Below are positions 1 through 64,000 of a DNA stretch of 64,000 nt, piece after piece (positions within the stretch are counted from its first letter, which is position 1; each line of letters starts with the position of its first letter). Below the pieces are notes generated by a model. The model searched no databases, had not been told where the DNA came from, and saw nothing but the letters and a program-made list of their open reading frames with translations. Location: positions 62,001 to 126,000 of the forward strand of contig JBAIAA010000607.1 in assembly GCA_037893245.1 (NCBI GenBank). Reading direction: 5' to 3'. A program made the translations under genes and the position numbers. This stretch comes from Crossaster papposus. Taxonomy: Eukaryota > Echinodermata > Asteroidea > Velatida > Solasteridae.

Positions 1-1009
1 TACCAGTAGTAAAGGGTTGGTTTGGCAAACAAAATTCAATAATGATGTATACTGCCTGGTACACAAAACAAGTACATGTACCGGTACATATAAATATGTT
101 TCAGTAATACTTGGTACATGGTAAGGGCCCGGTGTAGCACTAGCAGTATATTTTATGTTTTTCTTCAAATTCGATTGTGTATTCGTACAGGGCTACCTAA
201 AAATGTATTGGTACCGGTATGTGTACATTACATGTACATGTATGGGTGTACGGTACATGTGATGAGTTTCCAATTGTACAATGTACATGTATGCCATTTT
301 CATCTCTTTTAAAAGCCCACTCTTTCTTGGCTGCCCAACGTCAGTTGAAATTTTTCTCATTTTTCAAATGGATCACGTTTTTGGAAATAACACGTACGTT
401 TTTATTTTGAATATCGGGTCAAAATCTAGCTGGGTCTGGTGTCCACTGTCAATTTGTAGGTCAAGCTGGCAATTTTCAGATCAAATTAGCCTGTAAGTAA
501 TAAACCAAACCAGCCTAGATGACAGAAACCAGACCAGAAACCAGACCAGCTGAAGACTCCAGAGTTTGGCATATGACCTCTATGTAGCCTACATGTAATC
601 CATACAATCCAATTTATCCTGACAAAAATCTGCTTTCAATTCTATTATGTTATGTGACTCAGTCATCATTGAAAAAAACCCTTAAAATTTACTATCTGCT
701 GACTGTGCAGACTAAATTGTCCTTAGTTACGGGCTAGTTGGGGGACTAGTAACACTAAACAGGCTTATTTGATTAGGCATGAATAAACATTTGTCTGCGG
801 AGTCTGCAGACAGTTGGCTTAGTTTTAGTCTTAGCAATGGCAGAATCATCATTGAATTCTGCAGACAATATGCGGAGTTGTTATTTAAAAAAAACTTTAA
901 ATTGAAATTGAGATCTTAGATTATTGTTAATCTGGAATATACTGGTACGGTATAATTGCAGAGATGAAACTTCATCAGGTTACCAGTACTAGTTGTCAAG
1001 CACATGTCT
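1..1009. other. Gene-free stretch, TACATGTA-rich
   Basis: No convincing exon is visible. The first 300 bases are dense in ACATGTAC and ACCGGTAC palindromes, which create short spurious frames. The rest is AT-rich single-copy-looking DNA with no recognisable element. Confidence 0.5.
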
Positions 1010-1396
1010 TTAAAGGTAGGATACACTATTGGTAATTGCTTGAATTATCATGAATAGGTAGATTTGGGGGGTTGTATTTTATAGTAAATATCGTTTAACT
1101 GACCTGTCAGAAGTTTTACACTCATGGATGCCGAGAAAAACACGAAAAACAGCGTTTGTTTTCCACTGGCGTCGAGCAGTTATTCTTATGTTATCTTTGT
1201 TTTTTCGCGATCGCCGGCCGGCGATCACAAATTTTTCTTTATAAAATTCTACTTGTCGGAATAATTACAGGATATCTAGTGCAATCATTTTGCTGAATGC
1301 CTAGAATCATTATTTACTTTCAAATGAGTAAGATATTTCTTAATAATTCGGTAGTAAATATTTTTGATATCTGCAAATGGTGTATACTACCTTTAA
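1010..1396 (-). mobile_element. Family A TTAA MITE, copy 1
   Basis: This is a near full-length non-autonomous DNA element. Orientation convention used throughout: + means the end reading ACCATTTGCAGATATC comes first, and this copy is reversed. It runs from TTAA-AGGTAGGATACAC to GGTGTATACTACCT-TTAA, so both ends carry inverted AGGTAG(G/T)ATACACC termini and a TTAA duplication. The centre has the palindrome GATCGCCGGCCGGCGATC. TTAA target duplication is the hallmark of piggyBac-type transposition; the superfamily assignment is inference because no transposase is present. Confidence 0.85.
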
Positions 1397-1507
1397 TTGA
1401 GCACTTTTGCTGTTTCAAAAGATACAAATTCATGCACAAACAACAAATTGTCTAATCTACATGTAGTATGTACTCTGTACCTCCACTCTACCAGTACCAG
1501 TATCCCT

Positions 1508-1894
1508 TTAAAGGTAGTATACACCATTTGCAGATATCGAAAATATTTACTACCGAATTATTAAGAAATATTTTACTTATTTGAAAGTAAATAATGATTC
1601 TAGGCACCCAGCAAAATGATTGCGCTAGATATCCTGTTATTATTCTGAAAAATTGAATTTTATAAAGACAAATTCTCGATCGCTGGACGGCAAGCTCGAA
1701 AAAACAAAGATAACATAAAGAATAACTGCTCGACGCCGGTTGAAAACAAACGCCGTTTTTCGTGCTTTTCTCGTCATCCATGATTCTAAAACTTCGGACA
1801 GCTCAGTTAAACGATATTTACTATAAATACAACCCCCCAAATCTACTCATTCATGATAATTCAAGCAATGACCAATGGTGTATACTACCTTTAA
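1508..1894 (+). mobile_element. Family A TTAA MITE, copy 2
   Basis: This is a full-length copy of 387 bp including both TTAA sites. Terminal inverted repeats, the central GATCG hairpin region and the subterminal GTTAAACGATATTTACTATAAA block are all recognisable. It lies 111 bp from copy 1 in opposite orientation, so the two copies form a large imperfect inverted repeat. Confidence 0.85.
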
Positions 1895-2940
1895 ATCCCA
1901 ACACATAAACAAATTACTACTACATGTGCATGAGGTGCCAGAACTACAAGCAAGTGTCCATGAAAATGTCCAGACTGGCTACCAGTACCTCATCAGTGCA
2001 GTAAAACTGTGGTCCACTAGACCACCACCTCCCCTCCCCCAGGGCCAGCTGTAAGTTTAAGGGCCAGCTGAAAGATTTAATGGGGTCTAGGCTTGTCAAG
2101 ACATTATCAGGCCCCATGGGACCCCAAGCCTAAACAAACACTGATTACACAGCCTATCAAACATTTGTTCTGGCCTTTTTAGTCACACCTTTTCCTCTCT
2201 TATAATTTGGACAATGGGTTGTCCCTGTCATCATGCATCACACACAGGTCAAGGACTGGGGTGGGGAGAGTGAACAGTACTAGTGTGAAAGACAATGTAA
2301 TTGTAGATGGATGTAGGTGCATTGTACTATTGTACTACATGTACCTCCATGATATACATTGTAATCAAAACCATGGAGGAATGTCAAAACCAAGTACTTG
2401 TCAAAACAAATCAAGAGCCTCGGTACCAATGAAGTGTGGACAAATGTTTCCTTGCCAAGAAAGAAAAAAAAGAACTGCACCTGTTGTATTGTCATTGACA
2501 CCTGTACGTACATGTACCTGTACAAGCCAACAAGACTTATACACGTTAGGACAGTATGTGACCACTAATGGAGATCATAGCAAACGTTGTCCATTGGTCA
2601 TACATGTACCTCGGCCAAATCGCCTGCAAATCGCACGATCCAGAAAATGGTACGATCCGGTGTGAACGAGGCATTTATTTAGGGGTACATGAAGCTATAT
2701 CATGTACACTGTACACGGTACATGTACAGTGTACTACAAAATTATCATACATGTAGGCCAAAATTACTGTAAAGGCCTACCAGTACATACATTGTATACC
2801 TGGTACACTTACAGTTTACTCAAGTAGTACTACATGTAGTATTCTGTAGTACGGTATTACCGTTAGGCGACGTAGGGTTAAAACCCTATTCTAGTAAATG
2901 AGGCAGTCTTCATGAAATCAATTGTATATTCAATATTCCT
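1895..2940. other. Gene-free stretch
   Basis: No exon or element could be supported. It contains several GTACATGTAC clusters (about 2,335, 2,510 and 2,690-2,760) and one CCATGGAGGAAT motif near 2,372 that recurs in hairpins elsewhere in the window. Confidence 0.4.
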
Positions 2941-3318
2941 CACACCATTAATAATTGGTTGAATTTATCATGAATGATGAATGAGTAGATTTGGGGGTCG
3001 ATTAACTGAACTGTCCGAAGTTTTACAATCATGGATGCCGAAAAAAAGCAAGAAAAAAAGCAAGAAAAAAAACCAAGAAAAACAGCATTCGTTCTCAATC
3101 GGGCAGTTCTTAATTATTCTTGTTTATTTCCTTGTTCGTGTTTTTTTTTTTTTTAATTGAATTTTTTGTAACAATTACAGGATATCTAGCGCAATCATTT
3201 TGCTGGATGCCTGGAATCATATATTGGAAGATCAAAGATGGAAGATATTTCTTAATAATTCGGTAGTAAACATTATAGATATCTGCAAATGGTGTATCCT
3301 ACACACATGTACCTTCAA
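2941..3318 (-). mobile_element. Family A MITE, copy 3 (diverged)
   Basis: Reversed copy recognisable from CACACCATTAATAATTGG to ATCTGCAAATGGTGTATCC. The interior carries a duplicated AAAAAAGCAAG tract and an A/T-rich replacement of the central hairpin. The expected right end CCTACCTTTAA reads CCTACACACATGTACCTTCAA, that is, the TA dinucleotide is expanded by 10 bp. No clean TTAA duplication remains. Confidence 0.75.
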
Positions 3319-4024
3319 TACGTATCACAGTGATGCATTTTATCTGTAGAAGAGTTACAAATCTTAGGAAAAGAAAAAGAAAAAAAAATAGATTCTCGTC
3401 CTCGCGCGCATCCTTGTTTGCTGCTGTATCAAGCCCCCAATGGGCTATGCAGAGATGGAGTTAAATTATTATCTTATGACCATATGACGCAACACTATAT
3501 AATTCTGCAATAAAGTATAGATCTATACAAATTATACTAGTACGTCGAGAAACGTATTGGCTTCTATATCATGTACCATGAAAACCAAAGAATAAATATT
3601 TAACAAATTACTTACATTGTACACATACCAGTATGTTTTTTCTGTTTCCCCTTGTCACAGCTGCATGTGTACCAATACATGTATAACGAATCCAGTCTAA
3701 TCAGTACACTGTTGCAGTTTACTATAAACTGGTACATTACACATTACACATTTTTAAATCTCACCATGCAGACAGTCATAGAATGAGCATGGAGATCAGG
3801 AATGAGAGACTACCGGTACCACAAAGTACAGGAGCCATGCAACAGTGGTGGAAGTTATTAACTACCCCTTCAGGAAGTAACCATCTATTTGTTTGGAGTG
3901 ATTCCTTCCTATTATCTGACCACATTTCCTAAACAGATCACCTACATGTATAGACACAAATAATCAAGCAATAAGCCAGGCAACTGTTAAACACACTATG
4001 CAAGGAGACCTCAAGCCATTAGGT
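3319..4024. other. Gene-free stretch
   Basis: A-rich tract near 3,368 and several TACATGTA palindromes. No exon, RNA gene or repeat unit that I can support. Confidence 0.4.
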
Positions 4025-4245
4025 TTAAAGGTAGGATACACTATTTGCAGATATCAAAAAGTTTTACTACAGAATTATTACAAAATATCTTTCTTATTTA
4101 AAAGTAAATAATAATTGTAGGCATCCAGCAAATTAATTGCGCTATATATCATGTAATTATTCCGAAAAAATTGAATTTTAAAAACATCCGGTTGAAAACA
4201 TTCATGATAATTCAAGCAATTACCAATGGTGTATCCTACCTTTAA
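4025..4245 (+). mobile_element. Family A MITE, copy 4 (internally deleted)
   Basis: A 221-bp deletion derivative with both TTAA ends. The interior jumps from GGTTGAAAAC directly to ATTCATGATAATTC, removing the block that normally encodes the CATCCATGATTG and ATATTTACTATAAA segments. The same junction is present in the copy at 25,701-25,972, so the two derive from one deleted ancestor. Confidence 0.85.
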
Positions 4246-4430
4246 ATTGTACAAATGTACTAGTACTATGGTAAATAAATTCATGCACATACTGTACCAG
4301 TATGTACATGTACATGTACCAGTGTACAATTACATGCATGCAAACTTGCTTGTGTAAGGGTGGGTTTTCACGGGGGCACGCGAACGATTAGCGAAGGATG
4401 TGAATGCCGAAAAAATGGCAAAGTCCAACA
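4188..4430 (+). repeat. Duplicated block, copy 1 (pairs with 25,913-26,145)
   Basis: About 240 bp spanning the end of a deleted family A MITE, a spacer with ATGCATGCAAACTTGC, and a 73-bp transposon end. It is almost identical to 25,913-26,145. Differences include an extra CATGTA unit here (TATGTACATGTACATGTACC versus TATGTACATGTACC) and ACTAGTACT in place of ACC. Confidence 0.85.
4358..4430 (+). mobile_element. Solo terminal inverted repeat of the 26.1-kb TIR element
   Basis: These 73 bases, beginning GGGTGGGTTTTCACGGGGGC and ending AAGTCCAACA, equal the left inverted repeat of the complete element at 26,073-26,712 over its exact length. The rest of that element is absent and a family A fragment follows directly. 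Confidence 0.8.
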
Positions 4431-4431
4431 A

Positions 4432-4614
4432 AAAATGTTTACGATCGCCGGAAAATAAATGAGAACGACAAAATAACTACCGCCCGACTCGTTTTTTATC
4501 AGCATCCATGATTGTTCAACAATTTTTTTCTCTAAAATACACCCCCCCCCCAAAAAAAAAATGCATCTATTCATGATAATTAAAGCAATTACCAATGGTG
4601 TATCCTTCGTTTAA
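4432..4614 (+). mobile_element. Family A MITE fragment, copy 5 (right half)
   Basis: Right half of family A from the GATCGCCGG hairpin region to ATTACCAATGGTGTATCC and a TTAA. A run of nine C and nine A bases disrupts the usual TACAACCCCCCAAATC block. It abuts the solo inverted repeat with no spacer. Confidence 0.75.
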
Positions 4615-5023
4615 TAGGCAGTTGGGATTTGCCAGGATATGTTCCTTGTAAAATACACTAGGGAGTTAGGGTTTATTTGATAAATTTTAAATGAAGTACA
4701 CTATCAAAATGTACTTTATGTGTACAAATAATGTAAAGTATAACTAATGCCAGCATGCAAGCATAGCAAGTTCTTGTTTCTCGAAACTTCCTCCCGAGTG
4801 AATGACAAAACACAGAAAAATCCTGAAATTCAATGGTTCAAGGCAAAAAAACCAACCCCCCCAAAAACAACACATCCAAACTCTGTATAAATTTGCAGCT
4901 TTTAAAATATTGAGACTGTTATTACACTTTCATAAATCCTACAAATATACAGAATTGTTACAAAGACAAAGAAATTAAAAGTATAAGGAAACAAATAAAT
5001 TGCTACAATCTCAAATGCTTTAC
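4615..5023. other. Gene-free stretch (possible intron of a minus-strand gene)
   Basis: AT-rich, no exon recognised. If the candidate exon at 5,024-5,108 is real, this would be the start of its first intron. Confidence 0.3.
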
Positions 5024-5108
5024 CGCCGAATTTCATCATCTTGAGATACTTGCTTCTCCTCTTCTTCCCTCTTAGTTTACCGAACCCAGGAAGAACAAAA
5101 CACAGCAT
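5024..5108 (-). CDS. Candidate first coding exon, unidentified protein
   Basis: A short open segment starting with ATG at 5,108 on the minus strand encodes MLCFVLPGFGKLRGKKRRSK and then YLKMMKFG, a strongly basic stretch. It ends at a plausible splice donor (GGCG then GTAAAG, the GT at 5,023-5,022), leaving phase 1. A TATATAAA box lies about 240 bp upstream at 5,350-5,357. The match of TATA box, start and donor is suggestive, but short upstream frames precede this ATG and no later exon was found. I do not recognise the protein; it could be chance. Confidence 0.25.
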
Positions 5109-5349
5109 GATTCACCAGCGTCGACCCTCAAAACATCCAAGCAGATCGGTTCAAAGTCCAAACAGTCCCGTCCCACAAACAAAACAAAGCAAAGCCAAAC
5201 AATTCACGGAGAATAATCTTTGCATGCGCTTGGATAAACTGAAAAATGTTTTGCTTAAATGTCCGACCGTATGGTACATGTACTTCACGCAGCTTGCTTT
5301 CAAACCAAAAACCGAAGACGTAAAAATCGGCACAATCCGTGCCGCAGTG

Positions 5350-5357
5350 TTTATATA
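5350..5357 (-). promoter_or_regulatory. TATA-box-like motif
   Basis: TATATAAA on the minus strand in the context GGTCTATATAAACACTGCG. A near-identical context (GGACTATATAAACTCCG) lies upstream of the candidate exon at 38.2-38.4 kb. It is placed to serve the candidate exon at 5,024-5,108. Confidence 0.35.
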
Positions 5358-5410
5358 GACCTACGGCATCTGTCAAAGCAAAGCAGATGCCACGGAAACC
5401 ATTACATCAT

Positions 5411-5462
5411 TGTTCCCAGGGTTGGGAGTTCCACGTTGTTCCCAGGGTTGGGAGTTCCACGT
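5411..5462 (+). repeat. Exact 26-bp tandem duplication
   Basis: A 26-bp unit beginning TGTTCCCAGGGTTGGGAGTT occurs twice back to back without mismatch, suggesting a recent slippage duplication. Confidence 0.9.
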
Positions 5463-5882
5463 TGGAACTGCGCCATTAAAATAATCTCATTCAGAATTCC
5501 CGCGACCGGTTAAAACACGGTCAATGCACAGGTACGTAGGCAATATTGATTGGGAGTGACCTTTATAGTTGTAACTGGCCAGGCCCTGATCCGATGAGGT
5601 AATTCTAACCGTGCTATTTTAGGAATCTTTCGCCTTGGGGATGTGAACATGATGATGTAGATGGTGGTATTAAACTTGCAGATGATGAAATTAAATGAAT
5701 ATAAATATAACCAGGGGAAATCCTTTTGGCTAACTCTATTAATTAGTTGATTGATTTGGTCTGAAGGAAATCTAGCATGAAAGATTTTCTCCCAAATTCA
5801 ATTTGACATACAAGATAATATAGAAAATAAAGAGTTTAAATGTATACTTATGCGTACAAAAATGCTTTACTTATATGTTAAC

Positions 5883-5914
5883 CCATGGAGGAATAAGAAG
5901 GCATTCCTCCATGG
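5883..5914. repeat. Hairpin CCATGGAGGAAT / ATTCCTCCATGG
   Basis: Perfect 12-bp arms flank the 8-nt loop AAGAAGGC. GTTAAC lies just outside both arms, extending the symmetry with a one-base offset. The same arm sequence recurs at 15,714-15,743 with a loop that is nearly the reverse complement. Confidence 0.85.
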
Positions 5915-5917
5915 TTA

Positions 5918-6165
5918 ACCCTAGCCAAATACTGATTTACATCAATAAGAAAACAAATAATTTAAAAAAACAAATAAGTTAAGCAAACTTTTATGACTTT
6001 TTATGATGTGCAAGTGTATATTTGGAGACAAAATTAAAACTTCAATTCAAACGCAAATTCTGTATTACATTTACAACAAGCTCGATTGGATCTCGGAAGC
6101 TGCAGGTCAACAAAATTGAACGATTTTGTGTGCACACTTCGAACAGCGTCCTCTTTCGTTTTTCA
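5918..6165 (+). repeat. Interspersed repeat R2, copy 1
   Basis: Begins near AACCCTAGCCAAATACTG and includes ACTTCAATTCAAACGCAAAT, CAAGCTCGATTGGATCTCGG and GATTTTGTGTGCACACTTCG. Related copies are at 8,087-8,262 and about 34,905-35,005. No coding capacity or clear termini; class unknown. Confidence 0.75.
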
Positions 6166-7728
6166 ATGAATAATAGATTTCCTCCGTGTACAGGCGTACA
6201 TGTACGTCCTTTTATTTTTTTACGGAAAAATGGTTTTCAATTTTTACCCAATTCTAAAGTGAAACAGGCAGCTATTGACAAAAAGAGGCAAAGAACTTGT
6301 CCGAATTTTAAACCTATAGATGCAGTTAAATTACCTAAAAAACATAAGATTTTGCCTAAAAACTGCCGCGGTAAGTGTGACTTTTGCCCGACTCGCTTGT
6401 GCTCTGTACCGATGTTTAATATTACCGGTATATGAACAAAAGGAAGAACATGGGAACTCCTTAAGCTGCTTACCCACAGAACTGTACATAAAGGCAAACG
6501 CTTTTATATACACTGGTAGTGGTACATGCCATGTAGATGTAGATGTAGTTCAAACATTTCCATCACAGGTTCTATGCAGCACAGCCACAGAGGTTTTCTT
6601 TTCAGAGGTTTCACCCAAATTAGCATTTAACTGCAGGCAATTAGTCAGCAGAGCTGACCCAATCTCAATTCCCAATCTCAATGAACCCTGCCTGAACTCT
6701 CAAATGTCCCTTCAGAGAGCCCATAGCTAAATATTTGACCCTTAATTAAACCAAGGGCTTTTTCCCCCCACATAAAAACCTTCTGGAAGCTCATTTCAAT
6801 AATCCTGAGGAAAAAGTTGGGAACAATGTACTTCCGGCAGCTACCTGTACCCATAGAGAAAGGCTGTACCATAGATCCTCCTGGATGTTCATACAAAGAC
6901 GCAGTGTCCTTGCACACAGTGTGACCAGAAGGATGCATTGGGAACAGAAACACCTACTGTATACTATACTGTACTCTTCCAGAATTTGCAGACAATGGTT
7001 TGGAAATTATGCCCCTTGGAAATCAAAATAAATCCCCGCTATGTGAATAGTGATTCCTGGGCTCTTCAAGCAGCAGTGCTATTATTAATGCAGGGAGAAT
7101 GAGTCATAGGGTGAAACCACTTCGCAGCGGGAGGGAAAAGGTAAAACAGTTGCAAGAGGGGACAACTATTAAAAGGAAAAGTGAGGGACAATCTTCCTTG
7201 CTTTGTCCTGTTTATATTATTTTATTTCAATTCTTGTAATTGTCCTCATATTTTTATGTAATCCTGCAAAATAATAAATGAAATGAAATGAAACACTGAA
7301 CACGAATGCTATCCCTACTTTGAGCATATCCTGTAAGATTAAAAAAAACAATTTTGTTAAATACTTGCCCTAAAAGACATCATTTTGGATACAGTTTTTC
7401 TGTGAGCTTTTACAATCAAAATATACCGACTTCTTTGTTCACTTTGAAATTTATGCCAATTTACCTAGTGTCAGTTTCCCTGGTACCGGTAGTTTAGAAA
7501 GTATGACCAAACTTTGTAAAGAAAAACATGGGTGATACTCGCCCATACCGGTTTGTCCACAGCATCATAATCCTCACTTGGCATATATTCTGTACTCATA
7601 AACACTTGCACTCCATCTGCATCTAATTAAGCTCTTGGAAGTATAGTTGTAGTATTTCTATGCCCAAAGCCCTTTATAAATACCCAATGAAATTAAATTT
7701 TTCGGAGTTGTGGAACAAAAAAGTACTC
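6166..7728. other. Gene-free stretch with a possible LINE 3' tail
   Basis: No exon recognised. At 7,262-7,292 the string AATAATAAATGAAATGAAATGAAA follows a T-rich segment and resembles the (TGAAA)n 3' tail of a non-LTR retrotransposon on the + strand, but no reverse-transcriptase coding was seen upstream. Confidence 0.35.
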
Positions 7729-8085
7729 TTAAGGGATACACCATTGGTAATTGCTTGAATTATGAGAAAAGGGCGGATTTTGGGAGTTGTATTTTATAGT
7801 AAATATTGTTTAACTGACCTGTCTAACGTTTTACAATCATGAGAACCGGTCTCGGGCAGTGCTTCTTATGTTGTTCTGGTTTTTTTCGCGATCACCGTCC
7901 AGCGATCGAGATTTGTTTTATAAAAATTTTTTTCAAAACAATTACAGGATATCTAGCGCACTCATTTTGCTAGATGCCTACAATCATTATTTACTTTCAA
8001 ATAATTAAGATATTTCTCAATAATTCGGTAGTAAAATCGTTCGATATCTGCAAATGGTGTATCCTTATCCTACATATACCTTTAA
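7729..8085 (-). mobile_element. Family A MITE, copy 6
   Basis: Reversed copy with TTAA on both sides. The right end reads CCTACATATACCTTTAA instead of CCTACCTTTAA, a 6-bp expansion (CATATA) at the TA. The central block is shortened around the GATCACCG hairpin. It directly abuts repeat R2 copy 2. Confidence 0.85.
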
Positions 8086-8086
8086 C

Positions 8087-8262
8087 CCTAACCTTAGCCA
8101 AATACTGATTTACATCAACAAAAAAGACAAAATTAAGCCAACTTTTATAAGTTTTAATGTTCTGCAATGTGCAAGTTTGAATTGAGGCAAAATCAAAACT
8201 TCAATTCAAATGCAAATTCTGCACAACATTTACAACAAGCTCGATTGGATCTCGGAAGCTCG
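8087..8262 (+). repeat. Interspersed repeat R2, copy 2
   Basis: Matches 5,918 onward: GCCAAATACTGATTTACATC, ACTTCAATTCAAATGCAAAT and CAAGCTCGATTGGATCTCGG are shared. The match stops after GGAAGCT, whereas copy 1 continues further. Confidence 0.75.
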
Positions 8263-8593
8263 GGAGGAGCAAGGTAAAAAATAATAAGGAAAAGTAGCAG
8301 TAGAAATACCAAAGTTAACCCTTTACATACTTTACCACATATTTTAAACAGTAAACCCAACATTGGTAAGGAAAGGGTTAGCAATCATCTCACCTCAGAC
8401 ACAATTTCCTCTCTCCAGACACATTCCAGGCTCGTTTCCAAACCATCTCAAGATGTCTGTTATGGATTCTCTATATGACGTACCGGTATCTTCTTAATTA
8501 TTTAAACCCTGCCACAAATCACCAACTCGCCAGACAATCGTTCTGTTTGTTGATGCAATGCTATGCATCATGTCTGATGAGAGTACAGTTATG

Positions 8594-8981
8594 TGGTAGG
8601 ATACACCATTTGCAGATATACCGGTATATAGAAACAAAATATTAAGAAATACATGTATCTTACTTATTTGAAAGTTTAAAAAGTAAATATTGATTAGAGG
8701 CATCTAGCAAAATGATTGGGCTAGATACATGTATCCTGTATTTGTTCCGGAATTTTTATTTTTTTTTAAAGAAATTGCGATCGCCGCAAGGCGAATGCGG
8801 AAAAAACAAGAACAACAACAACTGACCGACGCCGGTTAAAAACGAATGCCATTTTTCTTGCTTTTTTCTCGGCATCCATGATTGTAAAACTTTGAAAAGG
8901 TCAGTTAAACAATATTTACTATAACTACAACCCCTCAAATCCACCCATTCCGGATAATTCAAGCAATTACCAATTACCTTT
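8594..8981 (+). mobile_element. Family A MITE, copy 7 with three hexamer insertions
   Basis: Near full-length copy without clear TTAA ends. Compared with its siblings it carries TACATGTA where they have TA at 8,650-8,657 (AAATATCTTAC in siblings) and 8,726-8,733 (AGATATCCTGTA in siblings). TACCGGTA occurs in the CAGATATC region at 8,619-8,626. The rest aligns without large gaps, so these are discrete 6-bp gains. Confidence 0.85.
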
Positions 8982-9399
8982 CATTCAAATAAAGATCTCT
9001 AAGCATTTCTGCAGCCAAAAACTACTGAATAATTATCAAATAATTTACTTCACTGCAAATAAATATAAAACAGTCTCAAAGCATCCGGTGAAATCACAGC
9101 ATCCGGTGTGCTGCAGTTTTCAAGAAAAGTGAAATCTTGTATCCTTTTCCAACGATTACCGGCTGGCAAAGGTTGCAAATACCCGACTACTTTAAAACAC
9201 TGCCAACTATTTTTTTCAATTTAGGTAGTCCACATTTAATTTGCAATATTAATATTAATTAATTAGAGAAACATCCATGAATGGTTGACAGCCAACTAAG
9301 TCCGGTTTCCCCACCCAATAATTCCCCGATGTCTATAAATTGCTGTGTTTCGTCGGAAGAAAGTCTAGTCAAGTAAAACACCAAGGAAATGGTCTATCT
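8982..9399. other. Gene-free stretch
   Basis: Nothing supportable; a short direct repeat (GCATCCGGTG, 9,081 and 9,102) is the only structure seen. Confidence 0.4.
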
Positions 9400-9780
9400 T
9401 AAAGGTAGGATACACCATTTGCAGACATCAGAAATATTTACTACCGAATTATTAGAAAATATCTTACTTATTTGAAAGTAAATAATGATTCTAGGCATCT
9501 AGCAAAATGATTGCGCTAGATATCCTGTAATTATTCCAAAAAATAACATTTTAAAAAAGACAAATTCACGATCGCCAGACGGCGATCGTGAAAAAACAAA
9601 GATAACATAAGAATAACTGCTCGACGCCGGTTGAAAACAAACGTAGTTTTTCGTGCTTTTCTTGGCATCTATGATTGTAAAACTTTGGAAAGGTCAGTTA
9701 AACGATATTTACTATAAAATACAACCCCCAAAATCTACCCATTCAGGATAATTCAAGCAATTACCAATGGTCTATCTTAA
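9400..9780 (+). mobile_element. Family A MITE, copy 8
   Basis: Full-length with a perfect central hairpin (CACGATCGCC...GGCGATCGTG) and TTAA at both ends. The right terminus is atypical: it reads CCAATGGTCTATCTTAA, and the 14 bases ATGGTCTATCTTAA also stand immediately left of the element. Confidence 0.85.
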
Positions 9781-10059
9781 CTTATCAGGCTGGCTCATCC
9801 AATGGAATGGTTGGATCATTGCAATTCGCCATGGTTTCCATCTAGAGGGTCAATACTGGCTTGCAGTAGAGTTGATCCTTTATTATCCTGGCTGTCTGCA
9901 CTATGTCAACATTGCATTAGTAATCCCAAGTCTACAGACAGATATTGCTATTGAATTGAGTAAGAATGACCCATGGGAGACGACAGATAAACTGCAGTCA
10001 AAATAAACATCTCTCTCATCAATAAAGTAGAAAAAGATAACACAATTTTGATGCATGCG

Positions 10060-11042
10060 TATTAAAGGAAATGTACAAAATTTGCTTTTGTTTGAAATTT
10101 AAGGAATGGATGGATTAAGGGGAGAATTAGTATGGTATGTTATAGCAAATATTGTTACACTGACTCGTTTCATGTTTTAGGTTCGTAGACCTAGCTTGAA
10201 TTATAAGAAAAAAATTACCATGTTTTTGTAGTCTGGTTCTCTAAACCAAGATGAAACGGAGCAATTTATAGACATTAAAGAATTGTAACATCAGAGAATC
10301 AGTCTATAGCAGGGGTGCGTTCCACTCACGCGCACGTTGCCAACGTTGGCCAACGACGTTGGCCAACGTTTGCGTTGTTCGCTTCAGTGGAACGCAATGT
10401 GCGCCGATTATGTTGGCTAATGCTAGCGAAAACGGCGAACGACATTCCGAGCTGTTCGCTGTTGGCCAGTGACGTATTTTAAAGATGGCGAAGAGGTTAG
10501 CAGACGGCAGTGTTCTTTTCACAGTTTTGATTTACGTTTCATACTTTTCGTTATACATGGTGGATTGTTTTGAGCAGTTACAGGGATCTTTTAAAGAAAA
10601 ATAATGAGTTGGACAAAAAGCAGCCAACCAAACGATGTCACTGTCAATGGGTGCCGCCATTTTGAAAACGTAGTTTTTAAAATTTCGTTCCACTTCAACT
10701 AACGCAAACTCAAAACGTAGGCGAACGTTCGCGCAAACAGTTCGCGTAAGTGGAACGCAGCCCTGGCTAATGTATACCCCTTCACAAGAGTGGAATTAAT
10801 AGCAAAAATAAACAGAGATTACTAAATATAAAAATATGAGTAGCAGTATTTGGAAAGAAAGCCCGTTTTATTTTCTAACGATGGTTGGCTGACCAGCGTT
10901 GAAAATTGATATGAAAATACCACTTTAATACTTGAAAATGGCAGCACATATAACAGGATCTGCTATTCTCTAACAGTACAGTAACGAGATAATTTTGTCA
11001 TTTTGTTTTTTGATGTTTGCAAATGTTGTATATTCCCTTTAA
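10060..11042 (-). mobile_element. Very diverged family A-like copy, split by another element
   Basis: Weak similarity on both sides of 10,307-10,769: GGAATGGATGGATTAAGGGG and TATAGCAAATATTGTTACACTGA on the left, GTTTGCAAATGTTGTATATTCC-CTTTAAAT on the right. It looks like an old copy interrupted by the TIR element below. Low certainty. Confidence 0.3.
10307..10769. mobile_element. TIR element with TGCGTTCCACT ends
   Basis: Left end TAGCAGGGGTGCGTTCCACT and right end (reverse complement TAGCCAGGGCTGCGTTCCAC) are inverted repeats differing by one inserted base. The interior has repeated GTTGGCCAACG palindromes just inside the left end and GAACGTTCGCG near the right. About 463 bp with no transposase, so a MITE; superfamily not assigned. 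Confidence 0.7.
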
Positions 11043-11792
11043 ATATGTGCATACTAATCATGTGGGCATGCCAAAATGTTTTGGCACCTGACTTTTGATG
11101 GAATTATTTTGGACACGCCCCTATCACAGTTGCCTGCTGTGAATGTGTGACGTAATTCACTTGGTTTGGTTCCCTCAAGTGCCATCTGTGAGCAAATATA
11201 TGGCTTAATGTGCAATAAAAACATGCAAATGAGGCCAGGGGCCAATTTAGCTTCGCGATGCTTCGAAACTCAATTTACAAAGTGTTGCATTTATTGCGTC
11301 CCATCTCGCCACACGTCGTTAGATCCATTTCACGAAAATCGTGATGCGCTGAACACATCACAACTTCCTTGACTACGGTTTATGTCTTAAAATATTAAAT
11401 AAAAAACTATATTACGGAGACAATGTGTTGGAAGTTGTAGATGGAACATTCATAGTACTTAGTCAATATGAATAAACCTTGAACATTGCACTTGAAATTT
11501 ATAATTATCTACCGGTAGAAGTCTACAGCAAGCATGTTTTTCTTTCAAACCGCATCATACATCAGCCATTTTTATTTACGTTTGGGAAACTTTTAGAGAA
11601 GAGATTCAATGACTCTTTGCTGAATATCGAACGACTATTTACTGTGCATTGATAACAGTCACCATTTCGTGCTCAAATACCGGTACAAGGTGCACCTATG
11701 ACAAATTGCCCGTACCACATCCTAGGGATACGACGTCTTGTAGCATATGTTTCATGAAATTGGGTGCAGTACAAATTTCATAGAGCTGTTTA
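10770..11792. other. Gene-free stretch
   Basis: No exon or RNA gene supported. Short frames around 11,054-11,372 have no domain-like content. Confidence 0.4.
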
Positions 11793-12141
11793 TTAAAGGT
11801 AGTATACACCATTTGCAGATATCGAAAATATTTACTACCAAATTATTAGGAAATATCTTACTCATCTGAAAATAAATAATGATTCTAGGCATCCAGCAAA
11901 ATGATTGCGCTAGATATTCTGTAATTATTCTGAAAAATTGAATTTTATGGAGAAAAATTTGCGATCGCCGTCCGGCAAAAAACAGAAATAACTACAGAAA
12001 TAACAAGAATAACTGCTCGACGCCGGTTGAAAACAAACTTCGGACAGGTCATGTAAACGATATTTACTATAAAATACAACCCCCCAAATCCACCCAATAT
12101 TAATAATTTGAGCAATTACCAATGGTGTATACTACCTTTAA
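11793..12141 (+). mobile_element. Family A MITE, copy 9 (with a paralogous empty site)
   Basis: Full ends with TTAA on each side. The left flank TTTCATAGAGCTGTTTATTAA and the right flank TTAAGCACAAAAATTGCC match, joined with a single TTAA, the uninterrupted sequence at 12,262-12,300 in the neighbouring tandem copy. This shows the insertion duplicated exactly TTAA. The interior lacks part of the CATCCATGATTG block. Confidence 0.9.
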
Positions 12142-12412
12142 GCACAAAAATTGCCTAACCCTTGCTCTTCGCGAGTTGTTTACTGCATGGCAGTGGTACA
12201 TTCTACCCACTCCCGCTGTGTGTATTGGAGGATTATACATTATGGGGGCGAATATTAAAGTTCATAGAGCTGCTTATAATATTAAGCACAAAAATTGCCT
12301 TACCCTTGCTCTATGTGAGTTGTTTACTGCATGGCAGTGGTACATTATAATGCACTCCAGCTGTGTGTATTGGAGGATTATACATTATGGGGGCAAATAT
12401 TAAAGTGTATTG
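12141..12412 (+). repeat. 144-bp tandem duplication (about two units)
   Basis: Unit 1 starts at 12,141 (AGCACAAAAATTGCCTAACC) and unit 2 at 12,285. Both contain TTGTTTACTGCATGGCAGTGG and TGTGTATTGGAGGATTATAC. Unit 2 ends near 12,412. A third partial unit end (CATAGAGCTG) lies left of the MITE at about 11,780, so the MITE landed inside this array. Confidence 0.85.
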
Positions 12413-13674
12413 AGGGTAAAAAAAAGAGCAAGTGTTAAACACCAACAAAACTTGCTCAGGAAAACCAGCTTACCAGCCACAAGTCTATATGATACTGTTT
12501 GTGATGTAGCTGACATTATAGCCAATAGTAATAGCATAACAATCACATGAAATGTTGGCTTGTATTCCTAATTTACATGGTTTTTGTTCTTCTAAAAGCA
12601 AGATTGTAAGCAGGTGTAAACAAATTGGCCCCTGCTGTTCACAAATAATTACCTATTCCTCCCACAATGTAACGATATTCATCAGATGTCCCTCAGATAG
12701 TTTCTTGTTACATGTACAACTTAAAATCAATATTAAATACACACACTATCCGGTGAGTCACCACACTTAATAACACTGGTATTATAAGCCTCAAATGGGA
12801 GTGTTGATGAACAAAATATTGTTAGGAATACAAAAACTGCCATACCTGAGCAGTGACGTAAATCTTTGATTGTCTCCAATACACAGAGAGTGATGTCCAC
12901 ACAACACTAGGCTGTTGATCAATGCATTCAACTGATGAATATTTGTGCAAGCAAAGTCCAAAGCTTGTCTGTGTTACTGCATTTTAACTGCCTTCAATCA
13001 TGTCAATGGGTATACACTGTACTATACTTTGGGTATACTATAGAGTATCATAGCACAGTACATACCGTACTGTACATAAACATATAATTACCAGTATTTC
13101 AATCTACATGTGTACACGTACTGTACAGTGTATGTACTTATGCATACCCAGTGTAAAATAGTTAATTCTGGTCCAAAGTTTAATTTTTCTAAAAACAGGG
13201 TCGACCAGAGGTCAGTACACAGGCTACCTGTGAACAATTATACAAATAATGAATGTTTGTGTGTGCGATTGTGAGAGTACCGTAATTTCATCGATTGTGA
13301 GAGTACCGTAATTTCATGAGGCTTGGAATAGAATATATTATTTTCATTACACGAACGTGAAACATTCATTATTTGTTTTCTACAAAGCCTGAATAAATCC
13401 TCGTCATCTGATTGGTCAGAAAGCGACCGCGCTTCGGAAGTTCTATTCACCGTTGAATAGTAGTGTTTGCGGTGCGGCCGTGACGTGTGATGGAATGAAT
13501 AATTCAATGCATGTGATCAACGATCAACCAATCAGATGACATGGATTGTATAATACCCCTGTATCAAAATGGGTCCATGTGGTTACTGATCTAAAGTCAG
13601 TCTTCTCACAGCTACCGGTAAATCATTGGTTTTATGTAACTGCTCATCTTCAAATTTACTTTGTAACATTGGAA
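12413..13674. other. Gene-free stretch
   Basis: No exon supported. A 31-bp direct duplication (GATTGTGAGAGTACCGTAATTTCAT core) stands at 13,267-13,318. GTACTGTAC and TACATGTG palindromes cluster near 13,060-13,140. Confidence 0.4.
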
Positions 13675-14555
13675 CAGTTGAACGTCGCTATACCAAACGC
13701 CGCTACCAAACATTCGGCTATAGCGAACATCATCTTGGCTCCCAATTTGTGTAAAAAAATACCCAAGACTTTTGTTGAAAAAAAATCTATGAATTTTACA
13801 AAATCCACCGACCTTTTCTCCAAATTTTTTCCCTTAACATTCATGTTGAAATCCACTGGGTATATAGAACGCTATTAATTTTAGGCCGTTTTTAATTCCA
13901 AACTACTTCTGCTTTATAAAGAGGGTGCCAAGGACGGGTGCCAAGGACGGGTGCCAAGGACGGGTGCCAAGGACGGGTGCCAAGGACGGGTGCCAAGGAC
14001 GGGTGCCAAGGACGGGTGCCAAGGACGGGTGCCAAGGACGGGTGCCAAGGACGGGTGCCAAGGACGGGTGCCAAGGACGGGTGCCAAGGACGGGTGCCAA
14101 GGACGGGTGCCAAGGACGGGTGCCAAGGACGGGTGCCAAGGACGGGTGCCAAGGACGGGTGCCAAGGACGGGTGCCAAGGACGGGTGCCAAGGACGGGTG
14201 CCAAGGACGGGTGCCAAGGACGGGTGCCAAGGACGGGTGCCAAGGACGGGTGCCAAGGACGGGTGCCAAGGACGGGTGCCAAGGACGGGTGCCAAGGACG
14301 GGTGCCAAGGACGGGTGCCAAGGACGGGTGCCAAGGACGGGTGCCAAGGACGGGTGCCAAGGACGGGTGCCAAGGACGGGTGCCAAGGACGGGTGCCAAG
14401 GACGGGTGCCAAGGACGGGTGCCAAGGACGGGTGCCAAGGACGGACACCATCTTGAAAAATAGACTGGCGGTTGAAAATCGCTATACCGAACAATCGATA
14501 TACACTGAACGAAATCTGTAAATCCTGTGATGTTCATTATAGCAGCGTTCAGCTG
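13675..14555. mobile_element. pogo/Tigger-like MITE containing a minisatellite
   Basis: The ends are inverted: CAGTTGAACGTCGCTATA on the left and CAGCTGAACGCTGCTATA (reverse complement) on the right. CAG(T/C)TGAAC with CGCTATA repeats resembles ends of pogo/Tigger-type mariner elements, an inference from terminal similarity only. The inner flanks repeat the CGCTATACC(A/G)AAC theme. The middle is occupied by the 13-bp minisatellite at 13,923-14,442. No TA duplication is evident and no transposase is present. Confidence 0.55.
13923..14442. repeat. Perfect minisatellite, 40 x 13 bp (GGGTGCCAAGGAC)
   Basis: The unit GGGTGCCAAGGAC repeats exactly 40 times over 520 bp with no mismatch that I can see. 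Because 13 is not a multiple of 3 and the unit creates no stop in any phase, long frames are open on both strands (for example repeated CQGRVPRTGAKDG on + and LAPVLGTRPWHPS on -). These frames are a by-product of the repeat and not genes. Perfect homogeneity implies recent expansion. Confidence 0.97.
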
Positions 14556-15710
14556 GTTCAATGACACTGACATAAAATGTTTACTGTGGGTACATGTACC
14601 TAATGAGGTACAGTGTACCATACATGTACCAACATACATGTAATAATCAGTTCCAACACAGGGCAGTGACCATAGAAACAGTCAAACCTGTATGACACAA
14701 ACATTTTCTTTGGATGTTGCTTACTCAAACTAGTAGAAAAACAAGAAAAGATACGTGTGTTAACCAACACAAATGACTGAAAACACTGTACTGCATGTAC
14801 CTATTCTCATTATGGCTCCACCCTTTTTATCAAGTTTTTAATGCTGGGATCCATCAGGGTCACTGTTTTGTTTAGGTATGTACAGAGGGACCAACCTGCA
14901 TACATACCAAATTTGAAGTTAATACGTGTACATGTCAAGTTCCACCATGTCTATTGTTTAAACCACAATGACCTTGACCTATGGAGTTCAACAGGATTGT
15001 AGAGGACACCAACACCAACCCCAACCCAAATACCAACCATGTCTATTGTTCAAACTATCAACCTTGACCTACTGGGGTCCAAAATTAGGGTTCCTAATTA
15101 GCCCACACACCAAGTATGAAGTTGATACCACATGCAGTACCCGTGGAGTCCTTCTCAATATATATAAATATTGTGCCTACCCCTATATACCCAGTACATG
15201 TACATAATGTACGTGTACACGTACATGTACATGTAATACATTTTCAGTGTGAAGGATCCCAATACCAATTCCAACATCCTTCTCTAGTTCTCATCTTAAC
15301 AATCTATTGACCTTGATCAGATTGTTCACTGGAGGAAACATGTGATCCACGTGTACAATGTACAGGTCTACCTGTAGAGCGAATCTGGATCTTTACTTCG
15401 CTCATTTTACTTTCCTCACTCAACTGGTACTGCATGTATTTTCCTTTATGCCAGTACTGTAGTTTCAAGGTTCCATTCCCACAAGCACAGCTGACAAACC
15501 CCAGTACTAGATCATCAGAAGCCTGTCACTCAACAGGTTTTTTGTATGACCTTCACACCTGGTCTATCTGCAGTGGAAGTTTCATGGTTGACCTGAGATG
15601 TTGTCCCAGGATCAGGGCTTCCCAGCATGCAGAAAGTCCATGGTTGAGTCCCAGTATTCACACCATAATAAAAGTCTGATGACTTGGGAACTGGAAAAGG
15701 TGGCTGATTG
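14556..15710. other. Gene-free stretch with a loose internal repeat
   Basis: CCATGTCTATTGTT(T/C)AAAC followed by ACCTTGACCTA occurs at about 14,945 and 15,038, with a third weaker version near 15,295. Otherwise ACGTGTACACGTACATGTAC-type palindromes. No exon supported. Confidence 0.4.
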
Positions 15711-15713
15711 AAC

Positions 15714-15783
15714 CATGGAGGAATACCTTCTTATTCCTCCATGATTGAACCATGGAGGTACCGGTAGGTTTCCTACCTCCATG
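15714..15783. repeat. Twin hairpins with CATGGAGG arms
   Basis: First hairpin: CATGGAGGAAT (15,714-15,724), loop ACCTTCTT, ATTCCTCCATG (15,733-15,743). Second hairpin: CATGGAGGTA (15,751-15,760), 13-nt loop, TACCTCCATG (15,774-15,783). TGATTGAAC borders each arm, so the two are a duplicated cassette. Arms match the hairpin at 5,883-5,914. Confidence 0.85.
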
Positions 15784-18361
15784 ATTGAACCTTGACTTAT
15801 CCTGCTGTTCCCCCCAAACCTTATGTTATAGTTAATGAATCAGCTGGTCAGCAAGTCAGTGCCTCAGTAAGTCAGGACAAAAGGCTGGCAATTTGGGGGC
15901 CAGAAAAAAACATGTTCATTAATTCAACCTCAGACAGTATCATCATTTGCATGCCCAGGTTTGATGGAAAGGGATTAAGATTTTAATTGAATGGTGTGAA
16001 TTGATAACGATTTTTTTTAAAGATAAAACAAAAAATACCCAAAACAGTAATTTGGGAGACCCTCTTGTTTTACAGTTCAAAAACTGCTTTTGCATTTGAC
16101 AGCCAGTTTCAAAGTGACTTCACGCAAAAGCGAATGCGATACAAATTTGACGTCGCAATGCATTCACTGCGAACATTTGCTGGAGTTGAATGTGTTCAAC
16201 TTTTGCGAATTCGCAGCATGAACAACTTTTGTGTAACACATTTGTGTTAGCGCCGAGTATGAACTAGCCTTTATGCATTCTTTGTTCTTCAGAATAACCT
16301 GAAGTGGGAGTCTCACATATTGTCGTTTTTACCTCATAATTTCTCTTAAATCAAAATCTTGCCCTCTTTCTATACAATTTTGCTTACTTTTTCTGCTTGT
16401 ATCATTGCCAAATTCTAAAAACATAAAAAAGTTTTTATTCACTTATGGAACAGGGGTCCTATAAAAATACACGATAACCAAGGTGACAATGACATTTCCC
16501 TGTCTTTTTGTTTCTTTGCTATTCGTTTCTCCATTAAATTGTCCCCTAGTCCACCACTTGTCTGACTAAACCCTCTTCCCCAAAGAGATATAATAAACGC
16601 TAGTTGGACGAGTATACATGCGTTTACGAACTGGCACTTACTGGGTACCGGCAACAAAAGGGCAGCAATGGAACAATGGTACCCCACAGTCCCGTCTTTA
16701 TCGCATACGGGAATTAATAGTGTCTGATACTTTACAACACAATGTACATGTACACAAACTCATGAATCCAAGACAAAAACCTTCTCACTTAAAATTATAA
16801 GCCATTCCTTCTCAAAAATTGTCAACTTATTACCTTCCAACACTCTTGATCCCAAAACAGGTACATGTGTACTTACCATAAGTGCCATCAAATTACACTG
16901 TATCCATTACGACACTTCCAAAACACCAAGCACGTCAACTGCAATTGTCAGAAAAACCCTGAATCTATGTAGCTCAGTAGCTGGTACATGTACACCCACA
17001 TGTACCAATGTTTTCATCAAGTGAATCGCCCATCCACAGAATCATATTCCCTTGAAACTTGCAAGAACGTGAACACACCAATTCCTAAACTAAACTAGAC
17101 AGGAGTGGCTCTATGTCAGAACTGTACATCAAGAATCGAGACACACTGTGTGCATGCCTGATGGCAATGTATTATCACATTGTGTACATGTACCGCCCAT
17201 ACTCTCAAAGAAATCGGTGTTTAGTGAGTAACCCCTAAATTCCAGCAGGACAGTGCACCAGCCATGAGCCTAATCATCCATAAAATTCACCCGTAAAATT
17301 CACCCAAGCCATTGTGTTCTTGGTATTTCTAAACTCTTTTACTAGAGTCAGGGTGTCTTTCAGACTACAATGCTCCAATCTCGGCTTTGTGATTAAAAGC
17401 GCAGAGGCATACAGACTGTGCCTTTGAATTTCAAACAGCGCCCCACAAATAAAAATAAAAAATATAGGCCAGATGACGTACTGAGTTTTAGTTGCGACTT
17501 TCAGCAAGACTATTATTGTTACATTCCTGGCATACTATTGCATACTGTACTTGTACCTTCCATTGTCAAGATTTGAGATTGAAACACAAAGAAAATTTGA
17601 AATATATGCAGTTTTGCCCAAATACCCAGTGGCGGATGGATGGATGGATGGATGGATAGATAGAGAGAGAAAGTGAGGGGGGTTGCAAACAAAACCGAAG
17701 CCCCCAAGATTGGTACATGTAATATCAATGTACATATATTTATTACAACTATTACAACTTTTCTATTGCAAATAAAACCAAAACGTTACATGTTATTGCA
17801 GGGCACCAGCCAGCTTGTAAACGATATGCGTAAATCGACTTGGAACAAGGTGATCGCTATTCAAAATAGTGCCCAAAACATCGTCATGTAATTGTGAATT
17901 TCGCAGTTTTCACAGAACTTTGTTTTGTGAGTGACATCATGCATCATGATGACTACCAAAAGGGACAGTTTTCTACGCAAAGGAATTTTAGTTCATCACG
18001 TCAACAAAGACAAACAGCAGGCATTTTGTAAGGTTTGTCGGTGAGATCTCTCTATCACACCAAATCAAAACTACATGTACCGGTATACAAGTATGGATAG
18101 CAATAGAGCGAAGCACAGTCAACAATAAAATTGAAATTGTGTTCCCCATCACAAGCATGACTAGACTTAAACGTTCACATCACAAGTTTTAAACGTCACA
18201 TGAGCCGAGTCTTTGTTCACTTGGAACTATTCATTGTCATGTGAAACAAAAATTCTTATATAATTAAATAAACTTCTACTCAGAAATTTCAAAGAAAAGT
18301 AGCTAGGAATCACCTCAGATTGCACAACAGAGAATCTAGAATCCAATTTATTTGGGGGCCC
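15784..18361. other. Gene-free stretch
   Basis: No exon supported. 16,065-16,260 is rich in TTTGCGAA/TTCGC words resembling the interior of the 26.1-kb TIR element but has no ends. A GGAT/GATA microsatellite stands at 17,634-17,660. Several GTACATGTAC palindromes. Confidence 0.4.
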
Positions 18362-18777
18362 TTAAAAAGGTAGGATACACCATTGGTAATTGCTTGTATT
18401 TTAACCCTAACACTCGGTCCTCAATTCTCCAAATTCATTATGATTTCGCACACACCAAAGTGAGTTATGGTTATAGTAAATATTTTTAACTGACTTGTTC
18501 GAAGTTTTACAATCATGGATGCTGAGAAAAAAAGAAAGAAAACCGGCGTTCTTTTTCAACCGGCGTCGGGCAGTTCTTGTGTTTCTTTTTTTTTCTCGCA
18601 ATAGCCATCCGGCAATCACAATTTTTTTTAAATCAAAATTAAATTTTTCTGAACAATTACAGGATATTTAGCACAATCATTTGGCTAAATGCCTACAATC
18701 ATATACTTTCAAAACTTTTCTTAATAATTCGGTAGTAAAATTGTTCGATATCTGCAAATGGTGTATCCTACCTTTAA
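18362..18777 (-). mobile_element. Family A MITE, copy 10
   Basis: Reversed copy with TTAA at both ends. The usual ATTATCATGAATGGGTGGATTTGG block is replaced by about 60 bp starting TTTTAACCCTAACACTCGG. The central hairpin is degraded (GCAATAGCCATCCGGCAATC). Confidence 0.85.
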
Positions 18778-19084
18778 GCGGGCCCCGGACCCCACACCTT
18801 CAATAGCTTAACACTACGAGCTTGCTGGTATCATACTAAGAGTTCAATAGACCAGTTTCCCAATGAATGTGTCTACTGGTACATGTACCGGTACATGTAA
18901 TTCTGGCACTGTTTTTTGTACAGTGACTGGGAGAGTACTGGTACCGGTACATGTATTTTGTTACAATAGAAAAGTATACACATAAACTGAGACCCATACA
19001 TACAAGATTTTCACAACACCCGATACAAATTCAATCTTTGGCTGTGGTACCCGCTGCAAATCAGAATCGATCCAGTCAGCTGAC
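18778..19084. other. Gene-free stretch, palindrome-rich
   Basis: Contains TACATGTACCGGTACATGTA at 18,878-18,897, that is, three CATG/CCGG units in series, and GTACCGGTACATGTA near 18,941. No gene. Confidence 0.4.
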
Positions 19085-19146
19085 CCGGGCTAGCTTGGTA
19101 CATGTAATGCATCTAGAAAGCAGGAGGTTGTGGGTTCGAGTCATAC
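19085..19146 (+). repeat. tRNA-like sequence (SINE head or tRNA relic)
   Basis: CTAGCTTGGTA...ATGCATCTAGAAAGCAGG followed by GGTTGTGGGTTCGAGTCAT resembles polymerase III A and B boxes with the spacing of a tRNA. A hexamer (TACATGTA at 19,099-19,106) sits in the D-loop position where tRNAs have TA. There is no intact acceptor stem, so not a functional tRNA gene. Confidence 0.5.
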
Positions 19147-19784
19147 ATTGTACTCTCACCCAAGTCAGCAATTTATTTATCCCCCAAAGAATGACTTGCA
19201 GAAACAATGGAGTATGCTGTGTATAAAATAAATACGACGGTGCATGGCTAACATCAAATTTAGAATTTCAAAAGCCCAAGGTGCAACACTAAAATAATAG
19301 TAACAAAGTTGGCACAAGATTCTACATTTACTCCCACACCAAGATGACATTTAAAAAGATCTTCCAGCAGAAAGCTACATTGGCCGCTGACCACAAATTG
19401 AACCACACCTTCAGCCCCCCCCCCCTTCCTCTTTTCCTGTTCTAAAGGTGACCCTAAGTGTTTGATGATTATATCTTGTGATTGCCCAGCCTACTGGAAG
19501 GATGCTGAATCACCAACAACTCCTGGCTATTTTGGCTAGAATTTGGAACATCCTTCCAAGAGACCTTACTCAACTGCGCATCTTTTGCTATAGCTTGAAG
19601 CAAGGTGTGCAGTCATTCCAGCTCCGCTAAGTCAGCCTGAGTTAATTAATCTTAACCGCACCGTTTGTGGTATGTACCGGTATCACCTTTTTTATAGCTC
19701 CGTGGTATCATCTTGCATGCACACAACCACCGTACTACATCCACCTGATGGTGGACTATACTTCACCAGAATTAAGAGAGAATT

Positions 19785-19925
19785 AAAGAGGACCTGACAC
19801 GGGATTGGTTTTCAAAAACCTCGATCTGAGACAGGTTCAGGCCAGCATCTGTGGGAAGCAGTAGCACACCCTGATATTTCCAGCCTCACTCACTGCAAGC
19901 TGGTCACTGACAGATATGATGGCCG
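19785..19925. mobile_element. Family T fragment
   Basis: AGACAGGTTCAGGCCAGCAT followed by CTGTGGGAAGC and later TGGTCACTGACAGATAT matches the interior of the family T copy at 24,312-24,518. Ends are missing. Confidence 0.6.
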
Positions 19926-20680
19926 TAAATATTTTATACCCTAACCCGAACACTAACCCTTACCCACATCCTAACCCTAGTTTATCAGTTTATTTTGAGT
20001 TGATCTGTATAGTGAAAAAACCTTGTGGAGGCCTTTACACCTATATAAATGACCCTGTGGAGACGTATTCATTCCCATTGTGTTCACGTCTTTACAGGGT
20101 ACCGTATTTCCCTCCACATGTACTGTACATTGATTCACTGATAAAAAACAAGTATGGATGGGTAACTGTACCTGTAGTACCTACTGTACATGTACAGCAT
20201 TTTAGCTAAATACCAGCTACATACATGTATCTCTTTGATTTCAAGTCTACAGCACGGCACACTGTCAACAATTGCCACGATTTGTCAGGATTCTGTTCAC
20301 TTTGGTAAAAGTGTAGCTTACTTTTTATTGCACTAGCTGTGCTTTATTTACTGTCAGCTTCTAAAGCCACAATAATAGCCACAGACATCCAGTATGTTTT
20401 TTTCTGCATGCCTTCACATATCATCTTGAAATGTAGAGCACCATATTTGGCGTTTCAGCATAATGTGATACATGTACATATTACACATGTACATGTACAT
20501 GTATGTATGACATGTACATGTACCCTACGGAACGTTAATAAAACAATCTGCCTGTTATTCTGCATTTCCTAAGGCCAGGCATTCACTACCAGCCGGTAAC
20601 TGTACCGGCCAGCCTGTAGCTTGGCCGGTAAGTTTTATCCCCTTCATACTGGCCAAGGTACTGACCAAGGCTCTGACATG
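19926..20680. other. Gene-free stretch
   Basis: Starts with a degenerate CCCTAACCC string (about 19,938-19,978). Contains a CATGTA microsatellite-like run at 20,468-20,525. No exon supported. Confidence 0.4.
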
Positions 20681-20899
20681 AGCCGCGTTCACATTGGACT
20701 TAATATTGTCAAATGTTACGGTACGTGATTGTCAAAGTTCACGGTGTTAAATCCTCCGCTAGAAGCTTGGGCCTGTAGATCTTACTGTTGCGGAGGGTAA
20801 AATGAACAATTTGACAATGTTACCGCCTGTCCGCATTGGATTTAATTTGGTTAAGTTCTCCGTAGGTTTTACCAAAAAAAGTCCAATGCGAACGCGGCT
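20681..20899. mobile_element. Family H MITE, copy 1
   Basis: 219 bp with inverted ends AGCCGCGTTCACATTGGACT and (reverse complement of right end) AGCCGCGTTCGCATTGGACT. Interior is a short CG-containing spacer. Related ends occur at 28,808 and 45,037. Harbinger-like grouping rests on the TAA duplication of copy 2. Confidence 0.75.
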
Positions 20900-21039
20900 T
20901 TAGGCACCTACATGTACCGGTACGTTCCTGCTTTGGATATCCTTTGTGTTCATGCTCGATGATAACAGGTTCCAAATCTGGGACTAAACAATGTGTTTAA
21001 TCATAGAGAAAGGTCCTTAAGCGGCCTTAAAGGGCCTTA

Positions 21040-21192
21040 AGCACTTGACCAGGGGAACATATATAGGAACCGGGGAAACATATTAGGAACCAGGGGAACA
21101 TACATGTATGTACGGAGCGGGAAAACCTAATAAGGACCGGGGAACACATGGGACTGGGGCAACATAGAGGACCAGAGGAACATGGGTACACA
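21040..21192 (+). repeat. Degenerate GGGGAACATA-AGGAACC minisatellite
   Basis: Six to seven imperfect units of roughly 17-24 bp built from GGGGAACATA and AGGA(A)CC(A/G), e.g. AGGAACCGGGGAAACATATT and AGGAACCAGGGGAACATACA. Confidence 0.65.
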
Positions 21193-22568
21193 CCCATTTT
21201 TAAGGCCAATTTGTACCTTACATGTACATAAATGTACATGTACCTGTGAAATATGTACAAATGTAGGTTTCATTTGCTATAAAAGGCCATACCCATGAGA
21301 ATGTTGGTACACTGTACAATAGTTTTATACTTTCCAGCGTACAGGATGTAATTGGAATTAACAACTTCCGTTTGGTATAGACAGACTAGTACATGACAAC
21401 ATGTGTAGAAACACTGCAGATATGCTATTGTATGCATTTACCGGTCTGTACATGTACTGGTACAATCATTTTTTTCCTGACATGGGGGCTGTAGATACCG
21501 GTACAAAACCTTTTATGGAATTTCCCTCAACTTTTCATGGATAATATCATCTTGCAGTTACACGTACATATCTACATGTAGTGTGTATATCTTTTGAGTC
21601 TTGAAATTCCATTTTTCTGACTAATTCTGGTCAATCCTGCCAATAAAAATTGTTCAAAATATAGACCTCACCTGTGGCTTTGCAAACGTATGCATACTGT
21701 TTAAAGAGTATACAAAGGTGGTTGGCTGGTTTTAAAACTGATGGCTCATAGGCCTGAAGGCCGTAATTAGCCTTTTTTAAGGTATGGCTGACACAATAGG
21801 AGGGCGCTGTTTGGTTAAATACAAAAGACTTTACCTTATAAACACTAATGCCCAAGCCTAATAATATTCAGGCCCATGATCTGGTTTTAAACATATAGAG
21901 GGCCTATTTATTTAATACTGGCCAACCACATTTTTATACTCATTGATAAACATCTTTTAGTCAAAAAGTCAAACAATTACAATTTTCGAATGATTTTGTT
22001 CAACAATGTATTTTATTGGTAAATGTGCATACATGTGCCTCGCGCACGTGCCCTTATATAAAGATTGATGTGCACATGTTCCAACTTTGGCTCGATATGA
22101 CGTATTATACGGACTCATTGGTATTCTAATATTGAACATGCTGTGTGAGGTTCGACCAATAAAAGGGCCATGGACCAGATTTCACCGGAGTCCAAATTTA
22201 ATGCGACACCGAAAAAGCATTTAAAACTGAGTGGGCCATGTTTCATCGGCTGTTTAGACATATACAATTGTATGTACCCATGTGTCAGGTTCTGGACCAA
22301 TAGGAATGGCTCAATTGTCTCAGGTAATGGTGAACACAATTTAATCATACTGGCAGTGTCAAAAGGCAAAACCTTTTATAATTTCAATGGCACCACTACT
22401 GTCAGGTCACACTTCAGTGAACACTCAACAACCATGAACTTCCCGGAATCACATTTGCTGCAGATAATAAAATAAAAGCGACCCATTGATGACAAAGGCA
22501 ATGAACTGTAAGATAGCAATTCAATAATAAAAACCTGGGGAAAGATTGAAACAATTGAACACCCACAT

Positions 22569-22571
<3 letters not shown>
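21193..22571. other. Gene-free stretch
   Basis: No exon supported; TACATGTA/TACCGGTA palindromes near 21,230, 21,440 and 21,500. The segment 22,115-22,475 has open frames on both strands but no domain or splice evidence. Confidence 0.35.

Positions 22572-22599
<28 letters not shown>
22572..22599 (+). repeat. Homopolymer G28
   Basis: Twenty-eight consecutive G. Similar C-runs stand at 24,071, 35,870 and 59,629. Assembly length is likely approximate. Confidence 0.9.
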
Positions 22600-22662
22600 A
22601 AAGTGCATTAGAAGGTTCAAACGCCATTGGGGAATAGACACAAATAAGGCATAACAAAAAAC

Positions 22663-22973
22663 AAATGTTATGTTGGCGTAACCCGACCGACCCTAAAAAT
22701 ACGGCGACCCTGGATATTTTTGTTTTCAAGGGACGAAATTTAATGATTAAAATCTATATAAATCTAGTTATAAATACGTTTGAAACCATTTCTGACCGTT
22801 TCTCATTGTTGTGTGTGTGGATTGTGTATATTGAACCTGGACACGCTATCGGGTATCACTACCGGCTTAAACAATTAGAAAACGATCATTTTAATTGCTG
22901 GGAGAGAAAAAAAAAAAAGATTCCTACCTACCTACCCTATTTTTTTGGGCCCGTTACGCCAACATAACATTTT
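22663..22973. mobile_element. 311-bp TIR MITE (AAATGTTATGTTGGCGTAAC ends)
   Basis: A perfect 20-bp inverted repeat, AAATGTTATGTTGGCGTAAC, forms both ends. Inside the left end is CCGACCGACCCTAAAAATAC and inside the right end a CCTACC(TACC) string. The internal frame at 22,665-22,967 follows the TIR and has no recognisable domain. Superfamily unknown. Confidence 0.8.
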
Positions 22974-23373
22974 TTTTTATGCCTAAGTACAGTGTGTATC
23001 GGTATACTACATGTACATGTATGTACTGTACATGTACAAGTATGTACAGTATAATGACAATTCTCAGAAAAAAACCTTTCTTTTGGTTCTCAGAAGTGGT
23101 TTTCCAGGGAGACTAAGGGAAGCAAAGAATTTTGACCAGTCCCAATTTCAGTTTATCCAATCAACAGCAACGATTTTGCAATATAATTAAATCATTCCAG
23201 GACACAACTGAACTTTACAATAAACAACTAAGTACAATGCCTCACCAATCAACATGTTTCGTCAATTATTTCAATGCAAAACAATACCGGTATTTGTACT
23301 TCCCCGAAACTCTCCCTAACTCAAGATCAAACTAACGTGTCCTTATCTTGCTCTATTGGGACGCGATCGGTCA

Positions 23374-23723
23374 TGAATGGTCAGGCAAAAAGACACAATG
23401 GAACATTTATCAACATAATATTTACAAGCATACTATTGTTTTGCTAGTGAGCTTTGACTGGTTTGATTTAAGATTTGTTTTAAATACAGAATTTAGTCAG
23501 TGTCTGAATATTTTCAAAACATACATGTAATAAATGTATGTTGGGACTTGATTTGTGAATGGTCAGGCAAAAAAAAAAGACAATGGAACATTTTATATCA
23601 ACATAATATTGTACATGTACTATTGTTTTGCTAGTTAAGCTTTGACTGGTTTGATATCAGATATTTGTTTCCTCAAATACAGGATTCAGTCAGTCAGTGA
23701 CTGTGAATGTTTTCAAAACACAT
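23374..23723 (+). repeat. About 184-bp tandem duplication, two diverged units
   Basis: GAATGGTCAGGCAAAAAGAC, TTTTGCTAGT, TTTGACTGGTTTGAT and GTTTTCAAAACA occur in the same order at 23,374-23,527 and 23,553-23,723. The units differ by several small indels, so the duplication is old. Confidence 0.75.
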
Positions 23724-24070
23724 TTTGTTTTCTGTTACAAGTGCAATAAACTGAGGGCCATGCAAGATAAAGCTATATAGTTTATACATTAATGTAAAGC
23801 GGTTGACGTACATGTATGCGTACATGTATACCGGCATCACCAATGAAATCTGAAAAATTGCGTACATTACAATAGAGAAAAATTGAGAAAAAAACCCAAA
23901 CAACCAGCAGAAGTGGTTTGGGGGTTTTGTGATAGTTTCCAAATTTTACAAATCTGTTCACAAAGTTGTAAAAATTAGTGTCCCTTCAAAAGGCCAGTTA
24001 TTTGTGTTATGATGCAGTTGGGCAATTCCCTACCCCTACCCCCACACCCACCAACTCAGATTCCCAAGAT

Positions 24071-24095
24071 CCCCCCCCCCCCCCCCCCCCCCCCC
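24071..24095 (+). repeat. Homopolymer C25
   Basis: Twenty-five C, flanked on both sides by the direct repeat CCCAGATTCCCAAGATC / TCAGATTCCCAAGATC. Confidence 0.9.
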
Positions 24096-24311
24096 ACCAA
24101 CCCAGATTCCCAAGATCGCAAATGGACTCTTCCATTTTCTCGACTTTTTTGTTGCTACAAAATTGTGTTTAAAGGAACTGTAATCTTTTTTAAATAGCCA
24201 TAATTTTGTTTTAAAAAAAGATTTAAAAAAATTTAAGCAGTTGAAGGAAAACAGAAAGTATAGGTGGGCGAAAGACTTCTGTTTTGGATTTTTATGTGGC
24301 CTAAAACTCTC

Positions 24312-24518
24312 TTAACCACTCAGTTCGCACCAGGATTATTTTGATATTCACTGGGCCCAGGCACGAGATTGTTCTTCATGAACCTCGAGACGGGTTCAGG
24401 CCAGCATCTGTGGGTAGCAAACCGTGATATTTTCCGGCCTTACATGTACGCTGCGAGCTAATCGCTGACAGATATTTCCGGCCTTGCTCATACACGGCAT
24501 CAGACGCAAACTGGTTAA
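24312..24518. mobile_element. Family T MITE, copy at 24.3 kb
   Basis: Begins TTAACCACTCAGTTCGCACC and ends CAGACGCAAACTGGTTAA, inverted to each other. The interior contains ACCTCGAGACGGGTTCAGGC and CTGACAGATATTTCCGGCC, the latter given twice. TTAA forms the extreme bases of both ends. Confidence 0.75.
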
Positions 24519-24650
24519 AGTGTAGGCCATGTCTGAATCTCTTCTCTATCGCTATTGTCTAGGTGTTCGCTCGATGCTGATTACAACTACGCAAAAGCAG
24601 GCTGACAAAAGATGTAGCTGTAGCTCTGGAAGCCTGTTTCGGATACTCAC

Positions 24651-24882
24651 CAATCCCGTCCTCCTTGTTCACAAGCTCCCATCCTTCCTCCTCAGAGTTA
24701 CACCCATAACAATTCCCCATCGCCGTTTGGCCAGGGACACCACCCGCCGGCGTTGATGAGAAATCCCGGCTCAGCCGCTTCAGCAAACCTCTCAGCTTTG
24801 CCAATTTTCCGTTGGAAGGCATTTTGCTGCCGCCGCTGCCACCGCCCTTTACATGTACAGTCGCCCATTGAGCAACACACAC
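24651..24882 (-). CDS. Candidate first coding exon, unidentified protein
   Basis: Minus-strand open segment with in-frame ATGs at 24,882, 24,822 and 24,720, ending at a consensus donor (GATTG then GTGAGTA; GT at 24,650-24,649), phase 1. From the 24,822 start it encodes about 57 residues: a basic helix-like head (NGKLAKLRGLLKRLSRD), a small-residue linker (SSTPAGGVPGQTA), then MGNCYGCNSEEEGWELVNKE. The region is GC-richer than its surroundings and codon-like, typical of a first exon near a promoter. The MGNCYGC segment would suit lipid modification if the 24,720 ATG were used, which is speculation. I do not recognise the family and did not find the next exon at lower coordinates. Confidence 0.45.
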
Positions 24883-25700
24883 ATACGCACAAAAACTCGG
24901 AGACCCTCTTTGTATGATCCCCAGTGCACTTCTGGCAAGAACTAGGAAGGGAACGCGATTGAGATATATTTGGAACGTCTCGCTTCTTCAGGATGACGCA
25001 TTCATTTTCCAGGCACTTCTTCCTGTGCGACTTAGCCAGACCGGAAAGTAACAAAGTTACTCAACTCCGCCCCCCCTCCCAACTCTCTGCAAGCAAAACG
25101 GAACCCGTCAACTTGATCTTGTGAAGTTGGCCTCCCGCCATGACAGGGATACCGGTAGGCCTGGAATGTGTGTTTTGTGACATCAGGACAGGATGATCAA
25201 ATTATGAAATTATAACGTAAATTGTGCTATATACAAATAAAATGTGGCATGGGGTACCGGTACGGATGAAATGTCATGCAAGTCCCCCAACTCCCTAGGG
25301 TTTGTGTAAAATCATATTGAAATTAGAAAATTCAAAAGTATCTTCGTTTACAAGAATGAGAGGTTAGCGCACTAGTAATTAAATATACCGGTACATGTAG
25401 CTCTATGCTTTAACCTGACGCCTTTTAATGACAAAGTCCTGGATCTCTTGATTCAATTACCGGTAAGTTAATTTCCCCTTGCACCCTGGGGAACACATCA
25501 TCTGATGGAATATTTTAATGACCAAAAGATCCCACAGGAAAATTATAAGGGGAAAGTTCAACGTCCATGATTCATGATGTCAGAGATAGCTGTTGATAAT
25601 CCCTTCATCAACCAGAGACAGGGGTACATCCTGGTTGTGACACACATTTGTCAACTCTTGTTACCAGTAGCTTCAGAATTGCAGGCTTTCTTTACTGGTC
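24883..25700. other. Possible 5' region of the minus-strand candidate, then gene-free
   Basis: 24,883-25,130 is relatively GC-rich and could hold 5' untranslated sequence and a TATA-less promoter for the candidate exon. Beyond that nothing is recognised apart from GTACCGGTAC palindromes. Confidence 0.3.
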
Positions 25701-25972
25701 TTAAAGGTACATGTACCGGTAGGATACACCATTTGCAGATATCGAAAATATTTATTATCGAATTATTAAGAAATATCTTACTCATTTGAAAGTAAATAAT
25801 GATTCTACATGTAGGCATCCAGCAAAATTATTGCGCTAGATATCCTGTAATTATTTCGAAAAACAGAATTTTATAAAGAAAAAACAAAAATAACATAAGA
25901 ATATATGCTCGACGCCGGTTGAAAACATTCATGATAATTCAAGCAATTACCAATGGTATATCCTACCTTTAA
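25701..25972 (+). mobile_element. Family A MITE, copy 11 (deleted; hexamer insertions)
   Basis: TTAA at both ends. The left end reads AGGTACATGTACCGGTAGG where other copies have AGGTAGG: 12 extra bases, CATGTA plus CCGGTA, at the TA. A further TACATGTA replaces TA at 25,806-25,813 (GATTCTAGGCATCC in siblings). The interior junction GGTTGAAAAC-ATTCATGATAATTC is shared with copy 4. Confidence 0.88.
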
Positions 25973-26145
25973 ATTGTACAAATGTACCATGGTAAATAAA
26001 TTCATGCACATACTGTACCAGTATGTACATGTACCAGTGTACAATTACATGCATGCAAACTTGCTTGTGTAAGGGTGGGTTTTCACGGGGGCACGCGAAC
26101 GATTAGCGAAGGATGTGAATGCCGAAAAAATGGCAAAGTCCAACA
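25913..26145 (+). repeat. Duplicated block, copy 2 (pairs with 4,188-4,430)
   Basis: Same order of deleted MITE end, ATGCATGCAAACTTGC spacer and 73-bp inverted repeat as at 4.2 kb, almost base for base. Here the inverted repeat continues into a complete TIR element. Confidence 0.85.
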
Positions 26146-26712
26146 TTTTGAGAAGTTTTTGCTGAATATTTCGTGAATTTTGCGAATAATGAACGTCGTG
26201 CGACATTCATGCGACATTCGTACCGGTACTGTACATACATGTATGTCGCGTGATTATCTTGCAACCGGGGATCCGATGCTTTTTTGGCGAAGTCATCTGC
26301 TCTCAAGAAGTTCGTGAATAGCTTGAGAAATAATCAGACAAACTTCGCTGCTTTTGCGAGACATGCACGAGACATTCTCCAAACTGTTGGAATCTGTTTG
26401 GGGTTTCACAAAGATTTTGCGAACATCACGCACGTTGTGAGTAGGTCGTGCGCATATGACAAAGCTTTTTATACATTTTTGAGGGGAAATCAAGAGCGAA
26501 TCCTGACCTTGGATGCTGGAAACGTTCGCAAGAAATTTTTTAAAATCCCCACCAAACTAAAAACGACTCCCGTGAACAATTGACGGTGCTTCCGAACCCC
26601 CGCGCATGTTTGGCGAACTTTTGGAACCTAAAATACAAATGTTGGACTTTGTCATTTTTTTGGCATTCGCATCCTTCGCGAATTATTCGCGTGCCCCCGT
26701 GAAAACCCACCC
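26073..26712. mobile_element. 640-bp element with 73-bp terminal inverted repeats
   Basis: Left arm 26,073-26,145 (GGGTGGGTTTTCACGGGGGC...AAGTCCAACA) and right arm 26,640-26,712 are inverted copies with a few mismatches. Both interior flanks are rich in GCGAA/TTCGC words. A 99-codon frame (26,284-26,583) lies between the arms but shows no transposase motif and shares the GCGAA word bias, so I do not call it a gene. Target duplication is unclear (TGTAA left, AAGGT right). Non-autonomous; superfamily unknown. Confidence 0.85.
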
Positions 26713-28044
26713 AAGGTTAGAAAACAGAGTCGCGTGTGGATTTGGTGATAATTTGTAAAAAAAAGGAGCACTTTATAGAGAAAAACATACCATACTTTCA
26801 AAAAACATATAAAACAAAGTTAAGACAGGCATTAAAATTGGGCAAAGCGGTATTGTAAACGATTGCATGCATGCAAAAATTGCCCTTTAAATGTTAAGAA
26901 ATTCTCTAAAAATGGACTTTATTTAAAAAAAAAAAATAATAACTTTCAGAAAAAAAATATAAAACTAAATTAAGGCAGGCATGAACTTAAAACACGGACT
27001 AAAAACACGCACGGTGGGTTGTGAGTGTGACCGGCGCTTTAGGCAGTAATGTAAACCTACAATTTTTGTTGGACTGGTCTAACAATATTTATTGAAGTTT
27101 ATGAACCTGCAAGTTAAACCAATAATATGCTCTCAAAGTATGTACACTGTACATGTACACGTATTCATACCGGTACATGTGAATTGAGATTTTGAAAACA
27201 TAAAAGATTTTTGTATGTACCGGTACAATGAGGAAATTAAAATCTATAATTTCTGTGAGTTAATTAATGCGTACTTGTCTGTTTTCATAAATTTATTTTG
27301 CAGTCGCAATGTTTGTTTTGGTAGCAATCTAGCAAATTAGCGTCATTGTGCGTATCAGCACGATATGAGACCGAGGGACTTCCCCCCTTTAGTCCATATA
27401 CTATACACTCTCTACAAGTACTATTGTTACTTTAATGCACCCCCTCCCCCTCTCTCCCCCTCCTAAAAACCTCCAACAAATGGGTTTCTTTTCGTCCCAT
27501 ACCTTGCTTCATGTGTGCATAGCCCATTGCCAATGCACGCACGCGGTGGTGGTAGTAATTTTTTTTTGAAATAAGTGTCATATCTGCCGCTTCACTGCAT
27601 CTACGTGTACTACGGGTTTTTCTATGTTTTTCTGCTGAAGAAAAACCTCACAATTGTTAATTGCTTTTGTAGTGGGTGCGTCCGTATGTTGAAAAAACAT
27701 GTACATGTTATACATTTTGTAATTTAACAAAGTAACGTGCACAGGGCAGCGACCATGTTCACGTGACTTTTTAGCATTAATCGTATAGTGCTGCGTAGCA
27801 AGTCCGTGCACAACAAGAACATTCTGTGCACAGTGAACAGCAAGCGCACGCGCTTCTGATCTACGGTACAGGTACATACGTACATTCTTCGGATATCTAC
27901 CGGTATATGTTCAGATCATGTATAAAGTTAAGTTGGTTTCAATTGTGGTTCAGAATCGAGAACTTTGGATTTTTTTTTTTAATTGTTAGTATTTTGTTAC
28001 CGTATGTACGTCTTGAACAATTGCAGCAAATGACAATTCCCTTT
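26713..28044. other. Gene-free stretch
   Basis: A short direct repeat of TTAAGACAGGCAT / TTAAGGCAGGCAT stands at 26,820 and 26,972. C-rich tract at 27,438-27,468. No exon supported. Confidence 0.4.
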
Positions 28045-28236
28045 ATAACCCTAACCCCCTAATGGTTTCCCAGGACTTGCCTGCTAAATCCAACAAGATC
28101 CAACTGTGTCTTAATGTTTGGTTTAAATGTTGTTGGATGCAACAGAGTCTAACTATTTACCAGTAAACCCAACAGAATGCAATTCTGAATGCATTCTAGA
28201 AGGTTCCAACAGAAATGGATTCAGCAGGGTTAGGGC
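28045..28236. mobile_element. Family S element, copy at 28.0 kb (CCAACAG type)
   Basis: Bounded by TAACCCTAACCCCC and AGGGTTAGGG. The interior is a string of degenerate AAATCCAACA(G/A)(A/G)(G)TCCAACT units. CAGG(A/C)CTTGCCTGCTAAATCC is shared with 63,392 onward. Confidence 0.6.
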
Positions 28237-28445
28237 TTTAAAGTCCGTTTTCCAAATGATGCACAGGGTCTACCCCTCATCTTCAAAATACCAGTAGGAG
28301 ACATCTGATTTCTGTTATTTAAGGTGTCTCCGGCTTTCAAGCAGACCCAGTGAAAAATTACATGTAGAGAATAGGCTCCAAACCCAACAAACGAAGGAAG
28401 AACAAAACAATTCAAAGATATTTTTTTCCCAAAGTTGTAACAAAA

Positions 28446-28524
28446 TGTAGTAAAAATTTGGGAAAAGTAGGAAAAGTAGGAGCAAGATAGTAAAAACTAG
28501 GAGAAATTAGGAAAAGTAGGGACT
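28446..28524 (+). repeat. GGAAAAGTA short tandem array
   Basis: Imperfect 9-13 bp units such as GGGAAAAGTAGGAAAAGTAG and TTAGGAAAAGTAGG. Confidence 0.6.
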
Positions 28525-28807
28525 ACAGTTTAAAGCCTGGTTGCTTGTTGAAAAACTAAGTTTCTACCATACATGTAGTTTTTAAAAGCAAAGGAAGTAC
28601 CATTATTGCATTAAATGTAAAAGCTTCAGTAATATGCCAGGGTGCTGAACATTACATGTAGCTGATCCAGGGAGTTGTCATCACCTGGTTATCTCTCTAG
28701 AGATGCATGATATCACCTCAAGGTTCCTGATAAAGGATGACACCAACAGGCATCAAAAGATTGGATGAGTAGGAAGGTCGTTCTAAATGTGGACATTTAG
28801 CAACTAA

Positions 28808-29552
28808 AGGCATGTTCCCATTGGACTTAATTTTGTTAGAGTACCGCGACTTTTCTTTAGAATGACAAAATTAAATCCAATGGGGACGCACGGTGACCTC
28901 CCTGTCTATTTACCGCGACCGTGATGTAAAATTAACAGGCCGAAAGAGGTCGCGGAAGACTTCCGCGCAGCCACGGTAAATTATCAGGGCCGCTAAAAAG
29001 TCCAATGGGAACGCTCCGCGCTGTAAACCTACCGCGACCATGCTGTAAAACGCTATGCAAACAACTTCCTGTATACGTCACAACTATACACAGAACTTGC
29101 GCAGAAATGGTAGTATGGTTCCCTGTCTCGTTTGCATTGATTTTGTCTTCGATTTTCTTTTTCTCGGGGCCTTCGGCTTTGTCGACGGAGCATTTGGGGT
29201 GGAACAAGAGCTTGAAGACATGGAAGAAGAGGCCATTTTGTTGAGTTGTTTGTAGTACAATGATCTTTGTGTGCTAGCGTCACGTCGCGTCAGTGTTGTT
29301 GTATGTTGTTTACGTGGCCAACGAATCTAGTGCGCGAAAAATACGTCACAGGCACGTCATATCCCGCATAGGTCAAAGGTGACTGTGCACAGCGCCCGCA
29401 ATGTGTGACATTCTGCCAGTCTCGAACAGCGAATGAACCGTTCCGTCGCGGAATATAAGTCCAGGTGGGAACGCGTGGTAGATTCACGCTAAGGAATGCC
29501 GCGGTAAGTTTCCGCGTGGCCGCGGAAGAAAAAGTCCAATGGGAACACGGCT
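28808..29552. mobile_element. Family H element, copy 2 with TAA duplication
   Basis: 745 bp from AGGCATGTTCCCATTGGACT to its inverted partner (reverse complement of the right end AGCCGTGTTCCCATTGGACT). TAA stands immediately outside both ends (28,805-28,807 and 29,553-29,555), as expected for PIF/Harbinger elements. The interior repeats TACCGCGACC/GGTCGCGG words. A frame on the minus strand (29,053-29,283) contains a basic stretch RRQSRRPREKENRRQNQCKR but no catalytic motif. Confidence 0.75.
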
Positions 29553-29555
29553 TAA

Positions 29556-30524
29556 AGCTAGGGTACCAGGGCCCAGAATTAAACCTTTACAACAACCTAT
29601 ATTTGTACAGTATGTACTTAGGCATGTGTAATGCATGTACACCAAACTATTTAGTGATGCCCTTTATCTCTTAGCACACATCAAGGGGCGACTAGCGATT
29701 TGTGATGGGCGATTTGCAAAAAAAGGAAACAATGGAACAAGGGAACAATAGGGAACAAAAGTCCTCATGTACATGTACTTGTACAATGTACCGGTAACCC
29801 ACGTAGGTACCGGTACATGTACCAGTACCCGGTACATGTACAATACATACCCCAAAGCACAAAGCTTACAAATCCACTTCAGTGCATTTTCAAATAGCTG
29901 ATCTTATGCAATTTTACATTATTGTACATGTACTACCGGTACATGTACAATAATGTAAAAGTCCTGGAAAAACTCTGGTCTTCAATTTCGTGTGGAATAT
30001 TGCCCTGAACTGTTAATGTATGCATATTAATTATTATCATCTTTGACGCCACAATTGTGTTTTTTATTAGCTTTGCTTGTTGCAGTTAGAAAACATCCGA
30101 CTTTGCCTTATTATTCTGTTTGTCTGTGCCATTGTCTAAGTTATCAGGTACATGTACAAAGGTAGTATCATTAAATACACTAGGCCAAAAAAAAAAAATG
30201 GTGTGTTTACTGTAACACGACCAACCTGGAATGTTTGCGGCCGAACTGCAGACCTCAAACTTGTTATTGCCATTTGTCAAGTGGATATTTTCTTTACATA
30301 TTTTCTTTTTCAAATATTCAAGTTCCTGCAATTTTTAGCCACGAACATAACCATTTTTTACACTTGAAACTGGCCATGATTTGACACAAACATACTGTAC
30401 CTGTGCTAAAAAAGGGGGGAAAGTCACGACGCGACGACGTCCAAACTAGTAGTAGAACTTAAGCACACCCGTTTTTGCGGACACACTGATTGATATAGCA
30501 TCGTCGTTTGGAGATTGTTAACAA
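29556..30524. other. Gene-free stretch with a strong palindrome
   Basis: Apart from the palindrome at 29,912-29,960 and ACCGGTAC/CATGTAC clusters at 29,768-29,842, nothing is recognised. Confidence 0.4.
29912..29960. repeat. Perfect 22-bp-arm hairpin
   Basis: Left arm TTTTACATTATTGTACATGT+AC, 5-nt loop TACCG, then the exact inverted arm. Confidence 0.9.
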
Positions 30525-31690
30525 TTAATAAATACCTAGGAGAGTTGAAGGCTTCTGATTGGCCGAGACTCGATCACGTGCAGGGCATTATATGGGGTAA
30601 TATCATGGGTTTTCCGAGGGCCGTTTTCTAAACCCCGGCTTTGGGCTGCATTCTGGCCACATTACAGACGTTTTCCTAGTTCCGTTTCGCAAAAAATATT
30701 CAGGCTGTTTTCGGCAAGTCTAATCTTCGAAATTTAAATGAAATAGGTTTAGTAGTTTACCTTGAGTGATGGAGAAACTACAGTTTTTGTTTCGATATTT
30801 ATGCTCTACTTTATTTGAAAATACTACGTCAAATATACCGACATCCCTTTTTCTAGTTGCGGATCAGTTTAACCAATTCCGGATCGAGTAAAACACTGCT
30901 TCGTACATGAAAAATTATCACGCTAGAACCAACCCGAATCAAGCCTATATTTCTGATAAAGTATTCATTAATTTATATAAATACAGTTTAAAAATAAATT
31001 TCAAATACTTTCACTTCCAATAAAGTTTAAAAAGAGGACTTGCAAGGAAATGCTTTGAAATGCAACGAGCCGATAAACTTTGTAATCTCCATGGTCCAAC
31101 AGAACACGTCATATGAAATCGCTTGCGCGCGTGTAGTTGATGCATGTATTTTACGGGCGATCCGGAATAGGAAAAAAATGAACGTTCAGTCTTTGGCAGA
31201 TTTGTTAATACTGGAGACTTTTAGACTTATTTTCACTTATGTATCAAGAAGCTTGTATGTTTCTTTTTCAAAATGCACTTCATCTAAACAAATAGTATTG
31301 GAGACCAAGCCATAACAAGGTACCGTAGGTTTTTATTTGAAGCGATCCAGATGGAGCTAGGAAAAAAACGGAACTAGAAAAACAACTGTACCACTGCTAC
31401 TACATGAACAAAGCCAAAATACGGAAACGAAGCTGCGTTTGTAAAACGGCCTAGAAGAAGCCGCGAAGCCGCGAAGTTCAGAGTATTTTCACCATTTTTC
31501 TTGTTAAAAAGATATTTATTAAAGGTAATAACAGTGCGAGAACCCGGTTATTACTGCGTGGTAATGACCGGGTTGGGGGATGACCGCTGGTAATGGACCT
31601 CGCCTTCGGCTCGATCCATTACCAGCGGTCATCCCCCAACCCGGTCATTACCACGCAGTAATAACCGGATTCTCGCACTGTTATTACCTA
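30525..31690. mobile_element. 1.2-kb repeat P, copy 1
   Basis: Nearly identical to 42,269-43,496. It starts TTAATAAATACCTAGGAGAG; the inverse of this start (ATATTTATTAA here, AGGTATTTATTAA in copy 2) stands just before the terminal hairpin, so the main body has short inverted ends. Subterminal blocks are also loosely inverted (GGCCGTTTTCTAAACCCC versus GTTTGTAAAACGGCC; TTTTCCTAGTTCCG versus CGGAACTAG). No transposase frame. The last 165 bp form the hairpin annotated separately. Confidence 0.75.
31524..31688. repeat. 165-bp hairpin, 74-bp arms, 17-nt loop (copy 1)
   Basis: Arms 31,524-31,597 and 31,615-31,688 are inverted with a single mismatch; the loop is CCTCGCCTTCGGCTCGA. Arm landmarks are GGTAATAACAGTGCGAGAAC, TTACTGCGTGGTAATGACCG and GACCGCTGGTAATGGA. 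Confidence 0.95.
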
Positions 31691-31693
31691 TTT

Positions 31694-31813
31694 AATATCT
31701 AGCGCAATCATTTTACTGGATGCCTACATTTTAAAATACAATGTACATGTATCTCAATAATTCGATAGTAGAACAATTTGATTTGCAAATGGTTTATCCT
31801 ACCTGTACCTTTA
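31694..31813 (-). mobile_element. Family A MITE fragment
   Basis: Reversed half-copy from ATCTAGCGCAATCATTTTAC to GGTTTATCC at the end. Where siblings have TA it shows TACATGTA (31,744-31,751) and TACCTGTA (31,800-31,807). It abuts repeat P. Confidence 0.75.
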
Positions 31814-32616
31814 CTATTGTGTACTGTACTATGCCAATTTAATACACTGTACGCTGTTAATGGTATAAATTACTCAAAACATAAAAAAGGCAACTTGAAA
31901 CTCAAATTTCTCAGATTTTCAACAACGAAACCCAAAACTTCAACTCAAAACTGGAAATTTCAAAAAGTAAATCAATCCATAACGTTAAAGTGAACTTGAA
32001 AGTTAAATCAAATCTGAAAACTCAAAGACTCTAGTAGAATTGGCTGGGCAAAGATTTGATAAAAAATATGTAAAACAATAGAAATTGTGTTTTCAATACA
32101 AAGTGGCATTATAACATTTGAATTTGATGAACTGCAACGGAATAAAACTCTGTTTACACAAAATACCGGTATCTCACTGCCTCAAACACAAACATTCACA
32201 ATGCAAGAAACACTTGAATTTTTCAAGTTAAAACAAGGTGCCAAAATGACTATCAAAAATACATGATTTTAGCAAAAACCTTTACCAACACTTTTTTTTA
32301 CCCAAACTGCTGTCTGTCAGATTTCTTAAATTGTCAAACTTTTCAGCCTTGTCTACATGTACTGTACATGTAGCTTTAGGTGGAATTGCCTACGTATACC
32401 GGTACGTACCGGTATACACAAATCTAATCAATCTAAAAATATTTTAAATAACTTGCCCAGCCTCTAGGGCTGTTTCGAATTTTCGAATATCAACCAAATA
32501 TTTGAATACATGTAGCATTTGCTGGTTCAAATATTCACACACACAAAAAAAGATGCTGTAGGCTGGTACTACACAATGCCTTGTGCTTTTAGAAGAGAGG
32601 TATTTTGTCGCAGAGC
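31814..32616. other. Gene-free stretch
   Basis: AT-rich with many CTCAAA/AACTTGAA words at 31,870-32,025. A perfect 24-bp palindrome at 32,394-32,417 consists of GTATACCGGTAC followed by its exact reverse complement. No exon. Confidence 0.4.
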
Positions 32617-33016
32617 TTAAAGGGATCGTATACGTTTGGTAATTACTCCAAAAATGAATGGCAATAAAAACTGACTTGGTGAGAAGTACAGCAGCTTTGG
32701 ATAGTACATGTATAATGCATTTTTAGAAACTTTTCACTTCGAAGTACTGCGGTTATGCAAAAGGATATCACTTTTTATCCCCAAAAATTTGAATCTGAGA
32801 AGCGTTACTGCAGTGACGTTTCTCAGACTGTGTATTCCAATGCAGATTATTTTTCCGGCGTGGACATAACCGCTTTAGATTTTCGGCAATATCTCAAAAT
32901 CGCTACCACCTTTTGAAATGAAATTTAGTTAGTTTTATGGTATACCGGTATATCTATAACTATAGGATTGAAACAAACAATGGGTTCCAATTACCAAACG
33001 TGTACGAACCCTTTAA
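32617..33016. mobile_element. Family B TTAA MITE
   Basis: TTAA at both ends with long inverted termini: AGGGATCGTATACGTTTGGT on the left and AGGGTTCGTACACGTTTGGT (reverse complement) on the right, continuing into AATTACTCC / AATTGGAAC. The ends share the TTGGTAATT core with family A, so A and B probably use the same type of transposase. It directly precedes the LINE at 33.06 kb. Confidence 0.8.
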
Positions 33017-33061
33017 CAAATCCCAGGCCCGGACGGCGCCGGGACAACTACACCAGGGCTC

Positions 33062-34243
33062 GCAACTAGTTTCCAGTGCATTCTATCCTCACTTGGTGTC
33101 AGAGGGACAGCTCTAAATTGGTTTATTTCATATTTGCATGATCGCCAGCAGTCAGTGTGTATTGGTCAGACCAAATCAGAGCATGTACATGTAGAATGTG
33201 GTGTTCCACAAGGTTCTGTTGGAGGACCACTTCTCTTTTCAATTTATCTGAGTAGACTTGGTCATGTAATCAGCGATCACAATGTTAATTACCATTGCTA
33301 TGCTGATGATATCCAGTTATATGTTACCTTTAGTCCAAATCAAGATGATGCAATTTGTAATTTAAAGAAACTGGAACAATGCATTGAAGATGTTAGAAAG
33401 TGGATGGTGGTAAATTCTTTGCAACTTAACGATAGCAAATCCGAGTTCATTCTCTGTGGTTCTAGAGCACAATTGGCTAAGATTGATATTACTAGTATCC
33501 ATGTCGGAAATACAGTCATCACTCCTAAGGCATCCTGTAGAAATCTTGGAGTGATGATTGATTCTCACTTTTCAATGTCAAATCAAATTTCCAATGTCTG
33601 TAAGTCAGTTCGTTACCAGCTTCGTAATCTTGGTTTAATCCGTAAGTACTTGACAAGATCGGCCACAGAAAAACTGGTTCATGCACTTATATCATCTCGC
33701 CTGGATTTTTGTAACTCTCTTTTGTATCATTTACCTTCATCTCAAATTTCATGTCTTCAGAAACTACAAAACTGTGCAGCTCGTGTTGTAACTCGTTGTC
33801 CACGTAAAACTCACATTACACCTATTCTACATTCGCTTCATTGGATCCCTGTTCTACAACGAATTGAGTTCAAAATTCTTTTGACAATATTTCACATTCT
33901 ACATGGCTCTTCACCAACATACAACAGCAATGTAATTTTTAAATTACAGCAACATGGCACTCGTTGCCTTCGCTCTTCCAGTGCTTGCCAGCTGATAGTT
34001 CCACGTACCACCAACACTTGGGGAGATAGATCATTTTCACATGCTGGTCCATTCCTGTGGAACAAACTTCCCCAGGCCATCCGTTTACTTACAAGTCTCT
34101 CTGACTTTAAAATCGCACTAAAAACACACATGTTTAATTTTTTTTTGTCCTAAGTGTTATGTTTTTCATTGTTATGCGCCATGAGCGTCATTAATGACGG
34201 ATACCGGCGCACTATAAATATTCGTTATTATTATTATTATTAT
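33062..34243 (+). mobile_element. 5'-truncated CR1/L2-like LINE
   Basis: Contains the C-terminal half of a reverse transcriptase, a short 3' UTR with a two-part stem (GCGCC...GGCGC enclosing the palindrome CGTCATTAATGACG at 34,186-34,199) and an (ATT)n tail at 34,225-34,243. A 3' hairpin followed by a short microsatellite tail is typical of CR1/L2-type non-LTR elements. 5' truncation is the usual outcome of target-primed reverse transcription. Confidence 0.85.
33071..34153 (+). CDS. LINE reverse transcriptase, C-terminal fragment (frame intact)
   Basis: Open frame of about 360 codons without an authentic start. RT signatures in order: GTALNWFISYLHDRQQ near residue 13, GVPQGSVGGPLLF at about 44-56 (genomic 33,200), the catalytic CYADDIQLY at about 76-84 (YADD at 33,299-33,310), LQLNDSKSEF at 117-126, NLGVMID at 158-164, then the thumb-like tail with LISSRLDFCNSLLYHLP and HWIPVLQRIEFKI. 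It would have copied LINE RNA at a nicked target. The fingers, endonuclease and ORF1 are missing. Absence of stops or frameshifts suggests a young insertion. Consensus SVLGP is SVGGP here. The clade assignment is inference. Confidence 0.9.
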   Translation, partial: FQCILSSLGVRGTALNWFISYLHDRQQSVCIGQTKSEHVHVECGVPQGSVGGPLLFSIYLSRLGHVISDHNVNYHCYADDIQLYVTFSPNQDDAICNLKKLEQCIEDVRKWMVVNSLQLNDSKSEFILCGSRAQLAKIDITSIHVGNTVITPKASCRNLGVMIDSHFSMSNQISNVCKSVRYQLRNLGLIRKYLTRSATEKLVHALISSRLDFCNSLLYHLPSSQISCLQKLQNCAARVVTRCPRKTHITPILHSLHWIPVLQRIEFKILLTIFHILHGSSPTYNSNVIFKLQQHGTRCLRSSSACQLIVPRTTNTWGDRSFSHAGPFLWNKLPQAIRLLTSLSDFKIALKTHMFNFFLS

Positions 34244-34904
34244 ACCAACTATTGCACATTTTTTTTCAGAGAATCTAACCTAATAATCATGTACCGGTAC
34301 CAGAAAGGTAAACAGATCAGCAGGTACAAGCAACAACATTCTCCCACAAATAAAGTAACAAATTATCGTCATTCAGTAACTTTGTTTCCCCCTCCCCTCC
34401 ACCATGTTCAAATATTTTATAATAGAATATCATAACGCAGTTTTGAATAGCGAATACTAAATTTTTTGAAAATGAACAACCCTACATGTACCAGCCTTTC
34501 TGGGCATAGTACATTTTGGCAGCTTGCCATCTTGTAATCAGCTTCAATACTGGGCAGAAAATCACTTTTGACTTAAAACAGAACCTGCTACTGAAATCCC
34601 TCACAGGAAACTTTTAAACGGATGATTCACTGTCCCTTCATCAGCCTCGCGCAAAACAAAATACAAACTTCCTTGCAGTTTTATACAGGTTTGCACAGAA
34701 TCCCAAAAATATTCTTGTGACCAATCTTTAACCCCAGGCCACTACTATTCTCACGGGTCAACAAAGAAAAAGGTGTTCAGTTAAAATTTGAGCTCAGTGG
34801 GTCCTGGATGTGAAAGTCACCCAAGCTCACCAGGACGTGAATCAACAAAAGTATTGACAACCAATAAGTGCACCTTACATGTACCGGAATGAAAAATGAA
34901 AAAA
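34244..34904. other. Gene-free stretch
   Basis: No exon or element recognised; a poly-T and a few ACCGGTAC motifs only. Confidence 0.4.
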
Positions 34905-35005
34905 AAAAGCCTGATTAGATCTTGGAAGCAACGGGTTTAAACAAAATTCAACGATTTTGTGTGCACACTTTGGACAGCACCCCCTTCAGTTGTTTACCTT
35001 ATTTC
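34905..35005 (+). repeat. Interspersed repeat R2, copy 3 (right part)
   Basis: GATTAGATCTTGGAAGC, then ACAAAATTCAACGATTTTGT and GTGCACACTTTGGACAGC match 6,085-6,150. Left part missing. Confidence 0.65.
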
Positions 35006-35030
35006 TGCTGTGTGATACCAGTACCTCCTT

Positions 35031-35292
35031 TTAACCGGTTCGCGTCGGAGGATGTGAATGTATGTAATTGTTTCCGGAATTCGAAGTACCGGTAGATGAC
35101 GGTTAAACAGGTTACTATCCAGGCCAGAAAAATCTGTCAGCAACTGGCTCGCAGCGAGAGAGGATGGAAATATCAGGGTTTGCTACCCACAGATGCTGGT
35201 CTGATCCTGTCCCAAATTGAGGTTTGTGAAAAATCATTTCCTGCCTGGGCCTGGTCAATGCTAAAATAATCCCAGCATGAACTGGTTTTTAA
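35031..35292. mobile_element. Family T MITE, copy at 35.0 kb
   Basis: Starts TTAACCGGTTCGCGTCGGAG and ends GCATGAACTGGTTTTTAA. Interior includes TCTGTCAGCAACTGGCTCGC, CCACAGATGCTGGTCTGA and AAAATAATCCCAGC. Inverted relative to the 24.3-kb copy in its interior blocks. Confidence 0.75.
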
Positions 35293-35866
35293 AAATGGTG
35301 TTGATTTTTGCTTAAACTAAAGTGAAATGGGACAGATACATACAGTGTACAGTACCGGTACATACACAAACTTTTGTACATGTACGGTATCAAGAAAAAA
35401 TACAATAAACTTTTTGAGCAATTACTTTCGCCGAGAGACGATACCAAATTTTGCGTACAAACTGCTGCAGTAAGTCTGACTCTCTTGCGCCGTGTATGTA
35501 CTGTACATGTATGTACATGTACATGAACGAACAAACTAACGAACAAACTAACAGAAGGACATGGTACCATAAATGTTTAAGCTGCTTACCAGCAGCTATA
35601 AACAAGTAAACAACCACAACATTTTAAATGCTTTCTACATGAATACATACATGTACATCAACCTGTGTGCACATGTACCGGTACTTTTTTTGTACATGTA
35701 CATGTAGTGCTCAGATTTGTCAACGGTTCAATTTTCAAAAACAGTATTAACCTAGTCAGTTTCCCTGTTCATTTGAAGTGTTGTACATGTACAAACATTA
35801 ATGTTGCTAGTACATGTACATCATAACTTTGGGCTTGTACCGCAATTACAGGTTTTTGACTAGCCC
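35293..35866. other. Gene-free, TACATGTA-dense stretch
   Basis: Many ACATGTAC/ACCGGTAC strings at 35,330-35,720. A short direct repeat GAACGAACAAACTAAC occurs near 35,526. No exon. Confidence 0.4.
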
Positions 35867-35944
35867 CCTACCCCCCCCCCCCCTACCCCCCCCCCCACCC
35901 CCCCCCCCCCCCCCCCACCCCCCCCCACCCCCCCCCCCCCCCCC
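35867..35944 (+). repeat. C-rich tract, (C)n with TA/A interruptions
   Basis: About 78 bp of C broken by CTACC and CACC steps. The complementary G-rich strand could form quadruplex structure. Confidence 0.85.
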
Positions 35945-35983
35945 ATGCACGAGATATTGACTAAGTTGGAATACCGCAAGCAC

Positions 35984-36072
35984 AGAGCTTGATACATGTA
36001 GCTCAGCTGGTAGAGCACCAGAACGGCAATCCGGAGGTCAATCCGGAGGTCGCCAGTTCATGCCCCGCTCAA
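35984..36072 (+). repeat. tRNA-like sequence (SINE head or tRNA pseudogene)
   Basis: GTAGCTCAGCTGGTAGAGCA is a canonical A box with D-loop, and GGTCGCCAGTTCATGCCCC is a degenerate B box. Between them the 13-mer CAATCCGGAGGTC is tandemly duplicated. TACATGTA immediately precedes GCTCAG. No matching acceptor stem, so not a functional tRNA. Confidence 0.65.
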
Positions 36073-37184
36073 TGGGGGGTAACAATTCACTTTTGCATGG
36101 ATAATCGCAATACTAAAATTCCACAATACGGCATCATGATACAAATGTGTGTATTGTGATACATGTACATGTACATGTAGAGGCCTGATAGAGGCAGAGG
36201 ACAATAGGTTAAAAGAGCCATAAAATAACCTTTTGCACAAGGATATTTTGAACAAAATCATCACCAGTGTACATGTAGCTGTCCAACCGTATCAGGGTCT
36301 TTTCTACAGTATTGATTAATATTGACACACAAAGATTACAGGATATTAAAACAAAAAACATCCATTGGAGAATTACAAATTATATGTGATATACCGTAGT
36401 CAAGTATGAATTAAATATTAGAAATAAAACCAAACCCATTGGTTGTGGTGTTTGTTTATTATTAACTTAACTCTGAAGAATGCGCCCCTAAAATGGTGCT
36501 AAATATTGTGACATTTCCTCATGTCTCTCTGTTTCAGTCTCGGTATTAAACTAAACTGATGGTGTACGTCCCAGTACCAAGAGTTGAGTTTCCCTTCATG
36601 TACGGTAAATTAAAAAAAGATGTACATGTACTAATACATGTATGCAACTGCTGCAAGCTCACTTGTACACGCTGTCTGTTGTGAACACGGTTACCCTTGT
36701 AACTGTGTCTGTCAAAATGTTACGCGAGTAATCTCTTGGCAGATCAGAAAATCGAAGCCTAAAACTAAACTGGGTTTTAACAATTTAAATGAAAAGGGAA
36801 CACATTCTTTTGGTACATAGCATTATGGGGACAACCCATAGGGTTTGTGTGTAAACTGAAATCTCTCTAATCTCAAACTCAGAACACCCTACAATTCTAA
36901 AATTTTCAGGATCACCCTAATTTGTCCTCTTCTTCATTTTATTTCATTATACCGGTACCCTAACCCGATTTTACCTTGTTCTACCTTTACTGAACACCCA
37001 ACGCGCTATGGGGACTCGAAAATGTCCCCACTACTCGGTCTGTCTTTTCCAAACAAAAGAGCCTGTCCCCCTAACGCGGTGAGTGCCTACCCACAAAAAG
37101 GTTCACCAAGAAAATTAAAAAAAATTAAAAATTGAAAACAGCCGTTGGCTCGCAAGTCACGACCGCCGGTGCAGTAATAGCTTC
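36073..37184. other. Gene-free stretch
   Basis: No exon supported; a few GTACATGTAC palindromes near 36,160 and 36,620. Confidence 0.4.
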
Positions 37185-37426
37185 TTAACCAGTTCGCGCC
37201 GGAGGACGCGTATACACGCAGAATTTTTCAGAGACTCAAAATGGATTACGCATAAACACGCCACGCGCAAGGCCTGAAATGTTTTTCAGAAGCGAGCAAG
37301 GTCGAAAATGCGCGGGTGTGCTTCCCGGTACTATCAGCCTGAACCCGCCTCTAATCGAGTTTTGTTAAAAATAATCCCGAGACTCGGCTCGGGAATGATA
37401 AAATAATGCCGGCGCAAACTAGTTAA
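37185..37426. mobile_element. Family T MITE, best-preserved copy
   Basis: 242 bp from TTAACCAGTTCGCGCCGGAG to its inverted end (reverse complement TTAACTAGTTTGCGCCGGC). Interior landmarks: CATAAACACGCCACGCGCAA, CAGAAGCGAGCAAGG, TGTGCTTCCCGGTACTATC, AAAATAATCCCGAGACTCGG. Confidence 0.85.
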
Positions 37427-38218
37427 ACTGTACTTTCCAAAACAATCCAGGTGAGGATTCAACACTTACATACATGAATGATTTAACAATAATAGTTCAA
37501 CAAATGTTGATGCATATTTCTGTATGAAGATTTTTCTGTACCACCCCTTTTGGGGTAAACAAAGTTGGCTGTTTATGCCATGCGGTCTGTTGACAATACA
37601 TGTGTTATGTCGAAAACTCACTGCTGACTTGCTACGTGTCTGTTTTATCATGGTAAGTGCAGTGACAGTTGTCACAGTCTAATGTTAGTGTTCGGGGAAT
37701 GTAAACAAGGATGTTGTGCACTTTCTACAATGTACCAACTTTCCTCATGCATTGTTGCTCAAGACTTTATTGTGAAGCTTTATGCTCATTCAGTTACTAA
37801 TACATGTATTTTAATATCTGAATAATAGGGCCTACTTGCTGTTGAATATTTCAGTAGGCTAAAATATAGATCATTATAAATTTAGTCAGAATTTTATTTT
37901 TAGGTGGTGTTCTAAAATTGGGCACAAAAGCAGCCAGGTTTTCCCTAGCGTGATGCTGTAAACAAATCTTTAAAAATAAAATCCTAGTTAACAAAAAACA
38001 ATACAAAATACAAAAAATCCAGTTTCACATTATCTTAATCAATTAGTTTTGTTCACCAATTGTACTAGATCTCGAGTGTGAAAATCATCAAAATGTATGT
38101 GTTTTTCCACCCTAAAATTGCCTTTATTCTAGGCAGAATAGGGGCTGTTATCGCTTGGCATTACCATTTCTTGCTTTCTTTAACTACCGGTAGCTCTTAA
38201 TTAACTTTTGAAATTTAC
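37427..38218. other. Gene-free stretch (possible intron of the 38.2-kb candidate)
   Basis: No exon recognised in either direction. Would be the first intron if the minus-strand candidate exon is real. Confidence 0.3.
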
Positions 38219-38432
38219 CTTTGCCAATGTCAGCCTGCCCTGCAGGCTGGCTACTCCCCGAGCTGATGTAGACAGCTGTTCCTTCCTCCATCTCTGTCAC
38301 TCTGCAAGACGCAGTCAGGGTCTGGGCACCCCTGTCGTCACTCTTCCTTGAAAGACTGCCCCTTGCCTCCCTGACCTCTTCATCCCTCCCAGCTACCTCA
38401 GTGGACTCAGCTGATGTTCCAGCCGATGACAT
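38219..38432 (-). CDS. Candidate first coding exon, unidentified protein
   Basis: On the minus strand an ATG at 38,432 opens about 71 codons ending at a good donor (GGCAAAG then GTAAATTT, GT at 38,218-38,217), phase 1. The product is acidic and serine-rich: MSSAGTSAESTEVAGRDEEV at the start, RKSDDRGAQTLTA in the middle and EEGTAVYISSGSSQPAGQAD near the end. It looks like a disordered N-terminus, as in many nuclear regulators, but I cannot name it. A TATATAAA box 76 bp upstream of the ATG supports a transcription start near 38,480. No further exon was recognised. Confidence 0.5.
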
Positions 38433-38507
38433 CAGGACCAAGAGGGGAAGGAATTAAAAGCTTTCAACTCCAAACTGGCGGGAGGGTTGCTCTCATCACA
38501 GTCGGAG

Positions 38508-38515
38508 TTTATATA
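38508..38515 (-). promoter_or_regulatory. TATA-box-like motif upstream of the 38.2-kb candidate exon
   Basis: TATATAAA on the minus strand in GGACTATATAAACTCCGACTG; the same context occurs at 5,350-5,357. Confidence 0.45.
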
Positions 38516-38744
38516 GTCCAGATTTCCGTCAGGCGAGTTGCCCTGCGTGCTTGTGTACTAGTGGGCCACCTTTGGGACATTGTGAAACCGCAACCTGGAG
38601 TGTGAAAGATAAATACGTGTAATGTTGTTTTATATAAGAGCAGCATGCCAAAAAAAGTATCTGGTGTGGTGTAAAAGTGAAAGAGATGACACATGCCACA
38701 GGTCTAACCGATATGAATAACAAATATTGCACACAAAAAATAAG

Positions 38745-38815
38745 TTTGTAGCTTTGGGACTCGCGCTGTTCGCACTGGACTTATTGTCTCTGGACAAGTT
38801 ACATGTACCTTTGAA
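38745..38815. mobile_element. Family H fragment
   Basis: GACTCGCGCTGTTCGCACTG followed by GACTTATTGTCT and AAGTTAC matches the interior of the 45.0-kb copy at about 45,340-45,385. Confidence 0.6.
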
Positions 38816-39580
38816 AAGACTTGAATCTAGAAGGCTTCTTAAAAACATTACTGCCAATGTTCCATCATTTTTATTTCTTAATTTATCTGGCTTGACATCA
38901 GATTTATTACCCACTCCAGGCGATTAATATTCCTGCACAAAAATAAACTGAAGGCATTACACCAGTAAAACTATCTAAAATTTGCGGATTATTTTTGTTT
39001 TGGTCCTGCATGTTTTTGTCAGTGTCAGACCTAAATATACCAGTAGGAGGCAGGTCAAAAGGGTTCAAGTTCATTCAATCACCCACTTTAGACAGAATCA
39101 CAATATTTACATTATAAGCACTTAGCTTCACCCTATTATGCTGTATAATTTTGTGAAAATGGATGGGACACTAGAGAGAAAAACTTTAACCGGACCCACT
39201 GGGCCCTCAATTTAGCTTAGAAGCGGCAATTGTTGGAAAAACCTGACTACTATTTACTGCTAGTTCTAGTTTTATACTGAGTCTATACATTTTGTTTGCA
39301 ATTTGGTGTGTAAACGTGTACATAACATGTAACACATCCATGAACGGGTTTCCAGAGCTGTGGCTACGTCTATTGTCAGTTTGCTCACGCGTAATTGTAA
39401 TGGGCGAACACCTAGACAATAGCCATAGACATGAAATTCGGACACGGCCTTATCACCTAAAGAAAGTCAAGGAACCATACTACAAGAACAATTTTTGTGT
39501 CTTGCTTTATAGGGTTTTTACAAATATGATGCCAAATTTTAAAGAAATGAAACAACAATTCCAGTAAACCAAGTACTTTA
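38816..39580. other. Gene-free stretch
   Basis: No supported exon or element. Confidence 0.4.
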
Positions 39581-39989
39581 TTAACTCCCTCACGGCTTTT
39601 ACTAGAAAGTATCCTGAATCCACCACAGTCCACCAATTTTGGTTTGCAAAAACTGCTGGTGTCCTGAGTCCATCAGACTCCACCAGTATGCATTCTGGAG
39701 AGATCCTGAGTCCATCATAATCCACCAGCAAAAGTTTGATGGACTGTGACGGATTCAGGATACCTAGGTGGCATACAAAAAATTGCAGTGCGTTTCTCCA
39801 TAGAGTCCATCACAGTCCATCACCTAAATTTCTGTATCCTGAATCCATCAAACTCCTGCAGTAACGCTAGGCTTAAAATCCTCAATCTATCACACTCCTC
39901 CGGTTGTTCAATATGGAGGTATCCTGAATCCGCTAAAATCCTCCAAAACAGGAAATGGATTTTGATGGACTCAGGGTGGTTAGGGTTAA
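39581..39989. mobile_element. Family S element, copy at 39.6 kb (TCCATCA type)
   Basis: From TTAACTCCCTCACGG to GGTGGTTAGGGTTAA. Filled with variants of TATCCTGAATCCATCACAGT followed by CCA(C/T)CA, mostly forward, with inverted versions (TGATGGACTGTGACGGATTC near 39,738; TTTTGATGGACTCAGG near 39,960). No coding content. Confidence 0.6.
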
Positions 39990-40920
39990 AGGGTCCTAGA
40001 AATGTGGTTTTTATTAGTTTAAATGAAAGATTATAATAACTAATTCCCTGATTTTCAGTTTTACAAGTTTTATTTTTGGGTAATTAATATGAGGAAAAAA
40101 ATTAATAAAGTGCTTTGGGGGACCGGCCCCGCCCCTAGAATGAAGCTTATTAACATGTAAAATTTGCATAATTGTGACGTATGTTCGGGAAGACTTCGAC
40201 GTCGCGACCAGCGTGCCCGTGCATGCATGCATCATGTGCCACGCGTATCGATGCAAAATCATTCAGTCGATGGTTGACTCAAGTTATTGTCAAAGGAATT
40301 GTTCCGAGTTTTCTTATTTAAAAGAAGAATGCCAGCCAGATGTGTTGCTGCAGGTTCAGATGTAGGACCTGATGATACTGCGGATATTTCGTCCGATTCT
40401 GTGGAATATGCGCTCCCTGGCCCCGAACTGTCTTCACTCGGCATGTCTGAACAAAATCTGCTGCGTGCGTAACTCGGCGTGCATGGCATCTCGCATACAT
40501 GTTACATGTACAGTGTGTACAATGTACATTGTACATGTAATTTACGTACGCGGATTGCATGCTGCACGCACGCCGTGAAGCGGCATCGTACGGGGCTTAT
40601 CTTGTGTCCAGACGTATTGTCAGGTACCAGACTATAATTTTGTTTCTTTTGGGGGGTTGCCGAATGTTCGTCACGAACAGCGCCACCATTTGTCAGTGTT
40701 TGAACATGTGAATGAGGGGGCCAATTACATTTACGGTGATTAACCCCAATTAATGTCATTTTATACCATTTTATCACCCCTGGTCTTGTTACATGTACTT
40801 ACACACCAAGGCACATTTTAAATTATTAAACAGCAATTCTCCTCGAAAGGTCTGCGTAGAACCTTTAAGAAAATAAAAGTGTGGTTGGAAGGTAATAAAC
40901 AGTACCGGTATGTGTAAACA
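39990..40920. other. Gene-free stretch with overlapping short frames
   Basis: At 40,287-40,489 both strands are open: + MPARCVAAGSDVGPDDTADI and - MPSEDSSGPGSAYSTESDEI. Either could be a disordered N-terminal exon, but no splice or promoter evidence decides. ATGCATGCATC and GTACATTGTACATG palindromes lie nearby. Confidence 0.3.
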
Positions 40921-41937
40921 TACCGGTAGGATACACCCTTTCTATGCTTGAATTATCAGGAATGGGTGGATTTGGGGGGTTGTATTTTAAAGTAATTATC
41001 GTTTAACTGACCTGTCCGAAGTTTTACAATCACGGATGCTGAAAAAAAGTAAGAAAACCGGCCTTCGTTTTCAACCGGCGTTGGGCAGTGGTTCTTATGT
41101 TGTTCTTGTTTGTTTTCGCGATGGCCGCCCTTTTTTGGAACAATTATAGGATATCTACCGGTAGCGCAATCATTTTGCTGGATGCTTACAATGATTATTT
41201 GCTTTCAAATAAGTAAGACATTTCTTAATAATTCGATAGTAAAAATGTTGATATAAATAGTGTATCTTATAGTGACCTGTCACCACAATATGAGAGTAAA
41301 GTCAGAAAAATTGAAAATTGAGATATTGGTATTTTCAATTTCTTGAGAAAGAGAGCTGTTTAATGGTATAACACTTGGGCAATTTGCGATAAATACATTT
41401 TAAAGCGCTCCAGAAAGTCACGGGTTTCACAAAACGTGTTTGTGAGAAAACTTACTTATAAACATCTTAAACAAAACACACAAAAGATTGCCAAACAGGA
41501 CAAGTAAGGTTCAGTTGAGCATAGCAACGACTAGTTCTAATCATTATTTCTTCTTGAAACTTCCCACACATACAAACTATTGTAAAATCAACATATAATA
41601 TCAAAATTTCGAAAACGTGGCACAGTTACTGTACGAATACCTAATTGGCATATTTAATTACCGTGTTAATTAGACCACTGATGGACTTTAATCCAAACAT
41701 TAACTACGTAAGCACTACTCAACATCACGTAATTTAAGCGGTTTTCGATCATCTGATTGCACCCCAAAAATAGGAATATGTAGAGGAGGACTTGGGCTTT
41801 ACAAATTACGCAAAATCTCAAAATTTACCACCCCTTCATATTTTGACTTGGGATGGCCATTTCTCCAAATAATTACATTGTGCGACTTTACTCTCATTTT
41901 GTGGTGACAGGTCACATACATTACGATACCTTTATTA
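40921..41937 (-). mobile_element. Family A MITE, copy 12, split by element K
   Basis: Left part 40,921-41,271 is a reversed family A copy; its end AGTGTATCTTATA is interrupted by element K and a degenerate remainder (ATACATTACGATACCTTTATT) follows at 41,916-41,937. Two hexamer insertions: TACCGGTA at 40,921-40,928 in the terminal repeat, and at 41,156-41,163 in ATATCTAGCGCAATC. Confidence 0.75.
41272..41915. mobile_element. Element K, 644 bp, GTGACCTGTCACC ends
   Basis: Inverted ends of about 32 bp: GTGACCTGTCACCACAATAT and (reverse complement) GTGACCTGTCACCACAAAAT, both continuing into GAGAGTAAAGTC. ATA flanks both sides (41,269-41,271; 41,916-41,918). No transposase. Nested inside a family A copy. 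Confidence 0.85.
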
Positions 41938-41958
41938 CCAGTTTGAAGTCTGGATGCT

Positions 41959-41995
41959 GATAATGACCCGAGCCAAAGGCGAGAGGGTCATTATC
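41959..41995. repeat. Hairpin GATAATGACCC / GGGTCATTATC
   Basis: 11-bp perfect arms around the loop GAGCCAAAGGCGAGA. The loop resembles the inverse of the repeat P hairpin loop (CTCGCCTTCGGCTC), and both arms carry TAATGACC. Confidence 0.8.
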
Positions 41996-42268
41996 AAAGA
42001 CTTTGTTTTTCTAAATACCCCTCTAGCTAAATGTACATGTCCAGCTCGCGAGTAAGACGTAAACTGTTTGGAATTTAGAAATTTCAATGTCACTTGTAAC
42101 CATGGTGTATCAGAGACATACTGGTACATTGTAGATTCTTTGTGTCTCAGTTACACATGATAGTCCAAATTGAGTACAGTATCACACACTGTCCACAAAA
42201 TTGATGGAGAAAAAGTCACCAAATGGCAAGTCTAATAATCTACGGCACCTACATGTACTTGTACACAT

Positions 42269-43496
42269 TTAATAAATACCTAGGAGAGTTGAAGGCTTCT
42301 GATTGGCCGAGACTCGATCACGTGCCGGTCATTATATGTAGTAACATCATGGGTTTTCCAAGGGCCGTTTTCTAAACCCCGGCTTTGGGCTGCACTCTGG
42401 CCACATTACAGACGTTTTCCTATAGTTCCGGATCGCAAAAAATATTCAGGCTGTTTTCGGCAAGTCTAATCCTCGAAATTTAAACGAAATAGATTTAGTA
42501 GTTTACCTTGAGTGATGGAGAAACTACAGTTTTTGTTTCGATATTTATGCTCTTCTTTATTTGAAAATACATACTGTACGACGTCAAATATATATACCGA
42601 CATCCCTTTTTCTAGTTGTGGATCAGCCTTAACCAATTCCGGATCGAGTAAAAAACTGCTTCGTACATGAAAAATTATCACGCTAGAACCAACCCGAATC
42701 AAGCCTATATTTCTGATAAAGTATTCATTAATTTATATAAATACAGTTTAAAATAAATGTCAAATACTTTAACTTCCAACAAAGTTTTAAAAGAGGACTT
42801 GCAAGGAAATGTTTTGAAATGTTTTGTCCGTGTACGTGTGTTGCGTGCGGCAACGAGCCGATAAACTTTGTCCCACCGACGTGGAGGAATAAACTCCATG
42901 CCCTGCTCCATGGTCCATTAGAACACGTCATATGAAATCGCTTGCGCGCGTGCTGTTGATGCATGTATTTTACGGGCGATCCGGAACTAGGAAAAAATGA
43001 ACGTTCAGTCTTTGGCAGATTTGAGACTTTTACTTCGACTTATTTTTACTTATGTATCAAGAAGCTTGTATGTTTCTTTTCCAAATGCACTTCATCTAAA
43101 CAAATAGTATTGGAGACCAAGCCATAACAAGGTAGGTTTTTATTTGAAGCGATCTGGAACTAGAAAAAATCCGGAACTAGGAAAACAACTGTACCACTGC
43201 TAAACTACATGAACGAAGCCAAAATACGAAAACGAAGCTGCGTTTGTAAAACGGCCTAGAAGAAGCCGCGAAGTCGCGAAATTCGGAGTATTTTCACCAT
43301 TTTTCTCGTTAAAAAGGTATTTATTAAAGGTAATAACAGTGCGAGAACCCGGTTATTACTGCGTGGTAATGACCGGGTTGGGGGATGACCGCTGGTAATG
43401 GACCTCGCCTTCGGCTCGATCCATTACCAGCGGTCATCCCCCAACCCGGTCATTACCACGCAGTAACAACCGGGTTCTCGCACTGTTATTACCTAT
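42269..43496. mobile_element. 1.2-kb repeat P, copy 2
   Basis: Same content and order as 30,525-31,690, with scattered substitutions and a few indels: it has about 60 extra bases around 42,820-42,900 and lacks the 5-bp CCGTA present in copy 1 at 31,323-31,327. Ends with the same hairpin. Flanks differ between the copies, so each is an independent insertion. Confidence 0.8.
43329..43493. repeat. 165-bp hairpin, 74-bp arms (copy 2)
   Basis: Identical layout to 31,524-31,688 with one arm mismatch at a different position (AACAACCGGG here, giving a G-T type pair). Confidence 0.95.
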
Positions 43497-45036
43497 GTAA
43501 GGTATCATCCATCACACAAGAACATTTGAACAATACTACCATTTAAATTTAAATTTAAAAACAGTTAATATGGTACAAAACATTTTTGACATTTGAAGTT
43601 GTTGAAAAAAATGAAACTGACTTGTTGGTTTTGAAGAATTCGTTTCGAAATGTTGTCATTGGGTCGTGCTGTAAATAACATTTTACCAAGAATTCACCCA
43701 TTTTTGTTATTTTTATTTCTTATAAGAGGAGCAAAAGACTGCTTTGGTGTCCCCTCATTTACATTGGCAAAATGTACTCATTATCCCTTACATGAATTGG
43801 GGTTAGCTCATGTTTACTCAATTTTGTCTGTTTTTTCTTTCTTAAAAAAATAATACTGATATTACTCTACCAAAAAGTAGCATTTTCAATCTGCAAAAAT
43901 GATTTTGCAAATTTGACCTAATGTTATACTATTTATAATTTTATACCCTAATTTATACCAAAACAGGTACCAAAAACAGCTAAAAAGCTACTGTACATGT
44001 ACATGTCTACTGGTGTACCATTAAAAAACTCCAATATACCGGTAGATAACATGCAACCATTTTCAGTGAATACAGTAGATTTATATGTACATGTACTATG
44101 CATTTTGTCACGCATTTAACCCATTGATTTCTGAAATTTGGAAAATGCACTCACATGTACCTGTACCTGTTATACTCATGATATCGTGTCTTCTAAATTA
44201 GAAAAAAGATGAATTTCAAAGAAACATGATTCATCCAATTAGAACCCTATTAACAAAATGATCCATCGTTTGCATCAATCATTGAGCAAGATCAATGAAT
44301 AAGACCACAGTGATCTTAGGGATAGGCCGCAGAAGCATTTGACGACCCTAGTACATGTAAGGGTGTATCTAGCCATCTACATACTTATAAGATGGGCAGC
44401 TGTCATAATTACCAGTCGTTGGCATGGACCAGCAGCTGCTGCCTAATTCAACCATGTTGGCTGGCTGTGGGTTTCCGGTAGGCGACTGTGGAAAGCTGCT
44501 GGATGCGGTTTTCCCCAATTTAAAAGTTTCATTTTGCATTTTACATGCAATACACGTGTATGTATTTGTAGCTCAAATTTTTCTGAACAGTAATTATATT
44601 CATACACTACATACCCATCAGAAAGTTCATCTTTTGTACTTTACCAGTACATGTACATGTACATGTATACCGGTACATGTACAGTACGTGTACATGTATG
44701 TGATTACCGGTACGTCTTGTACCGGTATCAAACATTACAAACACTATAGAAGCTTCATTACAGACGAGCACTTTCAAACAATGAAAATGCACAGCTCACA
44801 AAGGGAATGGTCTACTAGGCTTGAAATTCTGCAGATTTGGATCAATGCAAAGTCTAGTGTTTGCAGAATTGTCTTATCATTTATGATTCTCTTATAAAAT
44901 GCCAATTAGGATAGAATGAAGCCGTGCCTCTATCACCTAATTCAATGGAAATCAGTCAGGTTCGCAGACTTTCTGATCTTTTTTATTTTTTATTTACATG
45001 TAAGCCTTCACAAATTTTGATTCTGGTATACAGTAT
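43497..45036. other. Gene-free stretch
   Basis: No exon supported. 44,640-44,720 is one of the densest CATGTA/CCGGTA strings in the window. A frame at 44,424 (MDQQLLPNSTMLAGCGFP then GTAGGC) was considered but lacks support. Confidence 0.35.
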
Positions 45037-45548
45037 AGCCGTGTTAGCACCAGACTTTTTTGGGGGAAGGTTTTACTGAGACGATGGTAAAAAAAAAAAT
45101 GGTCAAATGTTACCACTGTTCGCACTTGGACTTTCGACATGGGAACATTTTACCAAGACCGTGGGAGAAGTAGCCGAGCTGTCATTATAATGACTCATGA
45201 AGGCGAATGTAATCACAATGCGATGTGCATGCATCAGCGCGCGCACGTAAACAATGCAAAGAGCGCATGCACGGTGTCTTGTGTAGCATGAAATCCCAGT
45301 AGGGGGCCGAATGTACGTTTTCCTGAGACGCTTTTACCGACTCGCACTGTTCGCACTGGACTTATCGTCTAGGGAAAAGTTACCTGGGAAGTTTTCCCGG
45401 GCAGCAGTTGGACGGTAAAAGTAACCACTGGACTCGGGAAAATTAACTGAGGGGAAAACGTCCTAGGCTGCCGCACTGGACTTAAAATGGGAAAAGTACC
45501 CATCGTCTCGGTAAGTTTTATCAAAAAAAGTCCAGTGCGAACAGGGCT
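45037..45548. mobile_element. Family H element, copy 3
   Basis: Left end AGCCGTGTTAGCACCAGACT and right end (reverse complement) AGCCCTGTTCGCACTGGACT, each followed by a block reading TTTTTT...ACTGAGACGATGG / ACCGAGACGATGG. An internal copy of TGTTCGCACTGGACTT occurs at about 45,350. TAA follows the right end; the left flank is TAT, so a target duplication is not proven. Confidence 0.75.
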
Positions 45549-46352
45549 TAAGTGACAGCACAATATTGGGTTTGCTAGGATCTCTAAAATGTACAGAAAA
45601 TACTATATAAATGTGACAAATTTGGCCAAGTATCATACATGTACTGTACATTCATGAATTGTATGTGCAACTATGAGAAAATACGTACATGTAGAATTTA
45701 TAAATGCATCCTCATGCTCAAGTTGAAATCACTCAACAAACCTTTCTATTTATTAATAAAAAGACATTTGTGAGGCATTTTGGCAAAATGAGACAGAAAG
45801 GAGGCAGCGATTAGAAGGACGGGTTTCAGGTACAGGAGTAACAAGAAACAAATTTATCCTTACAATACCGATATTGCACTTTACTCAGACTTTATTTTTA
45901 CAAGTTATCCACCATTTTTAATTTCACATTGATCGGCATGTCCAAAAATTAAAATACTAATAAAAAGGCCCACAAAGTTTCAAGTTTTAAAAATAAAAAA
46001 TGTTGATGGCTTTTCCTTTACAAAATATTATTCCAGAATGTTTTCTTTAATTTATGTAGAGTAGACATGTTAATAAACCTAGTAAAATAAATAAATAAAC
46101 ACTACCTGTAATTTGTTTGCAATTTTTTCTACACTACACCCTGTGACAGGTTCCATTTCATTTTGCCTTGAATGACTCCCATTTTTAAAACAATCCGAGA
46201 ATTGTTACCACAGTGTGGGGTCTTTTTGGACTCTAATACAAATGTACTGAGAGTACATAAACTGAAAACATAAAAACAATTAATGCTTCCTTGTGAAAGA
46301 AAACAAAAAATTGCACGGAATAACTTGATAAGAATTTGATAACGTACATGTA
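45549..46352. other. Gene-free stretch
   Basis: AT-rich, no feature supported. Confidence 0.4.
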
Positions 46353-46843
46353 TGCGACACACTCCATCGTAATCAGGAATAAGTCGCTGAGGCCGTTTTA
46401 CGCAATCGGCCGTTGAAGTGAACGCATGGGTGAAAATCGTGACTAAGTCGATTTTCTGAACATTGTATTTTTAGGAAGAATAGTTATCACAGATTATTGT
46501 CATTAATGTCTTGTATGTAAAAACGATCAATAAAGATGAAAATATTAAAGATATGAAATACAAACTACGGGAGATTGTTGTCAAGGTAGTGACCATAATG
46601 TGAAAAATGTTATGAAAATCAGACAACTGTTTATTTCAAAGATGTTTTTCTCGGAATGTGAATTCGGCAAATAAATATACACCTGTCATCTTCCTCAGAC
46701 CATAACTCGTTAACCTAAACAGATACATACATGTACTTGTGATGGGTATCATTAGAAAGCTTATGACATTCCCTTTCCCACCATGTGCATATCTCAAAAA
46801 GTCATTTTGAGACTTATTCCTGATTACGATGGAGCGGGTCACA
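46353..46843. mobile_element. 491-bp mariner-like MITE with TA duplication
   Basis: Ends TGCGACACACTCCATCGTAA and (reverse complement) TGTGACCCGCTCCATCGTAA, both continuing with TCAGGAATAAGTC. TA precedes and follows the element (GTA / TAT). TA duplication with TGTGACC ends suggests a Tc1/mariner-type MITE; no transposase present. Confidence 0.8.
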
Positions 46844-47164
46844 TATTTACAGTGTCAGTGTGAGTGAGGATGCAGGTTCAAGGTCCAGTAAGCTACTTTG
46901 TCCGAATCTATAATTAGCAAACCTGAACAAAGATATTTGGGGAACCACTAACACCTGGGCCCAAAGACATGAAAACCTTTTGTTGGAACGAAAAACAGGA
47001 AAAGTAAAGAATATAGGCCCTATTGTCACTTTTTGTAATTCGTGAAAAAGGAACCTACAGTTTTGTACAATGTACTGTATTGTATCGTACTTTTCACGTT
47101 TTTCGATCCAACAAAAGGTTTTCACGTCATTGGGTCTCGCAGTATAACACAAGGCTAGCAATAG
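46844..47164. other. Gene-free stretch with loose inverted symmetry
   Basis: AAACCTTTTGTTGGAACGAA (46,973) and TTTTCGATCCAACAAAAGG (47,099) are roughly inverted around 47,040, suggesting another degraded foldback. Confidence 0.4.
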
Positions 47165-47235
47165 CTACGGGTGCTTGTGTAAGTTGGTAGAGCACCGGAG
47201 GTTGCAGGTTCAAGCCCTGCTACAGTCAATTTCTT
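47165..47235 (+). repeat. tRNA-derived SINE fragment
   Basis: GTGTAAGTTGGTAGAGCACC (A box) is followed after a deletion by GGAGGTTGCAGGTTCAAGCC (B box) and CTGCTACAGTCAATTTCTTTG, a typical SINE body start. The anticodon arm is missing. Confidence 0.65.
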
Positions 47236-48003
47236 TGTTCAGTTTACAAGATTCTATAATTGTTAGAACTAGCGTAGTGCCTATTCATTATGTGCCTGAA
47301 AAAAGAAGCTGTGGATGTTTTAGGCCACGCGTACTGTACAGCTTTGGAAGTCAGTTACTTGCGCATGCGTCTATAATGTGCATTAGATCACGCCCCATTG
47401 CATGCAAGGTGTGGTCTATCCCTGTGGTGCAGTATAGAGCCCGTTTTACAAGGCATGGTCTGTGTACGTACAAATACATGTACATGTATGGTCTATAAGC
47501 CTCTGGTATTGCTGAGCACTTATTTGCAGCTTTTTTGAGAACTGCTCATCGAAACAACTTCAAACTTGACACTGCACATTTAATCACCGCTGATTTTCAA
47601 CTTATTTTTATACAGTGCCTGGTTCTGTAGATAATCAAATTATGGACAGAAACACACAGACAGGAAGACGAGACAGAGATTCCTTGAATTGTAGTAAGAT
47701 GCCTTCACAGCTTTAAAATGGTAAAAGAAATTCTCCCAAAACTGAATCATTTAATTTCCCATGTACCGGATGTATGGAATTCACGTAGAGTCAGATAATT
47801 TACTTTAATTAATCAACGATCAGTTGTTTTTCTCCACAAGGTTTCCCTCATAAATCACTCTCATGACCACTAAGTTAGAGGTGCAGTACATATACAGTAG
47901 AATTACTCTCATAACTATAAATACGAGAAACTTGTTAATACCTTATGGTAGAACTCACTACATGTACCGGTACCATGCTAGGGTATGTGTGCTTGTTTCT
48001 TTT
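47236..48003. other. Gene-free stretch
   Basis: No feature supported. Confidence 0.4.
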
Positions 48004-48160
48004 TGCGATCGAGGATCGAAAAACAAAAGAAAACAATGGGAACAAAAGATCCTCGAAGGACGGTTTCTTTGTCCTCGATCGGCAAGATAAGCGCAAAGCA
48101 ATGGGGTTAGGTTTCAGTAAAGGAATAAAGGAAAACACAATAGGGAATCCTCGGTCGTAA
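48004..48160 (-). mobile_element. Family D foldback (GATCGAGGATCG), copy 1
   Basis: GCGATCGAGGATCGAAAAAC, AGATCCTCGAAGGACG, GTCCTCGATCGG and finally ATCCTCGGTCGT form related inverted blocks. The whole segment is the reverse complement of 60,114-60,293 with moderate divergence. Confidence 0.7.
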
Positions 48161-48237
48161 TGGCAATTCACGAATATATGTGTCATTTATAAACACACCA
48201 CATTATCCTGCTAGTCCTAAGGTTTGACAGCACAAAT

Positions 48238-48375
48238 TATAGATCGGGACGGACATACGTCACAGGTCAGAGCGCCGATGAAAACAATACGCGCTGACAC
48301 TGCACTGTAGCATACAAGACTGCGCGCGCGATCATCGTTTTTATGACAGTTCCCGGATGTCCGCCCCGATCTATA
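48238..48375. mobile_element. 138-bp foldback with TATAGATCGGG ends
   Basis: Arms TATAGATCGGGACGGACAT and (reverse complement) TATAGATCGGGGCGGACAT are 19 bp with one mismatch; the interior contains GCGCGCGCGATC. A short MITE or foldback of unknown type. Confidence 0.7.
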
Positions 48376-48581
48376 CAAATGTCCCGAGTCCAGCCTTGCT
48401 TGTGTTCCTATGGGGAACGCAATTCTGCCCACAGCTTCAATGTACAAACTCTATACACTTTTGTGCTGCTGAACAACTGACCCAAAGAGACTTCTACATG
48501 TATGTAAAAGTGTTACATATTAGAGGTTTGGGCACTGGTGTACCGTATATGTACGATATGTACCGGTACATGCATGTACCG

Positions 48582-48614
48582 GTACTACCAGTACATGTAC
48601 GGTACTGGTAGTAC
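48582..48614. repeat. Hairpin GTACTACCAGTAC / GTACTGGTAGTAC
   Basis: Perfect 13-bp arms around ATGTACG, followed within 5 bp by a second hairpin AGGATCTGC...GCAGATCCT (about 48,619-48,656). Confidence 0.85.
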
Positions 48615-48656
48615 TTGAGAAGGATCTGCAGATATTAATGTACATCAGCAGATCCT

Positions 48657-49799
48657 ACTCACATACATGTAGACACATCATACAGTACATGTACACTGTA
48701 CACATGTACAGTTTATAATAGTAAATAGTATGTATAATAGTAAATTCTGATGGCACACTGGGTGCAGCTGTGTATGATGTGTGTAAAGTATATATTATTT
48801 ATTGTAAGCAGCAAGACAAAATTACAAGAGGTTACATAATGTCAGCACAGGAAGGCTTGGGGGCTGACTGTGCATGATCAATACATGTATACATGTATTG
48901 CAATAAATGAAAAATTACCCCCTGCTGCCAACAGGTGGCAGCCCTTTCAGGTTTTTGTGGAGATAGCCCCTAAACCATGGAGGGAAAGTATGGAGGTAAA
49001 TATGGTACACAGTACTTGTACATACCCTGTTAACATGTTAATGGGGACAATTGTTGGTGGTGTGATCTGTTCCTTTCTCTATGGTGTGATAAGCTGCACT
49101 TTCTTTGCAGAAGTAAAATAAATGGAACACGCTAAAGGGTTCTTGGTTTTGGCAAAATCTTGATGAAAATTGAAACTTATAAAGTGGAGAAAATACAATA
49201 TCTTGGTTTTTCTTTGTGCAATATGAGATCTTCCGAACGGCCCTGTTACAAAGGTTGGATTGGCTGTTCGACTGTTCAGTAAGCCTGAATCCTGTCTTGC
49301 ATGTTGACTACCTTTGCTTGAAATCACGTTTGGCATTGTGAAAAAAAAAAGACTTATTTTTAGATTTTTCTTTTGGAAAAAAGTCTTTCTTCCACACTGT
49401 CAATACCTAAATATTCAGGGATTTGGTTTATTAGATCATGTAAAATCCGGTACATGTAGATCCAGGCAATATCTTGGTATATTTTCTTCTAGAAAGACTC
49501 CCCATTCATTACTAGGGCCTAATTTGCAGAATGACTGGAGTCTTGGAGATGTAGAACAAGGTGAGCTTTACAATTTTATGAAAGTACACCGTGTATCCCA
49601 CCACTTTCAAAACGGTGCCACTATCTCCATCTCGATCCCGATCCGTACGATTCCCGTCCGTACGATCTACTCAATTCATGTTCTACTGACGTCATACGAC
49701 CTCAGTATAGTGACGTCAGCATAAATTCTCATTCAAGTATCCCTTCCTCTGGGTGTGATACTGCCCCCGCTTGCCCGCGCATTGAGTCAAATTCCCATG
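48657..49799. other. Gene-free stretch
   Basis: No exon supported. The 136-codon frame at 49,314-49,724 shows no domain or splice context; it ends in tandem CCCGTCCGTACGAT-like words. Confidence 0.35.
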
Positions 49800-49997
49800 C
49801 CCAAATTCAAAATGGATGACACATAAACACGCCAAGTTCAAGTTCGAAAATGTCTGTCAGCAGCGAGCAAGGCCGGAAATGCGTGGGTGTGCTTCCCGGC
49901 ACTATCGGCCTGAACCCGCTTTGGATCGAGTTTCGTTGAAAATAATCCCGCCCCTCGGCTCGGTGATGTTAAAATAATCCCGGTGCGAAGTGGTTAA
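49800..49997. mobile_element. Family T MITE, copy at 49.8 kb (left end lost)
   Basis: CATAAACACGCCAAGTTCAA, GTCAGCAGCGAGCAAGGCCG and AAAATAATCCCGCCCCTCGG match the 37.2- and 58.9-kb copies; ends CCGGTGCGAAGTGGTTAA. Confidence 0.75.
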
Positions 49998-50377
49998 TTC
50001 TGTTGCGAATTTTGTTTAATTTTTGTTTAAATGTGCTTTGAATGAAAGCATTGCCAATGAGAAGTAGACAAACTTGACTTTGAAAAAAATTATCTACACA
50101 TTATACAATATAATTTTAAAAATACTTGGTTCATGTATGCAATAGTCATTGTTAACAATTTGTTTTTTTAGGGTTCATACGACATACATGTAAGATGGTT
50201 TCAACTCCCAAAAGAATTTGTTTAAATTTACTGAGTCACAATGCCATAAACTGCATTCAGGGCGAGTTCTCAAGCTCATTCAGTAATTAATAAGAGGGAG
50301 TGAGGGACCATTAGATTTGAATACGCACACAGTACAGTATAAGGGATACGTATAATGCAGCTCAAAAAAGCCGCCTA

Positions 50378-50824
50378 TTAAAGGTCGGATACACCATTGA
50401 TAATTGCTTGAATTATCACAAATGGGTGGATATGGGGGGTTGTATTCATAGTCAATATTGTTTAACGGATTTGTTCGAAGTTTGGATGTCGAGAAAAAAG
50501 CAAGAAAAACAGTGTTCCTTTTTCAACTGGCGTCGGGCAATTGTTCTTGGAATTTTTTTTGCAATCGCCATTGTGTGATACAAGTAAGAGATTCCTTAAT
50601 TCCGTGGGTACATGCAGGCACAGCTGGTGGCCACTTAACCATCTATACTTGACCATTATGCAGCCTAAATCTTGTTTAACCTTGGAAAATGGAGACCAAG
50701 ACCACATAGAGGATTCAGAAGAATCGGATAAAGACCAGAAGAGTGAGGCAACCAAAAAAACGACCAGAGGCTGAGGAAGTTGCGGCTGTTGGAAATGGTG
50801 TATCCTACCGTACATCACCTTTAA
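50378..50824 (-). mobile_element. Family A MITE, copy 13 with replaced interior
   Basis: TTAA on both sides and recognisable family A sequence at 50,382-50,575. From there to about 50,790 the interior is unrelated (includes GGTGGCCACTTAACCATC and an acidic-codon stretch), then the family A right end returns. The right terminus reads CCTACCGTACATCACCTTTAA, a 10-bp expansion at the TA. Confidence 0.75.
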
Positions 50825-50947
50825 ATCACCAGTTTACGTTGTTGTTGCATGGTAGTGGTACACTATCGGCAATTCTCATATCAAAATCTTGAAATGTATA
50901 ATTAAGACTGAAAAATTATAATGCAAAATGCTGGTTTTTTCAAGCTG

Positions 50948-52165
50948 CATATTATTATTATTATTATTATTATTAATGGTTTATTAAAAGACATTTGCAG
51001 CCAAAAGCTGAATTACAGTCAGTTTACAATAAAAATCAGAAATTAAAATTTTGATTATCAGAATTAATTAAGAAATAGGACAACAATTACACTGACATTG
51101 AAGAAAGACGTTACTAAATAAACAGACAAATAAGATAAAAAAACAAGAACAGGGAACCCACTCAAGAGGACCACTAATGATTCATACATTGTAATTGGCC
51201 TAGTTAACAAATCTGGTTATTTAAAAGCGAGGTTAAAAATGGAATAGGACTAGACTTGTAACGGTTGGTACGGCAGCGAGTAATGGACAGCTTGTTTGAA
51301 TTTCTCAAATTATTTTCACGTTTGGGAGGGAGCCAATTTCTAAAATGCTTGGACTGGAGAAGATTCTTTCCAAAATTTAACGTTAGTTGTTCCAGCCTTT
51401 CAGATACAGTAAGAGAATTTAGTGATACACATTATATCTCTTTATATGATTGTGTGTTTACGTTGGGCATCTGACAAAATAACACGGAAAGCTTTCCTTT
51501 GTAATTTTTCAAAGCATTCTCTCTGCATCTTTGTCAGGCCACAAAACCAGGCTGGTGCAGCATACTCCAAAGCAGGGCGGACATATTGTAAATACACAGT
51601 TAAAAGATCTGTTGTGGAAATATTACACCGTCTCAATTGTCTTTAAAAAAAAATTTGATTAAATGTTTTACACAAACTCTTGACCTGAAGATCCCATTTC
51701 ATATTCTTTTGTAAATGAACACCTAGCAACTTGACATTATCTGTTTGAATTATATCAGATTCACCAACATGAAAAGTAGGTGTAACAACAGGTACATGTA
51801 CTCTCTGAAAACAAGATACCATGGCCTGACATTTGTTTGGGTTAAGGGTCATGTTATTTATAACCGACCAATCACTAAGATCAAGTTGTTGCTGAATAGC
51901 ATAAGTTTGTTCAGTGTCTACGAAAGTTTGGCATAATGTCAAATCATCAACATACTTACAATAAGACACATCCGGATGCGAAGACAAAAAATCATTTATC
52001 ATTACTAAAAAAGGCAACAGGGCCAATTTTTGTACTCTGAGGGACCCCCGCATTAATAATTTCCCATTCGGAAAACTTGCCATTCTCTATGTTGAGACCT
52101 ATTAGATAAAAAATTACAGATCCAGGAATATGTATCCGGTACACGTATCAAATCTAATGGTCCCT
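50948..52165 (-). pseudogene. Degraded 5'-truncated LINE reverse transcriptase (second family)
   Basis: Minus strand, with an (AAT)n tail at 50,948-50,976 marking its 3' end. Reading right to left: SWICNFLSNRSQ near 52,120; GVPQSTKIGPVAF near 52,040; LVMINDFLSSHPDVSYCKYVDDLTL (YVDD near 51,950) in another frame; VKLLGVHLQKNMKWDLQV; then RRCNISTTDLLTVYLQYVRP in a third segment (51,442-51,636); and finally LTVSERLEQLTLNFGKNLL and NKLSITRCRTNRYKSSPIPF in yet another frame (51,190-51,430). The order is that of a Jockey/CR1-like RT with thumb and C-terminal tail. At least three frameshifts, two in homopolymers (52,010 and 51,640), make it non-functional. Not the same family as the 33-kb LINE. Confidence 0.85.
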
Positions 52166-52686
52166 ATTAATGGTCCCTATACTTCACTGAACTTGCAGGT
52201 GCCATGCGAAGCGCTGTATCAAAAGACCTTCCATCGATTTATCACAAAAACCCAACAAATGATGGAGATGATTGACAACATAATGGACACACTGTGGGTA
52301 CAATTCTACATTCCATACTCACTTGTTTGCATTCAATTTGTTAAAACTGATTTCCTTATATTTCTATAGTCCAAAATACCAATCTAAAGGGATTACCAAT
52401 CCATGCAGTGTGTGAATACTTACCTGTATTGTGATTTCAAGCCAACACATCCCATAAAACCCTTAGTTTACCCTAAAGAAATAACCTTGAACATTGCAAG
52501 CTGATGGATACAATGAAATGAAGGAATTTTGATGGGTTAAAAAAGTTGTTAAGAGATGGGCCACATAGATCATCAAACTCAATAAACTGCTGATCAACCT
52601 AGAAATAATGACCAGACTTGCATTGGTACAGGTACATGAAGAAAATGAAATTTGAATATATGTATTACATACTATATTTAATTTGA
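52166..52686. other. Gene-free stretch
   Basis: TGGTCCCTATTAATGGTCCC is a short direct duplication at the LINE's 5' boundary. Nothing else recognised. Confidence 0.4.
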
Positions 52687-53257
52687 TTAAAAGTAGGATT
52701 AGATACCGGTATATGCCATTTGCTATATCAAACAATTTTACTACTAAATTATTAATAAAATATCTTACTTATTTGAAGGTAAATATTGATTTTAGGCATC
52801 CATGCGATCCGGCAAAATGATTGCAAAATGATTTTATAAAAAGAAAATCGCAATTGGAATTTGCCAAATAACATAACAACTGCCCGCTTCGGTTGAAAAC
52901 GAATGCTGTTTTTCCTGCTTTTCTCAGCAACCTGGGGTGCGTTTTGGCACTCATATAACAAGTCATAACTAAAAACTATTTTGTTGTTTCTTTTGGTTAA
53001 TCGTTTTGGGGATTTAAGTATTGCACGATTGTGCGTAATTCTCGCCAGTTGGAAATTCTCAAAGAAAATTAACAAATAAATACTTCCCGAACCAGGCCAG
53101 TTCTTGGTTTATGACGATTTGTGACTGCCAAAACGCACTCCATGAGTGTAAAACTTCGGACAGGCCAGTTAAACGATATTTACTATAAAATACAACCCCA
53201 CTAAATCCACCCATTCACGGTAATTCAAGCAATTACCAATGGTGTAGCCCACCTTTA
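52687..53257 (+). mobile_element. Family A MITE, copy 14, with nested insertion
   Basis: TTAA at both ends. The left region reads AGATACCGGTATATGCC where siblings have GGATACACC, consistent with a CCGGTA insertion at 52,704-52,711. A 210-bp foreign element interrupts it at 52,933-53,142. The remainder (AAACGATATTTACTATAAAA to CAATGGTGTAG) is typical. Confidence 0.8.
52933..53142. mobile_element. Nested 210-bp MITE (GTGCGTTTTGGCA ends)
   Basis: Left TGGGGTGCGTTTTGGCACTC and right (reverse complement) TGGAGTGCGTTTTGGCAGTC; symmetry continues weakly into ATAAC/ATAAAC. It sits inside the GCATCCATGAGTG segment of the host MITE, which resumes as TGAGTGTAAAAC on the right. Confidence 0.8.
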
Positions 53258-53429
53258 AACAAAATGTTTACAACCGAAGAAGTTATCGGAAGAGTTTCAG
53301 GAAATGAATATTTACAGTTGATCGCATTGCTCTTTGGGACAGCCTTTGTGTGGTATTTAAAATGTGTGCTATTTATTATGTTTTTTTCAACATATAGACA
53401 ATTTGTTGTCTTGACCACTGTTATCATTT

Positions 53430-53537
53430 CTAAAACTTCCGACAGGTCAGTTAAACGATATTTACTATAAAATACAACCCCACAAATCCACCCATTCATG
53501 ATAATTCAAGCATGGTGTATATATATCCTACCTTTAA
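53430..53537 (+). mobile_element. Family A MITE fragment, copy 15
   Basis: Right third of family A, from TTCTAAAACTTCCGACAGG to CCTACCTTTAA. Near its end GTGTATATATATCC replaces GTGTATCC, a 6-bp TATATA gain. Confidence 0.8.
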
Positions 53538-55341
53538 AATACAATCTGTTATAAAAACCTGAAATTTCAGATTTTCTTTTATCCATTTGCATTGATGTAC
53601 TGGAAATGGCCCTACTGACCATAGAATTCTATAAACACTATAGGATGGTTCGAGCGATGCGTAGGAATGTATTAAAGACATTAGTTGTTGTTTTTTTAAA
53701 GGTAGAACGTAATTTTTGTTGTAGAAATAAAAATAAGAATCAATCTTGCAAAATATATAAATTATTTCATGGCACCCCTCTCACCACGTACGTGATATGC
53801 TTACCAGAAACAGTTGCGATTGGTCAGTGTATGTTGGAGACGGATTGGGAGCTTGAATCTCTGAGTCCGATTGGTTAATATTTAATAGCAGCATCATAAT
53901 ATTAATATTCAAGATCTAAACGGGCTGCATTATATTCCCCTCACGTCGCAAACAATGCAAAAGTTTGGCGATGTTCGCTAATTTGTTTGTGCATGTCCAA
54001 TCATGTAGTGGAAATTGTTTGCATTGTATTGTTGGTAAACGTTGACAATGTTCCCATGAGTGCTACGCAGCCCGGCCTGGTCTCTAAAAAAGATTTTCCT
54101 GATCTTTCTTAATTCTAATAAATTATAAGCTTTAAATTTGAATTGTTAAAATAAATATATTTTAAATTTCCAGTGCAACAATGTGTGGAAAGATTATCAC
54201 TATGTCGATCACTAGTATCGGTCAATCTTACTGGTACGTGGTATAGTACTCGCGGCTCCATATGTTTATGCAAAGCAACTCTTGAGCCATCCAATCCCAT
54301 GAGAATGTCGACAAGGTTTATTCGAAACAGAGGAGTTGGACCCAGTTTAGTCCTGTGTTATATTTGGAATATTATTTAAAAGGGGGAATGTAAAATTTGA
54401 ATTTTTGAAATAAACAACATACACAAATTAACAGTTTTAACACGTACACAAATTGATTTGCCAATTGTTAAAATCCAATATCGAGCTTGCAATCTTAGTT
54501 CTTACTATCTTAGTCTTACCTTAATATATCCTCTCCATGATGATGAAGACATCGGTGAAACAGAAACCGCTCAAGATAGATCAGATGAGCAATGCTTGGC
54601 CATGACATTCAAGCTTCCACCGCTAATTCATCAACCTAGCTGCTGTCATTTAACAAGAATTTTTTTTTTAGAAATTGGCAGACAGCTGATGTACGAATAT
54701 AATTTGCTTGCATCGGTGCGGCCGGCGCAGTGCAGTGAGGTTTGCACAGCGCCACCACATGGCCGCGCACGCAACCTGCTGTACTGTACACATAAAACTT
54801 GGTTTGTTTCTCCAAATAAATCATGGGTGAATAAATGTCAAACAGGCTAAAAAAATACCCAAAAAATGTGGGAGTAAGTATTAATTTAAACAGATACTCG
54901 CCTGTCTAATAAAAACCAAGAAGATTATTTACTGAGTTGTATTAAACATGTGAAAAGAGTTATTTTCTCAACCCGAAAACGTAACAATGTACCCCTACTT
55001 ATAAATGCAAAGCTTTTGGAATAATCTAGAAATGACCTTGATTTTAATTTAACACCAACTTGCCACGCATCGCTGAAAGAACTAACTTGTACCCAGGTAA
55101 GCCTTTGTGATAAAATCAATTTATTTATTACTGTGGGAAAGCGAAAATGTTTAGCATTTGTATCATTATTTTAAATCATACATAGATGTTGCAGAACTCT
55201 GGCCGAAAAAAAGACGTGGTGTCACCATAGAGCATAGTAGAGCAAGGAACATAGATATATAGAGCAAGGTGTCACATACCGCGGAAAACAGTTCAGCCTG
55301 AGTCTAGTTGTTTCCGACTGTTCGATAATAGTTTGTCGCGA
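53538..55341. other. Gene-free stretch upstream of pcmt1
   Basis: No exon supported; frames at 54,458-54,850 and 54,173-54,379 show no domain content. This is the 5' flank of pcmt1. Confidence 0.35.
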
Positions 55342-55357
55342 TAGCGCCCTCTCGCGG
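55342..55357 (-). promoter_or_regulatory. CTCF-like motif near the pcmt1 promoter
   Basis: The minus strand reads CCGCGAGAGGGCGCTA, matching the bilaterian CTCF core (AG-purine-G/T-GGCGC) at every core position and 13 of 16 positions of the vertebrate-type CCACCAGGGGGCGCTA. One sequence match is weak evidence of binding. Confidence 0.35.
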
Positions 55358-55368
55358 GGACACCGCCC

Positions 55369-55396
55369 TTGCGCTTGCGCTTGCGCTTGCGCTTAC
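55369..55396 (+). repeat. (TTGCGC)n short tandem repeat
   Basis: About four and a half TTGCGC units lying between the CTCF-like site and the first possible exon of pcmt1. Confidence 0.8.
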
Positions 55397-55677
55397 GCAT
55401 GGTAGACCATTATGGAGGTAGGTAGACGTATTTGTCAAAATAGGAATGATAGGTTGCGATACATACAGATTGTATTTGTCCAATTATTTAGTGTCTAAGT
55501 GAATCGGTAGAAGTATTTTTAGAAATTAAAATAATTGTTTGTCTCCTATTCTTTGAACTTCTCCTTCCCAACAGCATGATAAATTGCGGCACCACCCCCG
55601 CAACTGGGCGATTCTATTTAGCTGCCGTGACCTTTTTCTTCTTGTATTCAATGGGGGCGCCATTTTCACGGTCCGCA

Positions 55678-55732
55678 ATGGCGTGGCGATCCAGCGGTTC
55701 GACACACGAAGAGCTTGTTTACAAGCTCAAAC
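55678..55732 (+). CDS. pcmt1: pcmt1 coding exon 1
   Basis: Encodes residues 1-18 plus the first base of codon 19 (C|AA, Gln). Donor is AAAC-GTGAGT. Upstream the frame stays open to 55,576, where ATG follows a pyrimidine-rich tract ending in CAG (acceptor-like, AG at 55,573-55,574). A matching donor ATGGAG-GTAGGT lies at 55,415-55,421, so a 157-bp intron (55,418-55,574) in the 5' leader is possible. Confidence 0.93.
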
Positions 55733-58700
55733 GTGAGTTAAATTCTGTGCAAATTTAGGATAATATTGTCGCTTGGATGATACAGAGTACAATGTGAATG
55801 TTCAGGTTATACTTAAGTTATAGCTCCCTTTCCAATGTTAACATGCAGTGAATGATACATGACTTAAGTTTCCCCCTACTGCCCTACGTCAGCCTACCGG
55901 CTACTTCAACCGTGTCCGAAACGAGTGACTAGAGCTAGTAGTACTAGGCGCTAAGGTAGATAGAATTCGGACGCGGCTACGGTAGAGTCTAGGGCTAGTT
56001 ATTGCGCCCCCAAGCGATGCTTGAATTAGTTAGTGTTTGCAAAATTTATACAATGTAAGAATTTACAACAGTTATCGTCTGCTAGATGTTACGTAATGTT
56101 TGTTTACAGCCAGTCGAAATACCTGATGATTATTGACGTATTTGTCGATCTGTAATTAGTTTCAATTCGAGCGATTCACAATACCTAGAAGCTGCCGTTG
56201 GAGGCGCAAATCCTGCTATACCCGTAGTGCATCATGGGAGAAAGTCGGCATCAGTTTGAAAAACGGTATTCATTTTGCATGAACTCATCAGTTTTTACGT
56301 CTTTTTGGACGCGCACGATTAAAGTTCCAATTTTTTTCTGCAAATAACAATGTTTTAATCAACGACGCTTCCGGATACATTTATGTTTGTGTTGTACCTC
56401 GCGTGAACAATGAAGAATAGATATTTCACTACAGTATGATATACGGAAGAAGTCGACCGTAAAGTTTAAAAGTGGCTCTTTTGAGTCAAACGCTTGGTGG
56501 CGCACTGCATTGTGAATCGCCCGAATTCAATGCACTATCATTGAAAAATAAACGAAACTTTGCTCCAAAATTAACGTTAGTGCTGCCGCCATTTTGTTTT
56601 GCCTGAGCTAGACAACTTCTTTTATGGCTAGATTTGTGTGACGTTGTAGCCGTAGCTGTAACTCTTGACGGCATTTCGGACAGCGCTACAAAATGGCCGC
56701 CGTAGACAATAGACCTAGCCATAGCTCTAGACACCTGTTTCGGACACGGCCTTATTACTTACCATACCACAAATTATAATACAACTAGGCATGCCGGGTC
56801 GGGCCGGAGATATTTTTTGTTCCATTACGCGCTAGGGTTTGTTAGTTATACATGTAGGTCAGGTTCTCGGACTTTATTTCCTTTGAAAAAGTATATCCTT
56901 CAAACCACAAATTAGTAAAAAATGACCTGTTGCAAATGACCTACAAAGTAACTGACATAACAAACCTTTTGAAAAAATATCTAAAAAAACAAAACGGTGA
57001 GATTCGATTTTGCGCTTATAAATAATAATCAATGTCCAGTATCTACTACAGTACAGCAGTGTCTCAATCAGTTGCGTGGTTTTATTAATAATAAAATTGC
57101 GTATAAATTGCGCTCCAGCATTATTCTATTATATAGCTCGTTATTGGTAACGCTGTCGCTATTCTTACGTGACCGTAACCCTACGTACTTTTTCTATTCT
57201 TACGTGATTTAACTGGTTCCTGACACAGACAAGGGAAACTCAATACGCGCGGAACGTATGAAGACCACCCAGGAAATTTGTTTTGTCAATAGTCGATGTT
57301 AAATTGTGGTATTTAGTCCAAAATTCACTTTTTTTTACCATAATATGTAATTATTCAAACGATTCCTTGATTGAATTTAGATTTTTGTGCAAACATAGTG
57401 AAAAATTCACATTACATTTCATTTGTATTCAAATTTTGACATTTTTCATAAAAAAATAGCTGTGACTTTGCCGTGAACAAAAAAAGCGAATTATAAAACT
57501 AACAACGGCAATAGCTAAGTTTGTAGTAAGTGTTCAGTAGGTAATACATGTATTATAGGAATAGGTTATTATTGTATGTATGCGTAATTGCAATGTGTAA
57601 TAAGTTAATTCCATTGTTTTTTGGTATTATTTCAGTACGTAACCTTTTTTTATTAACTAAAATTATTGGTTAATAATCTCATCTAGATCTATAGGGTCTT
57701 ATAGAAAAAGGTATAAAAGTTGTGTATACGAAAAACTAGGGACTGTATACGAAAAACTAGGGACTGTATACAATTAACTAGGGACTGCGCATGCGCTACC
57801 GGAACTCATGTAAGAATAGAAAAAGTACGTAGGATTACGGTCACGTAAGAATAGCCACGGTGTATTGGTAATGGTATGTTAAAAAAAGTCACGGCGGGGC
57901 CAAGTAATAACATGATTAAAGTGGCAAAAATAGCCTACCTTTTGCAGTTATTCAAAAAGTAACGAGTTAAAATACTGTTAAAAAGCTTACTTGTAAAGGT
58001 ATTTTTAATTTTTTTTTCACAACCCAGTCCCATTAGCTACAGGTCAAACATGATTCTAAACTCCATGTGAAATTATTCCGTCTTTTTGAAGAAAATAACA
58101 AAAGAATGCCATTTCCAAATGTGCATCTCAGATATGCACATTTGGAAGTTTTCGCAAATAGTGCATGCAAGTGTTGGAACAACATGTCCCACTGTTGGTC
58201 TGTTCAGTGCGTGATACGCGCGTAGCTGCAATCTGCTGGCTGAGAACATGCCCATAACGTGATTGTGGTTGCAATTTAAATTGTGACTTGGCTAATTTTA
58301 AATTGAAATCAAAGTCTTAGAATATTGTTTTCTCAGATTTTGCAGCATTCACACACAGACCTAAAAACATCATTTTGTTTGTCAAGCACCTTTCTTTATA
58401 TTTTGAGCATTTTAAATGGCTGCTTCAAACGATAAAAATGCACAACTGACAAATGGTATATTGTCTCTTTAACCCTAACCCCCTAGGCTCTCGCACTAGG
58501 AAGCATACCAAACCTAACAAACTTCAACAGCTCACACATGTTCAGTAATTTTTGGTACACTGTACTGAACCTAACAGTACTAAACCTGCCAAACTCCAAC
58601 AGTTGAAGTTGTATTGACTTGGAACAGTGATAACTGGCCAGAGGTATTATGTGTTTTAGTGGGGACACACATACAAGGTGTAAGTGTACATACACTTACA

Positions 58701-61700
58701 GTTGACCAGGAACTGTGCCGTGACAATGTGGGTCACTCACGTATAAATGCCTGTGCATTCTCAAAAGTCTCAAGTCTCATGCCTTTCTGTCCTGAACCTC
58801 ACAGAATTCAACAGGGTCTCCCTGGCCTGGGCCTTTGGTACTGAGTCAAACAAAGTCTAACAACAAGTTGTTACGGTTTGGTACCAAACCTGCCAAAACC
58901 TAGCGAAAGCTGCAGTTGGAGTTTGGTGGGTTTGGGGTAGTTAGGGTTAACCAGTTCGCGCCGGATGACGTATATAAACGCAATGTTTTTTCCAAATTCA
59001 AAACGGATGATGCAAACACGCCAAGTTCAAGTTTGGAAATGTCTGTCAGCAGCGAGCAAGGCCGGAAATGCGTGTGTGCTTCCCGGCACACATTTCGGAT
59101 CGAGTTTCGTTAAAAATAATCCCGCCCCTCGGCTCGGTGATGTTAAAATAATCCCGGCGCGAACTGGTTTATGTTAAGTTCTGTGGCCCCCACCCATGCT
59201 GCATGCTGCACTACATAGGGTCATTGAGAGACGTGGAATTTATACATTTAAACAAAAATGCGTGCTGAATTACCATCAGATGAGCTGTTTTCCAAACCAA
59301 AGCTTCGTCTTCGTCCTGGGCTTCATTCATGCAATTTAGCAATGGCCTGGAGCCGACAACGAAGCTAAAACCAGGGGTTTGGAAAATGGCCATGGCGCCC
59401 GACCGCAATTGTTTTTCCCGTACTATATGCGAGCTATAGAATGATGTTGAAGGGTGCTTTACACGCATATGACACGATCAAGCCAAATCGTGGTCGTGGT
59501 CTGCCAAAAGTATAAGCGCCATTATCATTTGAGAGCGCCGGACGACAACTATGAGTGTAAAATTTAATGGCTAAGATGACCCATATACTCATCTTTAGGT
59601 TCACTGTTCTTATTACTATTCCACTGAACCCCCCCCCCCCCCCCCCCCCCCCCCCCAACACACACACACTTACACACAGTCATGTATAGACCGGCAATCG
59701 TGGACGGGGCATTGTCCGACTGTCTTCCCTCTTTTGTTTATACTCTAACGTTTTCGGATGATCGCCATAGGATTTGTACACGAGAAAAGATCGTGAACGT
59801 TGTCAATCGTGGAGACGTGGACCCATTGTTTGACTCCCAATTCTTTTGTCCAACGACCACGATTGCTGGTCAATACAAACGCACACACACAGTTATGTTT
59901 TGACCGGCAATCGTGGACGGGGCATTGTCCGACCGTCTTCCCTCTTTTGTTTATACTCTAACGTTTTCGGATGATCACCATAGGATTTGTACACGAGAAA
60001 AGATCGTGGACGTTGTGTCAATCGTGGACCCATTGTTTGACTCCCAATTCTTTTGTCCTACGACCACGATTGCCGGTCAATACAAACGCACACACACACA
60101 GTCGTGAACCACATAACGACCGAGGATCGATATTGTGTTTTCCTTTACTATACCCTAACCCCATTACTTAGCGCTTGCCCCAACGATCGAGGACCGAATT
60201 CGGACAAGCAAATCGTCCTTCGAGGATCCTTTGTTCCCTTTGTTCTCTTGTTTTCTCTTTTGTGTTTCGATCCTCGATCGTAATACGATACAAGAACACA
60301 CATGTTTATTTTTGGCATGGTGCACTCGTACGGCTAGCGGCTAGTGGCTTAAAGTAAAAAGTAGACTGATCAGGTTGCAGGAGGCTCGATAAACACACCG
60401 TGCACGAAGTGAGCAATGTATTGAGAGCTTAGTTAAAGCGTAGTGAGAACGACTTGGATGCTCTCACTAGGGTCGCAGGGATGAGTGTAATAAGCGTGTC
60501 TAGAGTAAGTTGAGATGGGTTTGACACGTTGTCATGGAAAATAAGGCACGTTTAACCCTTCTTAATCTTTGTAAATTCGTTCTTGAGACGCATCCTAAGT
60601 AAGGACGAGTTACTCTTTCTAACTTGAGATAAGATGCGTTCTAATGCTTTGTGAAATTGGCCCCAGATCCCATAGCTTTTTTTCCTCAAAAAGGTTTCTT
60701 AGTCGTTTGCAACCTTAATTTACCAATAATTTAAATTTTATTTTCTTTACTTTGCAGAACATGGCATAATAAAATCAGAGAGTGTCCTCGATGCTTTGAA
60801 ACAGGTCGACAGAAAAAATTACAGCAAGAGCAAGTCTGACCCCTATGCAGACTCGCCCCAGGGAATAGGTGAGTAGGAAGCTTTTCTCCCAAGTGTTATA
60901 TGTGACCTGCTGCATATACTTGGCACCAAGTCTGATCCCTGGCCAGATCCCGGGCCCGATTCCGGGCCCGGTATCCCAGGCCCGATCCCAGGCCCGATCC
61001 CAGGCCCAATCCCAAGTCAAATTCTTTTATATTATGTCAAATCAATTAGTGGCCACACCAGTAAAACATACAGATGTTAAGAAATTCCTGAGTTGTCACA
61101 GTTGGTTCAAAGACCTTGAGACTTGTCTGAAGAATGAATGACCTGTGATTGACTCATTGATGACCTGTGATTTTTTTGTGAGAACTGTGTCATGATTTTA
61201 CACCTGTTACCATAGTTAACCTGTGTTGTCTTGTGATGTTTATTCTGCAGGTTATGCTGTCACTATTAGTGCACCTCATATGGTGAGTATGTTTTTTTGA
61301 CATCCATTGTGTCTACGTAAATATCCCAACCATACATTGTATGTGCAGAACTCCTTTAAAATACACCAAAAAGTAATACAATTTTAAGGCATTTTGGTTT
61401 CTCCGACACCTATATTTTCAGATCTGATCGATTGAAAAGATTGTTTTGATCCCTAAATAAATTTAAAACAGGTGTTGTCATTCTCTTACCATAGCAATGA
61501 TGAAGCACTACAAATGTACCATTGTAAATCCTCATTTCTTTTCAAAGACATTTTGAATATAACTGAGAAAAAGCAAATTTCCCAAAATTGTAAAAGACCA
61601 ATGCATTACACTACAGAGTTGTGCCATATATCAAATGAAAGCTTATTTCCTGCTTTTTCTGACCAACTGTAAAATTGGAAAAAAACTAATTTTTAACACA

Positions 61701-63348
61701 TCAGACTCATTTTTGTAGAGTGGGTCACATATAGGAATTTTGAAGTACATGTATTGTGGAATATATAATCTTTTAGAGTTAATGCGTGCTCCATTGAGTT
61801 CCTGTCCAAATTGATGATTTAATTTAAAGTTAATGGGCCAAATTCATAAACGGTGACGATCACCGGATTATATATTTTAGTCACGTACAACTATTGTACA
61901 GTGGCTAAAACAGAGAAGTGTGCGTGTGGATAAACTCCTGTGATCATCGCAATTCAGTAAGAAAATAATCGGCTGTTTATCCAGCCGTGTACAAGTTCCT
62001 GCTTAGCCGATGTTTAGTGGTCTAGTCGCACATCATTCTGTTCACAGCGTAATACGTAATATGTTAAGTAAAAGGGCATACATGTATCTATCTTCGAAAA
62101 CGCGCATATCGCTTTGCTTTGCTGATCAGCTCAGTTGACACTAGTGCGAGGGTTGCCATGTCGAAAAAAAACGCACTGATAATTTTACTCATGACCAGAA
62201 AATGGGTCTCATTGAGTGTGTAAAAAGTAGGAAAACAGTTCTTCCTGTGCTATTTCAATGATACGCAGCAGATCCATGGCCAGACGTCTGTCCCACAAGC
62301 AAGCCAACAGAAAAATGGTAACTTTTACATGAGATAAACAAGCCCCATGGGACGATTAACATTTCTGTTGTTACTTAGACACATGTCACTAACCATGTAC
62401 GTTTGATAAACAGCAGCTGATCAAAGCACTCTCTTCATGAATTCGGGCCTATATTTTGTACACTCGATCATCACCTGTTTATACATAGTTTAGCCTAGTT
62501 AATAGTGATCAAGGGAAAATCACCGTTTATGAATTTGGCCCAATGTGTCCGTGTTTGATATAAATTTTGAATCTTAAAAGTGGTTTTTATCATTTATTAA
62601 ATTGCGCGCTCCAGCTCAGAAAGTTTTGAGCGAAAGGTCATAAATATTCATATATGCTAATTTAGGTCATTGATAGGTACACAGATTGCAGGTCGATCAG
62701 CGCTGCGAGTATTGCACAGGTTGGTTAAGCGTTATCGTATACATACCATTCCATGGGACACACCATTTGCAGATGTCAAACAAAATTACTACCAAAATAT
62801 TAAGAAATATCTTACTTATTTGAAAGTAAATAACGATTGTAGGCATTCAGCAAAATTATTGCTCTAGATATCCTGTAATTGTTCCAACAAATTAAATTTT
62901 AGATAAGAAAAATCATGATCGCCGGACGGTGATCGCGAAAAAAACAAGGACAACATAAAAACCACAGTCTAACGCCGATTGAAAACAAACGCCGTTCTCA
63001 GCATCCACGTTTGTAAAACTTCTGACAGGCCAGTTAAACGATATTTACTATAAAATACAACCCCCAAATCCACCCATTTGTGATCTTTCAAGCAATTACC
63101 AATGGTGTATTCTATATAAGTTTAGAGGTCCAATACATATCTTTAAAGGCCTAACTGACAGTTTTTGGAAAGTCATCATTATATAACATACAAAAATGTC
63201 TAGAAGTGAAGGTACATACGTGTTTCATTCTGTCTGTAACTAGCATGCCCATGCCCTCGAGCTCTTGAAGGATCATCTTACAGAGGGCAAGACTGCGTTA
63301 GATGTTGGCTCAGGTAGCGGCTATCTTACAGCATGCATGGGAATCATG
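55678..63348 (+). CDS. pcmt1: Protein-L-isoaspartate O-methyltransferase, N-terminal 101 residues (join of four exons, 3' part outside window)
   Basis: PIMT uses S-adenosylmethionine to methylate L-isoaspartyl residues in damaged proteins, starting their repair in the cytosol. Join 55,678-55,732, 60,758-60,868, 61,251-61,282, 63,244-63,348. The product starts [20 protein letters not shown], then [40 protein letters not shown] and [20 protein letters not shown]. The family-typical parts are MAW(K/R)S at the start, NGIIK/HGIIK, DSPQ-IG, the substrate-pocket motif ISAPHMHA (residues 61-68) and SAM motif I LDVGSGSG (85-92). Compared with the 227-residue vertebrate enzyme there is a two-residue insertion before DPYADSPQ. 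All introns are GT-AG with matching phases (1, 1, 0). Intron 1 is 5,025 bp, intron 2 is 382 bp, intron 3 is 1,961 bp. The start was chosen by family alignment; in-frame ATGs also exist at 55,651 and 55,576. Very confident. Confidence 0.96.
57170..57850. mobile_element. Putative foldback/TIR element in pcmt1 intron 1
   Basis: TTCTTACGTGACCGTAACCC and TACGTACTTTTTCTATTCTT at 57,157-57,202 recur inverted as AAGAATAGAAAAAGTACGTA, then GGATTACGGTCACGTAAGAA, at 57,812-57,851. About 690 bp between outer ends; interior AT-rich. Boundaries approximate. Confidence 0.55.
58469..58946. mobile_element. Family S element, copy at 58.5 kb (CCAAACCT type)
   Basis: Begins TTAACCCTAACCCCCTAGG and ends GGGTAGTTAGGGTTAA. 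Inside are degenerate units such as CCAAACCTAACAAACTTCAA and AAACCTGCCAAACTCCAACAG. The end shares TTAA with the next element. Confidence 0.55.
58947..59170. mobile_element. Family T MITE in pcmt1 intron 1
   Basis: TTAACCAGTTCGCGCCGGAT on the left and CCGGCGCGAACTGGTT on the right are almost perfectly inverted. Interior matches the 49.8-kb copy (CACGCCAAGTTCAAG, GTCAGCAGCGAGCAAGGCCG). Confidence 0.85.
59629..59656 (+). repeat. Homopolymer C28 followed by (CA)n
   Basis: Twenty-eight C, then AACACACACACACTTACACACA. Confidence 0.9.
59689..60078. repeat. Tandem pair of inverted-repeat units (213-bp period)
   Basis: Unit 1 (59,689-59,871) and unit 2 (59,902-60,078) are about 95% alike by eye. 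Each starts GACCGGCAATCGTGG and ends with the inverse CCACGATTGC(C/T)GGTC, so each unit is itself a 15-bp TIR element, joined by (CA)n linkers. Confidence 0.85.
60114..60293 (+). mobile_element. Family D foldback, copy 2
   Basis: Left TAACGACCGAGGATCG, right CGATCCTCGATCGTAA; interior includes AACGATCGAGGACCG, CGTCCTTCGAGGATCC and TTTGTTCTCTTGTTTTCTC. Reverse-complement match to 48,004-48,160. Confidence 0.7.
60294..60757. other. pcmt1 intron 1, right end
   Basis: No element with two ends. AATGCTTTGTGAAATTGGCCCC near 60,642 resembles one end of the GGGCCAAATTCATAAAC element in intron 3. Confidence 0.4.
60758..60868 (+). CDS. pcmt1: pcmt1 coding exon 2
   Basis: 111 nt; residues 19-56 counting both split codons. 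Acceptor TTTACTTTGCAG, donor AATAG-GTGAGT. Encodes [20 protein letters not shown] through [11 protein letters not shown]. Phase 1 at both ends. Confidence 0.95.
60939..61017 (+). repeat. GATCCC(A/G)GGCCC minisatellite in pcmt1 intron 2
   Basis: Six to seven 11-12 bp units such as GATCCCAGGCCC, with CCGATTCCGGGCCC variants at the left. Translates to runs of PGPIPG in one frame by chance. Confidence 0.85.
61251..61282 (+). CDS. pcmt1: pcmt1 coding exon 3
   Basis: 32-nt microexon-like exon; acceptor TTTATTCTGCAG, donor CATATG-GTGAGT. Encodes the end of Gly56 and [10 protein letters not shown], including the conserved substrate-binding SAPHM. Too short for frame-based gene finding. Confidence 0.95.
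61835..62541. mobile_element. 707-bp TIR element in pcmt1 intron 3
   Basis: GGGCCAAATTCATAAACGGTGA and its perfect inverse bound the element, and GATCAC/GTGATC lies just inside. AAT flanks both ends (61,832-61,834; 62,542-62,544), a possible 3-bp target duplication. No transposase frame. Confidence 0.85.
62755..63113 (+). mobile_element. Family A MITE, copy 16, in pcmt1 intron 3
   Basis: Near complete (GACACACCATTTGCAGATGT to CAATTACCAATGGTGTATTC), central hairpin GATCGCCGGACGGTGATC; TTAA ends eroded. Ends 130 bp before exon 4. Confidence 0.85.
63244..63348 (+). CDS. pcmt1: pcmt1 coding exon 4
   Basis: 105 nt, residues 67-101: [20 protein letters not shown] then [15 protein letters not shown]. 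Acceptor TGTCTGTAACTAG, donor ATCATG-GTAGGT. Ends just after SAM motif I. A family A MITE ends about 130 bp upstream of the acceptor. The frame remains open about 100 codons into intron 4, through a family S repeat. Confidence 0.95.
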
Positions 63349-63370
63349 GTAGGTCAGTTTTTATTCTGTG

Positions 63371-63729
63371 TTAACCCTGACCCCCCTGTTTCTCAGGCCT
63401 TGCCTGCTAAATCCAACAGAGTCCAGCTTAACTCCTATATGACTTTTACTGCTCAATCCAACACAGTCCAACTCACCAATTTGTTGGGTACCAAAATGGC
63501 TTGCCTGCTAAATCCAACAGGATTCAATTGTGTCTTATTTTGCATGTTTGCCGTTAGATCCAACAGAGTCCAACTTGGTGTTGTTAGACAAGTACTAAAC
63601 CATGGTATCCCAACAGAATACGATTCTGAATGTGCTCCAGGATATATCAAATGACTTGCCTGCTCATTCCAACAGGTTTCAACAGAAATGTCAACTGGTT
63701 GGATCCTGTTGGATTCAGGAGAGTTAACT
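63371..63729. mobile_element. Family S element in pcmt1 intron 4 (CCAACAG type)
   Basis: Starts TTAACCCTGACCCCCCTG and ends AGGAGAGTTAACT. At least six AAATCCAACAG(A/G)(G)TCCAACT-like units, and GGCCTTGCCTGCTAAATCC shared with the 28.0-kb copy. Confidence 0.6.
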
Positions 63730-64000
63730 TAAGTGATGTCTTATTATTTGCCTTTTGTGTCTTTTCATGCCCGGTGTAAAGTTGGCTTTGAAGTCCTTAA
63801 ACCTTAACCTCCTAAATCCTTTTTTTTTAACGAACTACAGATAGGCAGACATCGAATAAGATTTTTAGGTATTAGAAAAGAGAATAAAATAACATTCTTC
63901 TTTACACAGTACTGTTTGTTGCCCTTCAATCGAACATTCCCTTGACGAATTATAGCTGTTTAAAGTTTGCATTTATAGACATGTCATTAGGTAAAATACT
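63730..64000. other. pcmt1 intron 4, to window edge
   Basis: AT-rich, nothing recognised; the remaining pcmt1 exons must lie to the right. Confidence 0.5.

Follow-up and report, generated by a model that had tools for sequence, protein, structure and literature searches.

Stereotyped TA-bounded insertions in Crossaster papposus as probable excision scars of TA-targeting transposons

We have found that a short, stereotyped insertion with TA on either side, first noticed in one copy of a MITE, is a real, general and heritable feature of the Crossaster papposus genome and extends much more widely than that one copy. The unit gained is not a fixed hexamer. It has the form TA-CA-(N)0-2-TG-TA and is accompanied by a second class, TA-CCGG-TA. 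The insertions are derived, have TA on both sides, are built in the main class from CA and TG halves around a variable centre, are inherited, and are clustered by region. We consider it probable (about 0.65) that they are heritable excision scars of TA-targeting, Tc1/mariner-like cut-and-paste transposons, and refer to them below as scars. The window is the whole 64,000-nucleotide stretch of DNA analysed here; the genome searched comprises 1.02 Gb in 1841 contigs.

The MITE that hosts the original finding, copy 7 of family A, occupies 8594..8985 on the plus strand, its ends being approximate and based on repeat families D8 and D10 together with alignment to sibling copies. The family consensus is 387 bp long and has the ends TTAAAGGTAGGATACACC...GGTGTATCCTACCTTTAA. 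Alignment of copy 7 with the 11 sibling MITE A copies of the window reveals two clean 6-bp gains, AAATA|CATGTA|TCTTAC and AGATA|CATGTA|TCCTG. Each is a CATGTA gain at a TA and produces the word TACATGTA, at 8650..8657 where the siblings read AAATATC, and at 8726..8733 where they read AGATATCC. The earlier note was right that the siblings lack the hexamers: CATGTA is present at either site in none of the 11, and ten have a gap at both. The eleventh (41140-41275, minus strand) carries a CCGGTA gain of its own at a TA 4 bp away. The further claim of three independent gains in copy 7 stands for these two only. At 8619..8626 the word TACCGGTA lies in diverged MITE sequence (CAGATATACCGGTATATAG in copy 7 against CAGATATCGAAAATATTT) with no net gain of length in the alignment, and therefore neither shows nor excludes an insertion. 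The TA at 8650..8657 has also been struck in other genomic copies of the MITE. Elsewhere in the window, gains at the MITE's CTAG site have given TACATGTA at 25806..25813, in the sibling copy at 25718, and TACCGGTA at 41156..41163, in the minus-strand sibling; TACACTGTA at 58554..58564 is a gain of the form CA-N-TG when compared with a single sibling repeat.

The form of the unit emerges from comparison of repeat copies. In an all-versus-all alignment of the window, 6-bp gaps account for 42 events, compared with 15 for 5-bp and 6 for 7-bp gaps. The events are pairwise, which means that a single insertion is counted several times, and some of the 42 do not contain the motif. A larger alignment of this type, covering 334 kb in 77 records, with close tandem pairs and three loci rich in satellites excluded, was used to list gains in one copy relative to its siblings. 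Here TA-bounded 6-bp gains are found at 43 of 254 places, 26 being CATG, 4 CCGG and 13 other sequences. Across all the 6-bp gains that hold CATG or CCGG, 30 of 34 have TA on both sides and 4 do not, in agreement with the proposal that each gain begins and ends at a TA. TA-bounded gains of 7 bp occur at 11 of 97 places and have the form CA-N-TG in 5 of the 11, four of these five resting on one or two siblings and the fifth (L080) on 56. Those of 8 bp occur at 5 of 237 places, with CA-NN-TG in 4 of the 5; the four probably represent two lineages, one comprising L051, L059 and L078 and the other L027 (compared with one sibling). Given a rough, composition-based expectation of 0.0037, the chance of 26 CATG in 43 would be ~1e-52 and that of 5 CA-N-TG in 11 ~3e-10, values that treat places as independent although inherited copies are not. 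The sharp 6-bp peak that had been predicted is thus present among the gap events, but it does not stand alone, and the 7- and 8-bp gains of the CA class mean that the joining of two CA...TG ends accounts for the data more readily than would insertion of an invariant hexamer. TA-bounded 5-bp CCG gains, counted at 31 places in one search and at 30 in the larger alignment, are assumed to belong to one repeat family and were placed outside the scar evidence.

Word counts bear this out to some extent. The window has 130 copies of TACATGTA (shuffle mean 2.21) and 51 of TACCGGTA (shuffle mean 0.41), with none of 100 shuffles reaching either count, and the two are the commonest TA-N4-TA words present. 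The third commonest, TACCAGTA (18 against 2.0 expected), and the similarly raised TACTGGTA (7 against 1.8) are single changes of CCGG and look like CCGG scars that have aged through CpG decay. TACA-N-TGTA is found 28 times against 4.3 expected, with A, T and C each at the central position 8 times and G 4 times. In the window every spacer length from 1 to 8 bases separating TACA from TGTA is over-represented (10-28 against 3.6-5.0), so that this single-base excess partly reflects a general density of halves. In 261 kb of other loci the counts are 62 against 12.7 for a spacer of one base, 28 against 13.3 for two, 20 against 13.2 for three and 22 against 13.3 for four; of these 73 loci, 28 had been selected with a pattern whose last letters are TACA at the MITE site, a choice that of itself contributes about one case with a single-base spacer and three with two bases. 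The CC class with an extra central base is not enriched, either in the window (2 against 1.2) or in the other loci (2 against 3.9). Two minor classes, GGCC (9 against 1.5) and CGCG (8 against 1.6), are seen in the other loci.

That these are insertions rather than losses, as the earlier note had held, is supported at the CTAG site of MITE A, where 11,280 copies genome-wide have exactly the empty form and 248 carry any gain of 1-24 bp. The scar form is consequently derived and uncommon at a given TA, with a frequency that scaling puts at perhaps half a percent. A hand tally of the first 100 listed of the 248 gained copies contains 11 of CATGTA (two of which, on contig C3 with near-identical flanks, may be one event) and one each of CATGTACATGTA, CAATGTA, CATTGTA, CAATGTACATGTA, CATTGTACATGTA, CACATGTA, CGGTGCATGTA, CATGTG, CATG, GATGTA, CCGGTA, CCGTA and TCCGGTA. 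The expectation that gains at TA would be CATGTA or CCGGTA needs qualifying, the commonest gain in this tally being the dinucleotide TA (43 of the 100); the remaining gains, GATAGTA (7) among them, are changes of other kinds. The 2-bp gain, which converts CTAG to CTATAG, is far commoner here than at the ATAT site of the MITE and may mark an inherited subfamily or a scar without end bases. One copy with it was found among the fetched loci, and all such gains were kept out of the scar evidence. At the ATAT site 265 copies have a gain. Among the first 100 of these listed, counted by eye, there are seven 6-bp gains (CATGTA 3, CCGGTA 2, CATGCA 1 and GGCCTA 1), many of the other entries being not insertions at that point but hits on a variant of the left word lying upstream.

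Individual copies of these two sites were read. A pattern for the ATAT site followed by CA matches at 62 places, from which 30 loci were fetched and 29 places retained (L066, which repeats L065, was dropped). Ten have a single CATG, four have at least two stacked units, one has CATTG, three have CATTTG, one has TACAGTA and ten have other changes. Of the stacked copies, L077 is mutated and L067 has an altered right flank. Forms encountered at one MITE site include CAATG, CATTG and stacks such as CATTG-TA-CATG. Of the first 20 of 200 pattern matches at the CTAG site, seven are scars, with CATG in six and CACATG in the other; two of the seven are probably one event.

Both motif classes are concentrated in particular regions. 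Genome-wide there are 318,073 occurrences of TACATGTA against 145,386 of a control, the pattern read backwards, and 41,190 of TACCGGTA against 14,746, corresponding to 0.31 and 0.040 per kb respectively. The window has 2.03 per kb of TACATGTA (6.5 times the genome average) and 0.80 per kb of TACCGGTA (20 times), and is a hot zone for both. Within 1..51800 lie 126 of the TACATGTA occurrences (130 in all) and 50 of those of TACCGGTA (51 in all), and the densities of the two covary from bin to bin across the window (Spearman 0.48 to 0.60 for bins of 1 to 4 kb). In 40 kb of neighboring contig, TACATGTA occurs 13 and 13 times per 10 kb upstream, and 6 and 4 times downstream. At 29 MITE-bearing loci elsewhere it averages 0.73 per kb and is highly uneven, ranging from 0 to 15 per locus. 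A further hot zone, on the 100-kb scale, is G000:C1:1444207-1624010, where among the matches listed TACCGGTA is far denser than over the initial 350 kb of that contig. An exon-like match to PCMT (protein-L-isoaspartate O-methyltransferase) lies at 63244-63651 on the plus strand, in the end of the window that has few scars. Other features of the window include a 13-bp tandem repeat at ~13920-14456 (unit GGTGCCAAGGACG in some phase, many exact copies, several frames open) and two repeat copies at 31399-31695 and 43204-43500, which are 97% alike and terminate in a nearly perfect hairpin whose 82-bp arms are separated by 3 bp. There are also fragments matching RVT_1 reverse transcriptase, at 33017-34150 (plus strand) and 51646-52086 (minus strand), the second scoring slightly under the curated cut-off.

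We looked for elements that could have left the scars. A clean, un-excised element was present in none of the 29 copies read at the ATAT site and in none of the 20 at the CTAG site, a small sample. Four copies of one lineage, L052, L053, L054 and L074, leave the MITE at the TA of the ATAT site and enter DNA beginning CATTAGG; this junction sits in a tandem unit, and the right-hand half of the MITE does not follow. Long insertions at TA with CA...TG ends are absent from 80 of the 258 candidates of the all-versus-all search. A scan for TA-bounded inverted repeats in the window and the first loci yielded no convincing CA or CC donor in the part of the 401 pairs inspected, which are mostly MITE A, satellites and self-matches of scars. 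An inverted repeat in L028 starting TACATTTTC was considered as a TA-ended element and rejected, since the repeat runs outward beyond the TA. These searches yielded no donor with CC...GG ends, and the Tc1 end sequence has no match in the window at up to 3 mismatches. Tc1-type genes are present in the genome, with 150 scored PF01498 matches among 302 candidates, and at least 2 of 12 fetched loci have complete TA-flanked ends TACACTACTC...GAGTAGTGTA. Retention of two bases of each of these ends would give exactly TACATGTA. Genome-wide, scars are orders of magnitude more numerous than the Tc1 copies encountered.

The model that we favor is one in which the element would insert at a TA, duplicating it. 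On its departure, cutting would expose short single strands of the element ends, with CA on each side, and end-joining that keeps both ends would leave TA-CA-TG-TA, sometimes with one or two bases added in the middle. Another kind of element, whose ends match themselves (CCG, for example), would leave TA-CCGG-TA with no bases added. The restriction of added bases to the CA class would follow because two CA overhangs are unable to pair, whereas CCG overhangs can do so through their CG. An element that moves without being copied, with each break end-joined behind it, would leave many scars per element, and this could account for the excess of scars over resident elements. The transposase, the overhang lengths, the repair route and the donor elements of this scheme are putative.

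The scars would work in the same way as Tc1/mariner excision footprints, although their assignment to that family is putative. Tc1/mariner elements insert at TA and duplicate it, their excision leaves 2- or 3-base 3' overhangs (PMC3878927), bases of the overhang stay between the TAs after end-joining (PMC3878927, PMC7827188), and some elements reinsert near the donor site (PMC3878927). The footprints of Tc1, Sleeping Beauty, Frog Prince, Himar1 and ZB resemble our scars in having a duplicated TA, retained end bases and an end-joined break. For CA-(N)0-2-TG the residue likewise reads as two element ends with a variable joint, whereas we found no element with ends matching the CCGG class. The scars differ in length, the main forms being +6, +7 and +8 with both CA ends kept, compared with published residues of 2-4 bp, for example C(A/T)GTA, mostly +4 for somatic Tc1 scars in C. 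elegans (PMC13148408) and 0-3 bp for ZB (PMC7913693). They are also very numerous, and no filled counterpart was seen at the two sites. ISY100, a bacterial insertion sequence of the Tc1/mariner family, leaves the donor junction TATATA and has no genome-wide scar record. Excision scars identified between two rice genomes were, like ours, recognized against uninterrupted copies, but are described as very complex, with exactly two target copies in 8 of 94, whereas those described here are short and stereotyped (PMC4423477). In the literature searched, mostly non-subscription, we found among the matches listed no description of such stereotyped TA scars.

The most serious rival is direct insertion, in which TA-specific machinery adds CA(N)TG or CCGG with a TA duplication in one step and there is never a resident element. 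Each event would create two TA sites flanked by C or G, a favored context, so that clusters would grow. The absence of filled sites fits this reading, and an excess of scars over Tc1 copies would look the same under it. GTAC is favored 3.6- and 3.2-fold in the two locus sets, which also fits. T before TA is avoided at scars in both sets (0.10 against 0.32), and this target preference differs from that of ZB for AT repeats (PMC7913693), a point against Tc1/mariner excision. A TA is shared by two scars in 23 cases against 6.8 expected under uniform placement, 12 of the 23 being mixed CATG/CCGG pairs, an excess explained at least partly by the hot zones and the flank preference. Against direct insertion, the central additions in CA-N-TG resemble end-joining and elements with fitting ends are present in the genome. 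We know of no TA-specific machinery of this type, and consider the reading unlikely. The same grade applies to the wider idea of TA insertion with little or no resident element, each event duplicating its target in a favored context so that islands of scars expand, whether as self-propagating insertion or as a transposon existing almost only as scars.

The remaining readings have much less in their favor. Slippage of a hexanucleotide microsatellite, (CATGTA)n, could be suggested by the stacked CATGTACATGTA runs, and may lengthen some existing runs. It is ruled out as the origin of the first unit by the empty copies and the mixed stacks: single units stand where siblings have none and so had no existing run to grow from, CATG and CCGG units are intermingled, and stacks combine unlike units such as CATTG and CATG. 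We therefore give it very little credence as a general account. Somatic elimination, by which germline elements would be cut out in the body tissue used for assembly, would explain the lack of filled sites at both positions read. The CATTTG common to MITE copies L051, L059 and L078, probably one lineage, implies, however, that the scar was already in inherited DNA, and the apparently aged CCGG forms TACCAGTA and TACTGGTA point the same way, making this reading highly improbable too. That the motif is a selected protein-binding site and not a mutational product draws on the palindromic nature of both main motifs and their density in one region, but is the least probable of all given the many copies at varied TAs of high-copy MITEs and the variable centres.

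What appears to be new is a stereotyped TA scar, at this density and with a variable centre, as a variation on the known theme of excision footprints. Should a donor prove impossible to find, an unknown insertion process would be at work. If, as we favor, the insertions are excision scars, then one stereotyped process would supply a large share of the small insertions in hot zones. A single assembly would then be a dense, readable record of transposon jumps, landing sites, departures and the joining of the breaks left behind, from which the germline excision rate, the choice of target and the signature of end-joining could be measured from sequence alone.
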